Notes: a model not told the origin generated them from the sequence alone. A stretch of 64,000 bases of DNA from Halarchaeum nitratireducens (GCF_014647155.1 NZ_BMOQ01000009.1:1-64000), one strand, 5' to 3'. Positions 1 to 64,000 are shown, counted from the first letter of the stretch. Numbers and translations: made by a program.

Positions 1-375
1 CCGGCGCTGACGCGAGCCGACGTCGGGATCGCCATCGGGAGCGGCACCGACGTCGCCGTCCAGTCGGCGGATGTCATTCTCGTGCAGAACAACCCGATGG
101 ATGTAGTGCGACTCGTGAAACTCAGTAAGGCGAGCTACCGGAAGATGCAGGAGAACATCGTCTGGGCCGCCGGCTACAACGTGTTCGCGATTCCGCTCGC
201 AGCAGGCGTGTTGGCACCGATCGGGATTCTGCTGTCTCCCGCTGTGGGTGCGCTTCTGATGTCGTTGAGTACAGTAATCGTCGCCATCAACGCGCAACTG
301 CTCCGCCGGGTGGATCTATCCATCCCCGAGCTTCCAGGAGTGACACCATCCACTAGCACCCAAACTGCAGACTGA
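1..375 (+). CDS. Heavy-metal (copper-type) P-type ATPase, C-terminal end
   Basis: The reading frame is open from base 1, so only the last 124 residues are present. It begins inside the P-domain hinge: the [19 protein letters not shown] stretch is the GxGTDVA signature that lies just before the last two membrane helices of P1B-type metal exporters. Two hydrophobic helices follow (around residues 60-100 of the fragment), with a final LLRR stop-transfer end and a short polar tail. The family pumps Cu(I), Ag(I), Zn(II) or similar ions out of the cytoplasm using ATP. The metal-binding CPC motif and ATP domain lie outside the window, so the metal cannot be assigned. It ends about 400 bases before an IS gene. 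Confidence 0.9.
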
Positions 376-779
376 AACTCTGCCTGATCGCTTTAGGGGG
401 GGTTTTTCGATTGCATACGGTTGGTATTCGGAATCAGAAAATCGGTGCAGTTTGGATAGATGGCACTCTGTAAACCGATTTAACGGGCTATAGATGCCAG
501 TTTTCCCACTCACGCCGCGCCTCTTCTTGAGAAGCTGGTTGTCCTCACACGAGTTATCTCAGCATAGTTGATTCCAGAATCTCCCGACCAGTTTCTCACC
601 CTCAACGTCGAGCAGGATGATTGAGTCATCATCAATGAAGGTGTTAGCTATGAGTGAACGAAGCGTAGCTGCGAGACTTACAGAGTACTTGTTTGTGCTG
701 ACCGATTCAACAGCAGCGGTTCCTGCGCAAAGAGGATGGGATCGCGCCGCTTGTGTGACTGGCTGATGGGATAGCTCAC
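376..779. other. Non-coding stretch before the IS transposase
   Basis: About 400 bases lie between the ATPase stop and the transposase start. Beyond the T-run at 403-407 there is only a short frame from an ATG at 650 (38 codons, no recognisable family). I compared this flank with the bases after the transposase by eye and found no convincing terminal inverted repeats, so the exact ends of the insertion sequence are unresolved. Confidence 0.5.
398..408 (+). terminator. Possible T-run terminator after the P-type ATPase
   Basis: A run of seven G followed by five T lies about 25-30 bases past the ATPase stop codon. Archaeal RNA polymerase can terminate at short T tracts without a strong hairpin, so this is a plausible 3' end. 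The run is short. Confidence 0.3.
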
Positions 780-2366
780 ATGACTTCTCAGGAGCACCGA
801 TTGACCGACGCCTACCTTGTCGGGTTGACACTCACAGAGGCACTCAAAGCCGATCAGTCCCTCTGCACGGCTCTTCGAACTCTGGAGGGGCCGTTCGATT
901 CGCTCAATGACGGCTACCCAGAGTGGCATCCAGCACCGCACTCGTTCGAGGGGATGGTACGCTTGTTACTCTACCGCGAACTCACTGGCGAAAGCTACCG
1001 TTCGCTCGCCCAGTATCCCGAACTCGCAGTTGTCTTCGACTTGGAGAAAATCCCCGACGAATCGGTGCTCTCGCGGACCTGGCGTAACCGGTTCGACGAG
1101 GCGACCCGGGAGTTCGTCACCACAGCCGCCCACTACGTCATCAAGGAAGTCCACGATCGCGACATCTCAGCGCCGGAGGTGCGGCCTAAGGCAGAGATCG
1201 TCGACGATGAGCAAGAAGCCGCAGATCCAGTAGAAGACAAATCCTTCTCACAGGAGGAGATCATCCAGACAACGCGCCTCGCGCGTGATCACGCCTTCGG
1301 TCACTTCGACTCTGGTCGGGCGTCGAACGCCTCGTACGAGGACACACAATTCTTTGAGCTACAGACGTTCATGGGGATGGTCCACTGTGGAACTGCGCAG
1401 GGAGCGACTCGCTTCCAATATCGCCATGGCGAAGAGTACAGCCCCCATGGTGATACCCATCTCCGCGCCGTCAAGCAGTTCGATCCCGAAGAACTCGTGA
1501 ACGGATTCAACGAGACAACGGATCGCTTGCTCTCCGTGATCGCCTCGGAAGCATCCTTTCGAAGGCCGGTCACCGCTGCAATCGATATCACGACTATTCC
1601 CTATTACGGAGAGGTCGAAGGAATGCCGATGGTCAGCGGGACCAAGGACAGAGACGGTCGAGCATTCAAATTCGCAACCCTCTCGATCATCGGGCAGAAC
1701 ATCCCGCTCGTTCTGGCGGTTGAGCCGGTCCGTGAGAGTTCCGAGTGGGATGAGAACCCGTCGAATCAGATCCATCGTACTGTGCGACGGCTCGTTCGAC
1801 GAGCGAAAGAACAAGTTCCGATCGAGACGGTGCTGTGTGATCGAGAGTTTGACTCGATACAAGTGTTCCAGACACTCTCAAACCTCGATGTGAACTACCT
1901 CATTCCGAAGCGAGTCTCAAGCTCCGAACGGGATGTGCTCGAACAAATGGAGGGAGACGACCAAGAGGTGGCTGTTGAGTCGGCTTCTATCCATGTAGAA
2001 TCTGGATCGCATCCAATGCGGCTCCTGTACGTGCCGTCGACGAGTGGGGAGGGAACGGCCGTCTTCGCGACGAATCTACGAGTCGGTCCTGAGGAAGCCG
2101 AGACATTCTGTCAGCGCTACAGCCGCCGGTGGCAGATCGAGAGTGAGTACAAATCGATCAAAGGTGATTTTCTCGCGAAGACCTCCTCGAAAGACTACCG
2201 CATTCGTTTGTTCTACTTCGTTTTCGCGGTCCTCTTGTACAATATCTGGCGGCTCACCGACTTCCTGCTGAAAGCGAGTGTGGGAGGTGAGATGGACTAC
2301 GCACCTGTGATTACTGCGGGTGAGTGTGTTGAGCTCGTTGCCTCGTCGTTGATTCCACACGACTAA
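780..2366 (+). CDS. IS4-like DDE transposase
   Basis: A 528-residue DDE transposase. The first catalytic Asp is in DITTIPYY (about residue 269), the second in VLCDREFDS, and the Glu in the YSRRWQIESEYKSIKGDF block, which is the Y-(2)-R-(3)-E-(6)-K signature of the IS4 superfamily. The C-terminal FYFVFAVLLYNIWRLTDFLL helix is typical of haloarchaeal members. The frame is intact, so the protein may still be active. It is longer than ISH3- or ISH8-type transposases (roughly 390-440 residues), so I do not name an IS. The insertion sits between a metal ATPase and an integrase cluster. Confidence 0.85.
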   Translation: MTSQEHRLTDAYLVGLTLTEALKADQSLCTALRTLEGPFDSLNDGYPEWHPAPHSFEGMVRLLLYRELTGESYRSLAQYPELAVVFDLEKIPDESVLSRTWRNRFDEATREFVTTAAHYVIKEVHDRDISAPEVRPKAEIVDDEQEAADPVEDKSFSQEEIIQTTRLARDHAFGHFDSGRASNASYEDTQFFELQTFMGMVHCGTAQGATRFQYRHGEEYSPHGDTHLRAVKQFDPEELVNGFNETTDRLLSVIASEASFRRPVTAAIDITTIPYYGEVEGMPMVSGTKDRDGRAFKFATLSIIGQNIPLVLAVEPVRESSEWDENPSNQIHRTVRRLVRRAKEQVPIETVLCDREFDSIQVFQTLSNLDVNYLIPKRVSSSERDVLEQMEGDDQEVAVESASIHVESGSHPMRLLYVPSTSGEGTAVFATNLRVGPEEAETFCQRYSRRWQIESEYKSIKGDFLAKTSSKDYRIRLFYFVFAVLLYNIWRLTDFLLKASVGGEMDYAPVITAGECVELVASSLIPHD

Positions 2367-2662
2367 CCGGCTGATCCCCCTGAGTCCGCCGTTTGGGAGT
2401 GACAACCCTAATCAGGAGCGGCAGAATCTACGCAATTTCGCACGTCCGCCCAGTAGATGCGATCGGTAAGGATCCAAATCAGGACTGGTCGGTGAGAAGA
2501 ACCACGAAGTGATGTTAATTCGATCTGAAACTGGGCTATCCTCCGAAACTGTGGGAGCGATTGGGCGAAGATTCTGTATATCGACATACGATTTACTAGA
2601 CTTAATACTGCGCCCGCGGCGCCGCTACTCGCCGAAAACACGGGATTGGGGCGAAACGGTTT

Positions 2663-2692
2663 TGGTTTGTCTTAGAGTTGTAAGACCAACCA
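2663..2692. promoter_or_regulatory. Imperfect palindrome and TATA-like box before the integrase
   Basis: TGGTTTGTCTTA (2663-2674) and TAAGACCAACCA (2681-2692) form a 12-base inverted repeat with one mismatch and a 6-base centre. An ATTTATT box follows at 2694-2700, about 32 bases before the integrase GTG start. It could be the operator of the integrase promoter or recombinase arm-type sites. The CCAACC core recalls, but does not match, the TTAACCAAC dyads further right. The rest of 2367-2731 holds no gene I can support. Confidence 0.4.
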
Positions 2693-2731
2693 GATTTATT
2701 GTGTGGCCGACCGTGGGGGTAGGCACAGAAC

Positions 2732-3913
2732 GTGGCTCCAACTCAGACCGGCGATGACGGGCGTGAACCCCAGGGAACGCGCCTCGAAGACGCCATCGAC
2801 CGACGCCTGCGCGGCATCGATTCGGATCGCTACCGGGAGAACACCGCGACTGTCCTCCGCGAACTCGCCGCCTGGCTTCGTGCCCACCGCGACGTCGAGA
2901 CGGTTGAGGCCGTCGACGACGATGACTGCCGACGCTGGGTACAGACGTACCTCCACGATCGCGTCGTCGACGAGGCCCACCCCCTCACTTTCGATACGGA
3001 CCGTAACTTCTCGGCCGCGAGCGCACACACGTACTCCAACATCGCCCGGGCGTTCTTCTCCTGGTGTGTCGACGGCGAGCAACTCCTCGCGACGAACCCG
3101 ATGCAGCCCGACCGCGTCAAAGACGAACTCCCGGAGGACACAGAGGAAGTCGAGCAGGGCCAGCAGTTCTGGTCGGCCGACGCTCGCGAGGCACTGCTTC
3201 GCTACGTCGACACGGAGGCACACGACGCCCTGGACGACGACGCACGGGACCACGAGCGGGCGTTCCGCGATCGGGCCATCGCTTACCTCCTCGCGGACAC
3301 GGGCGCGCGTGGCGCCGAACTCTTCGCCGTCTCGGGTGACTCTGACCGCAACGGCATCCAGTGGCGTGACCTTGACGATGGGGCTATCCGTGTCTTGGGG
3401 AAGTCTCGCGACCGCGAGACCGTGCAGTTCCCGCCGACGACGCGGAAGAAAGTTGACCGCTACCGGCGCGTCCTCGAGCCCCCCTCCGAGGACTGGCCCG
3501 TGATCCCGACCGCCGACGCGACGAGCAAGTACCGCACCGTCCGACAGACACTCGCCGACCGAGAGTTCAACGCCGAGGAGATCGAGACGATTCTCGACAA
3601 CGCCGCGGATATCGACGCGGTCCTCCGCGAGTACGATATCGCGCCGCCAGCGCTCACGACCGAGGGCGCTCGCCGCGTGATGCGCCAGCTCTGCGAGGAC
3701 GCCGGCCTCGCCGTCGACGGCGAGTACCTGAAGCCGCACGGCGGCCGTCGAGGACTCGGCCACCGCGCATACACCGAACTCTCGGCCGAAGACGCTCAGA
3801 ACATCCTCCGGCACCGAAGCATCGAGACCACTCACGCATCGTACACTGAAGCCAACACCTCCGACCTCTCCGAGGACGTCGACAACCTCCTCTACGGGGA
3901 CGACTCAGCATAA
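2732..3913 (+). CDS. Tyrosine recombinase / phage-type integrase
   Basis: A 393-residue site-specific recombinase beginning at GTG. The N-terminal part (about 15-150) is the SAM-like core-binding domain. The C-terminal catalytic domain shows the first Arg in DTGARGAELF (near residue 192), a Lys in GKSRDRE, the HGGRRG box (HxxR, near 336-340), LRHRS, and the nucleophilic Tyr in THASYTEA (near 371). All catalytic positions are present, so it is probably active. It would catalyse integration or excision of an element, but no tRNA or obvious att pair is visible nearby. It directly abuts the remains of a second integrase, and a damaged near-copy of its 3' part lies at 5.7 kb. Confidence 0.88.
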   Translation: MAPTQTGDDGREPQGTRLEDAIDRRLRGIDSDRYRENTATVLRELAAWLRAHRDVETVEAVDDDDCRRWVQTYLHDRVVDEAHPLTFDTDRNFSAASAHTYSNIARAFFSWCVDGEQLLATNPMQPDRVKDELPEDTEEVEQGQQFWSADAREALLRYVDTEAHDALDDDARDHERAFRDRAIAYLLADTGARGAELFAVSGDSDRNGIQWRDLDDGAIRVLGKSRDRETVQFPPTTRKKVDRYRRVLEPPSEDWPVIPTADATSKYRTVRQTLADREFNAEEIETILDNAADIDAVLREYDIAPPALTTEGARRVMRQLCEDAGLAVDGEYLKPHGGRRGLGHRAYTELSAEDAQNILRHRSIETTHASYTEANTSDLSEDVDNLLYGDDSA

Positions 3914-4461
3914 CGGAGACGGTCGAAGAGCGCCTGCTCGTAGTCGCACTCTGCAGCTGGGGGCTCCGCTCCGGCGAGGTCGGGGGCCTCCACACCTCGC
4001 AGTTCGCTCTCACCGCCGACCCGCCCTTCGTCGCGTTCGACGAGCGGAAGAACGGCCCGGGCGAGGTCTCTCTCCTCTATGGCGTCGACGTCGTGGAGGA
4101 CCGCCTCACCGAGCTGGGTGAGCGCGAGGAGTGGAATGGCCACCTCTTCCCGTCGTCACAGTCCGCGAGTGGCCACATCGCAACCCAGACTGTCCGGAAT
4201 CGGTTCGCCGACTTCGTCACCCGCGCCGGCCTACCTCCGGAAATCGGCGGCGAGCCCCCGATCCCCTAGATGGGGCGTCGGTTCTGGTACTCGGCATACT
4301 CCGAGGCCGTCGAGGACGTCGCCGAAAGCATCGAGGAGATCGCCGCCGAGCAGGGGTCGAGCGACTCAACGGTCGTCCTCGAAAACTATCTCTCCGACGA
4401 ACGTGCCCGCCAGCTCCGCCGCGAGCATATGCGTGAGCGACTCAGCGAGGCCGTTGACTGA
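3914..4461 (+). pseudogene. Second tyrosine recombinase, 5'-truncated with an in-frame stop
   Basis: Read in one frame from 3916, this encodes the catalytic half of another integrase: LRSGEVGG (first Arg), DERKNGPGEVS (Lys), then a TAG at 4267-4269, and straight on in the same frame GRRFWYSAYSEAVEDV (Arg box) and VLENYLSDERARQL with the probable nucleophilic Tyr. The N-terminal domain is missing; the remnant starts right at the stop codon of the intact integrase. Truncation plus the internal stop make it a pseudogene. Its last 100 bases recur almost unchanged at 5852-5955. Confidence 0.8.
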
Positions 4462-4732
4462 TGCTGTCTCGCAAGGTGGCCGGCGTAATCGCGCTGGTGC
4501 TCACGCTCGCTGGCTGTGCGGACACGACATCGGTGACGTCGACGACATCAACCGTTCGGTACGGCTGATTCAGCCAGTGTTTCGGGTATTGATGCGAACG
4601 GCGATGGCGCATATACTTGATTCGAGGTCACCGTCGCTGCGGATACCTCCAACTTGAACGGTCACTGGTTCGGCATCTACATCAACGACACCTACGTCGG
4701 CCGGACAGGGGAATGCCGTAAGTCGGCTTGAA
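4461..4732 (+). pseudogene. Degraded secreted lipoprotein remnant
   Basis: An ATG overlapping the TGA of the integrase remnant starts a short lipoprotein signal, MLSRKVAGVIALVLTLAGCA, with the LAGC lipobox. The frame closes after 35 codons at 4566-4568. The rest of a plausible exported protein continues in another frame from about 4569 (ADSASVSGIDANGDGAYT, a stop, then FEVTVAADTSNLNGHWFG and on to the stop at 4732). A frameshift and a nonsense codon have therefore broken an extracytoplasmic protein. The original family is not recognised. Confidence 0.6.
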
Positions 4733-4746
4733 AAAGTGAGTGTAGC

Positions 4747-5115
4747 TTAGTTCTCGAGTTCGCCGTCGAGTTCGAGGAGCCGGTGGAGCGTCACGCCCTC
4801 GAGCTTGTACAGGAGGTCGGCGATCTCGCTGTCTTCGTTCAGCTGGTAGCGCTTGCTGTGCCCGTCGCCCGTGCTCCGGGCGAACTCGATCACGCCCAGC
4901 TCCTCAAGGTCGTCGAGGTGCTGGTAGACCGTGCTGCGCGCGGTGTCTGCAAGTCGGGCGACGTCGCTAACCGAGAGGTCGCGCCCGCGCTCTTGGACGA
5001 ATGCTTCGATGATCTTCACGCGTGCTGGGCTGCTGAGCAGCGTGATAAGTGGGCTTCTGGCGTTTAGCTGCGACCCGCCGCCTTCGGTCTCGTGCACCGG
5101 TGTGGCCTCGGACAT
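4747..5115 (-). CDS. ArsR-like winged helix-turn-helix regulator
   Basis: A 122-residue protein made almost entirely of one winged-helix domain. SPLITLLSSPARVKIIEAFV is the first helix typical of haloarchaeal ArsR/MarR-like regulators, SVSDVARLADTARSTVYQHL is the helix-turn-helix, and LGVIEFARSTGDGHSKRYQL forms the wing. It is a DNA-binding transcription factor of unknown signal; no metal-binding cysteines are present. It is divergent from the small gene at 5236. A short palindrome in the shared upstream region (5146-5163) could be its autoregulatory operator. Confidence 0.8.
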   Translation of the reverse strand: MSEATPVHETEGGGSQLNARSPLITLLSSPARVKIIEAFVQERGRDLSVSDVARLADTARSTVYQHLDDLEELGVIEFARSTGDGHSKRYQLNEDSEIADLLYKLEGVTLHRLLELDGELEN

Positions 5116-5145
5116 ATCTCAGTGAACGAGATGCGAGGCTAAAAA

Positions 5146-5163
5146 CGTTGTGCAGAAACAACG
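5146..5163. promoter_or_regulatory. Palindrome between divergent genes, candidate operator
   Basis: CGTTGT-GCAGAA-ACAACG is a perfect 6+6 inverted repeat with a 6-base centre, 31-48 bases upstream of the ArsR-like start. A TTTTTAG box lies next to it on the minus strand (5138-5144), so a bound dimer would cover the promoter. The half-sites are short and chance occurrence is possible. Confidence 0.35.
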
Positions 5164-5235
5164 AACCCGTTCGACACAGTAAACACGTTTAAGTAATAAC
5201 CGCTCGTGATTACATACGCCGGTGAATCTATCTAA

Positions 5236-5520
5236 ATGGACGACTCTGAAATAAAATGCCGTGTCGTCGAGAAGCTTCTCCGAAACCGAGTCTTTGGCGA
5301 CCACAAGTGGTCAATCGACCGTGCGGTAGACCACGCCCTTCCCAGTCACGCCGAGGGCCGCGGCCGCCAACTCATCAAGGACGAAATGATTCCGCAAAAC
5401 GAAGCCTCCATCGAAGCCTATGGTGGCGGCGCACGCGAGAACATCCGCCTTGGCGACGCTGACACTGCCATCCAATTCCTCAAGGACAACGGTGGCAACA
5501 TCCCCTTCGGCTTCGACTAG
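5236..5520 (+). CDS. Small hypothetical protein (94 residues)
   Basis: An intact 94-residue acidic frame starting at ATG, divergent from the ArsR-like gene. I do not recognise the family. It has an N-terminal helical, Arg/Lys-containing part (VVEKLLRNRVFGDHKWSID) and a more regular C-terminal part ending DNGGNIPFGFD. There is no signal peptide, membrane segment or cysteine cluster. Codon use is normal for the genome and both ends are clean, so it is likely a real gene of the accessory zone. A DNA-binding or antitoxin-like role is possible but unproved. Confidence 0.6.
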   Translation: MDDSEIKCRVVEKLLRNRVFGDHKWSIDRAVDHALPSHAEGRGRQLIKDEMIPQNEASIEAYGGGARENIRLGDADTAIQFLKDNGGNIPFGFD

Positions 5521-5643
5521 CGGTCACCGCGACCGTAGACCGAAGCTCAACACGAGCCTCTCTACCGTCTCCTTGGCACCGCTATACCGGCTGGCGATGT
5601 AGTTCTTCTTGCCGGCCTTTGAGAGCACGATAAGCCCCCCAAC

Positions 5644-6258
5644 GTCATTGACCTGCGGCGGGAGATCCTGGCTGGAGACGATCGCGTCGCCCTCAAGCCC
5701 GCCTCGAAGGACTGACCCGTGATCCCGACCGCCGACGCGACGAGTAAGCACCGCGCCGTCCGGCAGACACTTGCTGACCGGGAGTTCAACGACGAGGAAA
5801 TTGAGACAACCCGCGCATCGCACACCGAAGCCAACACCTCCGACTTCTCCGAGGACGTCGCCGAAAGCATCGAGGAGATCGCGGCCGAGCAGGGGTCGGG
5901 CGACTCGACGGTCGTCCTCGAAAACTATCTCTCCGACGAACGCGCCCGCCAGCTCGTTGACCTCGTGGAGTACAAAGCCGACGCTGAGGGAATTGTGGTG
6001 GAGTACGTTGATCCGAAGAACACGAGTCGACGGTGTCCCGAGTGTGGACACACGAGCGAAGGCAATCGTGTCAGTCAGGCGGAGTTCGAGTGCGAGAGGT
6101 GTGGTGCGACAGCGAACGCGGACTCTGTTGGAGCGAAGAACGTTGGGTGGCGGTACGTCCGTCGCGGCCTCCAGTCGTCGCGACGGACGGGCGACAGTCG
6201 ACTCGCCCTGAAGTCAGGAACGGTGACGCCGAATCGGGGATTCGTCCCGTCCGACTAA
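5644..6258 (+). pseudogene. Mosaic of two integrase fragments fused to a TnpB C-terminus
   Basis: One frame reads from integrase-like sequence (NVIDLRREILAGDDRVALK), through a TGA at 5713 where the intact integrase has Trp, into PVIPTADATSKHRAVRQTL (matches 3498-3580). It then jumps to THTEANTSDFSEDV-like sequence (matches 3836-3880), switches at GAGGACGTCG into the second integrase tail (matches 4313-4415), and at 5953 into the end of an IS605-family TnpB. The TnpB part has the CPEC...CERC zinc finger, the last RuvC acidic motif ANADSVGAKN and the usual short tail. The 179-codon open frame from the GTG at 5719 is an accident of fusion and not a functional enzyme. Confidence 0.8.
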
Positions 6259-6744
6259 CGTCGGCAGGGGCCGAGTTCACTGACAAGTCCCGCGCCACCG
6301 TGCACGGGGCAGTTGGCGTGTATGCAGGCGGAGATTGCGCAGATGAAACAACAAGACGCCGGTGGCGTTATGGTCAACAACTCCTCAATCCTCGGGCAGG
6401 TCGGCTTCGCAACCTCCTCCGGATACGTCGCCGCGAAACATGGTGTCCTCGGACTGACGAAGACTGCTGCCCTTGAGAACGGCGAGACGGGTGTCCGCGT
6501 GAACGCCGTCTGTCCCGGTTTCATCGACACGCCACTCCTCCGCGAGGGTGGTATGGAAGAGGGCTCCGAACTCCGCGAACAAATCGCGAGCAAGCACGCG
6601 ATGAACCGTCTCGGCATACCCGAGGAGGTCGCGAGCGCTGTCCTCTGGCACTGTGACGACGACGCGTCCTTCATTACTGGTGAGGCCCTCGGCGTCGATA
6701 GTGCTACCTCGCGCAATAGCCATCGCGTTCCCTCAGTTAGTTGA
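6259..6744 (+). pseudogene. Short-chain dehydrogenase/reductase remnant
   Basis: The C-terminal two thirds of a classical SDR oxidoreductase: catalytic Ser in VNNSSILGQVG, catalytic YVAAK, then RVNAVCPGFIDTPLL and the C-terminal FITGEALGVD. The N-terminal NAD(P)-binding TGxxxGxG part is absent because sequence left of about 6300 belongs to the TnpB tail. The end is also shifted: after GVD the expected G-Y-L-A-Q-stop is present one frame over (stop at 6717-6719), while the current frame runs on to 6744. Both defects argue for a dead gene. Confidence 0.75.
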
Positions 6745-6771
6745 ATGATGTCGAGCCACAGCGGAGCCTTT

Positions 6772-6789
6772 TTACTGACTAGTTAGTAA
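6772..6789. promoter_or_regulatory. 18-base palindrome, candidate TetR-type operator
   Basis: TTACTGACTAGTTAGTAA is a palindrome with a single mismatch pair. It lies 23-40 bases before the ATG at 6812, where TATA/BRE elements of a leaderless gene would sit. Size and symmetry fit a TetR-family homodimer, but no TetR gene is seen next to it. It may be left from the decayed dehydrogenase locus. Confidence 0.45.
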
Positions 6790-6811
6790 GCCAATTTGGA
6801 GACAGAAGCCG

Positions 6812-7561
6812 ATGACCGACACCACTGGTGACATTGAACGCGAGCTTGAACGGGTGCTCCCAGAGGCGGGCACTGAACATCAGCCCGACATCGGGGAGCC
6901 GTTCGCGGCGGATTACTGGTACGGCGAGCTATCGCTCCACGTGCACGACACGCTTGCGGACACCCATCACGATGGCGCGGCGACCGCTGCTGCGGGCGTT
7001 GAGTGCCTCCGTGCATATATCCGACTGCGTAGCCAACTGCTCGTCCAGTTGCACGACGACGTGGCCCACTCGTTCACAGCCGACCCAACCCATACGCTCC
7101 TCGCAAGCGACCAACTCTACGCGGCTGCATACGCTGCGCTCGCCCGCAGCGGCGGTCCAGTTTCCCTATTTGACGCCGTAACGTGTACTTCCCAGTGCAT
7201 CACGGGCGCGCTTAGCACGCACTACACAGATCCGGAAACGGCAAGCAGTCCGGGATCACTCGTGGATGGCACGATGGGGGCGCTCGGGGAGGCTGCGGCA
7301 ACAATAGGGGCCATCCTCGCGGACGCAACTGATGCCCAGCACGAGTCCGTCCGTCTCCTCGGTCGCGGTCTCGGCGCACTCGAATTCATCCGGCGCACGG
7401 ATGACTTGGAGCCCCAAGACCGTCATGTCGTCCTCCCAGATGCGGACGAATCCGGGCTAGATGTGTACGCCGACGACCGCCGCGCGGACGTACTGGGCGC
7501 GCTTGACGACCTTGACGATACCGTGGACGTGCGTGACCTTCGTGCGCTCGTCCCCAGGTAA
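6812..7561 (+). CDS. Polyprenyl synthetase-like protein without the full catalytic motifs
   Basis: A 249-residue, largely helical protein that resembles isoprenyl diphosphate synthases. QLHDDVAHSF sits where the first aspartate-rich motif (DDxxD) is expected, ASDQLYAAAYAAL matches the GDxLLaxA helix, and GRGLGALEFIRRTDDLEPQD stands at the second motif. Neither region has a true DDxxD, and the protein is shorter than the usual roughly 330 residues. It may bind prenyl substrates or be a non-catalytic partner. ATG is chosen because a palindromic promoter region lies just upstream. Confidence 0.55.
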   Translation: MTDTTGDIERELERVLPEAGTEHQPDIGEPFAADYWYGELSLHVHDTLADTHHDGAATAAAGVECLRAYIRLRSQLLVQLHDDVAHSFTADPTHTLLASDQLYAAAYAALARSGGPVSLFDAVTCTSQCITGALSTHYTDPETASSPGSLVDGTMGALGEAAATIGAILADATDAQHESVRLLGRGLGALEFIRRTDDLEPQDRHVVLPDADESGLDVYADDRRADVLGALDDLDDTVDVRDLRALVPR

Positions 7562-7828
7562 TCAAAGGGGATGAATCATTCAAATCGTCAGAGAGAAGCT
7601 GGCACAATTAGTTCTCGACCATCAAAGCTGTCGGGATAAAGTGTCCGTTGTAGCCACGGCACAGAATTACCGTTTTAAATATGGTTCCGCTTCATCGATC
7701 ACCCTCACCTGGACCCGCCCCAGTATCACCGTCGATATATTTTTTGCTTTGGCTGAGCCTGTCATAGAACTCTTCACACACTATGGTCGGTCTTATTACC
7801 ATTATAGAAAGTCATTAGCTTAGAACAC

Positions 7829-7845
7829 CGTGCACTAAGTGCACG
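7829..7845. promoter_or_regulatory. Perfect palindrome, left operator-like site of the RHH gene
   Basis: CGTGCACTAAGTGCACG is a perfect 17-base palindrome. It ends 14 bases from the stop codon of the ribbon-helix-helix gene and is followed inward by GCAGCTTAAAATTAG. The related site at 8083-8099 lies on the other side of the gene in inverted orientation, so the gene is bracketed by two sites. The rest of 7562-7828 holds no gene I can support. Confidence 0.55.
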
Positions 7846-7859
7846 CAGCTTAAAATTAG

Positions 7860-8060
7860 TCAGAAACCACCCTTTCGTTTCCGAATAATGATTTCTCGTA
7901 CCCGTTCAACGTGTTTTGTCTCGGATTGAACGAACGCTGTGAGGACGGCTTCGACGATCTCGGAGCGGCTGGCTCCGAGATCGTCACACTCAGCGACCAG
8001 TTCATCCACTTCTCGCACGATCTCCTCGTCAACAGCGACGCCAAACTTCTCTTTCGCCAT
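7860..8060 (-). CDS. Ribbon-helix-helix (CopG-like) regulator
   Basis: A 66-residue protein with one RHH fold: KFGVAVDEEIVREVDEL is the DNA-contacting strand and first helix, and LGASRSEIVEAVLTAFVQ carries the turn and second helix. A basic tail (IIIRKRKGG) follows. Proteins of this type bind palindromic operators as dimers of dimers. The ATG at 8060 is preferred over a GTG nine bases upstream because MAKEKF is a normal start. Operator-like palindromes flank it on both sides, which suggests tight autoregulation. No toxin gene is next to it, so it is probably a free-standing repressor. Confidence 0.75.
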   Translation of the reverse strand: MAKEKFGVAVDEEIVREVDELVAECDDLGASRSEIVEAVLTAFVQSETKHVERVREIIIRKRKGGF

Positions 8061-8082
8061 ATCAAACACAAGCTAAAAACAG

Positions 8083-8099
8083 CGTGCACCAAGTGTACG
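8083..8099. promoter_or_regulatory. Palindrome at the RHH promoter, right operator-like site
   Basis: CGTGCACCAAGTGTACG matches the site at 7829-7845 at 15 of 17 positions and lies 23-39 bases upstream of the RHH start, over the expected TATA/BRE region. A TTTTTAGC element on the minus strand lies between it and the gene. Binding here would switch off the regulator's own promoter. Confidence 0.6.
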
Positions 8100-8279
8100 G
8101 TGGTTTCAACTTGTCTAATCTGATTCGTCGATCCATGTGAACCCTTCTATGACACGCTCTTTGGCTGTTAATAGTGCTGATGCCGTCGGTATCAGGCCTG
8201 GTTAGGGCCTCGGTGTAGCTAGGGCTATTCCAGCAGTCCGTCGTGGCTGCGTACTTCGTTACCGACGGCCGCCATCAAG

Positions 8280-8324
8280 GGTGCAACCTCAACTGGCTGG
8301 ACACCACTGCGATGGGGTTGCACC
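8280..8324. repeat. Inverted repeat in the gap before the Lrp-like gene
   Basis: GGTGCAACC (8280-8288) and GGTTGCACC (8316-8324) form a perfect 9-base inverted repeat with a 27-base spacer. It could fold as a hairpin in RNA, but I see no tRNA features or known small RNA. The rest of the 8100-8455 gap has no gene I can support. Confidence 0.35.
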
Positions 8325-8455
8325 TAGTCTTGGCGAGAGAACCCCACTGAGCAATACATTACTCTGTGTTTCTACGCCTAAGCGTCGTGAGTAAGCGCAG
8401 TCCAAAACGGGTTCGAATACGATATGTTAACGGGGTTGCGAACGTGGCTCAAGAT

Positions 8456-8911
8456 ATGGCCTATGAGAATATTGATGCTGAGCTGATAAATGGGCTTCTC
8501 GGAGATGGCCGCACAAGCCTCCGCAGTCTCGCCGAGGAACTCGACGTCTCCGTGACAACGATCTCGAACCACCTCCAGGATCTCGAGGAAGGAGGCGTCA
8601 TCACTGGCTACACACCAACCGTCGACTATGATGAACTCGGCTATGACGTCACCGCTGTCCTCCAACTCAAAGCCGAGGGTGGTTCACTTCCCGACCTCGC
8701 TGAGCGACTCGGCGCACAGGACCAGATGATATCCGTCTACGAAGTGACGGGTGACTACGATATCATCGCCATCGGGAAGTTCCACGACACGGACCACATG
8801 AATACGCTCATCAAGGAACTCCTCGGCGACGCCGACATCGCCGAGTCCGCGACCAGCGTCGTGCTCAATGCCGCTGCTGAGAACGAACAATTCGATCTCA
8901 GTACCGACTAG
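8456..8911 (+). CDS. Lrp/AsnC-family transcription regulator
   Basis: A 151-residue regulator of standard length and layout. The N-terminal helix-turn-helix is [20 protein letters not shown], followed by [20 protein letters not shown]. The C-terminal RAM/AsnC ligand domain (about residues 65-145) includes [19 protein letters not shown], which carries the usual G-D-Y-D ligand signature. Such proteins form dimers to octamers and respond to amino acids or related small molecules. The ATG at 8456 gives the family's normal N-terminus; an earlier start at 8366 would add 30 basic residues unlike the family. Confidence 0.85.
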
Positions 8912-8940
8912 AAATCATTTGAGATCTGTTGATTGTGCTC

Positions 8941-9057
8941 TGTTGAATAGCGGTGCTTCCGTCGCGACTCTCAATCTAAGTGGCCTTGTGAGACGGTCTC
9001 TGTAGTCCCACCAAAATCGGGATGGCCCTTTCTCCGCTCAGAGGCCGCTATTCAACA
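8941..9057. mobile_element. MITE-like element (117 bp)
   Basis: TGTTGAATAGCGG (8941-8953) and CCGCTATTCAACA (9045-9057) are perfect 13-base terminal inverted repeats enclosing 91 bases with no frame. A related element of 116 bp at 40277-40392 shares the same ends and a right half with AATCGG, TGG and CTGCTCAGAGG-like words at the same offsets. This fits a non-autonomous element moved by a full-size IS not present in the window. I see no clear target duplication. Confidence 0.6.
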
Positions 9058-9992
9058 CGGCAGTTGATTGAGGAACAGAGGTGACCATTTTCGGATTTCT
9101 ACCTGCCACAAGTAAAAACTCCCAACAAATGGGAGAAAGAATATATACTATGCGTGAGTCAATGATAGTAGAGCCAGCACGGATAGATACGGTGAGACTC
9201 CGGGAGTCCCCGCATTGCAGCGTCTCCGGCCCGTGCCACACGTGTTACCCATAGTGGGTCGACTCTGCTTGTCGACCCACTCACCACTCCTCAAGAGACA
9301 CCAGTTGGTTTATGAACTCCGTCTTTAACCCGATTGATCCGTAGATAGCGATTCTAGAATAGTGGCTCTGCTGAGACTCTATTGTTTCTATAATCCTATA
9401 CTTAAAACAGCCGTTAGGTGTGTGCGTATTGAGCGGAAGATGCAGGTGGATGGTGGTTCCAATACCCACCTGCGAAATAGCGTGCTTCCTTCGTGGATTG
9501 CCGTAGAAGACTACTCCCCCCTATTGGATCGTCTCCCTGCGCAATCCAATTTGGATACGTCCCTGATCTGGGTAAAAGTGTTCCTTCGTCCACCAAGCGG
9601 TTTGTACCTGGTCTGTAGTTACGGTTTAGTCGCTCCTCTGTAGTTAGTGTCCAGGCCGGCACTTGACGACCAGCGGCACCATTCTTATTAGTTAATGTCA
9701 ATTCCAACAGAGCCAGAATAGCGAGTGTATGCCGATAGGAGAATCAACAGATACCAACGAGTTCCACATCATCGCACACGGTCAGACATTCAAAAAATGA
9801 ATTATATCATATACTATTTAATATCCGGTCAGACTTCTATTAATTGCATGGATATAGGAGTCATAAGATTCTTAATTCATCTCTCTCGACTTACAGGAGA
9901 ATGCATCGAGAGGAGATCGGTAGACCCCACGATGCTATACAGACTACAGACCGGGAAGAGACACCCGTCGAGGCCACCACTAACTGGAAACG
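9058..9992. other. Long non-coding stretch before the conjugation operon
   Basis: About 930 bases of lower GC content with no convincing gene. It holds a strong hairpin (9253-9281), a weaker inverted repeat GCAGGTGG/CCACCTGC (9442-9449 and 9466-9473), and A/T-rich sequence around 9795-9830 (TATATCATATACTATTTAATA) that could be the promoter of the operon starting near 10.0 kb. Confidence 0.5.
9253..9281. repeat. Strong 11-bp hairpin
   Basis: AGTGGGTCGAC and GTCGACCCACT form a perfect 11-base stem around a 7-base loop (TCTGCTT). No T-run follows on either strand, so a classical terminator is unlikely. It could be an IS end, a nicking or recombination hairpin, or a structured RNA. Confidence 0.5.
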
Positions 9993-10007
9993 GTGGGGTG
10001 GAATGCG

Positions 10008-10430
10008 GTGACGGATTCGGAATTAGCTACCACCGACACTGGCCAAAACACCACCCCTCGCGGGCAAACCCACCGAAATCTACTGCGACGCATCGGAGGC
10101 GCGATTCTCCTATTCAGCGTTGTCGCTGTCGAGCCCGTCGCGGCCCAGCAGTCGGCGGTCTGCACCGCGGACAACCTCCCGAGCATGATTGAGGGATTCT
10201 TCCAGTTGACGACGGCGCTGGGCATCGTTGGGCTCGCCGTCGTCTGGCAGGCGAACTCCCTGATCGATATGTTCACGCTGAGCCCCGACCAGAAGAAGGG
10301 TCTAAAGCGCCACAAACGCTCGGCGCTCAAATCCGCCACCATCCTCGTCGTCCTCGGCCCGCTTTACACGGTCGCGGGGTCGATGATGAACCTGCCGCTC
10401 GCACAGTGTGTGAACCTCGTCCCCTGGTAG
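10008..10430 (+). CDS. Small two-helix exported membrane protein, pilin (VirB2)-like
   Basis: First gene of the conjugation-like operon. After a polar start, LLRRIGGAILLFSVVAVEPVAAQQ is a signal peptide with an A-A-Q processing region, followed by two hydrophobic segments (TTALGIVGLAVVWQANSLI and SATILVVLGPLYTVAGSMM) around a basic loop (KKGLKRHKRSALK). Small size, a cleaved signal and two helices with a short basic loop match the layout of VirB2-type pilins, although similarity is structural only. Two cysteines (VCTADN, QCVNLVPW) could pair outside the membrane. GTG at 10008 is used; a GTG at 9993 would add five residues. Confidence 0.55.
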   Translation: MTDSELATTDTGQNTTPRGQTHRNLLRRIGGAILLFSVVAVEPVAAQQSAVCTADNLPSMIEGFFQLTTALGIVGLAVVWQANSLIDMFTLSPDQKKGLKRHKRSALKSATILVVLGPLYTVAGSMMNLPLAQCVNLVPW

Positions 10431-10449
10431 CTCAAATCTGTCCTCCACG

Positions 10450-12159
10450 TTGTTGTCCCCGTCACGCGCAGTCCCGATAGCGATTGCCGGCGTCCTCCTC
10501 CTCGTGACAGTCACCGGACTCGCCGCCGCGAACCACCCCCGCCCCGGCACGGAAGGGAACGGCCTCACAGAGAACGAGTCCGCGACCCTCTGGTCGCACG
10601 ACGCCGACGACTACACGAACGAATCCACGTACTCTCAGCACTACGGCGAGCACCGCACCGCCCTCCAACAACTTGCGAACGGGACGGACATCACGTTCAC
10701 GCGGCCGCCCAAGACGGCCGCGACGTGGACCAAGCACGACTTCCGCGATCTCCACGCTAGTGGTCCAGAGACGTCGCTTCACCCGGAGAACGCCGACCTT
10801 GAGGATGGTGCCCTCATCGCGGATGCTCACGCGACGATCTTCGCCGCCCAACCCACGACGCGAGCACACCTCGCATCCGGTGAGACACGCACGTATCTCG
10901 CACCGGACGGGACGCTTCGCGGCCTCGTCGACTACCGCGTTCGCTACCCGAGCACGAGTGCGGACTGGTCCCTTACCAAGCACCAAATCTCGCGCGTCTG
11001 GCTCACCCAGGACGGCGACACCATCGCCTCGAGTACCGGGACGCAGACGCCGACGCTGGACTACCAGCTCCAGAACGACCGCACGACGACGTTGACGCTG
11101 CACGCGACGATCGAGGTTCGTATCGAGCAGACCACGACAGTGAACGGGAACACCGTGAGCACAACGACGGAGACTGACTCCATCACGGTTACCGACTCGC
11201 TCAGTGGGTCGGTGTATAATCTCGCGGCGTACCCCTACTACGCGACGTATCCGAATGGGGACGCGGGCGTCGCGATCCTCCAGTCGCGCCCGTGGCAGGG
11301 GTACACGCTCACCGAGATCGGGAGCGCTCGTGTGCGTGGTGTGTGGCGGTTTTACACCGCCCGCCACACCGGCTGGGACACCCTCGTCACAAGTACACGT
11401 AACGGCGAAACACGCACCCAGTCCGACGCAATTCCGGTCTCCGTGCACGCGTATCCGTCGCGGATTGGGCCGGTCGCTGAACCCGTCCGAACCGGCCCAG
11501 AAATCGTCGAGACGTGGGGGATCAATCGGTCGTCACCCACCCCGACACTCGGCGAGGACGTCCATATTGACGTCGTCAACCACTCCTACACGACGACGTA
11601 TGGCGTCGCTGTCCGTGCCGACGACGTGGACCGGCAGGCGCTGCACGTCGCGGGGATCGTTCGCGGCGTGAACGCGACCATCTTCCAGCCCCAGACCGGG
11701 TCGACACGCCACCTCCGCGAGAGTTCCCTCACTGCGACCGTCCTCTCGCAGAATGTCTCGGCGGCCACAGTCCGTCTCGAACTACGCGACAACCAGACGG
11801 GTGCGCCAATCGACCTCTCGCAGGAGCAGCGTGGCCGGCCACTCGCTCAGTCACCGACCGGCTACATCGCCATCGGCGACCAGCACGTCGAAACGAATCG
11901 TTCGGGGGTTGCCGTCGTCACGCTCACGCAGCCCGGCATCTACACCGCCCAGTACCAGCCAGAGTCGTGGCTTGGAGCCAACCCCGCCTACGTGCGTGAC
12001 CAGGCGAGCGTCCGCTGGCACCCACTCGGCACGCTCGCAGGCTGGTTCGACCTCGCGTTCACCACCGGATGGAAACTCCTCCCGTTCGTCGTGATGTTCT
12101 ACGCCGGCACCCGCCTCCTCCGCATGTTCGGCCTCGATCGCTTCCAAAACTATGACTGA
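10450..12159 (+). CDS. Large secreted, C-terminally membrane-anchored surface protein
   Basis: A 569-residue protein with an N-terminal Sec signal (VPIAIAGVLLLVTVTGLAAA), a long extracellular part rich in Thr, Ser, Asp and predicted beta structure, and a single C-terminal helix (WKLLPFVVMFYAGTRLLRMF) with a short cytoplasmic end. Several N-x-S/T sites are compatible with haloarchaeal glycosylation. The start is a TTG directly before the signal peptide; no ATG or GTG is available after the previous stop. Position between a pilin-like gene and the secretion ATPases suggests a role in mating-pair contact or a surface complex. No named family is recognised. Confidence 0.65.
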   Translation: MLSPSRAVPIAIAGVLLLVTVTGLAAANHPRPGTEGNGLTENESATLWSHDADDYTNESTYSQHYGEHRTALQQLANGTDITFTRPPKTAATWTKHDFRDLHASGPETSLHPENADLEDGALIADAHATIFAAQPTTRAHLASGETRTYLAPDGTLRGLVDYRVRYPSTSADWSLTKHQISRVWLTQDGDTIASSTGTQTPTLDYQLQNDRTTTLTLHATIEVRIEQTTTVNGNTVSTTTETDSITVTDSLSGSVYNLAAYPYYATYPNGDAGVAILQSRPWQGYTLTEIGSARVRGVWRFYTARHTGWDTLVTSTRNGETRTQSDAIPVSVHAYPSRIGPVAEPVRTGPEIVETWGINRSSPTPTLGEDVHIDVVNHSYTTTYGVAVRADDVDRQALHVAGIVRGVNATIFQPQTGSTRHLRESSLTATVLSQNVSAATVRLELRDNQTGAPIDLSQEQRGRPLAQSPTGYIAIGDQHVETNRSGVAVVTLTQPGIYTAQYQPESWLGANPAYVRDQASVRWHPLGTLAGWFDLAFTTGWKLLPFVVMFYAGTRLLRMFGLDRFQNYD

Positions 12160-13003
12160 CACCTCACCATCCATCGACCGTCGTAGCGCCCTCCAAGCAT
12201 TCGGCAGTCTCACCCTCGCCGCCCTCGCCGGCTGCACCAGCACCCAGACCTCCGAACCGTCGAGTTCCTCAACGACCACTCCTGTTGGACCATTTGCAAG
12301 CCTCAACGTCCAAGGGACGACTCTCGTCGTCGAACTTGAGGGTGGCATTGACATCGAGCACGTGAATCTCGTGAAGCCGAACGGCTCGCTCTTCGGGACA
12401 CGCGATGTCGCGCAGGGCACGAGTCGCGTCTCCTTCGACCTCGGTACCACCTACACACCCGGCGACTACGAGCTCGTCGCTGTCAACGACGACCAGACCA
12501 TCGGCACGACGACACGATCGCTCCGTCCCGACCTCCAGATTATCGAGATGGGAATCGGGAGGAATCACCCCAAGAGGATGTGGAGTGGACTGGAGCGAAG
12601 CCCTCAAACGCAGGTATTCGTCACGATAGAGAATCAAGGGAGTGGGCCGACTGCAGTCACGCAGCTCCTCTTCTTCGGAACGGTTCCATATCCAAGTGGA
12701 GAGAATGGCACTCAGTACGCCGAGACAGATATAAGCGGGATCTACGACCCTGAATCCGACTCTGAAGTCGAACAAGTCGTTGTTCCCCCCGGAGGGTCAA
12801 AGACGATCTACAGCTCTCGGATGCCGTTCGCGTTCATTCGTGGCGGCAACGTCGTGTGTCAGGAGCAGCCACAGTCTGGAACGTTCGAACTCGCCCTCGA
12901 AACATCGACTAGCAACTCCTCGGTTTCAAGGAGGTATGATATCCGGTATTCCGCATCTGAGGAGTTCAACAACTGTTCGATCGAGGTCGGAGAGGATAGC
13001 TGA
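12152..13003 (+). CDS. Tat-exported lipoprotein of the conjugation operon
   Basis: A 283-residue protein whose N-terminus combines a twin-arginine signal (IDRRSALQAFGSLTLAALAG) with a lipobox (LAGC), so it is likely exported folded and lipid-anchored at the cell surface. A Ser/Thr-rich linker (TSEPSSSSTTTP) follows, then about 230 residues of beta-rich domain resembling Ig-like or CARDB-like folds (VTIENQGSGPTAVTQLLFF). It overlaps the preceding stop by 8 bases and the next ATG by 1 base, which shows co-transcription. Its role in the module is unknown; an outer assembly or adhesion factor is plausible. Confidence 0.7.
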   Translation: MTDTSPSIDRRSALQAFGSLTLAALAGCTSTQTSEPSSSSTTTPVGPFASLNVQGTTLVVELEGGIDIEHVNLVKPNGSLFGTRDVAQGTSRVSFDLGTTYTPGDYELVAVNDDQTIGTTTRSLRPDLQIIEMGIGRNHPKRMWSGLERSPQTQVFVTIENQGSGPTAVTQLLFFGTVPYPSGENGTQYAETDISGIYDPESDSEVEQVVVPPGGSKTIYSSRMPFAFIRGGNVVCQEQPQSGTFELALETSTSNSSVSRRYDIRYSASEEFNNCSIEVGEDS

Positions 13004-14064
13004 TGGTTGACCTGATTCAAGTTGTCCTCCAAGGGTTCAAGGACGCGGTCAATTGGTTCATCAGCCTGTTCATGCAGGGGCTGCGGAGTGGGTATCAGGA
13101 AATTTCCGTGGCGATGTTTGGTACCCCGATACCGCGGACTAACGGTGCGTTCGTCTTCGGCCAGCCGACGAACGCACCATGGGGGTCGATCCATCACGCT
13201 CTGATCGGTGGCGAGATCATGATCATCTCGCTGCTCCTGCTTGTGGTCTGCGTGCAAGGACGCCACCTCATTCGAATCTTCAATATCGGGAGTGCCTACG
13301 AGTCACGACGAACCCGGAAGACCGCCTGGGTTGGTGCTTTCCTGATTATCACGTGGTACTGGGTCGCCGTGCTCACGCTCTACCTCGTCAACGGATTTAC
13401 GATCGCGCTCCTACCGAGCTTCAACTCACTCAGTACCGCAATGCTCGGGTTCCTACAGAACTCAGTGACGAATCCCGGCCTCTCGCTTGTGTTCGCGCTG
13501 CTTGGCGGGCTCTCAATGTGGGCGTTGGAAGCTCTCTACTACATCCGAGAAGTTCTCCTTTACGTCTACATCTACGGAATGCCGATCGCGTTCGCGCTCG
13601 CCTACGGGAACATCCCCGTACTCTCGGACGTCGCGATGGGGTTCAGCAAACGCTTCGTCCCGCTCGCAATCCTCCCACTCCCCGCTGCCGTCGTGTTCAA
13701 AGGCTACGACCTCCTCTACTCGCAGCACGCTCTCTCACCCGGCAGTCCGTTCCTGAAGTATCTCGTCGCGGTCTCCCTGCCGCTCGTCGCCTTGCTGGTG
13801 ACGTGGAAGACGTTCCAATACGCGACCCCACTTACCGCAAAAGCGATCAGTACTGCGGGCCGTGGCGCCGCGCTCGTCGGTGGTGTTGCTGCCGGCGCCT
13901 ACGTCGGTGGTGCGGGAGTCGCGACGACCGCCGCCCGCTGGGGCCCGAAAGCTGCTGCCGGTCAGGCGGTCGCCGAGCACGCCAGCCGGCGCGCCGGCAG
14001 CGAGGAGAGCGAGGAGTCTGCGCCATCGTATCGCCGCACAGAGAACGATCCGGAGAACTACTAA
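13003..14064 (+). CDS. Polytopic membrane protein, VirB6/TrbL-like
   Basis: A 353-residue protein with about five to six membrane helices, for example IMIISLLLLVVCVQG, KTAWVGAFLIITWYWVAVLT and FVPLAILPLPAAVVF, plus a C-terminal tail rich in Gly and Ala (GAALVGGVAAGAYVGGAG) and a charged end. VirB6 and TrbL channel proteins of type IV secretion systems share a many-helix core and a small-residue tail, and the position next to VirB4-like genes fits. The assignment rests on topology and context. ATG overlaps the TGA of the lipoprotein gene (TGATG). Confidence 0.6.
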   Translation: MVDLIQVVLQGFKDAVNWFISLFMQGLRSGYQEISVAMFGTPIPRTNGAFVFGQPTNAPWGSIHHALIGGEIMIISLLLLVVCVQGRHLIRIFNIGSAYESRRTRKTAWVGAFLIITWYWVAVLTLYLVNGFTIALLPSFNSLSTAMLGFLQNSVTNPGLSLVFALLGGLSMWALEALYYIREVLLYVYIYGMPIAFALAYGNIPVLSDVAMGFSKRFVPLAILPLPAAVVFKGYDLLYSQHALSPGSPFLKYLVAVSLPLVALLVTWKTFQYATPLTAKAISTAGRGAALVGGVAAGAYVGGAGVATTAARWGPKAAAGQAVAEHASRRAGSEESEESAPSYRRTENDPENY

Positions 14065-14067
14065 CAC

Positions 14068-15186
14068 ATGTCGACAGATCCAGACGCCGCCGCGAGACGC
14101 ATCATGAATCAGTTCGGCGAGGAAAGCCACATTCCCTACCTCAACATCGAGGAAGGCGACGTCGGCGTCCTCATCGCCTTCCCCATCATCGGCCTCTTCC
14201 TCGCCGCACTCACCGGGATTGACTCACTTGCCCTCCCGTTCGTCGCGGGTGGGTTCGGGCTCGGCGTCGCCATCATCTACGTCGCCCCAAGCCACCTCAA
14301 CGCCTGGACGTGGGTGACCGACGTCTACCAATATCTCAAACGTCCCCGTGCCACCTTCAGCGCCCCCGACGAACCGGACCCCGAGACGAACGAAGAAGTG
14401 CGGAACGAGGGCGGGCTGGCGAACTATACGCCGTTCCAGCCGGACGAACGCACCCAAGACCTCACCAATCTCGAACGTGCGTGGCCCGGTGCTGGTGCCA
14501 TTCAGCGCTCGGATGGCACGATGGAGGCGTTCGTCGAGGTCGACCCGGACAACATGGACTTCGCCATGTCCGACGACTGGGCGCAACTCCAAGAGGCGGG
14601 CGCGGAGTTTGCGAACAAGGAACTCGACTCGAAGCTCAAACTCCACGCCACCACCCGCGAGTTCCCCGTCGAGCAAGTCGTCGAGAACATCCAGGACCGC
14701 CTCGACGACGAGGACGTTCAGGCGAATCCCGTCTTCCGCGAACTCCTTGAGGAATATCTTGAAACGCGCCCGCGTGAGATGCGCGAGCGCGGCATCCAGC
14801 AACTCCACTACTACATCGGCGTCGAGGTCTCCCCGATGGAGGTCTACGACCGCTATCGCGACGAATCCACCCCCGCCGAGAAGTTGACCGAGATCCCCGT
14901 GATCGGCTTCCTCTTCAACCCGTTCGTCACCCGCCGAGAGAATCTCCAAGAGACTGAACGGCGCGCACGGATGTTCGAAACCTTGGATGACCGTGTTGCC
15001 GCGGTCCGCAGTGAATTCGTGCAGCAGGCGAGTGGCTGGTCGGCACGCCGCCTCACCACCGTCGAACTGTTCACACTCACGATGGACTTCTGGAACGGCC
15101 ACGAACACGACGTCGACGACCCCGACTCACTCATCCGCCAGCAACCAACCATGGATCACCAGAAACGGGAGGACACCGATGCATAA
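14068..15186 (+). CDS. VirB3-like / VirB4 N-terminal-like conjugation protein
   Basis: A 372-residue protein with two closely spaced N-terminal helices (GVLIAFPIIGLFLAALTG and LPFVAGGFGLGVAIIYVA), as in PrgI/VirB3 proteins, then a long soluble domain (about residues 90-360) with TMEAFVEVDPDNMDF and LHYYIGVEVSP. These strands resemble the N-terminal cap domain of VirB4/TraC ATPases. It has no Walker motif. Its stop overlaps the start of the VirB4-like ATPase, so the two are probably translated together, and they may represent a VirB4 split in two. Likely a membrane-attached partner of the ATPase. Confidence 0.6.
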   Translation: MSTDPDAAARRIMNQFGEESHIPYLNIEEGDVGVLIAFPIIGLFLAALTGIDSLALPFVAGGFGLGVAIIYVAPSHLNAWTWVTDVYQYLKRPRATFSAPDEPDPETNEEVRNEGGLANYTPFQPDERTQDLTNLERAWPGAGAIQRSDGTMEAFVEVDPDNMDFAMSDDWAQLQEAGAEFANKELDSKLKLHATTREFPVEQVVENIQDRLDDEDVQANPVFRELLEEYLETRPREMRERGIQQLHYYIGVEVSPMEVYDRYRDESTPAEKLTEIPVIGFLFNPFVTRRENLQETERRARMFETLDDRVAAVRSEFVQQASGWSARRLTTVELFTLTMDFWNGHEHDVDDPDSLIRQQPTMDHQKREDTDA

Positions 15187-17368
15187 CGCCCCCCTCCCCG
15201 CCGAGACGGGGTTCAGCGACCAACTCACACAGTGGGCGTTCAACCCTACGACGCCCGGCGGCATCCTCCTCTACGTGCTCGTAGCTGTGGTCATCGTCGC
15301 GACCACCGTCGTCGCGTGGACGCGTTATCAGGCCCGCGACGACGAACCCACCGTCGAGTTTGCTGACGTCCTCGACGAGGAGACACTCGAAGAGGGGCAG
15401 GCCGAGGGCCGCCTCCTCGACGAGATTGCCGAATCACACAAGACGGCAATCGCCCCAGCCGCGACCGAGTGGGAGACGCGTGCCGCCCACGTCGGCGAGC
15501 AGTGGACGAGCACGCTCTACGTCGCCGAGTATCCCGACCATCCAAGTGACGGCTACCTCAGCGATCTCTTCGAGCTCACAGACGTCGAGTTCGATCTGAC
15601 TGCGCACGTCACCCCGAAGAATCAGGAGCGAGCACGAACCGAACTCGAGGAAATCGCGGACGATCTCCAAGTCGATGCCGACCTCGAGCAGAGCGTCCGA
15701 GGTGCCTACCTCCAAGAGCGTGCTGACGAAGCCAAAGCTACCTACAAGGCCGTCGAGAGCGGCGCGAACGTCTTCGACCAAGGCGTCTTCATCACCGTTC
15801 GCGCTGACGAGAAGGACGACCTGCAGGACGCCGTCCGCACCGTCAAGAGCACGCTTCGGGACGATCCGGCGAACCTCACGCCGAAGACCGCGATCTGCCG
15901 GCAGGACGTCGCCCTCCAGTCCGCTGCCCCCATCGGCGACAACGAATTCGGCCGCGAATCCATCGCCCTCGGCGGTGCCATCGGCGCGTTACTCGCCTCA
16001 CCACACAATGCGACGATTCTCGAGGAGGGTGGCGTCGAGTTCGGCATCCACAAGGACAACCAGAGCCCCGTCGTCATCGACCCCTTCGAACGCGACAACG
16101 GCTACGCCATGTTCACTGTTGGGGACACCGGCTCCGGGAAGTCATTCAGCTCGAAGCAGAACTTCATCCGCTCGATCGAACAGGACAGCGACCGCATCGG
16201 CATCGTCCTCGAACCACTCAACAACTGGGCGGGTGTTTCGGAGGCCCTCGACGCTCAGCGCATCACGGTCGGTGGGACGCTCGGCCTCAATCCCTTGGAG
16301 ATTCGGCAGACGCCCGAGCACGCCCAACGTGCGATGGGGGAGGACGCCAGTCCGTTCAACGAGAAGCTTGATGACGCGATGAGCTTCCTCACCAACTTCT
16401 TCGCCCTCCGCGGCATCTCGCTCGGCGACAAGCGAACGACGCTCGAACTCGGCTTGCGCTCAGCATACGCTCGGCAGGGGATCACCGACGACATCGCGAC
16501 CCACGACAATCCGAGTCCGACGATCCGCGATATGCTTGACGTCTTCGAGGAGATGGTCGCTGATCCCGAAGAGTTCATCGTCCGCTCTGAATCCGAGGCG
16601 GAGAAAATTCAGGCCGACGCGACGTGGCTTCTCGACCAACTCCGTCCCTTCGAGGAAGAGGGCCGGCACGCGAATCTCGGGAAGGCCTCCGCATTCGACA
16701 TCCGGGACGAGAAGACGATCTATCTCGACCTCGCCCAACAGGAAGGCAGCGTCGACTCCAGCACCGCACTCACGATGCAGCTCCTCATCTCCCTCGTCTA
16801 CGAGCGCGCAAAGGAGACGGAGAAGGAGGTCGTCTTCGTCATCGACGAGGCGCGCTACATCATGCAGGACGCCGCGAGTCTCGCCTTCCTCGAGACAGTT
16901 TTCCGCCATCACCGCCACCACGATCTCTCGATTCGTCTTGTGACCCAGACTGTCGACGAGTTCTTCGAACACGCCGAGAGTGAGGCGATCCTCGACCAGT
17001 GTGCGGTCAAGCAGTTCCACCGCTTAGATGGGATGGACGAAGAGTGGGCGGACGAGTTCGGGCTGAATCACGCCCAGATGCGCTACGTCCAGGACGCCGT
17101 CCCCGGCAACGAGGACGCCGGCTTCTCTGAAGCGCTCGTTGGCGTCGACGGCGAGTGGCGCGGTATCCAGGTCGAGGCGATGCCCAAGGAGAAGCAGGTC
17201 ATCGACTTCGACCCCACCACCCAAACCCGCGACGAACTGCCCGGTGCAACCAACGACGAAACCGAGTCAGCAATGCATTCGTTCCAACAGCAACTCAACG
17301 AGCAGACCGCTGAATCGAACGACAAATCGGAGCAGGTCGCCGAGACGGACGGTGGTCGCGATGAGTGA
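15179..17368 (+). CDS. VirB4-like conjugation ATPase
   Basis: A 729-residue ATPase with one N-terminal helix (GILLYVLVAVVIVATTVVAW), a cap domain, and a HerA/FtsK-type RecA fold. Walker A is GDTGSGKSFSS (near residue 315), Walker B is VVFVIDEARYIM (near 550), followed by VTQTVDEFF and an arginine-containing region. VirB4 proteins power assembly and substrate transfer in type IV secretion systems. The ATG at 15179 overlaps the last codons of the preceding gene, and the end overlaps the next ATG by 8 bases. A longer frame extends upstream but would overlap coding sequence by almost 200 bases. Confidence 0.82.
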   Translation: MHNAPLPAETGFSDQLTQWAFNPTTPGGILLYVLVAVVIVATTVVAWTRYQARDDEPTVEFADVLDEETLEEGQAEGRLLDEIAESHKTAIAPAATEWETRAAHVGEQWTSTLYVAEYPDHPSDGYLSDLFELTDVEFDLTAHVTPKNQERARTELEEIADDLQVDADLEQSVRGAYLQERADEAKATYKAVESGANVFDQGVFITVRADEKDDLQDAVRTVKSTLRDDPANLTPKTAICRQDVALQSAAPIGDNEFGRESIALGGAIGALLASPHNATILEEGGVEFGIHKDNQSPVVIDPFERDNGYAMFTVGDTGSGKSFSSKQNFIRSIEQDSDRIGIVLEPLNNWAGVSEALDAQRITVGGTLGLNPLEIRQTPEHAQRAMGEDASPFNEKLDDAMSFLTNFFALRGISLGDKRTTLELGLRSAYARQGITDDIATHDNPSPTIRDMLDVFEEMVADPEEFIVRSESEAEKIQADATWLLDQLRPFEEEGRHANLGKASAFDIRDEKTIYLDLAQQEGSVDSSTALTMQLLISLVYERAKETEKEVVFVIDEARYIMQDAASLAFLETVFRHHRHHDLSIRLVTQTVDEFFEHAESEAILDQCAVKQFHRLDGMDEEWADEFGLNHAQMRYVQDAVPGNEDAGFSEALVGVDGEWRGIQVEAMPKEKQVIDFDPTTQTRDELPGATNDETESAMHSFQQQLNEQTAESNDKSEQVAETDGGRDE

Positions 17369-20300
17369 GTACCTCCGTGTGACCCCAACCTCCGAAGAAC
17401 TGGATCCGTCGGGGATTCCGCGACTCCTTGAGAGCCTCCACAAGCTCACTAGCGAAGATTCCGGCTTAGATTCGACGTTGAATCCGTTGTCGTCCTCGAC
17501 ACCGCCGCGCTTCGAGTTCCTCGCGCTCAGCGACGGCGAAGACGCGCCCGTCGAGTTCTACTACGGTGCCGACAACTCACTCGACACCGTTGAGGAGCGC
17601 CTGCAGTCGATCTATCCGACGACCTTCGACATCGAACGTGTCGACCTCGACGTCGAAGAACGGCTTGCTCAGCCAGCCGAGTACTCACGTGAGGAGTTCC
17701 TCAACGCCTACCAGCAGGGCAATCTTCAGTACGAGTTCGACGAGGACGAGCAGTACGCCATCACCGACGAGGGGGAGGCTGAGGCGCCCGACGTCGATGT
17801 GACTGCGGACAGCGTGGTGTCCGTCGGCGAGACTGCACTCGAACTCGCCGTCGCGGACAACGCACCGGTCGAGAAGCCGTCCGTGACTGAGGACGGAACG
17901 ATTCTCGCACGGCCGGCGACCGAGACGGTCTCGCCGTATGGCGTGCGCTGGCAGGGCGATGCCACACGCAAGAAAGACTGGATGACGTCGCTCACCCCAT
18001 TCACGGACGGCGAGGACGAAGAGTCCCTCTCGGCTGTCGACCAGCCGGGTGCGGCGCTCGCCTCGCTGATCGACCACGTGAATGACGCCGAGGAACCACT
18101 CGCCTTCCAGGTCGTCTTCGAGCGCCGGGAGAGCTGGCAATCCGACGCTGGACTCCGCAAAGAAGACCTGCGCGATGGGCGAGACACGTGGGCGCAGCGG
18201 ATCATCGGTGGCTTACTCGAGTTCGGGGAGTCCGAACGCGACGAGCGCGAGTTGAGCGATATCGTCGAACGCCGCCTCAACGCCATCGAGGCGACCAACC
18301 CCCAGCGCTCGTTCACGGCGAACATCCGGGCAGTCGGTGTTCCAACCAGCGACGACGGCCAGGACTCACTCGACAAGCGACTGTCGTCGCTCGCCCCGGT
18401 GTTCGATCCACTCGACGGCCCGTTCTACGATGTTGAGTCCGAACGAGTGCGTTCGAGTGGGTTCCGCGAGGCGAAAAAAGAGAAGAACGCGCGCAAGGCC
18501 CTCCAGCGCCTCCTCGATCGCGACATCGTCACCGGCCGGTGGAAGACACGACCCGACTTCGTGCTGAGCGGGCGGGAACTCGCGCACTTCCTCCTCGTCC
18601 CCTCCGCCGAACAACTCTCAATCGAGGGCTCTCGCGGGACACGGGCAGAACAGCAGAGTCGGAATCCACTTCCGCGCCCGAATCCGGATCTTCGCGAGCA
18701 GTTCCGTGAGGGAATGGCGATCGGCTACGCACTCGACGAAACGGGGGATCCAGAGGACGAGCCAGTCCGCATTCCTCCGGATCTGCTCACGACTCACTAC
18801 GGGCGTTTCGCGTCGACGGGCGCCGGCAAGTCGAAAGCCATCATCAACGACGCACTCTCCCTCCGCGAGACGACTGGTGGCCCCGTCGTCATCGTTGACC
18901 GAAAGGGCGACGGCATGTGCCAGAACTATCTCCGCAGCCACCACGCACAGTTCGACGACGCAGAGGACGTCTACCACTTCCGCGTCCCCGAGACCATCCC
19001 CGCGTTCTCCTTCTTCGACATCCGGCCCGCACTTGCGGCCGGTCGGAATCGAGAGGACGCCGTCCAGGATAAGGTCGATCACTTCCACGATATCCTGCGG
19101 ATGATTCTCGGCCAGGAGAAACACGAGCGGGCGTTCGTCGCCAACGAGATTCTCAGCCAGCTCATCAAGGCGCTCTTCGACGCCGAGTACGGCAGCGACG
19201 TCTTCGGACTCAACGACCTCTTCACCGCAGTCCGCCGGATGCAGGACGAACAGACGATCCCGCCCGTCTCGATGGCGAACCAACCAGTCGAGGAATCCTT
19301 GACGCGCCATCTCTCAAAGGAGGAGTCACAGTTCCAAGCGTCGATGGACGCGGCCGGGAATCGCCTTGAACAACTCCGCGAAAGCCCCCACCTCCGACGT
19401 GTCTTCAACCATACGCCCGCGCAGAACGACGCCGGCGAGTACATCGAGAACCACTTCGACTTCCGAAACTTCCTCGACGAAGACGTCACCATCCTCCTCG
19501 ACTTGGGCGACCTCCGCCCGGAAGCACAGCAGGCAGTCACGCTCCTTCTGTTGAGCAACCTCTGGGATGCCGTGCAGGTGCGGCGGCGCGACGGCCAAAC
19601 CGACTACGAGAACCTAACCAACCTCATCATTGAAGAAGCCGCGCCGGTCGCGTCGACGCGACTCGTTTCCGAGCAACTCCTCCCCCAGGGCCGCTCGTTC
19701 GGCCTGAGCATGGGGCTCGTGATGCAGTTCCCCGGCCAAGTACGCAATCGCAGCGAGCGTGCCTACGACGAAGTCTTGAACAACATCAAGACGAAGCTCA
19801 TCGGCAACATCTCGATGGAGCGAGACCTCGCGGAGTCGCTTGCACACGAGGGATTGAGTCCGACCGAACTCCGGAATCGCGTGAACACACTGCCGAGTGG
19901 AGAGTGGATCGCCCAGCTTCCGAGTCCAGCGTTCGGCGAAACCGGCCCGTCGCCGTTCTCGATGAAGCCACTCCCCATCGCCGAGGGCCACCCAGAAAGC
20001 GACACTCCGCTCACCGAAATGGAAGCGTCCCAGTTCGAGTCAGTAACACTCCCACGTATCGTCGAGCGAACGCAACGCCAGTACGGCCTCAGCGCAGAAT
20101 CCGATACAGCCGCGGACGACGGCTGGGGGAGTGGCTCTGACAACTCCACATCGCCGGAGGCGGAAACCACCCATTCCGAGTCGACGATGCTCAGTGGCTC
20201 ACCCAACGAAACCAGTAGTGACTCCACCGCTACCGAGAGCAGTCCGCTTCTCGGCGGTGGTGACTCAACAAACGACTCGGAAATGTCGGCCTCCGAGTCG

Positions 20301-21083
20301 GCCTCCGAGTCGGCCTCTTCGGAGTCAGAAGCCGATACATCGCCAGTTGACGCTGGTGGAGTGTCCGTCCCTGACGCAGAGTTGGACCGTCGTGGACTCA
20401 GCCGCGACGATGCACGCTTCCTGCAGGACGTCCTCGACGTGATGAACGGCGCTGCCGACGCTCAATCCCTCCTCGAGCCGATGAGTGAACTCCGCGACGA
20501 GTACGCCGATCTCGACATTCAGCGACTCCTTGATCAAGACTTGCTCGCGCAGGCGTCCGCTTGTGGACGGACCTACTACACCGTTCTCCCAGCGGGTCGT
20601 GAACTTCTCGGCGAGCGACTCGCAGTCGGTCCCGGACAGGGCGATATCGGTGAACGAACACCCCACAAGGTCGGTGTCGAACTCCTGCGTCGCTGGCTCC
20701 AAGACCACAAGTCCGTCACGCGTGTCGAAACCTACTACGAACACGACCCGGAGACGGTCTTCGACGTCGCCGGCTTCGACGACGATGGAACGCTCGTCTG
20801 GGTCGGTGAAGTAGAGATGGCGAGTCACAACAACGACGCGCCAATCGGAGACTACGACAAAATGAGCGTCGTCGACGCGGACGTCGTCTGGGCGTTCAAC
20901 AGACGCTCGTTCGCCGTCGAAACCATCGACACGCTCGCCGACGCGGATCGACTCGCAGACAACGTGAGTGGGCGCGCCACTCGCTCGTTTGCAGGTATTC
21001 GCGATGCGGTGAGTGAACTGGATGCCGCCGGGCTAACCACCGTTCAGAGCTTCAACCATCTCGACGAGACCTATAACGAATGA
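17361..21083 (+). CDS. VirD4/HerA-like coupling ATPase with possible C-terminal nuclease
   Basis: A 1240-residue protein. The N-terminal 450 residues have no recognised motif. The ATPase core carries FASTGAGKSKAI (Walker A, near 485), VVIVDRKGDGM, and NLIIEEAAPVAST (Walker B, near 755), as in TraG/VirD4 and HerA proteins that bring DNA to the channel. A low-complexity linker with repeated SASE units (about 970-1010) follows. The last 230 residues form a separate domain: winged-helix-like, then HKVGVELLRRWL, VFDVAGFDDDG and VWVGEVEMAS. Its spaced Asp and Glu resemble PD-(D/E)xK nucleases, but the last residue is Glu where Lys is usual. No membrane helix is seen. ATG overlaps the previous stop. 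Confidence 0.7.
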   Translation: MSEYLRVTPTSEELDPSGIPRLLESLHKLTSEDSGLDSTLNPLSSSTPPRFEFLALSDGEDAPVEFYYGADNSLDTVEERLQSIYPTTFDIERVDLDVEERLAQPAEYSREEFLNAYQQGNLQYEFDEDEQYAITDEGEAEAPDVDVTADSVVSVGETALELAVADNAPVEKPSVTEDGTILARPATETVSPYGVRWQGDATRKKDWMTSLTPFTDGEDEESLSAVDQPGAALASLIDHVNDAEEPLAFQVVFERRESWQSDAGLRKEDLRDGRDTWAQRIIGGLLEFGESERDERELSDIVERRLNAIEATNPQRSFTANIRAVGVPTSDDGQDSLDKRLSSLAPVFDPLDGPFYDVESERVRSSGFREAKKEKNARKALQRLLDRDIVTGRWKTRPDFVLSGRELAHFLLVPSAEQLSIEGSRGTRAEQQSRNPLPRPNPDLREQFREGMAIGYALDETGDPEDEPVRIPPDLLTTHYGRFASTGAGKSKAIINDALSLRETTGGPVVIVDRKGDGMCQNYLRSHHAQFDDAEDVYHFRVPETIPAFSFFDIRPALAAGRNREDAVQDKVDHFHDILRMILGQEKHERAFVANEILSQLIKALFDAEYGSDVFGLNDLFTAVRRMQDEQTIPPVSMANQPVEESLTRHLSKEESQFQASMDAAGNRLEQLRESPHLRRVFNHTPAQNDAGEYIENHFDFRNFLDEDVTILLDLGDLRPEAQQAVTLLLLSNLWDAVQVRRRDGQTDYENLTNLIIEEAAPVASTRLVSEQLLPQGRSFGLSMGLVMQFPGQVRNRSERAYDEVLNNIKTKLIGNISMERDLAESLAHEGLSPTELRNRVNTLPSGEWIAQLPSPAFGETGPSPFSMKPLPIAEGHPESDTPLTEMEASQFESVTLPRIVERTQRQYGLSAESDTAADDGWGSGSDNSTSPEAETTHSESTMLSGSPNETSSDSTATESSPLLGGGDSTNDSEMSASESASESASSESEADTSPVDAGGVSVPDAELDRRGLSRDDARFLQDVLDVMNGAADAQSLLEPMSELRDEYADLDIQRLLDQDLLAQASACGRTYYTVLPAGRELLGERLAVGPGQGDIGERTPHKVGVELLRRWLQDHKSVTRVETYYEHDPETVFDVAGFDDDGTLVWVGEVEMASHNNDAPIGDYDKMSVVDADVVWAFNRRSFAVETIDTLADADRLADNVSGRATRSFAGIRDAVSELDAAGLTTVQSFNHLDETYNE

Positions 21084-21961
21084 CGTGGCGCGCTGCGACT
21101 CGCGACGACCTGGACACGTACTACAGCGACGAATTCCCCGACTATGTCGACGACCTGCCGTCGTTCATCACGGCGACCGGGCCGAAACAGTACGCACTCG
21201 CGTTCGACCACCCTCATCCCGTCCGAAAAGACGAGGTGCCGGACAAGGACTTCATTCGACGGGATACGTGGCAGACTGATACCGCCGGTGAGCGGCAGCA
21301 GGCGGAGTTCGACGGATTTGACGACGTTCTCGACTTCATCCAGCATCCAGCACGGAACGACCCGCTCGACGGAAGCGAATTCGCACTCGCTGACCCCGGC
21401 CTCCTTGACCAGCCAGACCCGCGTCCGGATGCAGTCTACTACGCCCTCGATAACTGGGAGCGCCCCTGGGTACTACTCGTCGACATCGACGCGAAAACGA
21501 TCGCTCGCGAACGCGCCGCAGACGCACTCCCACAGGACACCAGCCATCGCGACGACGAGGCACTTCTCGAAGCGACCGGCATACTGGACGCAGACCCCAC
21601 TGGGTATCCGTACGCCTTCGAGGACATCGACCAAGCGATCGAGTACGGATTCGAGGTGCGCGATATCTTCGCGGACGACTTCGACGCCGAGGAAACGATG
21701 GTCGTCTACAGCGGCCAAGGCGTCCACGTCTACCTCCTCGATACCGATCTCGCCCATCGCTACGACGCACAGAGTCGCGAGGTTCTCAACGACCTCCTCC
21801 TCGAGTCGTACGACATCCCAATTGACCCAGTCGTCACTGCTGATCGGCGCCGCGTCGCCCGCCTCCCCTACTCACTCCACGCTGACGTCTCCCGTATCGT
21901 CCAGCCGATCGAGTCTCCGCAGTTCAACCCACGGACTGCCACGCCAGCCTTCCTCGACTGA
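21080..21961 (+). CDS. DNA primase small subunit-like protein (PriS-like)
   Basis: A 293-residue archaeo-eukaryotic primase. The catalytic metal pair is the DID in WVLLVDIDAK (near residue 134), SGQGVHVYLLD is the second motif (the usual SGxGxHxY), and IDPVVTADRRRVARLPYSLH matches the third motif that ends the PriS active site. It should synthesise primers on single-stranded DNA. Chromosomal PriS is around 380 residues, so this is a shortened element version. Its ATG overlaps the end of the coupling ATPase gene and its stop overlaps the PriL-like start, so it belongs to the conjugation operon and could prime the strand made after transfer. Confidence 0.8.
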   Translation: MTWRAATRDDLDTYYSDEFPDYVDDLPSFITATGPKQYALAFDHPHPVRKDEVPDKDFIRRDTWQTDTAGERQQAEFDGFDDVLDFIQHPARNDPLDGSEFALADPGLLDQPDPRPDAVYYALDNWERPWVLLVDIDAKTIARERAADALPQDTSHRDDEALLEATGILDADPTGYPYAFEDIDQAIEYGFEVRDIFADDFDAEETMVVYSGQGVHVYLLDTDLAHRYDAQSREVLNDLLLESYDIPIDPVVTADRRRVARLPYSLHADVSRIVQPIESPQFNPRTATPAFLD

Positions 21962-23478
21962 TGGCTACCACAACCCCCACGGACGACGAACGCACCGCCT
22001 ACCAAGTCGCCGCGCTCCCCACCGAGTATGGGGAAATTCGGATTAACCAGCTGTTCACGCGTGGGTTCAACCGCTATATCGTCGACGGCGAGGACCAGCC
22101 CCAAGACCTCCTCGACGACCTCGAACGCTTCGGGACGGCCGCGTTCAAAGACAACGTCCGAAATGCGGCAGCACGGGAGCCGTTCGTCGACGAACCGGGT
22201 ACACTCGCAGTCCTCGCGACGCTGAGTGCGATCTGCATCAAATCCCACCCGAAGTTCGAGGACGTCCCCCCGCGGAAGGTCCAGCCACTCTACGACGTCC
22301 GCGAACTCTACGTGAACAACCTCGGCTCACTCATGCGCGACTACAGTAACGGTGCGCTCCAGCAGGATATCGCGGAGGTCCTCTACGCGAAAGATCCGGG
22401 AGAGGATGGCCCGCATCCGGGACGTGTCTGCACCGGAATCAAAGAGATGCCCGAGTTCGGCGGCGGCCTCTACCTCGAAATCCCGATGGCCGCCGCCTCC
22501 CGGAAATGTCTCGTCCGCGACGACCAACGGCCCAGTGATGAGGGTGAGACGGCGGAGATTCGGACGCGTGTGAAGGACAACAACCTGTACGTGCCGGCTG
22601 GTGATTTCGACGAGAAATACAGCGAGTACGCACGAGACGCGTTCAAGACACTCCTCCGCGTGCAAGAAGATGGGCTCTCCGAGGATCAGCAGACGTGGTT
22701 GGTGGCGAACGAGTCGGCAATCACCGAGCGGATCGACCGCTTCCTCGAGGGTGGCAACCACGACCGCATTTGGCGGGACTGGGACCGAGGTGAACGTCTC
22801 GTTCGCGTCCTTCGAGAGGCAGTCACCCACGCCGCGGATGACATGGCGACGGTTGGGGCGTTCCACTCCGCGCAAGCGCTCTATGACGCGCTGGCTGCCT
22901 ACGACCTGGAAGCAGCGTGGAAACAGAGCATCCAGAACCGGGTGTCGAGTCCGCGCAGTCTCGGCAATCTCCTCGTCTCGCAGCAAGACCACCGCAGACT
23001 CACCGTCAAGCACGACCGAGAAACGAACCAGTACCGGATCGATGCGTCGTCACGTGGCGCTCACCCGATCACCGTCGAGTCGATCGAGGACCTCTTCGAG
23101 CTGCCCTGCATGGCGAATATGGCTGAGCGGCTCCAAGAGAAGAAGCCCGTTCGGAAAGACCTCTATAACTTCGTGCGGATGGTGATGTGGCTCCCGCAGT
23201 ACCAGGAGAGTAGTCTGGACGAAATCGTCGCCGACCTCAAGGACGTCTTCTCCCAGTGGCCGTGGTACGACGAACAGGAGACTGAGTACCAGATCCGCTA
23301 CGAGTTCTCCAACACCATCGACGGCGACACCCCGCTTCCGATGAACTGCGATAACGACGACCTCCAACGCTACTGTATCGGACGGGATCAATGCGACTAC
23401 TCCATCTGGGGTAGTGTCCCCTTCCCGGACGAAATGTACGACCAACTCGACGGGCTAGATTCCGCCAGCGAATTCTAG
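21961..23478 (+). CDS. DNA primase large subunit-like protein (PriL-like)
   Basis: A 505-residue protein whose C-terminal third has the PriL iron-sulphur layout: cysteines in LPCMANM (near 382), MNCDND (near 462), QRYCIG (near 471) and DQCDYS (near 478), with RKDLYNFVRMVMWLPQY between the first two. These would bind a 4Fe-4S cluster as in archaeal and eukaryotic PriL. The N-terminal 350 residues are helical and divergent. ATG overlaps the PriS-like stop, as expected for a heterodimer partner. Element-borne PriSL pairs are unusual; most plasmids carry a single primase polypeptide. Confidence 0.75.
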   Translation: MATTTPTDDERTAYQVAALPTEYGEIRINQLFTRGFNRYIVDGEDQPQDLLDDLERFGTAAFKDNVRNAAAREPFVDEPGTLAVLATLSAICIKSHPKFEDVPPRKVQPLYDVRELYVNNLGSLMRDYSNGALQQDIAEVLYAKDPGEDGPHPGRVCTGIKEMPEFGGGLYLEIPMAAASRKCLVRDDQRPSDEGETAEIRTRVKDNNLYVPAGDFDEKYSEYARDAFKTLLRVQEDGLSEDQQTWLVANESAITERIDRFLEGGNHDRIWRDWDRGERLVRVLREAVTHAADDMATVGAFHSAQALYDALAAYDLEAAWKQSIQNRVSSPRSLGNLLVSQQDHRRLTVKHDRETNQYRIDASSRGAHPITVESIEDLFELPCMANMAERLQEKKPVRKDLYNFVRMVMWLPQYQESSLDEIVADLKDVFSQWPWYDEQETEYQIRYEFSNTIDGDTPLPMNCDNDDLQRYCIGRDQCDYSIWGSVPFPDEMYDQLDGLDSASEF

Positions 23479-23545
23479 CACCAGCCGAATAACTCCACAT
23501 TCAGATAGGTAGGAAGACATAGATATTATGGAAGAGTCCAATTCT

Positions 23546-23781
23546 CGTCGCGCAATTTTCCTCGGGTTTCACGCGCTCTAAACCCTAATTCTCTAATTCA
23601 GATCTGAGGGCTGGCTCAAAGCCAGGGGTTGAATGCTAGTCCGTGATCCGTGTAACAGGGCCGGTATTTGGCTTTACCCGCGATTTCGGGGTTCTAAACC
23701 CGCCGTCGCGCAGAATTCCTATTTCTACATGAAACCCCGATATCGTCGCGCGGATTGCTATCAGCTTAAATCTGCGCGACG
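23546..23781. repeat. Cluster of CGTCGCGCA words (iteron-like)
   Basis: CGTCGCGCA occurs at 23546-23554 and 23704-23712, CGTCGCGCG at 23744-23752, and the inverted form TGCGCGACG at 23773-23781. Three of the four fall within 80 bases. They lie in otherwise AT-rich sequence with homopolymer tracts, the usual picture for replication-protein binding sites. Confidence 0.4.
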
Positions 23782-23989
23782 GACCTCTACCAGATTTTAA
23801 GCCCGTTATTTTGCTCTCTGCACCTTCGAAATCGTCCAAAGGAAGGTAGAGGTACAGGGTGCAGATGCCACGGGCTATGACTGGCTGGAGGATGGAATTT
23901 AGTTCTGTTCAGTCTATATTCATATCTGTATCTTAGGATGTTTCTGTGAGAGGTGCACTGAGGAGAAGCGGCATAGCGATGCGCCGTGT

Positions 23990-24032
23990 TTAACCAACAA
24001 ACTGGGGGGGATTCCGTTTGGACGTTGGTTAA
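23990..24032. repeat. TTAACCAAC dyad, copy A
   Basis: TTAACCAAC (23990-23998) and GTTGGTTAA (24024-24032) form a perfect 9-base inverted repeat with a 25-base spacer containing a run of G. Two more copies of this dyad lie at 25603-25643 and 29881-29921. A shared, widely spaced dyad points to recognition by one dedicated DNA-binding protein. Confidence 0.6.
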
Positions 24033-24286
24033 CAGTAAGTGGAGGTGCAGATAGTGTATTCAGTCTCAGTTTCGAAGCTGCCGGCGGTCGTTGTTATTCG
24101 CCTTGGCGAAATAGAGTGCATGCTCGCCACAGCATTGATGGTGCGATGAGCGTGTTGAGCAGCTCACTCAATCGGCTCCTAAGAACTTCCAGAAGGAGCG
24201 GCGCTCGCATGCAATACTGGTGGGTTGGATGAACTCCCGGTGAAAACCGTGGGTGCTCAAGGGCGTGGCGGGAGTGAGACGGCGTA

Positions 24287-24787
24287 ATGGGGTTTGCCGA
24301 TCCGGCATCGCAACCACGAATCACCGATCTGTCGGGCATTGATCCGATCGACTTCAAGATTCAAAATACACAGTTCCTGAAGAGCGATACGGAGTACGAG
24401 CAGACCGGCGCAGAACAGTTTGATGTACTCCGTCATCGAATCTGGGTGACGCGCAATGGCGATATTCAGCGTGTGCTCGATGAGTTCCCGCGAGATGCAC
24501 CATTGTACGAGCAGTGTGCTGGCTGGATACATGCAATCGCCGGGAAGCACTTCTTTCCAGACGCGAACCATCGGACTGCACTCGTTCTGCTCCGCGAACT
24601 CCTTCGCCAGAACAACCTTACTCTAGGACGGTGGCCGGCGTCCATCTCGCGAGAAACCGTCCTACACTCCCATCAAGTCCGTCAACAGCTCCCCCCAGTC
24701 CGACTAGATACGCTCTATCGGCACGATCGACTCTTCCTCGTCTGGCTCCTCTACTTCAAAATCGTGCTGCAAAATGCCGCTCGGTGA
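24287..24787 (+). CDS. Fic/Doc-like protein
   Basis: A 166-residue protein with a degenerate Fic active-site loop, HFFPDANHRTALVLL (residues about 86-100), close to the H-x-F-x-x-(A/G)-N-x-R motif and most like Doc. Fic enzymes transfer AMP or another nucleotide; Doc phosphorylates EF-Tu and acts as a toxin. The catalytic His, Asn and Arg are present. No Phd-type antitoxin precedes it: the bases to the left are non-coding and the next gene is convergent. It may be a stand-alone modifier of the element. Confidence 0.65.
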   Translation: MGFADPASQPRITDLSGIDPIDFKIQNTQFLKSDTEYEQTGAEQFDVLRHRIWVTRNGDIQRVLDEFPRDAPLYEQCAGWIHAIAGKHFFPDANHRTALVLLRELLRQNNLTLGRWPASISRETVLHSHQVRQQLPPVRLDTLYRHDRLFLVWLLYFKIVLQNAAR

Positions 24788-24808
24788 TGTCGTGTCGGAC
24801 GGGCCGAG

Positions 24809-25036
24809 TTATTCCTCGTCGTCCTCGGGTGTCGCCGCGAACGCCTCGTACAAGTCTTCGTTCTCCGCCACATCCCGATTCATGCGGCGGTGGGCGTCTT
24901 CATGCATCGTATCCCTGTCTACGGCGCTCGTGAATTTAGTCTTTCGGGGATCGACGCCCGCACACTCATTAATGCGGCAGTCCACTTCGGAGCGGCGGCC
25001 TGTCGCGACGGCGACTGCAGATCCACGACTACTCAT
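24809..25036 (-). CDS. Small hypothetical protein (75 residues)
   Basis: A short acidic protein, convergent with the Fic/Doc-like gene. The start is taken at MSSRGSAVAVATGR; an earlier GTG/ATG would add nine residues. It has Cys residues (SEVDCRINECAG) and an acidic C-terminal tail (FAATPEDDEE). No family is recognised. Being convergent, it is not in an operon with the Fic protein, though an antitoxin role cannot be excluded. Confidence 0.45.
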   Translation of the reverse strand: MSSRGSAVAVATGRRSEVDCRINECAGVDPRKTKFTSAVDRDTMHEDAHRRMNRDVAENEDLYEAFAATPEDDEE

Positions 25037-25171
25037 CAGAGAGTCGACGACGAGACACTTCAAGGGTCGTGGTACTCGGTTATGCGCCTTCCTCAGTCAT
25101 GTGTCTCCGCCGGTCGTGTTTGTCGCCCCTAGTAGGGGTAGAGGGGCCATTGAGCGCCTCCTCAAGCAATT

Positions 25172-25594
25172 ATGTCCGAACACGACCAGCGACACGGAAC
25201 GCGGCGTCGCAATGCAGAACTCGACACGGAACAGCGCCCACGAACACCACTCCAACTCCACGTGCCCAACGACGTCAGCGAGTTCGCGATCCGGCGGTTC
25301 GTCGAGGGGATTATCTCCGAGTTGAAGCAGTCTCCCGTTGGCGTGGAGTACACGTCGACGACACTCCTCGGGACGAAGCGCACGCAGTACATCGCGCAGG
25401 GGTCGGGGACGATGTTCCAGAAGCGACTGTATGACCCACGGCTGGGGTGGCGCGAGGAGTCCGTCCGCCAGCTCACCGTGCAGGACGACCTCGTCGCCCG
25501 GCTCACGCTCGATCGCCCAGTCGAGGACGGCCAGTGGGCGCGACGCCGCGACTGCTGTCGGCTTCGCCCCGTCGGCGTCCTTCGGCGTCGCTAG
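25172..25594 (+). CDS. Hypothetical protein, possibly frameshifted near its end
   Basis: A 140-residue frame starting at ATG. The middle (PLQLHVPNDVSEFAIRRFV, GIISELKQSPVGVEYTSTT) looks like a genuine globular protein of unknown family. The end, WARRRDCCRLRPVGVLRRR, is unusually basic and Cys-rich for this genome, whereas another frame over the same bases reads RDAATAVGFAPSASFGVAR to a stop at 25598. A one-base slip near 25535 is therefore likely, either a mutation or a sequencing error. The TTAACCAAC dyad copy B begins 8 bases after the stop. Confidence 0.5.
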   Translation: MSEHDQRHGTRRRNAELDTEQRPRTPLQLHVPNDVSEFAIRRFVEGIISELKQSPVGVEYTSTTLLGTKRTQYIAQGSGTMFQKRLYDPRLGWREESVRQLTVQDDLVARLTLDRPVEDGQWARRRDCCRLRPVGVLRRR

Positions 25595-25602
25595 ATGAAT
25601 TC

Positions 25603-25643
25603 GTAACCAACGCGCTCCGGTCTATCGATAATCCGTTGGTTAA
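25603..25643. repeat. TTAACCAAC dyad, copy B
   Basis: GTAACCAAC (25603-25611) and GTTGGTTAA (25635-25643) form the dyad with one mismatch and a 23-base spacer that holds a second small palindrome (TATCGATA). It lies in the gap between two small hypothetical genes. Confidence 0.55.
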
Positions 25644-25732
25644 GCCTGAGATCGCGCACGCAGAATGCGGTAGTTGGTGGGAAGGTTCACAAGCGCACCG
25701 GTCGTACACTCAGTCACGAACGCCACGTCCCA

Positions 25733-25993
25733 ATGACGCGATTCCCTAACTCATCCGATCCACGACCCTCACTCCCAGACTGGGTACAGGAGGCCTACGA
25801 AATCCTCGTGGATGCAGCAGATAGCCCAGAGAGCGAGTTCTCCTACGACGAAGCATATGCACTCCTTAATGAGTCGGACACGTTCTCGGCAGAACATAGC
25901 GATAGCGAGTATGCCGTCAAGCGCCTGCTCAACCGTGGCTATCTCTACGAAGCCGATGGCACACTCCGCATCACCGAAACAACCCTCGACTAG
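25733..25993 (+). CDS. Small winged-helix-like hypothetical protein (86 residues)
   Basis: An acidic 86-residue protein of helices and a possible wing: DWVQEAYEILVDAADS, FSYDEAYALLNE, EYAVKRLLNRGYLYEADGTL. The last part (helix, G-Y-L-Y, turn, T-L-R-I) has the look of a wing. It could bind DNA as part of the element's regulation. No close family is recognised. Start ATG at 25733, 90 bases after dyad copy B. Confidence 0.5.
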   Translation: MTRFPNSSDPRPSLPDWVQEAYEILVDAADSPESEFSYDEAYALLNESDTFSAEHSDSEYAVKRLLNRGYLYEADGTLRITETTLD

Positions 25994-26117
25994 GCAGACA
26001 CAGGTCTATTTCGTTCTCGGCGACTAACTCGAACTCTGATCGGGAACCAACTTCCGGGGCACGAGTTCCACGCGACGTTCCCCGAGCGTTATAGACTCAG
26101 AACGCGTAGACGGTGGT

Positions 26118-27089
26118 ATGCCCTTCAGCGCCACGTGGCACACACTTCTTGACGAACTCGACAAGTTAGAGGAGGGGGCTGAGCTCATCGCACCGCTGTC
26201 CCACGACCGATTCCGCATCACCGACGTCCAAGAGTATCGCGTCGTCGTCCAGTTCAGTACCACAGAGGAAACACGACCACTTCAGCACGACCAGTTCGAG
26301 ACGCTGTACCAGCGGATTCAGGACATGGATGGGGAGTTCGATCTAAGCCTGCTCCCATCCGACACCGACCCATATCCCGCGGTACTGAGCCTGCATCCGC
26401 GCTTCGAGATCGACGAGGACGCGGGCGTGATAACCGAAGTGGACGCAGCAACGGGGACACAACTCGTCGACGGCGACCCGGAGACCACTGCGAGTGAGCG
26501 CACCGAACCAGAGGAGGTCGACGTCTACTCGGATACACTCCTGCTTGTTGACGCGCTCGAACGCCACGACGTCACCGACCTCAGCCAGTTGGAGACGCCC
26601 GCATTGGTGAACCTCTACACGCTCCTCTCCGACGTTCAGCGGGATGCAAACGACTTCCGCCGAGACGTCGCCGACGTCCTGCTCAACCGACTCCATCACG
26701 ACCAGCCCGTTCACGGCCAGTATGGGTCGGTTCAGCGTACCGCTCGCCGCAATCGGTCGCTCAAAGACGACGCGGACGTTCTCGCGGTGTTGGAAGACGC
26801 GGGTGTTGAGCGCGAACGCGTCATGAGCGTCGATCGCGAGAAGGTCGACGAGGCCCTCGACGTCACGGGCCTGTCTGAGGCGGCGGTCTACGACGTCGAC
26901 AAGAGCGAGTACGTACGCAAGGCCGAGGTCGACGAAGAGGTGAAAGCATCCCGTCTGCAGGGGCTCAAAGACCGCCTCGCGGCGAGCGATGAGGCCGAGA
27001 CCGACGAGCTCCGAGAGGAGATTGAGGAACTGGAAGACCGGATCGACGAGCTAACGAGTTTCAACACGGGGAGGGAGATGCAGGGATGA
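26118..27089 (+). CDS. Haloarchaeal element protein with C-terminal coiled coil
   Basis: A 323-residue acidic protein of unknown function. The first 80 residues look like a small beta domain (APLSHDRFRITDVQEYRVVV). The middle (about 140-215) is helical (LLLVDALERHDVTDLSQL, DVADVLLNRLHHDQPV). Residues 225-320 hold short repeats ending in a charged coiled coil (DELREEIEELEDRIDELTSF). It overlaps the next gene by four bases (ATGA), so the two are co-translated. Such proteins recur on haloarchaeal plasmids, but I cannot assign a role. Confidence 0.6.
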   Translation: MPFSATWHTLLDELDKLEEGAELIAPLSHDRFRITDVQEYRVVVQFSTTEETRPLQHDQFETLYQRIQDMDGEFDLSLLPSDTDPYPAVLSLHPRFEIDEDAGVITEVDAATGTQLVDGDPETTASERTEPEEVDVYSDTLLLVDALERHDVTDLSQLETPALVNLYTLLSDVQRDANDFRRDVADVLLNRLHHDQPVHGQYGSVQRTARRNRSLKDDADVLAVLEDAGVERERVMSVDREKVDEALDVTGLSEAAVYDVDKSEYVRKAEVDEEVKASRLQGLKDRLAASDEAETDELREEIEELEDRIDELTSFNTGREMQG

Positions 27090-27961
27090 CGGCCTACCGA
27101 TTCCGCGTCAAATTCGCCCCCGACCCGACGTCGCTGTGGCGTGACATCGTCGTCGGCGCTGACCGTACGCTCGACGAGTTCCAGACAACGATCAACGCCG
27201 CGATGGGCCTCAACCAAGACCACCTCTGGTTCTTCGGTATCGACGAGGATTACTGGGAGAGCGACGTGAAGTACCAGTGTCCAGCGGAGCACGAGGACCT
27301 CCCGAGCGGCCAGCCGATGCAGTTCGGCGAGACAACGTACAGCGCGGGCGCCACCACAGTCGGCGAGCTGGTCGCACAACTGGATCTCGACCAGTACGAC
27401 CGCATCTGCTACCTCTTCGACTACGGCGACGAGTGGCGCTTCTACGCGATCCTCAAAGAGGTCGTCGACGATCCCGACCGCCGAGCGCCCGAGGTCGTCA
27501 AAGAGAAAGGCGACGAAATCGACCAGTATGCGTCCGCCGGCGAGGACGGATCACCGCTTCCAGATCGCCTCCAAGAACTCGGGCTTCCCGACACGGCGGT
27601 CCCGACCGCCGACCTGCGTGCACTCGAAGACCGCGACGACGTCGCGCACGTCATCGTCCTGTTGAGCATCGAGACCGGGTTCGGGACGGTCTCCGAGCGG
27701 TTCATGATTCAGTTCGACGACGTTGGCTACCTCTTGGAGAACTCGCCGCGCGGCTGGGAGGTCATCGAGGAAGTCGACGGCGGAGACAAGACCGAGGAAG
27801 CACTCCTATCAGCCCTCGTGAGTGCGGCGCGGGAGTGGCACGCCGAAATCGCCGAGATAGCGTCGGCTGCGTCCGGACAGGTTTTCGACGACCAGACGGT
27901 TGAGGCGATGAACGTCGAGTTGAACCAGGAGCTCGAGCGGACGGGGTATAGCCACCTGTGA
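27086..27961 (+). CDS. Plasmid pRiA4b ORF-3-like protein
   Basis: A 291-residue protein whose first 150 residues match the pRiA4b ORF-3/IS1096 TnpR-like domain: SLWRDIVVGADRTLDEFQTT (W-R-x-I-x-V and T-L-x-x-F), HLWFFGIDEDYW, and CYLFDYGDEWRFYAIL (the Y-x-Y-D-x-G-D-x-W signature). The C-terminal half is helical and specific to haloarchaea. The domain is common on mobile elements, but its biochemical role is unproved. It overlaps the coiled-coil gene and is probably co-expressed with it. Confidence 0.75.
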   Translation: MTAYRFRVKFAPDPTSLWRDIVVGADRTLDEFQTTINAAMGLNQDHLWFFGIDEDYWESDVKYQCPAEHEDLPSGQPMQFGETTYSAGATTVGELVAQLDLDQYDRICYLFDYGDEWRFYAILKEVVDDPDRRAPEVVKEKGDEIDQYASAGEDGSPLPDRLQELGLPDTAVPTADLRALEDRDDVAHVIVLLSIETGFGTVSERFMIQFDDVGYLLENSPRGWEVIEEVDGGDKTEEALLSALVSAAREWHAEIAEIASAASGQVFDDQTVEAMNVELNQELERTGYSHL

Positions 27962-28180
27962 GTACGTCCTCGATCAGATGACGCCATCGGTCCCTCAGTA
28001 TTGGCACGTACTCATACGTGCGATCGTGGTTCCCGAAGCATTTCGACGCCATCGGTGTTCGATTAAACCCGAAACGACGGTTCAGATGGTTTCGAGCGAC
28101 GCTCAAGTTTATTGAGCACAACCGAGTCAGGCTCTCAAAACGCGTAGAATGGTGAGAGTGTGAACCAAACACCGGTGTTG

Positions 28181-29134
28181 CTAGATACCGAGATCCATCG
28201 CTTCGATCTGCTCCTGGTAGCGGTTGCGGATGGTGACTTCGGTGACGTTGGCGACGTCGGCGACCTCTCGTTGGGTCTTTTTCTCGTTGCAGAGGAGGCT
28301 CGCAGCGTAGATGGCGGCCGCCGCGAACCCGGAGGGGGATTTCCCGGAGAGAAGGCCCTGTTCGGCGGAGGCGTCGACGAGTTCACGGGCCTTGGCGATG
28401 ACTTCTTCGGAGAGGTCAAGCTCACTCGCGAAGCGGGGGAGGTACTCCTTGGGGTCGGTTGGCTCCATTGCGAGACTAAGTTCCTGGGCGACGTAGCGAT
28501 AGGTGCGCCCGATCTCTTTTTGCTCGATACGGGCGACCTCCGTCACTTCTTCAAGCGAGCGTGGGATGCCCTCCTGCCGGCAGGCTGCATACAGACAGGC
28601 AGTCGCGACGCCCTCGATAGAGCGCCCGCGGATGAGGTCTTCATCGAGGGCGCGCCGATAGAGAACCGACGCGACCTCGCGGACACTCCGCGGAACGCCG
28701 AGTGCGGATGCCATGCGGTCGATCTCGGAGAGGGCGAACTGGAGGTTGCGCTCGCCGGCGTCTTTCGTTCGGATGCGCTCCTGCCACTTGCGCAGCCGCT
28801 GCATCCGATTGCGCTTCTTCGAGTCGAGCGTCCGCCCGTAGGCGTCTTTGTCCTTCCAATCGATCTGGGTGGTGAGGCCCTTATCGTGCATCGTTTGGGT
28901 GGTTGGCGCACCGACGCGGCTCTTCTGGTCGCGCTCGTTCGAGTTGAACGCCCGCCACTCCGGGCCGCGGTCAATCTGGTCGTCGTCGAGAACGAGCCCG
29001 CAGTCCTCGCAGAGCCGCTCGCCCTGATCCGTGACGATACTCGTCGACTCACACTCCGGGCAGTGCTGGGTCTCGTCGCTGGTCTGCTTCTGCTCGGCCT
29101 GCTCTTCGCTGCGTTCCCGAGTCGGCCGTTCCAT
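28181..29134 (-). CDS. tfb: Transcription initiation factor B (TFB/TFIIB)
   Basis: A 317-residue TFB with all domains. The N-terminal zinc ribbon has HCPEC and CEDCG (about 24-48). The B-reader/linker includes GPEWRAF (about 57-63) and the KSRVGAPTT region. Two cyclin folds follow (about 130-310) with [14 protein letters not shown] and [16 protein letters not shown], and a final helix-turn-helix ([18 protein letters not shown]) that reads the BRE. It recruits RNA polymerase to TBP-bound promoters. Haloarchaea have many TFBs with different promoter preferences; this copy, inside accessory DNA, may serve genes of the element. All zinc ligands are present. Confidence 0.93.
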
Positions 29135-29207
29135 TCACCTTGTGACACCCTCTAATCAAATATAGGTCTTTGCCTACTGCCAGTCCCAGACAGCATCGAT
29201 TCAGTCC

Positions 29208-29350
29208 CGAGTGTCACTCCGGCTGGCGTGTCGTCGCCAACGCAGTGGTGAATTCCTCGATGAACTCCGCAAGAATCCCCCTCTGGACTCCGACTGTGAT
29301 CGAGTGGTTCCCAGAGTCCGGCACGCTCGGCGCACGCCGTCGTCGGTCAC
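29208..29350 (-). pseudogene. C-terminal remnant of a duplicate of the 29514-29813 gene
   Basis: Read on the minus strand, the end of this stretch gives LAEFIEEFTTALATTRQPE and a stop, almost identical to LAEFVEDFTTALPTTRQPE at the end of the intact gene 300 bases to the right. Upstream bases also align (TTCCCAGAGT, CGTCGTCGGTC) but the frame is broken and the first half is missing. It is a decayed tandem duplicate. The rest of 29135-29513 holds no gene. Confidence 0.7.
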
Positions 29351-29513
29351 GACACAGTACGGAGTGGCCGACTCGGGAGGCCATATGAGGGGGAATCGAA
29401 ATGGGGTCGTTTGGAGTGTTCCCGGGAGAAAGGAGCCGTGAAGGGACGTATCTGTGGGGAGTTGTGAGGGGGACTACCGGAGGATGCTGTAGGGTGTGGT
29501 GATGGAGCAGGTG

Positions 29514-29813
29514 TCACTCCGGTTGGCGTGTCGTCGGGAGCGCAGTAGTGAAGTCCTCAACGAACTCTGCAAGAACCTCGTCCGGGCCCAGATCGTGAGT
29601 GTGAATGGGGGGTTCCCAGAGTTCGACGTCGAACGCGTGGGCCGCCGCCGCGTCGCCGTCGGTCGCGACCACCATCAGAATCGCACTCTGGTAGATGACG
29701 ATCGTCCGTTCAGCGTCCACCCCCAGATTCTCGATGTACGCGGCCTCCAGTCCCGCGCGTAGATCCACGCTGTCGGCGAGTTCGCAGTGGACGACCGGGT
29801 CATCGTCTTCCAT
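29514..29813 (-). CDS. Small hypothetical protein (99 residues)
   Basis: An intact acidic 99-residue protein: LRAGLEAAYIENLGVDAERT, then a hydrophobic strand (IVIYQSAILMVVATDGDA), then HAFDVELWEPPIHTHDLG and a helical end. It looks like a small alpha/beta domain; no family is recognised. A TATA-like AGTATACCT at 29842-29850 lies about 30 bases upstream of the ATG, fitting leaderless transcription. A broken duplicate lies downstream at 29208-29350 and the TTAACCAAC dyad copy C lies 68 bases upstream. Confidence 0.6.
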   Translation of the reverse strand: MEDDDPVVHCELADSVDLRAGLEAAYIENLGVDAERTIVIYQSAILMVVATDGDAAAAHAFDVELWEPPIHTHDLGPDEVLAEFVEDFTTALPTTRQPE

Positions 29814-29880
29814 TCAATCAACCATATGGAATCGCGTGCCAAGTATACCTCGCACCATGACCGTCCTCGTCGCCCACTCT

Positions 29881-29921
29881 TAACCAACACTTCCGGACTA
29901 TGGACGGCTGTGTTGGTTAAC
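29881..29921. repeat. TTAACCAAC dyad, copy C (best-conserved)
   Basis: TTAACCAACAC (29881-29891) and GTGTTGGTTAA (29911-29921) are perfect 11-base inverted halves with a 19-base spacer. Overall span, 41 bases, equals copy B and is 2 bases less than copy A. It lies between two minus-strand genes, at about 70 bases from the start of the 29514-29813 gene. Confidence 0.65.
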
Positions 29922-30016
29922 ACTGGGTACCATCGAACGTGACTACCGTAGAGTTTGTCGGCACCGTCAACAGCGTCCGCGACCGGTCACCTTCATCTAG
30001 ACACCATCGGTATGCG

Positions 30017-30373
30017 CTATCGGTCTGTACCACGGAATGAAAGGAGTCCGCGTTCATTGAGCTGTACGAGGAAGTATGATAATGTCTCGTCAACTGGCTC
30101 GACGCGCTGTGCGTCATATTCCTCGGCGATAACGGTAGCGATATCTGCGACGGTATAGTCGCCGTTACAGCAGTTCCAGACTGTTGATCCTACTGGATCA
30201 AGGGTGAGTTTGCGTTTTCGATCCGTTCTAAATAATTCAAACAAAACCTGATCGATACGATTTCGGGCTTGTATTTCCCATGTGATCGTAGCATGGCGTG
30301 TCCCATTCTCAGTCGTCATCGTCCAGTCGGCACACCTGCGAACCGGAACCGAGTTAGGATCATACGTGCTCAT
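30017..30373 (-). CDS. PqqD-like protein
   Basis: A 118-residue protein whose last 80 residues fit the PqqD fold: LTLDPVGSTVWNCCNGDYTV (the usual L-N-x-x-G-x-x-I/V-W), VADIATVIAEEYD, and ETLSYFLVQLNERGLLSF. PqqD-type domains bind precursor peptides (RiPP recognition element) and present them to modifying enzymes. No radical-SAM or other RiPP enzyme is nearby. It overlaps the OPT transporter gene by four bases, so the two are co-translated and may share a peptide substrate. The N-terminal 40 residues are not conserved in the family. Confidence 0.75.
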   Translation of the reverse strand: MSTYDPNSVPVRRCADWTMTTENGTRHATITWEIQARNRIDQVLFELFRTDRKRKLTLDPVGSTVWNCCNGDYTVADIATVIAEEYDAQRVEPVDETLSYFLVQLNERGLLSFRGTDR

Positions 30374-32331
30374 TGGCTCGTTCCTGATGGGGCACGCAGA
30401 ATGCTGGCTGTGAAAAGAATAACGAGTATAATCACTGCGACGACGCCAAGGGCTTGCTGAAGAGCAGATGAGAACCCGATCGGGAAGGGGGCGCCGCCAC
30501 TCTCACCGACACCCGTAATATATAGCCCGCCAATGACAATTCCCATAATAGCCTCGCCGGTGATGAGGCCAGCGGCGACGATCCGGCCCCGATACGTCGT
30601 TTCCTCAGCACGAGTTCCGTCTTTATCGTCAACACGTGTGACGTATCGATCAACCCCGCCACGAATCAACCCGCCAAGGAAGATCGGAGTCGCAAGTGTA
30701 ATTGGGAGATAAATCCCGACTGCGAACGGGAGCACCGGAATTCGCATGAGAATCAATACGCACGCGAACACGGCGCCGATGAGTATCATGCCCCACTGCG
30801 CAGTCCCCGTAAGTACCCCTTCAGAGATCAGCGCCATCATACCAGCCTGGGGTGCAGGAATAGTACTGCTTCCGATACCGTACGCTTGATTGAAGAAATA
30901 CAGGACCGCTCCAGAGAATACGGCTGAGATGGTGATTCCAACAAGCTGTGCGATCTGCTGTTTCCGTGGAGTAGCGCCGAGGAGATAGCCCGTTTTCAGG
31001 TCTTGGGAAGTGTCTCCCGCGACTGCCGCTGCGATTGCGACGACCGACGCAGTCACTAATACGACAACTGGATCGGTAACACCGGTGGATTTCATTGCGA
31101 GCGCGGCGATGAGGATCGTTGCGACTGCCATCCCAGAAACAGGGTTTGAGGAACTCCCGACGACACCGACGAGATATGCAGAAACCGCAACAAAAAGGAA
31201 CGCAGCAATAACAGCGATAACACCGCCGATCAATCCAACTTGGACTTGAGGCAGAACGACGAGTGCGAGCATAACGAGCAGGGCACCACCCCCGACAAAC
31301 TTCATGGACAGATCGCGCTGCGTTCGTTTTTGCGAAGAGGGACTGGTGTTCGCGGAACCACGAAGCTCTGCAGCGGCGGTCCCGAGTGCATCGGTAATCG
31401 TCTTCCGCATCGAGATGATAGCATGGAAGCCACCGACGATCATCGCCCCTGCACCGACGTAGCGAATATACTGATCCCACACGGCGTTTGCTTGCGCCAT
31501 TAGTCCGGCGTCGGCGGCTTCGGGCGCAAACCCACCTGTGATGAGCATCGGGATCAACATTAGCCACGCGATGAGCCCACCACCGAACACGTATCCGGCG
31601 ATTTTTGGCCCGATAATATAACCGACACCGATGAGGGCTGGTGTGAAATCCCCGCCGATCGCAAAGCCCCGTGTTTCGCCAACAGAGAACGCAGTCTGGA
31701 TGGTCGTCCGAAATGCGGCCATCCCACTTGCGAGCCACATGTAGAGGGCGCTGAGGAGGAACCCAAAGGAGATGAGTTTCACGCCGCTTTCACCGCTGTC
31801 ACCTGCCTCAAGAACGTCGGCGCACGCAGTCCCCTCAGGATAGGGGAGCGTTTTGTGTTTATCAACGATGAGATACCGCCGCATCGGGATCATGAATAAC
31901 ACGCCGAGCAGACCGCCAAGAATGGCAACGGTTGCGGTGTCAATCATATCGATAGGTTCACCAAGGAAAGTAACACCTGCGATGGTGAAGATGACACCTG
32001 CTGCGAGCGCTTCGCCAGCCGATGTCATCGTCTGGACGATGTTATTTTCAAGGAGAGATCCGCCAATGCCAACGCGACGGAGGACATAAAATAGACCCAT
32101 ACTCATCACTGCTGCGGGAATAGAGGCGCTGATGGTCATACCGGACCGCATACCAAGATACATATTGGCGGTCAGCATAATCACATTAAGAACGAGACCA
32201 ATTGCAACTGCCTTAACCGTGAGCTCAGCGACGGTCCGACTTGTCGGAATAGTGGGACTAGGTCCATCGCGAGCAGATTCGCCGATTCGGCTGCTATCGT
32301 TTGAGTGATTGCTTGGTGTGTCTGATGACAT
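30370..32331 (-). CDS. OPT-family oligopeptide transporter
   Basis: A 653-residue polytopic protein of the OPT family, with about 14 to 16 helices. Family marks include ANMYLGMRSGMTISASIPAA (the first conserved G-containing helix pair), SLLENNIVQTMTSAGEALAA (N-N-x-x-Q-T), and YPEGTACADVLEAGDSG. OPT proteins are proton-coupled importers of peptides or metal chelates. The cytoplasmic start is polar (SDTPSNHSNDSSR). The partner is the PqqD-like gene immediately downstream. The frame is complete. Confidence 0.9.
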   Translation of the reverse strand: MSSDTPSNHSNDSSRIGESARDGPSPTIPTSRTVAELTVKAVAIGLVLNVIMLTANMYLGMRSGMTISASIPAAVMSMGLFYVLRRVGIGGSLLENNIVQTMTSAGEALAAGVIFTIAGVTFLGEPIDMIDTATVAILGGLLGVLFMIPMRRYLIVDKHKTLPYPEGTACADVLEAGDSGESGVKLISFGFLLSALYMWLASGMAAFRTTIQTAFSVGETRGFAIGGDFTPALIGVGYIIGPKIAGYVFGGGLIAWLMLIPMLITGGFAPEAADAGLMAQANAVWDQYIRYVGAGAMIVGGFHAIISMRKTITDALGTAAAELRGSANTSPSSQKRTQRDLSMKFVGGGALLVMLALVVLPQVQVGLIGGVIAVIAAFLFVAVSAYLVGVVGSSSNPVSGMAVATILIAALAMKSTGVTDPVVVLVTASVVAIAAAVAGDTSQDLKTGYLLGATPRKQQIAQLVGITISAVFSGAVLYFFNQAYGIGSSTIPAPQAGMMALISEGVLTGTAQWGMILIGAVFACVLILMRIPVLPFAVGIYLPITLATPIFLGGLIRGGVDRYVTRVDDKDGTRAEETTYRGRIVAAGLITGEAIMGIVIGGLYITGVGESGGAPFPIGFSSALQQALGVVAVIILVILFTASILRAPSGTSQ

Positions 32332-32604
32332 ATGACTGCTAGGTGGGTTGCAGACGGTTCTAGCCGTATGGCTGGTACCATGACTGGCTAGTAGCGGCCT
32401 GCTATGTTTGTTTCGAGATAATGTACTTCAGTATATGTAATATGAGTTTTGAACTCAAGTTATTGGCTCCGGAATTGGGAGACAATCTGTATTTAATGAG
32501 GGAAGACCTGATTTACATTGGATTATATCAAATAATGATGTCATGTTGGTACGTAGATCTGGTATTTGTGCTGAAGACAACAGCCCACGGGGTCAGTTCT
32601 ATCG

Positions 32605-32868
32605 TTGACCTCTCACGTTCGAGCGGACGCACTCGCGGACGTCCTCAACGAGGACCGTACCGACATCCTCGTCACCGCACTCCGTGAGTATCTCCAAGAC
32701 GCAACGCATGACGATGCACTCGTCCAAGAGATTGCCGCTGCCTACTACGACGACGGGATCACCTACGAGCAGCTCAAGTCACTCGTTAGTGCCGAGGATG
32801 CCGCGAACAGCCGCGTGCTGAAAGAACAGCTCGACCAGGACTACATCGACGACGTCGCCGATCTCTAA
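32605..32868 (+). CDS. Antitoxin-like protein of the PIN toxin pair
   Basis: An 87-residue acidic helical protein, MTSHVRADALADVLNEDR at its start, then DILVTALREYLQDA and a C-terminal EQLDQDYIDDVADL. Its stop is followed directly by the ATG of the PIN-domain gene, the normal antitoxin-toxin arrangement. TTG at 32605 is the only reasonable start in this frame. The C-terminal half would wrap the toxin. The fold may be ribbon-helix-helix or helix-turn-helix; I cannot tell which. Confidence 0.65.
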   Translation: MTSHVRADALADVLNEDRTDILVTALREYLQDATHDDALVQEIAAAYYDDGITYEQLKSLVSAEDAANSRVLKEQLDQDYIDDVADL

Positions 32869-33381
32869 ATGACCGCGCTCGTCGCGGATACCTCTGCCCT
32901 CGTCAGTCTCGGAACAGCCGTCGGCCACGATCCAAACCCACTCGATCTCTGTTTCGACATCTACGACGTCCACGTTCCACAGAGGGTCAGTGATGATCTC
33001 CGGAAGATTGCGTCCTATGACGACGTACACGCCGACGCAGCGACGGCAGTCCTCGATCGGGACGATGCAGTCTCTGTGACAGCAGTGACGCTCGACGCCG
33101 ACTTCCCACTCGATGACGGTGAGAACGCCGCCGTCACGCTCGCGAACGACCTTGAGGCAGCGCTCTTCCTCTGTGACGAGTTCAACAGCCTCGGTCTCGT
33201 TCATGCCTCACTCGCGGACACCCGTCTCGTGACAACGCCGACGCTCCTCTCAGTCTTCGTCCGGAACGACCAGCTCTCGTCGACGGACGCACTCGCGATA
33301 CTCGATTCGATCAGTGACGTTCGGAGCTGGGAGACGAACAGCTACGTCAAGCGCGCCCGCACACTCCTCAACGACACGTAG
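32869..33381 (+). CDS. PIN-domain toxin (VapC-like)
   Basis: A 170-residue PIN-fold ribonuclease. The first acidic residue is in LVADTSALVSLG, the next in DDGENAAVTLAN (the E of motif 2), and then CDEFNSLG supplies the third Asp. Such enzymes cut tRNA or rRNA when released from the antitoxin encoded immediately upstream (no gap). The C-terminal 40 residues (SSTDALAILDSISDVRSW) are helical. It ends 43 bases from a convergent winged-helix gene. Confidence 0.8.
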   Translation: MTALVADTSALVSLGTAVGHDPNPLDLCFDIYDVHVPQRVSDDLRKIASYDDVHADAATAVLDRDDAVSVTAVTLDADFPLDDGENAAVTLANDLEAALFLCDEFNSLGLVHASLADTRLVTTPTLLSVFVRNDQLSSTDALAILDSISDVRSWETNSYVKRARTLLNDT

Positions 33382-33424
33382 ACAGTGTCGCCCGATGCCT
33401 GGTCTCGGCATCTGATAGACAGTT

Positions 33425-33952
33425 TCAGCGAGAAAGGCTTCTGCAGTCTGACTCCAGACGGTGTTTTGCCTCGGTGAGGTCACGAAGCCGTCGCGTGATC
33501 GCGCGCCACTCACTCAATCGGTCGTAGGCCTCACCAAGGTCGTCAGAGTCGACGTCCGCGAGTACGACAGCGTCGGGCGAGGCCGCTTCGAAGGACGCCG
33601 CGAGGTCGCACTCTCGCTCGCGATACTCCCCGATCGCGTCCGCGATCGCCTCCGGCGTCTCGAACTCCCGCATCAGTTCGGTAATCCGGCGGAACTCGAC
33701 GTACGCCTCATTACGCACGAAACGTACCGGGTCGTCCGTAGCTTTCTCGAGGATGCCGCGTTCGACGAGCCACTCGAGATGTGGCCGTACCTCCGCCGTC
33801 GCGCAACCCGCCCGCTCCGCAATCTCCATGACCGACGTCGGCGCCGTCAGCGCCATCCCAACCTCGGAGGCGCGCTCCGCCACCGTTCGCGCTTCCAGCC
33901 TCGTCTCCCACTCCCCAGTGAGGTCGAGATCCGGCGGGGTTTCCTCCGACAT
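33425..33952 (-). CDS. Winged-helix regulator, haloarchaeal type
   Basis: A 175-residue protein: helices at about 15-45 (TRLEARTVAERASEVGMALT), a helix-turn-helix SVMEIAERAGCATAEVRPHL, a wing ERGILEKATDDPVRFVRNEA, then a helical C-terminal domain (about 95-170). Haloarchaeal regulators of this shape occur next to toxin genes and on plasmids. It is convergent with the PIN toxin, so it is not in its operon. Target and ligand are unknown. Confidence 0.7.
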   Translation of the reverse strand: MSEETPPDLDLTGEWETRLEARTVAERASEVGMALTAPTSVMEIAERAGCATAEVRPHLEWLVERGILEKATDDPVRFVRNEAYVEFRRITELMREFETPEAIADAIGEYRERECDLAASFEAASPDAVVLADVDSDDLGEAYDRLSEWRAITRRLRDLTEAKHRLESDCRSLSR

Positions 33953-34248
33953 TACTCATCACTACGTCGTCGACCCCCAGTAGTTTGTGGGTGCTCGGCT
34001 TGCTGAACGGCAGAGTTGGAAGCGGGTACCGCTCGCTTCTTCACCGAATTTACTGGAAACGGTGGTGTGTCGAACGCTCCAATTAGTGGTCTAAACACCC
34101 TTGATAGACCGTGATCCACCGGTCTCGGTGAAGTGGCGCTCGAGGCGGGCACTCGGATCGCGACGACGGGTGAGTCATCGCGTCAAGCCCGACTGGGTGG
34201 TTCGATTCGCGCTTGACGTCGGCCTCCCTCGTAGAGGAGAAGAGTCAG

Positions 34249-34536
34249 TCAGTCGTCAGCTGTGTAGGCTCCGCTCCGGTGTTCGATTCGGTGAACTTCA
34301 AGGACGAGCGCGTCCCGGTCAAGGACACACGCAAGTCGATACTGCCCGACGCGAAGCTTCTCGAACGGGCCACCAGTCAGTGGTTCAAGATAGTCGTCCG
34401 GATCCCGCCATGGGTCGTCGACAATCTCGTCAAGCTTTGAAACAATCCGATCCTGAACGTGGTGTTCCAGATTGTCGAACTGCGTGGCAGCGCGTGGTGT
34501 GAACTTCCACGTCCACTCGTCATCCTTACTCCCCAT
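34249..34536 (-). CDS. RelE/ParE-family toxin
   Basis: A 95-residue protein with the RelE fold: WKFTPRAATQFDNLEHHVQD (first helices), LDEIVDDPWRDPDDYLEPLT, FEKLRVGQYRLACVLD (the basic R-x-G-x-Y-R strand) and EVHRIEHRS at the C-terminus. It would cut mRNA on the ribosome or poison gyrase. It overlaps the RHH antitoxin gene by 11 bases, so the two are co-translated with the antitoxin first. Confidence 0.85.
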   Translation of the reverse strand: MGSKDDEWTWKFTPRAATQFDNLEHHVQDRIVSKLDEIVDDPWRDPDDYLEPLTGGPFEKLRVGQYRLACVLDRDALVLEVHRIEHRSGAYTADD

Positions 34537-34822
34537 CCGTACCGTCGTCCATCATCGCCAGCACGTCCTCACGAGACACAAGCTCCTCGTCCCCAGTCCG
34601 AAGTTCGTGTTCGCTTGCGGCAATCTGCTTCCAGCCCTCACGCGAGAACTCCGGATGCTTGACCGCGTCTCGTGCTGCATAGCGCAGGAATTCACTTCGT
34701 GAACTGAAGCCTTGTTCTTCCCACGTCGTGTCGATATCATCAAGGAACGCTTGCGTGAGTCGGAGATTAATTTGGACAGTCTCCGGCCCGTCATTCCCCG
34801 TTGAGCTTTCGGCATCAGACAT
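34526..34822 (-). CDS. Ribbon-helix-helix antitoxin of the RelE-like toxin
   Basis: A 98-residue antitoxin. VQINLRLTQAFLDDIDTTW is the RHH strand and helix, followed by FSSRSEFLRYAARDAVKHP, the second helix. An acidic, flexible C-terminal half (EHELRTGDEELVSREDVLAM) would cover the toxin active site. The pair should regulate its own promoter; the bases upstream contain an A/T-rich TATATTAGATA stretch (34847-34857) that fits a TATA box. Confidence 0.85.
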   Translation of the reverse strand: MSDAESSTGNDGPETVQINLRLTQAFLDDIDTTWEEQGFSSRSEFLRYAARDAVKHPEFSREGWKQIAASEHELRTGDEELVSREDVLAMMDDGTDGE

Positions 34823-35426
34823 GATATACTAGTGCTTTACGTCCGTATATTAGATAAACATTCCCCACGAGAGTCTAGCCCGTCAGACGCTGATGTACTC
34901 GAGGCTGGGTGTGCTGTCCGGGTCGTGTTAGACTCACAACGTCACTGAAGCCGATTAGTGGCACACTCGGTTGACCGGTGTGGCGTCGACGGTTCGCCGC
35001 GCTCGGCGCGTGCCGCCGGTCGCCTGCTCACGGTTCACGGTGTTCACCGTTCGCGTCGCTCGCGACCGACCAGTCCGGGCATGCGGGCGCTCTCCGCACC
35101 GCCCACGCCCGTTCCGGGCTAAAATGGATCTGGTCTCGACGCCAGCGCTTCACCCGTTCGGGTCCGGGGGACCGCGGCTAGGCCGCCCGCGACGGACGGG
35201 GTTGCGTCGCGGCGAACGGGGAATGCGCTGGCCGCTCGCTCCCGGCGGGTCGCCGCGCGCGGCTGGATAGTGGCCGCTGTGTCGAGCGCTCTCGCTCGCC
35301 CCCATAGGGGGCGAGGCGAAGGCGCGAGCGAGAGCGCAGAGACGTCACTATCGGTCGTGTGAGGAATGCCGCGATGTTGGAGCATCGCGGCGGGTCGGCG
35401 CGTGAGCGCCTTCGAGTAATACTGCA
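34823..35426. other. GC-rich non-coding region before the OB-fold gene
   Basis: About 600 bases with very high GC from 34960 on and no codon-like pattern on either strand (long open frames here are artefacts of base composition). The last 140 bases are packed with hairpins, annotated separately. Confidence 0.5.
35286..35410 (+). promoter_or_regulatory. Hairpin-rich leader of the OB-fold protein gene
   Basis: Four perfect stems lie in series: GCGCTCTCGCTCGC with GCGAGCGAGAGCGC (35286-35299/35324-35337); nested in it CGCCCCC-ATA-GGGGGCG (35297-35313); GCCGCGATG with CATCGCGGC (35368-35391); and GGCGC-GTGA-GCGCC (35397-35410), ending 16 bases before the ATG. Such a leader could be an RNA control element or a single-strand DNA structure. 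An OB-fold protein binding its own leader would be a natural feedback. Confidence 0.5.
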
Positions 35427-36317
35427 ATGTCGAGTCAGAACGCGAGTCAGAAGGTTGTTTCGGTGGATGAACAGTTTGGCGACGAAGAGCGCGAGACAGT
35501 CGATGAGGATGGCTTCACGGTAGTTGCGGAGACGCCGGCGTTCCAGGCCACGGTCCAAGAAGAGACGCAGGCGAAGGTCGACGCGAACCACCCAGACGGA
35601 ATCACGGACGCGAGTCAAGAGCGGATTCCCGGTGTGACACTTGCACAGGAGGAACGCATCAAGGCGCGTGAGGCAGAACTTGAGCGGATCAGCGCCCAGG
35701 CGGAGCTGGGCGAGCAGGAGGGACGTGCCGAGCGGGCGCGCGACGTCGCGGCCGAACGGAGTGCCGCGTGGACCAGGGCGTTCGAGCGGCGGGCGGCCAG
35801 CGTCGACCAGTCGCTGAGTCCCGACCACGACCCACGCGAGATGCTCTCCCAGGAGGAACTCGGGGCGGTGAACGAGCAAGCCAGTCGGTTAGCGGACGAG
35901 CTCGATGGGTGGTCGCGCGCGGCGATCAGCCGGCAGCTCGCCCAGGCGGTGCGCGACGGCGCGGACATCCCCAGCGCCGTCCTCGACGTGAAAGATGAAC
36001 TCGAAGCTGCACCCGGACAGATCATCCCCATCAATCGCGTTGGCGATGTCGATCGGCAGGAGGTGAGTGTTCGCGGCCGGGTGAAGACGCTCTGGACGCC
36101 CTCGAGTGCAAAGATCGCCCAAGTCGGCCTCCTCGAAGATGACTCTGGGACGATCAAGTTCACGGTCTGGGAGAAGAGCACACAGCCGGCGGTAGCCGAA
36201 GGCGAGACCGTGTGCATTCGGGGGGCTGCCCGAAGCTGGTACCAAGGCCGGGTGTCCGTCACGTGTACCGGCTGGACCACCATCAACTTCCCTGAGCGCG
36301 GCCGATACTGGGAGTAA
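35427..36317 (+). CDS. RPA-like single-strand DNA-binding protein (OB fold)
   Basis: A 296-residue protein with an acidic, probably disordered start, a charged helical region (about 70-130), a helical segment LSQEELGAVNEQASRLADEL, and a C-terminal OB fold (about 195-290): EVSVRGRVKTLWTPSSAKI, GLLEDDSGTIKFTVWEKS and ETVCIRGAARSWYQGRVSVT. The T-I-K-F-T-V-W strand is typical of archaeal RPA. No zinc finger is present. It likely protects single-stranded DNA during replication or transfer of the element. The hairpin-rich leader directly upstream suggests special regulation. Confidence 0.8.
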   Translation: MSSQNASQKVVSVDEQFGDEERETVDEDGFTVVAETPAFQATVQEETQAKVDANHPDGITDASQERIPGVTLAQEERIKAREAELERISAQAELGEQEGRAERARDVAAERSAAWTRAFERRAASVDQSLSPDHDPREMLSQEELGAVNEQASRLADELDGWSRAAISRQLAQAVRDGADIPSAVLDVKDELEAAPGQIIPINRVGDVDRQEVSVRGRVKTLWTPSSAKIAQVGLLEDDSGTIKFTVWEKSTQPAVAEGETVCIRGAARSWYQGRVSVTCTGWTTINFPERGRYWE

Positions 36318-36490
36318 CACGACCATCGCGGCCTCTTTCTTTTTGTCTGCCGAACCAGACCCAGACCCCACCGCCCCACCCTCCGCTCCGTGCTCGCTCC
36401 CACAGAGTCGCTGCGCGCGCAGCCACGACCAGGGTATAATGCTCGTGTTCGTGAGGACCGACGCCATCTCAGTCGACTTCGTGGACTTCC

Positions 36491-36754
36491 ATGTGTAGTG
36501 TCGAGTGGGTCGTCACGACGCTCCGTGAACACGAGCGTGCGACCACGTCCGAACTCGCGGAAGCGAAGAGCACTTCCAAGCGTCACGTCGCGAAGACGAC
36601 CGCTCGACTCGTTGACGCCGAACGCGTCACCACTCGCGAGAGCGTCGGCGCGCACGGCGCCATGGTCTACGGGGCAGACAGCGAAACCGTCGACGTCGTG
36701 AACCACGGCGCCAGGGAGATTGCGAACGATGCAATATCGGGGTCCTATACGTAG
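36491..36754 (+). CDS. Small winged-helix DNA-binding protein
   Basis: An 87-residue protein that is one winged helix: VEWVVTTLREHERATTSELA, AKSTSKRHVAKTTARLVDAE (recognition helix), RVTTRESVGAHGAMVYGADS (wing). There is no ligand domain. It lies 170 bases after the OB-fold gene in the same direction and may regulate it. The start ATG at 36491 puts the first helix immediately at the N-terminus. Confidence 0.65.
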   Translation: MCSVEWVVTTLREHERATTSELAEAKSTSKRHVAKTTARLVDAERVTTRESVGAHGAMVYGADSETVDVVNHGAREIANDAISGSYT

Positions 36755-36931
36755 ACGTTCGCGATCCGCGAGCCGGATGCACCGGACACCCGGTCGCAGG
36801 ACCGCCCCTGTCGCACTCGCCCACGGTCTACGGACACTCACGCGAGCAATCTGGACAGACTCTGGACGGGATAGCACTGTTCGGGGGCCCGCGCGGGCCG
36901 CCCCGAGTAGCGAGAGCCATCGTCGTGAGCG

Positions 36932-37423
36932 CTACTGCGCGTTCGCCAGCTTCCGCGTCGCCAGCGTGCTCAAGTGGTCCCAGTTCCGGCCAATGGTCCA
37001 CTTCTGCTTCGTCGCGCCGTCACGCGGGTCCCAGTGATACAGGCGCGTGACCGTCTGGCCCCAGTTCTTCTCAAGACGCACGAGCGAGACGCGACGTGTA
37101 GGTTCCTTCCGGATGGGCAGATGCTCTTTCACCGTGTAGAAATCGTCGATGGGAAGGACACCGGTGGGTGTCTCACCGCCGTACTGCTCGAACATCTCGA
37201 CTGCATCCCGTTCCGAGTCCCAGTACTCCGGGCGAACACGCCACGTGTGCTCAGGGCGATTCTTCGAGTTGTTCGGCGGGTAGCGCTCTAGCCGGAGTCG
37301 GACCTCTCCTGTGTCGTGGACACGATCACGAACAAGACCAGTCCACCAGCCGTTCGATTCGTCAACGGCCGTCGCGTTGATCACGGTTCGAGCGAGGTCG
37401 GCGCGCTTCGGCGGGCAGGTCAT
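36932..37423 (-). CDS. Hypothetical haloarchaeal protein (163 residues)
   Basis: A 163-residue, unusually basic protein for this organism, with strands around VRLRLERYPPNNSKNRPEHT, WRVRPEYWDSERDAVEMF and SLVRLEKNWGQTVTRLYHWD. The alternating basic and aromatic pattern suggests nucleic-acid binding. No family is recognised. Its ATG faces a 370-base non-coding region with a nested inverted repeat at 37549-37602. Confidence 0.6.
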   Translation of the reverse strand: MTCPPKRADLARTVINATAVDESNGWWTGLVRDRVHDTGEVRLRLERYPPNNSKNRPEHTWRVRPEYWDSERDAVEMFEQYGGETPTGVLPIDDFYTVKEHLPIRKEPTRRVSLVRLEKNWGQTVTRLYHWDPRDGATKQKWTIGRNWDHLSTLATRKLANAQ

Positions 37424-37548
37424 TGCATTTGCATCGATGAGTTATATCACAGTAAATACGTCTAAACCTGCAGTACAGGCCCTATACCCAAACTCCACGA
37501 TTCTCTCAAATAGTATATGTATTTGTTCCGTTGTTTGCCGCCTGCCAA

Positions 37549-37602
37549 TTCGCGCGCATTTCGCGCTCGTGCGCGCACGGTCGCGCGAAACACGCGCGCG
37601 AA
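37549..37602. repeat. Nested CG-alternating inverted repeat
   Basis: Three palindromes share nearly the same centre: CGTGCGCGCACG (37568-37579), TTTCGCGC/GCGCGAAA (37559-37566/37583-37590) and TTCGCGCGC/GCGCGCGAA (37549-37557/37594-37602). The alternating CG/CA steps favour Z-DNA or cruciform formation. A recombinase tail lies 330 bases to the right, so it may be a decayed resolution site. The rest of 37424-37794 shows only a TATATAA box at 37668-37674 without a convincing gene. Confidence 0.5.
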
Positions 37603-37768
37603 GGAGGTGGGTCCCAAGGGGGGTACAGCAGATTCCGTCAGCAGTGCGATATCGCACCGATCTATGGTATATAAATGAGTGCGAGATACCCTGCCAGTTG
37701 ACAGGGAACAACTGCTCTTCCTCGTCGAACTAGAGCGCTGACCGGCGTGGTCGCACAGGGGACGCGGA

Positions 37769-37775
37769 ATATATA
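37769..37775 (+). promoter_or_regulatory. TATA box of the zinc-ribbon gene
   Basis: ATATATA centred about 24 bases upstream of the ATG at 37795, the spacing for a leaderless archaeal transcript. It supports that start over in-frame earlier ones. Confidence 0.55.
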
Positions 37776-37794
37776 CGCGAGCGTGGTGTGTTAT

Positions 37795-37929
37795 ATGAGA
37801 CCACACTGTCCAAGCTGCGGTGGCTCGGTGAAGCGCGAGCACTACTACTGCCGGCAATGCGGCCATCCGCCAGCCAGTAGCGAGGACAGTTGTTCTTGGA
37901 CAGATGCCCGTATTGGTGATTCTTTATAA
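37795..37929 (+). CDS. Mini zinc-ribbon protein (44 residues)
   Basis: A 44-residue protein with a complete four-cysteine zinc ribbon, CPSCGGSVKREHYYCRQCG (residues 5-23), then a short acidic tail. The well-placed TATA box makes it a likely real gene. Small single-ribbon proteins are frequent in haloarchaea and probably mediate protein or nucleic-acid contacts. No partner is evident. Confidence 0.6.
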   Translation: MRPHCPSCGGSVKREHYYCRQCGHPPASSEDSCSWTDARIGDSL

Positions 37930-37931
37930 TA

Positions 37932-38133
37932 GTACCACCACGAGCCCACACTACTCGGATTCAAGGAGGACGACGGCAAACTCATTGAGGACTGTGACTA
38001 TCACGACGTCGTCGCGACGCTCGAGATGGCGCAGAAGGGCGAGCTCTCGAAGCGGGAGGCCGCGAAGCGTCTGGGGTGCTTGCGGTCGACTATTGGATGG
38101 GCGCTGAAGCGATCGGAACGATACGGAATCTGA
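37932..38133 (+). pseudogene. Tail of a serine recombinase-like protein
   Basis: An open stretch without a start codon encodes a helix-turn-helix end: DYHDVVATLEMAQKGELSKR, EAAKRLGCLRSTIGWALKRS and a stop after ERYGI. This matches the C-terminal DNA-binding part of haloarchaeal resolvase/recombinase proteins. The catalytic serine domain is missing, replaced at about 37932 by the zinc-ribbon gene. It is a remnant. Confidence 0.6.
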
Positions 38134-38171
38134 TCTAGAGCGATGAGGGCCGGTAGCTGCGCTTCGTGTGG

Positions 38172-38603
38172 CTAGTCACTGCCAGACTCAGCTGCCTGAC
38201 CAGTAAACAGGTCCTGGTGCTCATCGCGGATGTACTGGAAGGAGACCGGCGGGCGGAAATTCTTGACCTGCTCCTGCGGGTCGATAGGATTCGATAATCG
38301 GTGGACGTCTGAGACCTCGATCGCGTATCCGGTCTCTGCCCCCTCGAAGTAATCCATGAATCGAGACCGGTCCGTAATACCGGAATCGGGGCCATAGTCG
38401 CGCCAGAGTTCTGCCGGAGTGCCTTCGGCGATCCCGTTCAAAGTGAACGACCCTACGATCTTCTGCACCGGGGCAGATGCGTACATGAAGACCGTATCGA
38501 CCGTGGAGGGATCACTGAAGCGGGTCTTCCGAAACTCGTACCGCTTCTCCTCGCCGAGTATTTTCTCAGCGAATTCGGGTTTAATGGACAGTAAAACGTC
38601 CAT
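38172..38603 (-). CDS. ASCH-domain protein
   Basis: A 143-residue protein beginning MDVLLSIKPEFAEKILGEEK and RYEFRKTRFSDPS, the classical start of ASCH domains (PUA-like folds that bind RNA or modified bases). YASAPVQKIVGSFTLNGI is the central strand pair. Its start lies inside the end of the PIN-GNAT-EVE gene (23-base overlap), so the two are translated together and probably act together. ASCH and EVE domains have been linked to sensing of modified nucleic acids, which would fit a role in defence or toxin control. Confidence 0.75.
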   Translation of the reverse strand: MDVLLSIKPEFAEKILGEEKRYEFRKTRFSDPSTVDTVFMYASAPVQKIVGSFTLNGIAEGTPAELWRDYGPDSGITDRSRFMDYFEGAETGYAIEVSDVHRLSNPIDPQEQVKNFRPPVSFQYIRDEHQDLFTGQAAESGSD

Positions 38604-40104
38604 CTACGCCTCCATTTTCGCGGACGTACTGGTAGCTCGGTTCATCAATCTCTTGAATAGTCTGCGGAGGGCCCGATAAAACATCGCCATTGAGTAGCAC
38701 CTGATAGTGAAGTGGGTTCGCGAGATCGAAGTGCCACTTGAAGAGTATCACCGTCGTGGGTGACTCGACCTGCTCATCGATCTCGTGGTTCGTGAAGACC
38801 GAGCGCTCGCCGACGAGTTCACGAACCTCGCTGGCATCGGTGACCCCGTACTTTACTTGCTCACAGACACCGATGGAAGTGAGCTCCTTGTGGTCGTGGG
38901 TACGGTAGAACAGAAGAACGTCGTTTGCCTCGATCTGACGCGTGTTCGCGTGAGAGAGATACGCCTTCTTGATGGCGTTCCCCTCGGACAAGAGATCGCC
39001 GCTGAACTCGGATAGACGTGGTTGGCGATTCTTGTATGTCGGAAATAGTCGTCCGTGGAACTGAGGTTGAATCGGGACGACAAACTTGCTCACCGATGGT
39101 CCGTCGTAGAAGCTGGGATAGAAGCGCCGATGGACCTCGAACGGATCCGGATCATCGCCAGGCCCAGGAGTAACCCGCTTAACGAAGACCGATTCACCAG
39201 TCGTCGTCTCCGACGCCTTCTGGAAGCCGTATTCCGCGATAAGGTCGACGAGATAGTCGTTCGGCTCCACGTGATGCGTGAGGTAGATCTCCTCCAATTC
39301 GTGCTCTACTGCCTCGCGTATCGCGATGCTCACGAGGAGCTCCCCGATCTTCGATCCCCGGCGATCAGACGCGACCTTGAGAGTACAGATCTTTAGCCGG
39401 TCACGCTTCCCGAGTTCCGGTTCCTCACCGATAACTTCGGCTTCGTTCGGCTTGAGGATGAGGACCGCACCGAGTGCGTCATCGTGACTCCAGTTCACGT
39501 ACGCATCGCGCTCATCGGGGATGCTCTCGAACCAACTTCGGAAGTCGTAGTCGTCCTTCAGCGAATCGAAGATCGGGTCGTCGATATCGAGGTCCCCCAC
39601 CTGCCGCTTCTTGATAGAGGGGGGCCCCTCGTATGCCGGTCGTTCTTCCTTGAACCGACGTCTCGCGTCCTCGATAGAGAGTACATCACTCTCGATCCCG
39701 AGAGACTCAGCCTTGCTGTGGATGCCTTTGTCCTCCGTCACGAGCAGGTCGACACGGCCGTCGAAGACGGTGTAGAGGAGGGCATTATCCACTTCGTCGT
39801 TGAATTGCTCTGCCTCCCGGATGTGCTTGCGGAACTCTGTCGACGACGCGTTCGGATATGACGGGAAACCAAGTTCAGCGTACGTCGCGATTTTGGACTC
39901 CGCCGTCTCCCGGCCCTCGTCGTTCTCGTAGTTCCGGATCTCTTGTTTCGAGAGGGGGTGAACGAGTATCGTGTGCCCCTCGGTCTTCAACAGGTTTTCC
40001 AGTTCCTGTAGCGGTTCCGGGACTCGCCAGTCCCCCTCTCGTTGAATGAATACGTTCGTGTCGATGAGCACATCCATTGGTGGACTCTCGAATAGTTGTC
40101 TCAT
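38581..40104 (-). CDS. PIN-GNAT-EVE three-domain protein
   Basis: A 507-residue fusion. Residues 10-150 are a PIN-type ribonuclease (VLIDTNVFIQRE, SKQEIRNYE, DEVDNALLYTVF, LLVTEDKGI: four acidic positions present). Residues about 185-320 are a GNAT acetyltransferase (ALGAVLILKPNEAEVIGEE, LKICTLKVASDRRGSKIGEL, the R-G-S-K-I-G acetyl-CoA loop). Residues about 335-500 are an EVE/ASCH-like PUA domain (FVVPIQPQFHGRLFPTY, ANDVLLFYRTHDHKELTSIG). The ATG at 40104 agrees with a TATA box at 40118-40128. The following ASCH gene overlaps. The target is unknown; a toxin or abortive-infection effector is plausible. Confidence 0.75.
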   Translation of the reverse strand: MRQLFESPPMDVLIDTNVFIQREGDWRVPEPLQELENLLKTEGHTILVHPLSKQEIRNYENDEGRETAESKIATYAELGFPSYPNASSTEFRKHIREAEQFNDEVDNALLYTVFDGRVDLLVTEDKGIHSKAESLGIESDVLSIEDARRRFKEERPAYEGPPSIKKRQVGDLDIDDPIFDSLKDDYDFRSWFESIPDERDAYVNWSHDDALGAVLILKPNEAEVIGEEPELGKRDRLKICTLKVASDRRGSKIGELLVSIAIREAVEHELEEIYLTHHVEPNDYLVDLIAEYGFQKASETTTGESVFVKRVTPGPGDDPDPFEVHRRFYPSFYDGPSVSKFVVPIQPQFHGRLFPTYKNRQPRLSEFSGDLLSEGNAIKKAYLSHANTRQIEANDVLLFYRTHDHKELTSIGVCEQVKYGVTDASEVRELVGERSVFTNHEIDEQVESPTTVILFKWHFDLANPLHYQVLLNGDVLSGPPQTIQEIDEPSYQYVRENGGVDGRFTVH

Positions 40105-40117
40105 TTATGGTACTGTC

Positions 40118-40128
40118 CTAATATAAAT
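40118..40128 (-). promoter_or_regulatory. TATA box of the PIN-GNAT-EVE gene
   Basis: AATTTATATTA on the minus strand, 14-24 bases before the ATG at 40104. It is a good TATA element and favours that start over the ATG nine codons later. Confidence 0.4.
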
Positions 40129-40276
40129 TATCGGTCGGTTCTCGCCGAGTAACCCATGGGTGCTCTAATCAGTGCTCATAGCGCGGGCTGGATGTGGTGA
40201 ACAGCGAGGATTGAGAAAGACTGTATCGCGTTCTTTCAGCTGGAGGCGAAGAGGTGGACTCGCCTATCCCAGCGTC

Positions 40277-40392
40277 TGTTGAGAAACGAGCTTCGGACCG
40301 TTTCGTTCGTCGTCCCCCTCACTCGTGGGCCGCTAACTGGGTGGTCTCGGAATCGGCGTGGCTTCATTCCTGCTCAGAGGAACTATTCAACA
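40277..40392. mobile_element. MITE-like element, second copy (116 bp)
   Basis: Begins TGTTGA and ends ATTCAACA, with the right half (AATCGG, TGGC, CTGCTCAGAGG) matching the 117-bp element at 8941-9057 at equal offsets. The left end has drifted (TGTTGAGAAACGAG), so it looks older. It lies in the 377-base gap between the PIN-GNAT-EVE gene and the defence operon, which holds no gene. Confidence 0.5.
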
Positions 40393-40481
40393 CGGCAGAT
40401 TCGAACCAGATGCTGAACCCACATACCGCCTTAGTCTAAGTAAAGGTTATAACAGTCCGGCTGAGTGATGTGACTATCTAG

Positions 40482-40703
40482 ATGACCCGAAAGACCATCG
40501 GGCAGAATACCGGACACTCCGGCCGCGTGAATTTGTCGGGACCTGAACTCGACAAATTCGACGCCGACGTCGGTGACGAGATCAAAGTCGAAATCGCCGA
40601 GTCCAAGGAAATTGCTCGCGCCCTCATCGACAACAGCGACCACGACGAGTTCGTCATCGTGTCCAAACCCACAACCGAAACGGAGTCTGATTCCCATGAG
40701 TAA
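40482..40703 (+). CDS. AbrB-like small protein leading the defence operon
   Basis: A 73-residue protein with a swapped-hairpin AbrB pattern: GRVNLSGPELDKFDADVGDE and IKVEIAESKEIAR. The last 8 bases overlap the ATG of the DUF499 ATPase gene, so it is translated with it. It may act as operon repressor or as a small subunit. The palindromic CTTAGTCTAAG at 40431-40441 lies upstream. Confidence 0.6.
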   Translation: MTRKTIGQNTGHSGRVNLSGPELDKFDADVGDEIKVEIAESKEIARALIDNSDHDEFVIVSKPTTETESDSHE

Positions 40704-43700
40704 CAGCGAATACCCCAACCTCTTCGACGCTTGCACCCCCCGCGACGACGTCCTCGACGGAACACTCCAAGAGGACGAGTTCGCAGCAAGCCTTGCAACC
40801 GTTGCCCACGCTCGCGAGGAAGCTCCCCCAGTCTATCGCGATACCGAGCTCTTCTTCGATATGACGTACCCCACGGATGGGCTCAAGACGCTCCTCAGCA
40901 ATCTCACAGGCCGCTTCCTTGCCAGCGGGGGCTACGACAGCAACGAATACACAAGCAGTATCCTCTGTCTCGACACCCGCTTCGGTGGTGGAAAAACGCA
41001 CGATCTCATCGCGTCCTACCACCTCGCAACTAACCCCACGGCAGCCAACGACCTCGGTCGACACCTCCTCCCGGGCGACGAAGAGTTCGCGACGGCGTAT
41101 CAGGACGCGGCCACAGACGGACTCGACGTCGACACCGCCGTCTTCGTCGGTGGGCACGTCGACGCACAGAATGCCCGTAGTGATCGGACGGATCCCGACG
41201 CGCCGAACACGCGGACGATGTGGGGCGAAATCGCTTATCAACTCTATGGCATCGAGGGCTACGAACTCCTCAAGGGGTACGACCAGGAACGAAACGCACC
41301 TGGACAAAACACACTCAAGGATCTCTTCGACCTCGGCGACGGCCCCGCACTAGTCCTCGTCGACGAAATCGCGGCGTATCTCGAGAGCGCATCCGCCGTT
41401 GAGGTCGGCGGCGCGACGCTCGCAAGCCAAACGCTGAGCTTCATCCTCTCACTCCTCGAAACAGCGTCCGAATCTGACGACGTCACTATCGTCTACTCAA
41501 TCGCCGACACAGCCTTCGAGGACGAAGCCGAGGACGTTCGTGGGCTCATCGACGAACTCAACCAAATCGGCCGCCGCCAGCACAAGACAGTCACACCGAC
41601 CGACGAGAGCGAGGTCGGCCAAGTCCTCCAGCATCGGCTCTTCGAAGAAATCGACCCCGACGACGCAGCGACGACCGCCCAATCCTACTTCCAGCTCTAC
41701 ACAAACAGCGACCGACAATTCCCACAGGAGGCAACGGACGCGAGCTACGTCGATCGACTCGAACGCGAATACCCCTTCCACCCGACTGTCATCGACACGC
41801 TCACGGACAAAATCGACTCTATCCCGAAGTTCCAACGTACGCGTGGCGCACTGAAGCTCCTCGCTCGCGCCGTCTACTACCGCTGGAACAACCAGCCTGA
41901 ACACTACGAGCGCCATTGGCTCCGCCTCTACGACCTCACGCCCGCTGACGACGCACCCAGTGGGAGCATCAACTCGACCCTCCACGAGTCACTCTTCGAG
42001 TTCGTCGACCTCAGCTCGGCTGTCTCCGCCGACATCTACAACGATGACGGGACCGCCCACGCCCAGCTCGAAGATCGGAAATGGACAGAGAAGGGAATCC
42101 CGCCGCTGGGCTCGCATATGACGACGGCCGTGCTCTGGCATAGCCTCGCCTACGGCGAGCAAGCGACGGGGCTCACACGGGCCGAAATGAACGAAACGCT
42201 CGGTCACCCCGATATTCGGTTCGATAACTACGACTCCGCGTTGGACGCGCTCGGTGGAGCGGACATGAGCGTCGCGTGCTACTACCTCTACGACGAGGAG
42301 CGCGTCCGCTTCAAATCCGACCCGAACCTCATTCGGATCATCGACCAGCGCGTCGACAACACGCCCGACGCGCAAGCGCGCTCACGCTTCGAAGCCCGAC
42401 TCGAGAGTGAGACGGGAACCGGCGCGTTCGAGCCTGTACTCTATCCGGAATCTCCAGCTGACCTCCCGGACAAGGCCTCGACGCCGCAGATCGCCGTGAT
42501 GCACATGGATACAGCGCCTGTCACCGAAGAACTCCTTAACGACGAGAGTAACGAGGAGTCCATTCCGGAGAAGGTCCAGTCGCTGTACCAGAAGTCTGCG
42601 TCAAAGCAGGGTGGTGATGTCCAGAGTCGGGTCTACAAGAATTACGTCCTGTTCCTCGCACCGGACGACGAGCGTGTACGGAGTGCCGTCGACGAAGCTC
42701 GGCACCTCGAAGCCATCGAGGCGCTCCTCGATGACTCTCAGCGGACGGCAGACCTCTCAGAGGACCAGATCGAGGAACTTCGCGAGCGTCAGGAGAAGAA
42801 GTATGGCCTGCTCGGGGAACTTGTCCGTGGAGTCTATCGCCATCTCTACTACGTCGACCGCGACGGACTCACGCACATTACAATCAACGCGACCGAGGCG
42901 AACGGCGGCACCTCGCTCGTTAATGCAGTCGAAGAAACCCTCGACGACCGCCTGATTCGGGCTGACGCCGATGCAAAGGGCGTCGCGTTCTTCAAGCAGA
43001 AACTCTGGCAGCGGACGCAGGACTCGATGACGACGCAACAGCTCGTCGAACAGTTCGCCAAGAAGCCAGGACTCCCATACCTCCTGAGTACGAAGCCGCT
43101 GCGCAAGACCGTCGCGAAGATGGTTGACGAGGGCGGCTACACCTACTGGGACGCCGAGACCGAGACCGCTTACTGGGACGGTGACGCCGATGACCACCCC
43201 GAGAACTGGCGGAAGCGCACCCCGTTTGCTGACTCGCCCGATGTTCGCACCTCGATCAAAGACACCGACGTGAAGATCGGGAACGACTACGTCATCTACA
43301 CGGGTATCGAAGCCCTCCTCGACGTACATCACGACTCGATTCGGCCACCGGAAGCGTCCGAGGTCGAGTGCGCCGAGGACGGCTGTACCACGATGGTTGA
43401 GCCCTCCGGCGACGGCCCAGCGTACTGTGAGGAACACCAGAAGCCCCCAGAGAAGGCTCGCTGTCAGAGCTGCGGCGAGGAGTACGACGAGAGTGAACTG
43501 AATGCCCAAGGAATCTGTCCCGACTGCGCGAAGCCCTCGGGCTGGGACACAGCGACAAGCCAGATGGCGGCGTCGCGGGCGTTCAACGAGGTACGAACCC
43601 ATGCACTCTCCAAAGCAACGTCGGATGGCGCACCAGGCGTCTCACAGGTCACCGTCGAAGTGATGGGCGAGGATCGACTCTCAAAGGGCTCGTTCATCGC

Positions 43701-44025
43701 TCAGCGGGATGCCTTCACTGACCGGTCGGACGCGGTCTCAGTCCGAATGAGCTACGACGTGAAGACGTCGACGGGAACGAGCTACAGCGCGAGCTACCAG
43801 GGGAGTCTCGACGACTTCTCGCGCGTGACGAACCAGCCCGACCCGTTCGGCGAGTCGTTCAACGTCACGCTGAAGTTCCGGGTAGACCTCGATGAACCCG
43901 AACCGATAACCGGCGCCGAAGACGACGTGCTCGCAGAACTACAGGCGGGCCTCGGTCAGACCAATATCGACGTGAAAGTTCAAGCCAGAGGACCGGCCGA
44001 AGTACCCTCTGAGGCAACACAATGA
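40696..44025 (+). CDS. DUF499-type defence ATPase
   Basis: A 1109-residue AAA+-like ATPase of the DUF499 (COG1483-like) group. Walker A is DTRFGGGKTHDLI (near residue 98), Walker B PALVLVDEIAAYL (near 220), with FVGGHVDAQN and SIADTAFEDEAEDVRGLIDE between and after. A zinc-ribbon pair (CAEDGCTT, CQSCGEEY...CPDCAKPS) lies near residue 900-955, and a beta-rich end follows. DUF499 ATPases occur with DUF1156 methyltransferases in BREX-like and other anti-phage clusters. The ATG at 40696 overlaps the AbrB-like gene; the stop overlaps the next start by four bases. Confidence 0.82.
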   Translation: MSNSEYPNLFDACTPRDDVLDGTLQEDEFAASLATVAHAREEAPPVYRDTELFFDMTYPTDGLKTLLSNLTGRFLASGGYDSNEYTSSILCLDTRFGGGKTHDLIASYHLATNPTAANDLGRHLLPGDEEFATAYQDAATDGLDVDTAVFVGGHVDAQNARSDRTDPDAPNTRTMWGEIAYQLYGIEGYELLKGYDQERNAPGQNTLKDLFDLGDGPALVLVDEIAAYLESASAVEVGGATLASQTLSFILSLLETASESDDVTIVYSIADTAFEDEAEDVRGLIDELNQIGRRQHKTVTPTDESEVGQVLQHRLFEEIDPDDAATTAQSYFQLYTNSDRQFPQEATDASYVDRLEREYPFHPTVIDTLTDKIDSIPKFQRTRGALKLLARAVYYRWNNQPEHYERHWLRLYDLTPADDAPSGSINSTLHESLFEFVDLSSAVSADIYNDDGTAHAQLEDRKWTEKGIPPLGSHMTTAVLWHSLAYGEQATGLTRAEMNETLGHPDIRFDNYDSALDALGGADMSVACYYLYDEERVRFKSDPNLIRIIDQRVDNTPDAQARSRFEARLESETGTGAFEPVLYPESPADLPDKASTPQIAVMHMDTAPVTEELLNDESNEESIPEKVQSLYQKSASKQGGDVQSRVYKNYVLFLAPDDERVRSAVDEARHLEAIEALLDDSQRTADLSEDQIEELRERQEKKYGLLGELVRGVYRHLYYVDRDGLTHITINATEANGGTSLVNAVEETLDDRLIRADADAKGVAFFKQKLWQRTQDSMTTQQLVEQFAKKPGLPYLLSTKPLRKTVAKMVDEGGYTYWDAETETAYWDGDADDHPENWRKRTPFADSPDVRTSIKDTDVKIGNDYVIYTGIEALLDVHHDSIRPPEASEVECAEDGCTTMVEPSGDGPAYCEEHQKPPEKARCQSCGEEYDESELNAQGICPDCAKPSGWDTATSQMAASRAFNEVRTHALSKATSDGAPGVSQVTVEVMGEDRLSKGSFIAQRDAFTDRSDAVSVRMSYDVKTSTGTSYSASYQGSLDDFSRVTNQPDPFGESFNVTLKFRVDLDEPEPITGAEDDVLAELQAGLGQTNIDVKVQARGPAEVPSEATQ

Positions 44026-44642
44026 AGACGGGACTCGACTCCACGCAAGCCAGCACGGCGACCGAGGACGCGCCAGTGTCCTCCTTCGGGAGTAGCGTCT
44101 ACGGCGGACGGCCGACGTTCGCGATGACGCGTCGCGAAGAGGCGCACGGCGGCGAGGTCACGCTGTACGAACTACTCCCCGAAGAACAGGCAGCCGCGCG
44201 TCGCGACCGACTCGAACGTCGCGGGCGTTCGCTCACCGTCGAGTCCTTCGAGGAGGTCTTCGAAGATTCATCGGCCGTGGAGGCGACGCGCTGGGAGTGG
44301 AAGGGATGGACGGCCGTGAAGATCGCCCGTCTCGACGGCGGACGCTTCCGCTCCCTCTCCCCACTCATCAAGGATACTGTCGACGGCGCGGAACTCGATC
44401 CCACAGCTGTGACCTCTAGTGGGGCGGGCGACCTCTTCCTCCCGGAGACCGTCGGTGTACGTCTGGCACTCGCGTTCCGCGGCATCAAACCGCTCCAGCG
44501 TGTCGACAGGATGCGTGCCCTCTGTCGCGGCATCGCCCGTATGGGTGACGAGGAGTGTTACTACTGGCACGCGAAGTGTCGCGCCCCGTCCAGTCCGAAC
44601 GGCGAAAAAGCCCTGCGAACCCTGCTGACTGACCACCTATGA
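44022..44642 (+). CDS. Small partner protein of the DUF499/DUF1156 system
   Basis: A 206-residue protein of alpha/beta composition: VYGGRPTFAMTRREEAHGGE, VEATRWEWKGWTAVKIARLD and FLPETVGVRLALAFRGIKPL. I do not recognise the family from sequence. Its place between the DUF499 ATPase and the DUF1156 methyltransferase, with four-base overlaps on both sides, corresponds to where DUF3780-type proteins sit in related clusters; that identity is inference only. A conserved YYWHAKC near the end could bind metal or nucleic acid. Confidence 0.6.
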   Translation: MKTGLDSTQASTATEDAPVSSFGSSVYGGRPTFAMTRREEAHGGEVTLYELLPEEQAAARRDRLERRGRSLTVESFEEVFEDSSAVEATRWEWKGWTAVKIARLDGGRFRSLSPLIKDTVDGAELDPTAVTSSGAGDLFLPETVGVRLALAFRGIKPLQRVDRMRALCRGIARMGDEECYYWHAKCRAPSSPNGEKALRTLLTDHL

Positions 44643-47506
44643 GTGAACACAACGACGACCTGAAACCGCTCGCTATCGAGGGAAAGCTCCCGCTGAAGCC
44701 AGTGGGGATTGAGAACTTAAAAGAGGCAAATCCACAGCATATGCCTCCGCACAGATATTTACACCCGTGGTTTGCACGGAGGCCTACCCCGGCATCTAGG
44801 TTGGCAATCCTCGCGTCAGTCCTTCCGGCGGACACCGGCTCTGATGAGCTTTTAGAACTCATGCAGGTCGGTCCAGAATCTGGCATCGAAGGCAATATCT
44901 CGAAGTACGTCGAGGAAAAGAAATCCTCAGAGGACGACCGTAGTGGTACGCTGCAAGAACACTATGGCTACCCACGGCCGTTCACACGATCTCCTACCCC
45001 AGACGAGGTGGAGGACCTTCACAGAACTCTACGGGAACGGTGGAATGGAAAGGTCCCAACTGTTTTTGACCCGACAGCTGGTGGGGGCGTCATCCCATTT
45101 GAAGCGCTACGTTACGGGCTTCCTACAACGGCTAATGAGCTGAACCCGGTCCCGACGTTGATCCTGAAGGTGATGCTGGAGTACGCACCAAAGGCAGGCT
45201 CCCTGAAACAGGAAGTCGATAAGTGGGCATCGGAGATAGATCAGACAGCTGAGAGTCAGTTGGAAGAGTTCTTCCCGTCGGTCCGCCCAAACCAGACCCC
45301 GTCGCATTATCCGTGTACTTACACAGTAGATTGCCCCGAATGCGGCTGTGATATTCCACTGGTGAAGAAGTGGTGGCTTCGAAAAAGCTCCGCATCTAAG
45401 GGGATCGCAGCCAAACCAACGGTCACGGACACTGGGACGATTTCCTACGAGTGTGTAACGCTTCCAGACGACATTACGAAAGAGGAATTTAATCCTCAAG
45501 ATGGTCCCCACTCAACCGGAGGCGCCGAATGTCTCAATTGCGGTGTCGTAATGGAATCGGACAAGATCCGCAGTCGTTTCCACGATGAAGAGTTTGATTA
45601 CGAAATCTATGGTGTGAAATACACCAAGGAAGGTGGAGGGTCTGGTTTCCGTGCTCCGACTCAGGAGGATCAAGAAGCGATGGAAAGTGCTTCTGAGCGG
45701 GTTACATCTGATTTCGAGCTCCATAGCCTACTCACTACTGAACGGTACATCGGCGATGAAGATCGTGCAGGACCTTACGGTGTCAGGGAGTGGCGAGATG
45801 CCTTCAGCCCCCGGCAACTGGTCTCTCATGCAGAATACCTAAACGCGTTCGAAGAGGTTCAGCCGAAAATACAGAAGGAATACGACGAAGAAACTGCTGA
45901 GGCGATTTTAACACTCCTCGCACTAGTCTCCAGCAAGGCAGTCGACCGAAATATCCGGTTTGCCCCTTATGATACAGGGAAAGGCTATCCTGCGAATGCG
46001 GTTGGAGGGAAGCACTTCACGCTTCAGTGGTCTTTTGTAGATAATAACCTCTCCTCAGGAGACCAGTGTTATAGTGACATGATTGATAGGGTGGTCTCCT
46101 CGTACGAGGATCTTGTCTCCTATGTTGAACACATTGATGACCCAGAAATCACGGTTCTCAATGAAGACGCAACCAGCCTATCAATTGACGACGAATCTAT
46201 ACAGGCAATCGTAATTGATCCGCCATACTATGACAGCATTATCTACTCCGAGATGTCTGACGTGTTCTATGTTTGGCTGAAGGAGTACCTTGGAGAGGTC
46301 TATCCCGGACTGTTTGACTCCGATCTGTCCAATAAGGACGACGAAGCAGTCGCAAATATTACTGAGTTTGAGGATATTGCTGGCGGGAGTACGTCTAAGC
46401 GCGAATTGGCAAACCAAGACTATGAAGAGAAGATGAGCAATATCTTCTCTGAACTCAACCGCACTTTGGAATCTGGAGGAGTGATGACTGTGATGTTTAC
46501 CCACAAAGAAACTGACGCGTGGGATACGCTCACAATGTCTCTCATAAATTCAGGATTTACTATTACATCTACACATCCGATTACGAGTGAGATGCCCCAA
46601 CGGACGGACACCCGTAGTGGTGGATCTGCTGAGACGACCCTCCTACTCACAGGCCGCAAACCCCACGAAGAACGTGACCCCGAAAGCGCAATACCAACCC
46701 TCTGGAGTGATGTTGAGGCCGACACGCGAGCGGCCGCAAAGGAGGCCGCTCGTGACCTCCTCGAGTCCGGGGTGTCCCTGACCAAGACCGATGTAATCAT
46801 TTCGGCGTTCGGTCCGACGCTCCGGGTCTATGCTGACGCCTACCCCGTCGTCGACGACCAAGACGAGGAGGTCCCTCCGAGAAAGGCCCTCGAAACGGCA
46901 CGGGAGGCAGTAACCCAGATTCTCGTCGACGAGTACCTGGAGGGGATGGACGTCGACAACCTCGATGATGTTACCGAGTGGTACATCCTCTGCTGGCTTG
47001 TTCACGAGGCTGAGACGTTCTCCTACGACGACGGCCGCCAGCTTGGACTGGGCATCGGCGTCGACATCGACGAGATCAAGCGCTCGACGAAGACTTGGCG
47101 CAAGAGTCGCGGCGACATTAGCCTCCGCGGGCACGACGGCCGCGTGCAGAACATTAACGAGAAGCCCGAAGACCGGTCCAGTCGCCTGCCGGTTGACCCC
47201 GACGACCTCTCGTTCCCGCGTTCGCTGGACGCCGTCCACGCCGCGATGCACGTCTACGACAAGCGCGGCGAGACCGAGACCATCGAGTGGCTTCGGGAAC
47301 GCAACTTCGACTCGGACAGTCAGTTCAAGGCAACGCTGAAGGCGCTGCTACAGGTGCTTCCGCACAACCACGAGGACTGGGAACTCGCTCGTGACCTCGC
47401 CGTCGGTCGAACGAGCGACGTGCTCGACCTCGACTTCAGCCCGAGCGTCTTCGCCGAGAGCGGCGACGACACGATGCAGACCGAGCTGTCCGAACACAAG
47501 AACTAA
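44639..47506 (+). CDS. DUF1156 adenine-specific DNA methyltransferase
   Basis: A 955-residue methyltransferase of the COG1743 type. The DUF1156 start is HPWFARRPTPASRLAI. The SAM loop is FDPTAGGGVIPFEALRYG (near residue 140), a zinc ribbon uses CPECGCD and CLNCG (about 235-305), and the catalytic motif IVIDPPYYDSIIYSEMSDV is near 525. It would methylate N6-adenine to mark self DNA. Codon third positions are clearly AT-richer from about 44700 to 46680 than in the 3' end and the neighbouring genes, so the methylase core may have been exchanged by recombination while the ends stayed. Start overlaps the previous gene by four bases. Confidence 0.85.
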   Translation: MSEHNDDLKPLAIEGKLPLKPVGIENLKEANPQHMPPHRYLHPWFARRPTPASRLAILASVLPADTGSDELLELMQVGPESGIEGNISKYVEEKKSSEDDRSGTLQEHYGYPRPFTRSPTPDEVEDLHRTLRERWNGKVPTVFDPTAGGGVIPFEALRYGLPTTANELNPVPTLILKVMLEYAPKAGSLKQEVDKWASEIDQTAESQLEEFFPSVRPNQTPSHYPCTYTVDCPECGCDIPLVKKWWLRKSSASKGIAAKPTVTDTGTISYECVTLPDDITKEEFNPQDGPHSTGGAECLNCGVVMESDKIRSRFHDEEFDYEIYGVKYTKEGGGSGFRAPTQEDQEAMESASERVTSDFELHSLLTTERYIGDEDRAGPYGVREWRDAFSPRQLVSHAEYLNAFEEVQPKIQKEYDEETAEAILTLLALVSSKAVDRNIRFAPYDTGKGYPANAVGGKHFTLQWSFVDNNLSSGDQCYSDMIDRVVSSYEDLVSYVEHIDDPEITVLNEDATSLSIDDESIQAIVIDPPYYDSIIYSEMSDVFYVWLKEYLGEVYPGLFDSDLSNKDDEAVANITEFEDIAGGSTSKRELANQDYEEKMSNIFSELNRTLESGGVMTVMFTHKETDAWDTLTMSLINSGFTITSTHPITSEMPQRTDTRSGGSAETTLLLTGRKPHEERDPESAIPTLWSDVEADTRAAAKEAARDLLESGVSLTKTDVIISAFGPTLRVYADAYPVVDDQDEEVPPRKALETAREAVTQILVDEYLEGMDVDNLDDVTEWYILCWLVHEAETFSYDDGRQLGLGIGVDIDEIKRSTKTWRKSRGDISLRGHDGRVQNINEKPEDRSSRLPVDPDDLSFPRSLDAVHAAMHVYDKRGETETIEWLRERNFDSDSQFKATLKALLQVLPHNHEDWELARDLAVGRTSDVLDLDFSPSVFAESGDDTMQTELSEHKN

Positions 47507-47533
47507 TCACACCCACAGATCCCCCCAGACTCC

Positions 47534-49765
47534 ATGCTTTCCGAGATATTTGACGATTGGACGCTCAGCGACGCGAAGCTCCTTCGTACGGACGTACGCG
47601 GGACCGAATACGAGCCGGTCGACGTCGAGGCCGCGGCGTCGAGAGCGAAAGAGAAACTCGGTATTCGCATCCCGGAGAAGAACGGGTACGTCGTACCGCT
47701 GTTCGCGACGCACGAACCGACGCCAACAGACGAATACGTCATCTACCGACCCGAGAAGGGGCACATAGGCTGGCACGACTCAGGATTCGGCATCGGCGGA
47801 GCCGAGCGGTTCGCCAACTGCGAGCAGCTGAGTGAGAACGAGATCGGACACCGGCTTCGGTTCTGGCTCGACGAACACCGCTCCGAAGTCGAGTTGGACA
47901 TTGACGAGTCGGCGCTCCCCAACGAACGAATCCATCCGACGGAGCGACTCGGCGAGGATGCGCGACAGGAGTTCTTCGATGATTTGACCGGTTTCGTCGA
48001 CTCCGAGCGAGAGGCCGAACGCCGAGGGAACTGGGAGCAGTACGAGGATATCGGTCTCGAGGACGCTATCCGTCGAGATCGGGTTTCGGGTCCGTTCATA
48101 AGCCTCGGGTCGACCTCCAAGGAGGGTGAGACCCTGTACCGGTACCAGTTTGCAGACGACGAGGACTCGGAAGACGACGATGTCGTTAACCTTCGCGATG
48201 ACGAGGGGATATTTCCCGGGAACCGATGCATCCTCGACGTCGAATCCGACGATCGACACTTCCCGATCGAAGTCGAGGTCCGGTCCGTCACCGACCCCCG
48301 GATCACGATCCGGCCCGTGTGGGAGAGGATTCACGACCGGAGTGCAGTCGAGAAGACCCTCACCAGCGACGAGGCGGAGGTGTGGGTGCACGAGCTACTG
48401 AACCCAGTCCCGTACGACAGACGCGTCGACGCGATCGATCGAGTCGAGCAGAACGATTGGAAGCGTGACCTGTTGACTGGCGACCGCCCCATCGAGTACT
48501 CTGTCAACAAGTATGCACCACCAAATCCCGGCCTCGAACTGAACGAGTACCAGCGACTCGCCCTCGTCTGGGCCGATAGTGCGGAGGATGTCGTGTGTAT
48601 CCACGGCCCCCCAGGGACGGGGAAGACTCGGACCCTCACTGCCTACGTCAGACACGCCGTGTCACGTGGCGAGTCTGTCCTTGTGACTGCACACTCGAAT
48701 CAAGCCGTCGACAACCTCCTCGTCGGCGACAGCTCACTCGGAACGCCCGAGGATGGGACACTACACGCGATGGCACAGGACGACGACATCGACCTGTCTA
48801 TCGCACGCGTCGGGAACAACTCTCGAAACAGGGTCGTTCAGAACTACTACACCGATCGGTCAACGAGCGAGGCCGACGTCGTCGCCGCGACAACGAGCGG
48901 CACCGCAATCTTCGACCAGGACGAGTTCAACGTCGCGGTCGTCGACGAGGCGACACAGGCGAGCCGACCAGCGACGGCGATCGTGTTGAACAGCGCTGAA
49001 AAGCTCGTCTTAGCTGGCGACCACAAGCAGCTACCACCGTACTGCGCCGACGAGACGAAGAAAGAAGAGGACATGCACATCTCGCTGTTCGAGTATCTCC
49101 TCGAACGGTACGACAGGGCGCTCTCGGTGCTGTTGCAGAAACAGTACCGGATGAACGGGGAGATTGCCGCATTCCCCAACGAGGCGTTCTACGACGGGAA
49201 GCTCGAGACCGCCGACCGGAATCGCGACTGGTCGATATCCGACCTCAAACCGTTCATAGGTGTCGATATCGACGGGAAAGAGAAGACGCCTAGCTACGGG
49301 AATTCGTACTACAATCCGGACGAGGCGGAAGCGGTCGCGAAACAGGTCCAACTCTTAGCGCAGAGTGGGGTCGCCTCGGAGAACATTGGCGTCATTTCTG
49401 CATACAGCGGTCAAGTATCCAAGATCATCGATCAAGTGAACCACCTCGACATCGAGGACACACGGGCGGTCAGTGTCGACACTGTCGACTCGTTCCAAGG
49501 TGGTGAGAAAGAAGCGATTATCGTCTCGTTCGTCCGTAGTAACGATGACGGATACAGCGGCTTCCTAGAATTCCCCGACGAAGGCCCGCGTCGCTTGAAC
49601 GTCGCACTAACTAGAGCACGGAAACGCCTCGTGTTGGTTGGGGACTGGGAGACGTTAGGCACGTGTGCGCCGCATCGTTCGAGTGAGGAGAGCTGTGCTG
49701 AACTCTACGAGCAGTTAGCGACTCACATTCGGTCGCGTGAGAGAATGCTCTCGATGAGAGAGTGA
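47534..49765 (+). CDS. UPF1/DNA2-like SF1 helicase
   Basis: A 743-residue helicase. The first 330 residues are a specific N-terminal region without known motifs. The helicase core has HGPPGTGKTRTL (motif I, near 357), TAHSNQAVDNLL (Ia), VVDEATQASRP (II), LAGDHKQLPP (III), LQKQYRMNGEIA (IV), VDTVDSFQGGEKEAIIVSFV (V) and NVALTRARKRLVLVGD (VI). All motifs are intact. It lies 27 bases after the methyltransferase and in the same direction, so it probably belongs to the defence operon. Superfamily 1B helicases unwind DNA or RNA 5' to 3'. Confidence 0.85.
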   Translation: MLSEIFDDWTLSDAKLLRTDVRGTEYEPVDVEAAASRAKEKLGIRIPEKNGYVVPLFATHEPTPTDEYVIYRPEKGHIGWHDSGFGIGGAERFANCEQLSENEIGHRLRFWLDEHRSEVELDIDESALPNERIHPTERLGEDARQEFFDDLTGFVDSEREAERRGNWEQYEDIGLEDAIRRDRVSGPFISLGSTSKEGETLYRYQFADDEDSEDDDVVNLRDDEGIFPGNRCILDVESDDRHFPIEVEVRSVTDPRITIRPVWERIHDRSAVEKTLTSDEAEVWVHELLNPVPYDRRVDAIDRVEQNDWKRDLLTGDRPIEYSVNKYAPPNPGLELNEYQRLALVWADSAEDVVCIHGPPGTGKTRTLTAYVRHAVSRGESVLVTAHSNQAVDNLLVGDSSLGTPEDGTLHAMAQDDDIDLSIARVGNNSRNRVVQNYYTDRSTSEADVVAATTSGTAIFDQDEFNVAVVDEATQASRPATAIVLNSAEKLVLAGDHKQLPPYCADETKKEEDMHISLFEYLLERYDRALSVLLQKQYRMNGEIAAFPNEAFYDGKLETADRNRDWSISDLKPFIGVDIDGKEKTPSYGNSYYNPDEAEAVAKQVQLLAQSGVASENIGVISAYSGQVSKIIDQVNHLDIEDTRAVSVDTVDSFQGGEKEAIIVSFVRSNDDGYSGFLEFPDEGPRRLNVALTRARKRLVLVGDWETLGTCAPHRSSEESCAELYEQLATHIRSRERMLSMRE

Positions 49766-49768
49766 GAG

Positions 49769-50212
49769 CTACTCTCGAACACTGACTCGCCGACCGACGA
49801 GATACCCTTGTCCGGCTTGGAGACGGACACGGATCGTTTCGCCGAGTGTTCCACCCTCAATGTGTACTTGGTGGTTCTTGTAGTGCCCCATCGTATCTCG
49901 GGTACCACCGTCAGACTCGACAGTCACTTCCACGACCTCCCCTTCGAGTTCAGACTGTGGGACCCCATTACTCGAAGATCGAGATGAGTGTGACGACGTG
50001 TTCGACTGTCCGTCGCTGACTTCTACAGTCGATCGCTGATACGATTCCTCGGATCGGACTTCGCCATTGACGATTACGTTACTGTTCTTCCGCGCGCGGT
50101 CGTGGAACGTACCTTTGCTATCACCGACGTCGCCCGGCATCGACTCTCCAGTATCGTACGCCGGATCGTTGCGGTGCCCGTACCCGTAGCGATCCTTGTT
50201 ATCTCTACTCAC
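49769..50212 (-). CDS. TRAM-like small protein
   Basis: A 147-residue protein. The first 85 residues are polar and Ser/Asp-rich (probably disordered). The C-terminal 55 residues resemble a TRAM/OB-like barrel: LEGEVVEVTVESDG, YKNHQVHIEGGTLGETIRVR and GQGYLVGRRVSV. TRAM domains bind RNA. It is convergent with the helicase (three bases between stops), so it forms its own unit. Function is not assigned further. Confidence 0.55.
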   Translation of the reverse strand: MSRDNKDRYGYGHRNDPAYDTGESMPGDVGDSKGTFHDRARKNSNVIVNGEVRSEESYQRSTVEVSDGQSNTSSHSSRSSSNGVPQSELEGEVVEVTVESDGGTRDTMGHYKNHQVHIEGGTLGETIRVRLQAGQGYLVGRRVSVRE

Positions 50213-51055
50213 ACAAGGAGTGTGTTTCCTTTGTAATATAGGTCTGCGGGATATATTCTCGTGTGAGTGGTGTTGTATTCAATCGCCGACAACAGAATTC
50301 GAAACGTATTCCTACGATGAAACTGACGTCATCAGCCCAATAGAACGCAGCTTCTTTACCTGGTCTCACTGCACACCAGGAGAATCTGGAATCCGACGCG
50401 GCTACAGAGATGGCAAGATAAGCGGTCATCCTGACCCGAGCTCAGTCCGAACGTCTTCACCAATAACGGGGCCATACAGTAGAGCAGCCCAAACACCTAG
50501 TTATTTAGCCTTTCACATTCGTAATTACACTCACTATCACCTGTTGCACCAGTTCCTAGAGGCTCTAGTTGCGAATCAGTCGTAGAGATATCATCCGAGA
50601 ATTCGGCACCTCCATCTTTTCATCTCCGAGTTCATCTGCGTCAATAAATGAGCCAGCATGGATAACCTCATGAACGATATCCAGCTCCTCAGAGCGAACG
50701 TTCGATCTCAAGATATATCTGAAAACGCGGGATACTTACAAAACCCGGCCCCGATGAAGCCGGTTCCCTGATGACAGAGCCACTGTGGAAACTACGGGGG
50801 CTTATCGGAGATACGTGGTTCCAAAAATCTGTTCTCGGACTTGGAGTAGCCCGTACCCGACTCCCATCACAGGGCTAGCGCAGCTAAGAATCCGATTATG
50901 GCACTTACGACCATACCCGCTAGAGCTGGCACTTCAGCTATAAATCCTTCTCAACAGTAAGGTGAAGTCGGGTCTTCAGTACAACCGCTATAGGATATCT
51001 CTCATTGAATGGTTCTACAGGGCTGTTTCATTCGGTGGACTGCTTGAGCTTCTTG
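50213..51055. other. Non-coding, AT-richer gap in the defence island
   Basis: About 840 bases of low GC content with no frame that looks coding. I see no long repeat, hairpin series or known RNA motif. It separates the TRAM-like gene from the nuclease gene that reads towards it. Confidence 0.5.
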
Positions 51056-53449
51056 TTATTCATCGTAGTCTTGCACGTCACGGTCTTTGTTCCGGGTGTC
51101 GAGTTCTTGGATCAGCCTCTTCTTGATTCGTGCACAGGACTCGGCGTCGAACTCGATATAGCCACCGTCAGCGGATAACTCAGATATCACTTCTTGACGG
51201 AACGTTTCCATCACCCCGGAATACTCACGGAGGAACGTATAATTCGATTCGAAGATGTCGTATAGGTCAAGTAGATGCTCAACCCTGAGGAAGATAATCG
51301 GGACTTCGAGATCGGTATCATCTCCTTCTACCAGGGTGAACCAATCGCGAACGCGCTCTACCGTCGGCTCGAACTGCCCCTCCCGAAAAATATCGGAAAC
51401 GAAGATATGGGCGTCGATCGGATCACCCCGCTTGAGGACATCTGAGATATATTCCCGGTTGCTTTCCTCCAACACATAGTATACGACTTTGTCTTTCTCA
51501 GTGGAGCGAATGTTGTACCCGCGAACGTCCGTCGTGAGCTTGGGATCGTAGCCCCCGACCCAATAACTCTGATCTCCATCGGGGATAATTAGACAGCCAT
51601 CTGTCTCTTTCCGTCCTTCTCTCCCCCAGCGTTCTGTGAAATTGAATATCGATTTCAGGAGGTGGAAAACATCTCTCTCGAACTTCTTGGCAGAGTAGCC
51701 ATCGAGGAAGTCGTCTTCTGGACCGTCCTCAGAGCCGTAGTGTTCCAGAATTCCAGTATCGACTTTCGATTGAAGTTGTCTGAGGCTCTTCGCAGCCTTC
51801 TTCGATCTCATTCGATACCGGTCCTGCGCTCCCCGGTGGCTTTTCTCGACCGCCTCAACGAGCAGGCCTCCAGGGTCATCAGACCGAAGGAGGTCGATGA
51901 GATTGATCGTCCCAAAGCTCTCCAGCTCTTGTTCGAATGCGGTGCCGTACGTGACGAACACCGTATTCAACAAGTATTGTCCAATTCGCTGTGGCTTATG
52001 GCTTGAGAGCGGATGTATGAAGTATTCGTACCGATAGTCTTGGGTCGCCTCCAGTCCACCCTGGCCTGAATCCTGGGTACGTCGAAAGAGAGTTCGAATG
52101 TATTGGCTAGTGCCGACCTCTGTCTCCTCGATGTGGACACCTTGGAGTTTCACGTCGCGCTCGTCACTGACAACCGTTGTGTCGATGTCGCTAAATTGGC
52201 TCAGAACGTCCTCGAATATCTCCTCGTGATCAATGGATAGCGTATCCATTGGCTCGAAGGATTCGTTTCCACATTCCTCGCAGACACCCGGCTCTTCGTC
52301 GTATTCTGTTCGACAGCCCCAACAGACGAATTGATTCCCCTCCTCATAATTGAGATATGGATCGATGAGTTCCTGATCGTGGTCCTCAAGTTCGTCATAG
52401 TAGGTATCGTATGCCTCATTGCTACCCGAGAGGATCTGATGAAGGATGAAGTCCGTCTGGTACTGTAAATGATAGGGATATACCTTCTCAAACGAGATGT
52501 TGAACTTAGACTCAATTACCTCTTTGATGGCTTCCGTTTCCTCGTCGTCAATGTAGCTGGCCTGTATCTCGAATGAGAATCCTCTGTTAAGGCGTTCTAC
52601 TTTGATCTTTGCGATGTTATCGCTCCGTTGATCCCTAAATTTGAGATACGCTATTTTCGAGGCAATCTGTGGGGAGACGACAGTCGGATTGATACTGTCA
52701 TCCTGCAGGTCATCTTGTACGCCAGAGGAATTTCTGATAGTGAGCTGGGATCCATCAGGTAATTTACTCTGCCTAAATCGGACCTCTACCAGGTCAAGTG
52801 ATTCTAGTTCCTCTCCAAATATCTTCGAGAGATCATCTAAGACAGATTCATCAGCACGCTCTTTCAGAACTTTCTGAGCAGTTCCTTCCTCAGCAAATTC
52901 GGAGCCGAGCTGATTCTGACGACGTTTTTGTCCCCGAATCTCTAAGAGAGTTGGCTCAATCAACCGGCCGAACAGCGGAGACCAATCGTCGTCCAGATAG
53001 CTTCGTACAGTTTGGTCTGACTCACGTGGGCGAGAGACCTGTTTTCGAACCCAGATAACTATCAAATCCCGCTGTAGTCGGTCAACGACGAAATTAGACT
53101 CGGGTATCCTCTCTAATTCTTCTTCTACATCTGCAGGGACCTCAAACTCGAACCGGTCTCCTGGACTCTTTTGCTGCCATTTGCTTTCTGCCCAGACGGT
53201 AGAGAGAACCGTCTCTGGGTCACTATCATCTGATTGGAGCTCGCTGAGAAGTCCTTGCTTGGATCCGTACACTGAGTCTATGATGTCACCGTCTCTCCGA
53301 TAGATCTCATTGAGTAGATTTTCGTCAGTCCGCTCGCTGCTGCTCATATTATCGTATTTCCGGCCAAGCAGCAGTCTCCAAAATTCGTCAGAGTCCGGGA
53401 GGTTCATACTGGAGTCATCTTCTGCTCCGCCTCCAGACTGAGATGACAT
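51056..53449 (-). CDS. Zinc-ribbon protein with FokI-like nuclease C-terminus
   Basis: A 797-residue protein, AT-richer than its neighbours. The first 350 residues have no known motif. A zinc ribbon CWGCRTEY...CEECGNES lies near 375-395. The C-terminus (about 590-770) resembles the FokI cleavage domain: FERDVFHLLKSIF, ETDGCLIIPDG (PDG-like motif), GYDPKLTTDVRGYN (the D-x-K with G-Y-N, as in FokI), HIFVSDIFREG and IIFLRVEHLLDL, which mirrors FokI's V-S-x-x-F and L-S-V-E-x-L-L. Catalytic Asp, Asp and Lys are present. It is divergent from the PLD-helicase gene with 135 bases between. Probably a DNA-cutting effector. Confidence 0.65.
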   Translation of the reverse strand: MSSQSGGGAEDDSSMNLPDSDEFWRLLLGRKYDNMSSSERTDENLLNEIYRRDGDIIDSVYGSKQGLLSELQSDDSDPETVLSTVWAESKWQQKSPGDRFEFEVPADVEEELERIPESNFVVDRLQRDLIVIWVRKQVSRPRESDQTVRSYLDDDWSPLFGRLIEPTLLEIRGQKRRQNQLGSEFAEEGTAQKVLKERADESVLDDLSKIFGEELESLDLVEVRFRQSKLPDGSQLTIRNSSGVQDDLQDDSINPTVVSPQIASKIAYLKFRDQRSDNIAKIKVERLNRGFSFEIQASYIDDEETEAIKEVIESKFNISFEKVYPYHLQYQTDFILHQILSGSNEAYDTYYDELEDHDQELIDPYLNYEEGNQFVCWGCRTEYDEEPGVCEECGNESFEPMDTLSIDHEEIFEDVLSQFSDIDTTVVSDERDVKLQGVHIEETEVGTSQYIRTLFRRTQDSGQGGLEATQDYRYEYFIHPLSSHKPQRIGQYLLNTVFVTYGTAFEQELESFGTINLIDLLRSDDPGGLLVEAVEKSHRGAQDRYRMRSKKAAKSLRQLQSKVDTGILEHYGSEDGPEDDFLDGYSAKKFERDVFHLLKSIFNFTERWGREGRKETDGCLIIPDGDQSYWVGGYDPKLTTDVRGYNIRSTEKDKVVYYVLEESNREYISDVLKRGDPIDAHIFVSDIFREGQFEPTVERVRDWFTLVEGDDTDLEVPIIFLRVEHLLDLYDIFESNYTFLREYSGVMETFRQEVISELSADGGYIEFDAESCARIKKRLIQELDTRNKDRDVQDYDE

Positions 53450-53584
53450 AACAACCCATTCGAGTCAGGATATAAAATACCTTCCTAGCTACAGGTTCCG
53501 CCAGTGAGGCACGGCTTTGCTTCTGTACGTGATGCAGAGGGGGTGATTAAGTATCAGCATCAATAACGGAAAGTCGTATTACCG

Positions 53585-56500
53585 ATGGCCGATCTTCCGG
53601 ATTACAATTGGCAGTCTATCTACGAGAGTCAACCCGCCACAAATGGCTCAAATCTCGTCAACGAGTTCTATATCCCGGCTCTCGAACGAAGCGTTCGCTA
53701 CGACCGAGTTGCAGGCTACTTCTCTAGCAGTGCCCTCGCCGTTGCGGCTCGCGGCGTCCACGCACTCGTGGAAAATGATGGTGAGATGCGACTTATTGTC
53801 GGTGCAGAACTGTACGAGACTGACCGTCCCGTTCTGGAAGCCCTCTCGGACGAACTCAGCGAGGGCCTCGATGAACTCGACGACGAACGGCTTGACGCCC
53901 AACTCCAACTCCTCGCACAGCTCCTTCGGGAGAACCGCCTTACGATCAAGGTCGCTGTGCCACGGCGTGGCAGTTGGGGCATCTTTCATCCCAAAGTCGG
54001 CATCTTCCACGACAATCAGGGGAGCTCGATTTCCTTCGAGGGGAGCGTCAATGAGACCGCAGGCGGCTGGGAGCGGAACTACGAACGCTTCAAGGTACAT
54101 CGAGAATGGCACGAGGGCCAGCGAGAGTATGTTGAGGGAGACATCAATACGTTCGAGCGACTCTGGACGGACGACCACCTCTACGTCGAAGTCTACGACC
54201 TGCCCAAAGCTATCGAAGAAGAGATCATCGACTGGAAGGCTCCTAATTCTGATACAGGGGTCAATACCGCCCTCCAGATCGCACGTGGCGAGGCCCCTCC
54301 CACAGAGAAGGACAAAGCGAACATCGTTGCAGACGGCTCACTCAGTCCCGGTGGACTCGCGCTCGCCGAAGAGGGCAGCACCATCACACCGTGGCCCCAC
54401 CAGCGCGTCGTCTCTGACACGCTCGTCAACACCTACCCGAACAGCTTCCTCCTCTGTGACGAAGTCGGCCTCGGGAAGACCATCGAGGCAGGGCTCACTC
54501 TCTCTCGGCTTGGCCTCACTGGCGAACTCGAAACGGGCCTTCTCCTAGTCCCAGCAAGCCTCACGATCCAGTGGCAAGAAGAGCTCTGGGAGAAATTCAA
54601 CATCAATGCCTACCGCTTTGACCGTGGGAGCGGGAATCAGTACGCCTTCCACGATGCATTCGGTCGGGAACACGCACCACCATCGGCGGCTGATTTAGAC
54701 CTCGACGCCGATGAGCGTGAGGAAGCATGGGTTGAAAGTCCGATGTGGCGTTTCCTCCACCAACGACAGGCAGAAACCACGACGGACGGGCCAACTATCG
54801 TGATTATGTCGTGGCATACGGCCCGCCTTGACGACCGCTGGGACCAAATCGCCCCTCGCGACAACGGCCAAGTGCGAACACGTAAAGACGTCCCAGCTAG
54901 CGTTCGTGGCCGAGAGTCAGTCGACCGAGAGGGGGTCTGGGACGCAGTCATCATCGACGAGGCACACAACGCCCGCTCCGGGAGTAAGTTCTACACGCTC
55001 CTCGAACGACTCCGTGAACACACTCAGGCGTACTACTTACTGACCGCGACGCCGATGCAATTGCATGCCGGCGAACTCTACGACCTGATGACACTGCTTG
55101 ACCTCCCCGATGGGTGGGACACGAAAGACCAGTTCATCGAGTTCTTCAAAACACGACAGGCGCTCACGCAAGCACTCCACCAGCAACTCGACGGAGAGGC
55201 GCCGTCCGAGGAGTCATGGTCGGCACAAGCCACACTCGACGAACACCGCTATCAGGATCGGCTCCCAACTGAGCGTGCGCTCTCCGACCAAATCTTCGAC
55301 ACTGTCGCCGCCGAGCTCGAGGTCAACGATGAGGAGCAGGCACGAGCGATTGCGAAGCAGCGCGTCCTCGAAGCGTGCAACCTTGCGAAGGATTACGGCG
55401 AACACTACGATGGCTATATTGACCGTTTCGAGGCCGCAGTTCGGGAGTACGATGTCGATCCGTTCGAGGCGAACGAGGAGGAGAAGCTCAAATACCTGCT
55501 CTATCCGGATTGGAAAGCTGAGGAAGAGTGGCTCACGTACTCGCGGAATGACCGGCTCAGTGCGCTCGATGATTTCTCCGAGGCTGGTTGGCGCGTCGTC
55601 CAAGATGTTCTCGCAGAATCGACGCCTGTCGACGCGCTCATTCACCGGAACACTCGTGACACACTCCGGAAGTACGAGAAGGTCGGCCTACTCGATGCAA
55701 CGGTTCCCGATCGAGATCCAGAGCAGCGGCAGATCGAACTCACGGACGAAACACGAGATGTCTACGACCGCATCGACGACTACACGCGGAAGTTCTACAA
55801 GCTCGCCCAGCAGTCCGATGAGGCTGAGACGCGCGCTATTGGGTTCGTGATGACCACGTACCGACAACGCCTCACGAGCAGCGTCTATGCTATCTCACAG
55901 AGTCTCCAGAACCGGCTCGAAACCCTCCGCACCCAACGCACCGTCCTCAAGGGGAAACAGCGTGCCGCCGAGCGCACTCACGCGGACTCCCAGCAGGTCA
56001 TCCTTGAGACGCTCTCCGAGTACGATTTAGAGGATCTTGATACGCTCGATGAACTGGAGGGCGACCTTGAGGACGCAGACCTCTCAGAGGTCATTCCGAA
56101 CGTCACCGACCAAGGGATCAACCTGCTAGAACAGGAAATCGAGGAGCTCGAGTCGTTCGTGAACGACTTGCGGCAGATTGACCACGATCCGAAGATCGGC
56201 CAGCTCATCGACGACCTGGATGAGCTCGATCGAGACGGACACAATCGGGTCATCATCTTCACGCAGTACACGGACACGATGGACTTCATCCGCGAACAGC
56301 TCACGTCCATTCATGGCGCAACCGTCGCAACCTACTCTGGACGCGGCGGTGAGATGTACAACGCAGAAGACGGGACATGGACGACGGTTGGGAAGGAGCG
56401 CGTGAAACGGGAATTTGCAGCGGACGACGGACAGGTTGATATTCTCGTCTGTACGGACTCCGCAAGTGAGGGGTTGAACCTTCAGGAGTGTGGCGCACTT

Positions 56501-57520
56501 ATCAACTATGACCTGCCGTGGAACCCGATGCGTGTCGAACAGCGAATCGGCCGCATCGACCGTATCGGCCAAGAGTTCGACGAGGTCACGATTCTCAACT
56601 ATAGCTACAAGGATACCGTTGAGACAGACATCTACGACCGCCTCGACGACCGTATCGGTCTCTTCGAGAACGTCGTCGGCGAGATGCAGCCCATTCTCTC
56701 AGGTGTGAGTCAGCAGATCCGGGATGCGACACTTAACGCTGACAGTAGTGACCGCCAGCAGGCCGTTGCAGAAGCGGATCGTCAGTTCTCCGAGCAAATT
56801 GAGGACCAAGAAGAGAGCGACAGAGTTGATGTCGGTGAATCACTCGAGTCAGTTGATGGGCTCGTTGCACAGGACGTGATCGACGAAGCGAAACTTGACG
56901 CCTGGCAGTCTTACGCTCATCCCGATATCGTCGACGTCGGTGATACCGAGTACGAGCACCCCGCACCGTATCAAACCCAAAGCCTACAGGCCGTCCTTGT
57001 CGGGAACGAGACCCTTGAGAAGGCAGGCGTCGTGTTCACCCCGCTCAGCGACATCGAAATTGACCTCAACGACGGCGACTACGACGATGAGTTCGCGTTT
57101 GCGGAGAGTACGTATCGGCTTTCAGTTGGAGACTCGTCGATTGATGCGCCAGAGCCCGATGGTGAACAGACGCTCGCACAGGCTGTCGCACCCGGTGAAG
57201 AGGAGGTTGCAGTAACGTTCGACACGGAGTGTGCCAACGAGTTCCCATCGGTGCATCATCTCGCGCCTGGGAATCCGCTGCTCGCCCAGCTCGTCGATGT
57301 CCTTCAACAAGCAAGCGAGGAATCCGAGCGGTTCTCCAAGCAGATACAATCTAGATCAGAGCAGACCGACCATCCCATCGTCTGTGGATGGGGGCGCGAC
57401 GGCGACCTTGGACGGCTCACAAGCGATGGGTCAGTTGCCGAAGATCAATCGATGAGCATCCTCCAGTCGTGGTGTGAAACGTTTCTCAAAAATCGCAAGC
57501 AGGCGATAACCCCCTCGTGA
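53585..57520 (+). CDS. PLD-SNF2 defence helicase/nuclease
   Basis: A 1311-residue fusion. Residues 1-200 are a phospholipase D-like nuclease domain (VAGYFSSSALAVAARGV, FHPKVGIFHDN with HxK, FEGSVNETAGGW). The SNF2-type helicase follows: LLCDEVGLGKTIEAGLTL (motif I, near 292), AVIIDEAHNARSG (II), LLTATPMQLHAGEL (III), and the second RecA lobe with VIIFTQYTDTMDF, VCTDSASEGLNLQECGALIN and VEQRIGRIDRIGQ (VI). The last 250 residues are specific. PLD-helicases of this layout occur in DISARM-like and DUF1156/DUF499 clusters. It would track DNA and could cut it. Confidence 0.85.
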   Translation: MADLPDYNWQSIYESQPATNGSNLVNEFYIPALERSVRYDRVAGYFSSSALAVAARGVHALVENDGEMRLIVGAELYETDRPVLEALSDELSEGLDELDDERLDAQLQLLAQLLRENRLTIKVAVPRRGSWGIFHPKVGIFHDNQGSSISFEGSVNETAGGWERNYERFKVHREWHEGQREYVEGDINTFERLWTDDHLYVEVYDLPKAIEEEIIDWKAPNSDTGVNTALQIARGEAPPTEKDKANIVADGSLSPGGLALAEEGSTITPWPHQRVVSDTLVNTYPNSFLLCDEVGLGKTIEAGLTLSRLGLTGELETGLLLVPASLTIQWQEELWEKFNINAYRFDRGSGNQYAFHDAFGREHAPPSAADLDLDADEREEAWVESPMWRFLHQRQAETTTDGPTIVIMSWHTARLDDRWDQIAPRDNGQVRTRKDVPASVRGRESVDREGVWDAVIIDEAHNARSGSKFYTLLERLREHTQAYYLLTATPMQLHAGELYDLMTLLDLPDGWDTKDQFIEFFKTRQALTQALHQQLDGEAPSEESWSAQATLDEHRYQDRLPTERALSDQIFDTVAAELEVNDEEQARAIAKQRVLEACNLAKDYGEHYDGYIDRFEAAVREYDVDPFEANEEEKLKYLLYPDWKAEEEWLTYSRNDRLSALDDFSEAGWRVVQDVLAESTPVDALIHRNTRDTLRKYEKVGLLDATVPDRDPEQRQIELTDETRDVYDRIDDYTRKFYKLAQQSDEAETRAIGFVMTTYRQRLTSSVYAISQSLQNRLETLRTQRTVLKGKQRAAERTHADSQQVILETLSEYDLEDLDTLDELEGDLEDADLSEVIPNVTDQGINLLEQEIEELESFVNDLRQIDHDPKIGQLIDDLDELDRDGHNRVIIFTQYTDTMDFIREQLTSIHGATVATYSGRGGEMYNAEDGTWTTVGKERVKREFAADDGQVDILVCTDSASEGLNLQECGALINYDLPWNPMRVEQRIGRIDRIGQEFDEVTILNYSYKDTVETDIYDRLDDRIGLFENVVGEMQPILSGVSQQIRDATLNADSSDRQQAVAEADRQFSEQIEDQEESDRVDVGESLESVDGLVAQDVIDEAKLDAWQSYAHPDIVDVGDTEYEHPAPYQTQSLQAVLVGNETLEKAGVVFTPLSDIEIDLNDGDYDDEFAFAESTYRLSVGDSSIDAPEPDGEQTLAQAVAPGEEEVAVTFDTECANEFPSVHHLAPGNPLLAQLVDVLQQASEESERFSKQIQSRSEQTDHPIVCGWGRDGDLGRLTSDGSVAEDQSMSILQSWCETFLKNRKQAITPS

Positions 57521-57708
57521 AGTACCCCTCCAGAGGTTCTACTCTGATGACGGGGAGGAATTTAATGAGTTCACGTGCAGGCGATATCCGCGCACGAGGC
57601 AGTCGCGCGCTCAATAGACCGTGCATTCACTATCTGTGAGTTAGATGGTCATTCTAGGAGTAAACTTATCGCATCGGCTACTTGACTCAATAACAACGCT
57701 TCCTCGCT

Positions 57709-60700
57709 ATGCATACGCAGGCAACAGTTACTAATCGAATCTCAGAGCTCTGTCGGGAGGAACACGCCGAGCTCCTCAGCGGACTCAACAACCGAACGGC
57801 TTGGAGTAAAGAAGGCGACCTTGGATACGGCAACCAAGTCGTTTCTGCAGCCCACGATAATCGAACCGTTCTAGAACTGATTCAGAACGCACGGGACGCA
57901 ATTGCTGAGGGTGGCGAAGAGACGGACGGTCGTATCGCAGTCATCGTCGGACCGGAATCCCTTCTAGTCGCGAATTCCGGTGAGCCGTTCCGTCTGGACG
58001 ACGGGGAGGTATTCGAGGCTGTAACCTCGCTTGGACGCTCCGCGAAAGCAAAGGATAGGGGGTCAATCGGTGAGAAGGGAGTCGGATTGAAGTCGATTCT
58101 CCAACTGAGTGAGGCGTTCAGCATCCATTCGAGCGTGGGTGAGGAACAGTTCTCGGCCAAGTTCTCTCGGGCTCAGACCGCAGAGATGGTCCTCGCGATG
58201 TACGGAACGCTGCTCAACGAAGATTCGTTTATCGGTCGCCTCGAGGGTTCGGACGAGCAACGCGAATTAATCGAGAACTGCCGTTCACTTGGCCCTGAGC
58301 AGAGCGCAGTCCCGGACTACATCGACAGCGACGAGCTGATTGACCGGCTACTCGCCGACCGACGCCATAATCCACCGACACCGGCAGAGCTTCTCAGTGA
58401 CCTTCCCCGCCTCTCGCTCTTCCGGTATCCGTTCCTCGGCAGCGACGAGAAATCCGATTCATTCCTTCTCCAGAGACACCTCATCCAAAACCGCAACTCG
58501 GATTCTGCTCCGGGAGAGCGAACGGACGAACGGCTTTCCAACTGGTTGGGCGAACGCCAGGGCGAGTTCTCGACAGTGGTGGAACTCGACTATTTGGATC
58601 ATCAGTGGCGTGACCTCCTTGATCAGATTGACGGCATCCTCGCGGCATCAGACGGGGAAGCGGCTTCGACTTTCCGAGACCACCGCTCATCGGATCCCGT
58701 CGACCGCACAGAGTTCCACGAACGACGCCAGCGGGAGTTCTGGCGGGAATGTACCAATATCTCACCCGAGACGCTGATCCTCCTCGATCAAATTACGGAA
58801 CTAGACCTGATACGAGTGACACGCGACGACTCGGGGACCCTACAAATGGCGGACCGACACCAGGTGACGATACAACCGGGGAGCGCGCAACCCATAGCGG
58901 GCCAACCGAACACCATCCGTCGTTCGGTCAACTATACAGTCCGAGCTGACGATCAGAGCACACGAACTCGTCAATATCGACAGTACACGAGAACGTACGA
59001 GGACCTCGTATCCAACGACGGAGAGGGGGAGCCTGGCAACATCCAGCTCCTGTTCGAGCGTCCCCCTGAATCAATCGCGGACTGGACACCCTCCGCGAAG
59101 CCGCTCTACCTACACTATCCGATAGAGAAGGCGCGGACTCCATTCCCCTTCGTCGTTCACGCGCCGTTCCGCGTCGAGTTCGATAGGCAGTCGCTGGCGG
59201 ACGACGAGCAGAATCGACGCGTCCTCAATCGTCTCCCAGAACTCGTTGCAAGTGCCGCTGCGGATCTCGCAACGTCCGACGAAACACGAGCTAGCGATGC
59301 GCCGTTCAGTTCGTGGATGCCCTGGATCACAATGCCGTTACAAGCTGAATCGGACGTGAATGATGATAACCCAGTGACGAACGGCATACAGGACGTGCTC
59401 AGGCTGCTTCGAGAGACACTAATCGTCCCAGCCGAAGGCGCAAGTCCACAAGCACCAAAGGATACTCTCCTCGATCCCGAACGACTCTACGCATTCGAGG
59501 CGCTTCGCCGGGATGCACCCGAGGCACCGATTCCGTCACGGACCACTGTCGAAGCGGGGAGAAAATGGCGCCAACGCATCTCTGAATCGAACAACGAGAG
59601 CTCAGAAGCGTTTCGGCGGTGTGCGAGCCGGCTGGGGCTCACAGAGATCCTTGAGCGCCTCTTTGACGATGAATCGAGTGGTGAACGGGGCTGTATCGAT
59701 ATTCTCTGTACGTATTGGAGTTCTAATACTGACACTGTATCGTCGTCTGAGTGGGCAGTACCAGTCGAGAACGTAGAGCACGCAACATCGTATTTCGAAG
59801 CTATCTGTTCTATTCTCAGGTCAGCCTCCCCCGGCGAGGAACTCGACCTTGACAACGATTCGGACGTGAAGCGAGCCGCAGAGAAACTCGGGGAAAAGCG
59901 GGTTCCGCTCATACCTGCCGAAGCACACCAAGAGGGGGATGCGGCAGAGTCTCGAGGTGTCACCCATCTTGTTCGTGCTCGGTCACGGCGTGACACACAA
60001 CGCGGCCGGGGAGCGCGTCGAAGCGAACGCATCGTCTTCCGACGGACCGGCAGTGGCCAGAATTCGAAGTCGATCATCTCGGAGCTCCCATCACCGCCGA
60101 CTGCGCTCCCAGTATTCGTCGTTCCGTTTCGAACCGAGTGGATCGGCCCGCTCGAAAGTTTCAATCGAGACTGGGGGACCAGGAATCTGGATAGCCCTGC
60201 GGAGTTCTACCGGCGAGTCGCCGCAGAAGCCGGTGGCTACTCTGGAGATCCGACGGCAGACCCCAGTGTCATCGGCTACCTCAGTGACCTCTACGAAACC
60301 GTTACGCGGGGACAGCTAGCTGAGTGGCTCCACCCACTCCCGCATCGAAATCACCGGTTTGACGATGTTGAAAACACACTTACGGGGGCTTCGACGGACG
60401 ATCTCCCGTCGGACTATGATGACTACCTTGAGCGACGATATACGCAGCAGGTTGAATTACCGATAGACGGAAGCGGTGGTACGGACGAAACGCTCGCAGC
60501 CGAGCAGATCATGTTCGGAACTGAGTGGGTAACGGAATTTGAGGCAGTTGCAGACGTCCTTGAGACAGCCGACTCAGACAAGGATCGGTTTCAAGACGCT
60601 GATTCGTACGACGGATCACGGGCGACCACGTTTCGGCGATGGGCTGCTGTCATAGAGAACGCATCTGGTGCCGCTCCACCGGAGACACCGACGCTAGCGG

Positions 60701-63700
60701 GACCTGATGAGGACTATTGGCAACGAGTATTCGAAGGAGAGACAGGCGACCGCTACCGGGTGCAGCGTCTCGACTTCCTCAGCCACCTCGGAGTGCAAAT
60801 CGGACCCCGAATCGATTGGCGGTGGGTACTCCCGACAAGAGGGGACAACGATCGGGGTGCGGGAACCCTCAGTGTCTCCGAGGCCCAAGCGCTCGCACGG
60901 GGAGAGGTACCGGACGATCATGGCGGTTTCAATGCTCCACGCGAACTCCTAACAGACTACAGGGACGTTATCTGGCGTTCAGATAACCACCCTGCATTCA
61001 CCGCCACACACTCGCCGGGCTGTGGAAGCAACTGGTTGGAATGTAGCGTGGAGAACTGGGCCGCAGACGACTCGAAGGAGGCACTCCTACCGGTTTGGTG
61101 GTACTTTACTGACCTGCCACGGATAACCGACACCGCGGCTCGTGAGCAATACCGAGATGCGATTATGCTTCTCTGGCCGGACCTAATCGATACGGTTTCG
61201 GACGGGGCGTGGCTCTGCAGCAACTGGCATTCGTTTAGCGAGAGTCCAGACAACGCTTCTGTCCCCAGTCTTGGAGTGGTCCAACTAGCTCGCGAGAACA
61301 TCTGGCCGGTCGACAAACAGTTCGAAGATGAGGGCGGTAACGACCGGCACACCGTCGAACGTGGAACCACAGCCTCCGCCGAGAAGCTGATTCTCGATGA
61401 GTCGGAACAAGTCCGAGGCGCGGCTCAATACCTCCCCCGTGTTGATACTGCTGCACTCGAAGAGCGGTTAGCGTACATACCTGGCTCAGAGACAGTCGAC
61501 GTTCGGTCATTCCTCCGAACGCTCGGCATTCGGGAGATTGGTGACCTTACCCCGCCAATGGCAGCTCAACGTCTCGATTGGTTCCTCAAACAGTTCGCCG
61601 TGGACGACACTAGAGTTCCGCCTGGGAATTCCTTCGAGATAGCCGCGGACTGGTCAGCACGAGCGCTCTCCGTTCCGATTGACGCACTGATGCGTCGACT
61701 CGCCTCGGAGCGTGAACTCACAACCCGACTCGATGATCAGTCCGCCATCCGTCGCTGGATTCGGCGCGACCTCTGGCACCTTGGAACTACAGTTCGGGTT
61801 ACAGAAGGACGCACATCGAAGGGACTCCAAATCGGCTCGAACGCCCACTTCACGGCGGACGAGGGATCAACTCCTCGACCTGTCGTGTTCACTCAGCCAC
61901 TCTCATCGTTCTCTCGCGACCGATTGGTACGGGACTCGCGCCCATTCGTAGAACGGCCGGCCGATACGACCGAGGTTGCGTATATTCTGGGGGACGAGGG
62001 GAACAACGACCAGGAAGCTACAGAGGTTACCTTCGGAATCACCGTCGAGAGTGAGCCGCCGACACCACGGCCAGTCCAAGGTGGTGAAGTGGAATCAGGA
62101 ACGGAACGTCTCGATAGTCTCCAGTCAACGCTCCGGCAGCGACAACAGTACCTGCTAGCGGCATACCTAGAGCACGCAGCGGCACCGAACCTCCAAGAAA
62201 AGCACGAGCAACTATCTGCGGTTATTGAGAATCAAATCGCAATCGTCGAGCGGGACGAGGACGATGACACCCAGCGGAACTCGGCACAATGGGAGCCAAC
62301 GGAGGGATATCAGGATTCTACGCCGCATATCGCCCTGTTCGAAGACTCGGTTGAGCGTGTCGATGGTGACGCGATACCACCGTACCTCGCTGCGGATGGC
62401 ATCGTCCAAGTCCTCGAACAGTTCGATCTCGCGGACACCTTCGAGAACGTGCTATTCAAAGACGAATCAGCCTTGGAGACGGAGTATCATGGCGCATTGG
62501 AGGATGTCAGAGCAGAAATCAACGAACTCCGAGAACAACGCCTCAAAGGCGTGTACAACTCCCTCGAAGGCCTCGTATCAACGGTTGCTTCCGATGAATC
62601 ACTGACCCGGATTGACGATCTCGATATCGACGCCCGTGTAACGCTGAATGCGTTACGCGAACTCGAAGCAGGCAAAAGCGCTATTGAGGGGAATACGCTC
62701 CTCGAATCATGGTTCGGAACCCTGACCGGCAGCTGTGGACTCAATGAGGACATCGCGACGAAATGTCTCCGTGCCGCAGCGACAGATGACGATGCAGTAC
62801 GCCATCAGATAATCTATCAGCTCGACCAGAATTCAGAGGTGGTCGATGTTGACGCGCTCGTCGAGACCGGCCACCGGTGGCGTAGCCTTGAGGCATGGCC
62901 GGCGACACAGGCAACGCGCCAAATCGAGTCATATAGCGTGATAATCGCTCGCCTCCGCCGGTTCTGGGAAGGCGTTGGCGAATACGAGGACGCCGGCGAA
63001 TCCACGCTCGAACGCGCAGCGAGCGACGCAAGAGACGTATCTTCGGCTCCGAAGCCAACTCGACGTGTGGCACGGTTCATCCCGCAGCCGGGATCTCTTG
63101 ATCCGGCGGTTCGCAACTGTCGCCTCGGCTCGCTCCCCGTTCTCGAAACGGATCCGTCTCTACTTGAGCAACTCAGTACTGCAGTCTCCGAATGGCTGAA
63201 CTCGGAGTGGACTGACCTGAAAGAGTCCGACATCGTCTACACCGATCCGCAACTCGAAACGCGGATCGAGGCTCTCATCGAGGCGGCAGCTACCCCACGT
63301 AGTGATGATGGAAACGTCGACGATGCGCTCGCCGCGCTCACCGGGTCAGAGCAGGGACAGTCCCCGGGAGACGGACAGACAAGAGGCGATCTTACGACCG
63401 ATTGGATTCACGGCCGAGACGATTCTCTCGACTCGCTCGCATCGCGTGTCTCGGCAGCCGGATCGGTTACAGGTGGTGGGTCACCCAGTATCGGTGACTC
63501 GTCGGGAACGATGTACGGACAACCGAACGTCGAGATCGACGCGAGAGGCCGGGAAGGAGAGTTGATCTGTCTGAATCGTGCCTGGAGCCGATTCCAGCCG
63601 GCACCGTCTCAGGTTCGGTCGTCAATCTTGGACCACCTCAGGACGTGGCGCGGACACGACGCATGGCGTATGAAGTCGGTCGACGAGATTGCTGCATCGT

Positions 63701-64000
63701 GGAACAGCCCTAACCTCGATTCTCAAACGTCTTCCCATCCCGTCGACCTGCTCAAGGCCGAGAGACTGGATGAAACGAGTGAAGCGAAAGCCGCGTTCCA
63801 CGCATTGTTCGACACGTCTGCGGAACGTGGACCGGGATTCGACCTAATAGACCCCTTTGCGGAGATGCCCGAATCGGCGTCTATCGCGTCGTGGTCCCCC
63901 GGTTGGATGTGTCGGGTGGAGTCGAAAGCTGTCGCCGCAGAGCAGATGCGGAGCGGTCGCATCAAGCTCACCGGAAACGAACTCAGAATGTCGTTCCGAG
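57709..64000 (+). CDS. Giant GHKL (sacsin-like) ATPase with DUF3883-like end, partial
   Basis: One frame is open without interruption from the ATG at 57709 to the window edge, giving 2097 codons. Residues about 45-140 are a GHKL ATPase: TVLELIQNARDAIAEGG (N box), LLVANSGEPF (G1), GSIGEKGVGLKSILQLSEAF (G2), as in HSP90, MORC and sacsin. The next 1800 residues are a long helical region without motifs I recognise. Near the edge GREGELICLNRAWS, GPGFDLIDPF and WMCRVESKAVAAEQMRSGRI followed by KLTGNELRM match a DUF3883 domain, whose E-S-K and D resemble PD-(D/E)xK nucleases. The stop codon lies to the right of the window, probably within 200 bases. It lies 188 bases after the PLD-SNF2 gene in the same direction. 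Confidence 0.8.
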   Translation, partial: MHTQATVTNRISELCREEHAELLSGLNNRTAWSKEGDLGYGNQVVSAAHDNRTVLELIQNARDAIAEGGEETDGRIAVIVGPESLLVANSGEPFRLDDGEVFEAVTSLGRSAKAKDRGSIGEKGVGLKSILQLSEAFSIHSSVGEEQFSAKFSRAQTAEMVLAMYGTLLNEDSFIGRLEGSDEQRELIENCRSLGPEQSAVPDYIDSDELIDRLLADRRHNPPTPAELLSDLPRLSLFRYPFLGSDEKSDSFLLQRHLIQNRNSDSAPGERTDERLSNWLGERQGEFSTVVELDYLDHQWRDLLDQIDGILAASDGEAASTFRDHRSSDPVDRTEFHERRQREFWRECTNISPETLILLDQITELDLIRVTRDDSGTLQMADRHQVTIQPGSAQPIAGQPNTIRRSVNYTVRADDQSTRTRQYRQYTRTYEDLVSNDGEGEPGNIQLLFERPPESIADWTPSAKPLYLHYPIEKARTPFPFVVHAPFRVEFDRQSLADDEQNRRVLNRLPELVASAAADLATSDETRASDAPFSSWMPWITMPLQAESDVNDDNPVTNGIQDVLRLLRETLIVPAEGASPQAPKDTLLDPERLYAFEALRRDAPEAPIPSRTTVEAGRKWRQRISESNNESSEAFRRCASRLGLTEILERLFDDESSGERGCIDILCTYWSSNTDTVSSSEWAVPVENVEHATSYFEAICSILRSASPGEELDLDNDSDVKRAAEKLGEKRVPLIPAEAHQEGDAAESRGVTHLVRARSRRDTQRGRGARRSERIVFRRTGSGQNSKSIISELPSPPTALPVFVVPFRTEWIGPLESFNRDWGTRNLDSPAEFYRRVAAEAGGYSGDPTADPSVIGYLSDLYETVTRGQLAEWLHPLPHRNHRFDDVENTLTGASTDDLPSDYDDYLERRYTQQVELPIDGSGGTDETLAAEQIMFGTEWVTEFEAVADVLETADSDKDRFQDADSYDGSRATTFRRWAAVIENASGAAPPETPTLAGPDEDYWQRVFEGETGDRYRVQRLDFLSHLGVQIGPRIDWRWVLPTRGDNDRGAGTLSVSEAQALARGEVPDDHGGFNAPRELLTDYRDVIWRSDNHPAFTATHSPGCGSNWLECSVENWAADDSKEALLPVWWYFTDLPRITDTAAREQYRDAIMLLWPDLIDTVSDGAWLCSNWHSFSESPDNASVPSLGVVQLARENIWPVDKQFEDEGGNDRHTVERGTTASAEKLILDESEQVRGAAQYLPRVDTAALEERLAYIPGSETVDVRSFLRTLGIREIGDLTPPMAAQRLDWFLKQFAVDDTRVPPGNSFEIAADWSARALSVPIDALMRRLASERELTTRLDDQSAIRRWIRRDLWHLGTTVRVTEGRTSKGLQIGSNAHFTADEGSTPRPVVFTQPLSSFSRDRLVRDSRPFVERPADTTEVAYILGDEGNNDQEATEVTFGITVESEPPTPRPVQGGEVESGTERLDSLQSTLRQRQQYLLAAYLEHAAAPNLQEKHEQLSAVIENQIAIVERDEDDDTQRNSAQWEPTEGYQDSTPHIALFEDSVERVDGDAIPPYLAADGIVQVLEQFDLADTFENVLFKDESALETEYHGALEDVRAEINELREQRLKGVYNSLEGLVSTVASDESLTRIDDLDIDARVTLNALRELEAGKSAIEGNTLLESWFGTLTGSCGLNEDIATKCLRAAATDDDAVRHQIIYQLDQNSEVVDVDALVETGHRWRSLEAWPATQATRQIESYSVIIARLRRFWEGVGEYEDAGESTLERAASDARDVSSAPKPTRRVARFIPQPGSLDPAVRNCRLGSLPVLETDPSLLEQLSTAVSEWLNSEWTDLKESDIVYTDPQLETRIEALIEAAATPRSDDGNVDDALAALTGSEQGQSPGDGQTRGDLTTDWIHGRDDSLDSLASRVSAAGSVTGGGSPSIGDSSGTMYGQPNVEIDARGREGELICLNRAWSRFQPAPSQVRSSILDHLRTWRGHDAWRMKSVDEIAASWNSPNLDSQTSSHPVDLLKAERLDETSEAKAAFHALFDTSAERGPGFDLIDPFAEMPESASIASWSPGWMCRVESKAVAAEQMRSGRIKLTGNELRMSFR

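Follow-up and report, generated by a model that had tools for sequence, protein, structure and literature searches.

The very long gene at the end of the analysed stretch from Halarchaeum nitratireducens (the window, by which we mean the whole 64,000 nucleotides) encodes, judging from profile matches, a haloarchaeal member of the already known Tiamat (TmtA) kind, with a sacsin/Hsp90-type GHKL ATPase at its amino-terminal end and, at moderate confidence, a predicted nuclease of the PD-(D/E)xK type at its carboxy-terminal end. The interest of the protein lies in this nuclease end, in a possible Hsp90-type dimer domain and in a link to plant NO VEIN; we do not claim priority for spotting the nuclease-type end of Tiamat.

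Extent and affiliation of the giant gene

The frame opens with an ATG at 57709 and stays open to the end of the window at 64000, so that the frame of more than 2090 codons claimed in the earlier note is real. Extending it beyond the window, as that note had proposed, added 77 codons before a stop at 64231-64233 and gave a protein of 2174 aa (contig C9, 108,817 bp). The carboxy-terminal pattern is complete before the frame closes and lies almost wholly within the window: the codons of E1951, D2045, E2071, K2073 and N2090 all precede 64000. The features of the protein, all on the plus strand, are as follows.

57709..64000, on to 64230 beyond the window, +: giant TmtA-like protein (open frame; TmtA profile PDLC03971, E 2e-142)
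57823..58170, +: sacsin/Hsp90-type GHKL ATPase, residues 39-154 (NF047352; motif invariance in 35 relatives)
59101..59217, +: conserved motif P-L-YPI...PF..H..V...R, residues 465-503 (H484, V489, R493 and N502 invariant in 35/35)
59386..62973, +: middle, residues 560-1755, alpha/beta and helical (AF2 pLDDT 75)
62077..62493, +: residues 1457-1595, weakly resembling the dimerisation domain at the C-terminus of Hsp90/HtpG/TRAP1 (VIA Z 3.5 to 2.2)
62974..63528, +: residues 1756-1940, a helical/linker stretch with little conservation (the lowest in the protein)
63544..64000, ending at 64230, +: NOV_C (DUF3883)-related PD-(D/E)xK-like domain, residues 1946-2174 (hhalign, AF2, fold matches, invariance)
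63559-63561, +: E1951, in the RGREGE motif
63841-63843, +: D2045, in the ERGPGFDLID motif, which also holds D2048
63919-63921, +: E2071, in the VESKA motif
63925-63927, +: K2073, in the VESKA motif
63976-63978, +: N2090, in the LTGNEL motif

The PADLOC match to PDLC03971 places residues 5-1642 of the protein on positions 11-1306 of the 1782 in the profile, the last part of which is uncovered in the best stretch. A second TmtA profile, PDLC03964, is matched end to end, NOV_C included, by bacterial and haloarchaeal relatives (1219 bits for the haloarchaeal L147), and these TmtA matches point to a Tiamat-family protein, a name missing from the earlier note. Tiamat is listed among phage-defence systems, and how it works is, by published accounts, unknown or poorly understood (PMC12926258, PMC10740426); among 382 complete archaeal genomes, 20 are reported to carry it (PMC13321033).

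A search with the tail profile recovered the gene in 38 of the 391 haloarchaeal genomes sampled (~10%), nearly every match falling in an unbroken frame, about 1980-2234 codons long, with shorter or broken frames in a few genomes (G145, G353, G389, G413 and G029). The closest relative is carried on a Halorientalis marina plasmid and shares 67% identity over 2171 aa, and the next shares 53%. In closely related pairs the dN/dS ratio ranged from 0.04 to 0.39, indicating purifying selection in all regions, tail included. The conservation counts given throughout refer to 35 full-length haloarchaeal relatives.

The amino-terminal ATPase

The sacsin/Hsp90-like GHKL ATPase with N, G1 and G2 boxes that had been read from the sequence alone was borne out by the NCBIfam model NF047352 (sacsin N-terminal ATP-binding domain), which scored 71.9 bits over residues 52-140 against a curated cut-off of 50, and by the invariance of its motifs among the 35 relatives. 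Pfam SACS (PF25794) stayed below its gathering cut-off of 32.8, with 21.1 bits on the whole protein and 25.8 bits on the fragment. The N box (E56-LIQ-N60-ARD) has E56, N60 and D63 invariant, as are G121, G124 and G126 of the G2 box (G121-EK-G124-V-G126). The G1 box is present in a like form (A88-N89-x-G91), but it carries Asn and not Asp, the Asp of Hsp90 being replaced by Asn89 in 35/35; Asn is also found at this position in several bacterial relatives, which argues for a family trait rather than decay. When a profile of residues 1-660 (35 sequences) was compared with solved structures, sacsin, HtpG and TRAP1 came out best, with weak E values of 0.06-0.9. The motif at residues 465-503 is likely an S5/middle domain with R493 as a candidate ATP-sensing Arg, by analogy with GHKL families.

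The middle region

The middle region, a conserved body of ~1200 residues, was modelled with fair confidence; the model gave nothing below E 2.4 in Foldseek and no solved fold matched it convincingly. Within it, residues 1457-1595 were paired with HtpG 486-624 at the top VIA Z of 3.5 and Hsp90s made up much of the match list, although the Hsp90, HtpG and TRAP1 entries belong to one family and thus amount to one weak hint, not many. Pfam and PDB sequence searches gave no sequence support for an Hsp90 dimer domain in these residues, and an Hsp90-type C-terminal dimer domain at 1457-1595 is suggestive only, from the comparison of models. The earlier remark that about 1800 residues between the two ends have no assigned domain mostly holds, this weak hint being all that the middle offered.

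The carboxy-terminal domain

The pattern GxxGE...GFDLID...VESKA...LTGNE noted at the end of the frame is present as RGREGE, ERGPGFDLID, VESKA and LTGNEL, and E1951, D2045, E2071, K2073 and N2090 are invariant in 35/35 full-length haloarchaeal giants. Its assignment to a DUF3883-like nuclease end stood in part. Pfam NOV_C (PF13020) found no match at E 10 on the whole protein or on the tail (one relative reached E 0.041), so that by Pfam's own rule the tail is not a NOV_C member. The link was nevertheless recovered by profile-profile comparison: with hhalign, a tail profile of 10 sequences matched a NOV_C alignment built independently from other archaea with 93% probability and E 2.7e-7, and a profile of 35 sequences matched the same alignment with 80% and E 1.3e-5, compared to 0.05% for the middle of the protein used as a control. 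The alignment pairs ERGPGFD with GyDI, VESKA with IEVKA and LTGNE with LTxNE, and the NOV_C-invariant residues E, G, D, E and K (N nearly so) coincide with columns that are invariant in 35/35 giants, a coincidence that takes the tail pattern far beyond chance. In the Sphingobacterium and Hymenobacter relatives (1583-1686 aa), a C-terminal NOV_C domain scored above Pfam's cut-off, with 44.7 and 50.5 bits.

Structure prediction of the C-terminus, which the earlier note had also proposed, showed the PD-(D/E)xK core, with the topology helix(E)-strand(D)-strand(ExK)-strand-helix-strand at modest confidence (AF2, pLDDT 62). The best PDB matches of the tail model are nearly all PD-(D/E)xK nucleases, namely the SPARDA nuclease subunit (Z 6.0, the best), Hjc, DpnI, HinP1I and EcoRV. 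Each of these Z values is modest, and their agreement on one superfamily is worth recording; Foldseek returned no match to the tail model better than E 0.5. Catalases and designed or helical proteins, which appeared at E ~0.01-0.3 in PDB sequence searches with the tail profiles, were set aside as chance matches to a GFDxxDP-like stretch or to helices. Taken with moderate confidence, the tail fits an alpha-beta-beta-beta-alpha-beta PD-(D/E)xK core with E, D and ExK in place and is a predicted nuclease, whose catalytic set is likely E1951/D2045/E2071/K2073. The E-S-K "triad" suggested earlier did not survive the comparison, given that the Ser is unconserved and position 2072 is Val in 29/35.

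MORC-type GHKL clamps compact DNA. The tail of the giant could be a degenerate, nucleic-acid-binding or otherwise non-nuclease domain of the REase fold, with defence achieved by ATP-driven clamping or compaction of the invading DNA, and related helicases are known to have inactive REase domains (PMC12839542). We see a slim chance of this, as the E, D, ExK and N residues are invariant in 35/35 giants across families and mere binding would not require that.

Genomic neighbourhood

The genes upstream of the giant in the window resemble, from their profile matches, DUF499-centred BREX-related systems, alias Hma (PMC12839542), which agrees with the defence neighbourhood that had been proposed. They are the following.

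40573..44642, +: DUF499 ATPase (HmaC-like), 1150 aa, and DUF7680 protein, 206 aa (profile matches)
44639..47506, +: DUF1156 N6-methyltransferase (HmaB-like), 955 aa (profile matches)
47534..49765, +: SF1 (IGHMBP2-like) helicase, 743 aa (profile matches)
51056..53449, -: unassigned protein of 797 aa, its C-terminal pattern PD-(D/E)xK-like (elsewhere occurs with DUF499/DUF1156/Snf2 genes)
53585..57520, +: HKD/PLD and Snf2 helicase, 1311 aa, probably separate from the giant (ends ~190 bp upstream)

AddAB-like genes lie immediately downstream of the giant.

Since the giant follows the HKD-Snf2 gene on the same strand after ~190 bp, it might be a built-in auxiliary nuclease of the neighbouring DUF499/DUF1156/HKD-Snf2 BREX-related system. 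A few other haloarchaea (L154, L149/G267, G145, G199 and L161) do have relatives of the DUF1156, DUF499 or HKD-Snf2 genes close to the giant, and auxiliary nucleases have been reported next to DUF499-centred systems (PMC12839542). However, the 67% and 53% identical relatives are without these genes in the stretches read, in other relatives the giant adjoins BREX (G064, with BrxC at E 0 and PglZ at 1e-181), a PIWI protein (G203) or the plasmid genes ParA/Orc1, other DUF499/DUF1156 loci are without the giant, and annotation treats Tiamat as a system of one gene. We therefore rejected the giant as a conserved core gene of the DUF499/DUF1156/HKD-Snf2 system, most relatives being without such neighbours, and a built-in role at this locus has, in our estimate, a small chance of being correct. 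The variety of neighbours among relatives (BREX, PIWI, plasmid genes) makes a stand-alone role likelier, and the giant is probably a stand-alone system found in defence islands.

The AddAB-like genes directly 3′ of the giant would also suit a non-defence role, for example as a DNA-repair or chromosome protein, and plant NO VEIN, which appears to be of this architecture, is a developmental protein. Against such a role, which we hold to be very improbable, speak the patchy presence of the gene (~10%), its plasmid contexts, its TmtA family and its occurrence in defence islands.

Proposed mechanism

Our preferred reading, to which we give about an even chance, is that of a stand-alone Tiamat-type protein with a predicted ATP-gated activity that cuts the nucleic acid of the invader. 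The giant would act as a dimeric ATP-driven clamp, as in the Hsp90, MutL or MORC families, with its large body sensing the invader through a DNA structure or a viral component. Recognition would close the ATPase halves, closure would bring the two tail nuclease domains onto the nucleic acid, most likely DNA, which would then be cut, and ATP hydrolysis would return the clamp to its start. It would most likely act alone, despite sharing its island with a BREX-related system. The coupling of ATP-driven clamp closing to DNA cutting, as already put forward from the sequence alone, is a plausible inference, and an RNA substrate is also conceivable. There is a precedent in paraMORC3, in which GHKL and S5 domains are joined to a C-terminal restriction-enzyme fold in R-M operons and for which a DNA-looping model was proposed (PMC2292703), and for R-M operons that contain DUF499, DUF3883 has been described as a REase domain (PMC3710099).

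A rather unlikely alternative is that the giant is an Hsp90-like sensor of a viral protein or of a proteostasis upset, in which an ATPase switch would free the NOV_C-like nuclease for indiscriminate cutting of host and viral DNA or RNA, leading to abortive infection. Many defence nucleases act suicidally, the nearest relatives of the ATPase are the sacsin/Hsp90 chaperones, and the relatives of the giant show no conserved methylase or self-marking partner next to it; however, a client- or protein-binding domain was not seen in the giant.

The nuclease-type domain with its invariant E-D-ExK residues, together with the NOV_C ends of bacterial Tiamat proteins, leads to a direct ATP-gated-nuclease hypothesis that can be tested by single residues.

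Comparison with known systems

The giant shares with Tiamat a single very large protein with a sacsin-type GHKL front, an end of the NOV_C type (seen in haloarchaeal and bacterial members alike) and an occurrence in defence islands. It differs by its length, as 2174 aa is above most bacterial members (profiles of ~1060-1780 positions), and by a tail that has diverged past recognition by Pfam NOV_C, and its antiviral role is a predicted one. In comparison with NOV_C/DUF3883 (PF13020) itself, the E, GxD, ExK and NE motifs follow in the same order, but the insertions that separate the helix from the GFD motif and those that follow the NE motif are longer in the giant.

With sacsin, Hsp90 and HtpG, the giant has in common the ATPase motifs ELIQNA.DA and the G2 box, and perhaps a dimer domain of Hsp90 type, of which there is a weak hint, whereas it differs by the Asn in place of Asp in G1, by its huge extra body and by its nuclease-like end; it showed neither a DnaJ nor a HEPN domain. 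The likeness to paraMORC3, drawn by description, covers GHKL, S5 and a C-terminal restriction-enzyme fold with E-D-ExK (PMC2292703), although paraMORC3 is a separate GHKL family that occurs in R-M type operons. The DUF499-centred BREX-related/Hma systems supply the neighbours of the giant, but their proteins differ from it and are not conserved beside it; some helicases of DUF499-linked systems also end in DUF3883 (PMC3710099).

Finally, a comparison can be made outside the prokaryotes, and it would relate a developmental protein of plants to an antiviral family. Plant NO VEIN, a developmental factor, appears to combine a GHKL ATPase front and a NOV_C end in one giant protein. Such a sharing of both ends would explain the Tiamat matches in plant-associated metagenomes, all of which are on plant genome sequences (PMC12409356). 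We tentatively propose, as a possible though doubtful extension, that Tiamat may be a full Hsp90-type machine (with its ATPase and middle parts and a dimer domain at the C-terminus) to which a PD-(D/E)xK nuclease was added, so that an ATP clamp of chaperone origin would have become an antiviral nuclease, and that NO VEIN may have descended, in eukaryotes, from this family of prokaryotic defence proteins.

Mosaicism and possible loss of the giant gene

When the giant Tiamat (TmtA) genes of genome G158 are compared with those of G064 and G409 (loci L071, L070 and L092), synonymous divergence is low across residues ~200 to ~1520 and several-fold higher at both ends, most of all at the nuclease end: the genes are mosaics, whose ends were perhaps swapped by recombination. 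Short or broken copies in several haloarchaea (loci L154, L157, L162 and L163; genomes G145, G029 and G413) suggest that the giant gene is often lost in these organisms. In the middle region of the giant, His1101, Cys1105 and Cys1170 are invariant (window 61009-61218) and may form a metal site.

Neighbouring genes

Window 38584-40104, (-): PIN+GNAT protein; match at 2e-159 to PDC-M11A, a candidate for phage defence
Window 51059-53449, (-): unassigned protein of 797 aa, zinc-ribbon-like CxxC pair and PD-(D/E)xK-like C-terminal pattern
Contig C9 64252-71137, just past the window end: AddA/AddB-like pair, convergent, 1294 and 1069 aa

The defence island reaches further upstream through the PIN+GNAT protein, and several other giants have relatives of the AddA-like protein nearby. 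The C-terminal pattern of the 797 aa protein reads ERxGxxGxxExD ... DxKL, and its relatives lie at loci L189-L193. Two of the four relatives examined stand beside DUF499, DUF1156 and Snf2 helicase genes, the other two having Snf2 helicases nearby; the protein is a candidate extra component of DUF499/DUF1156/Snf2 helicase systems.
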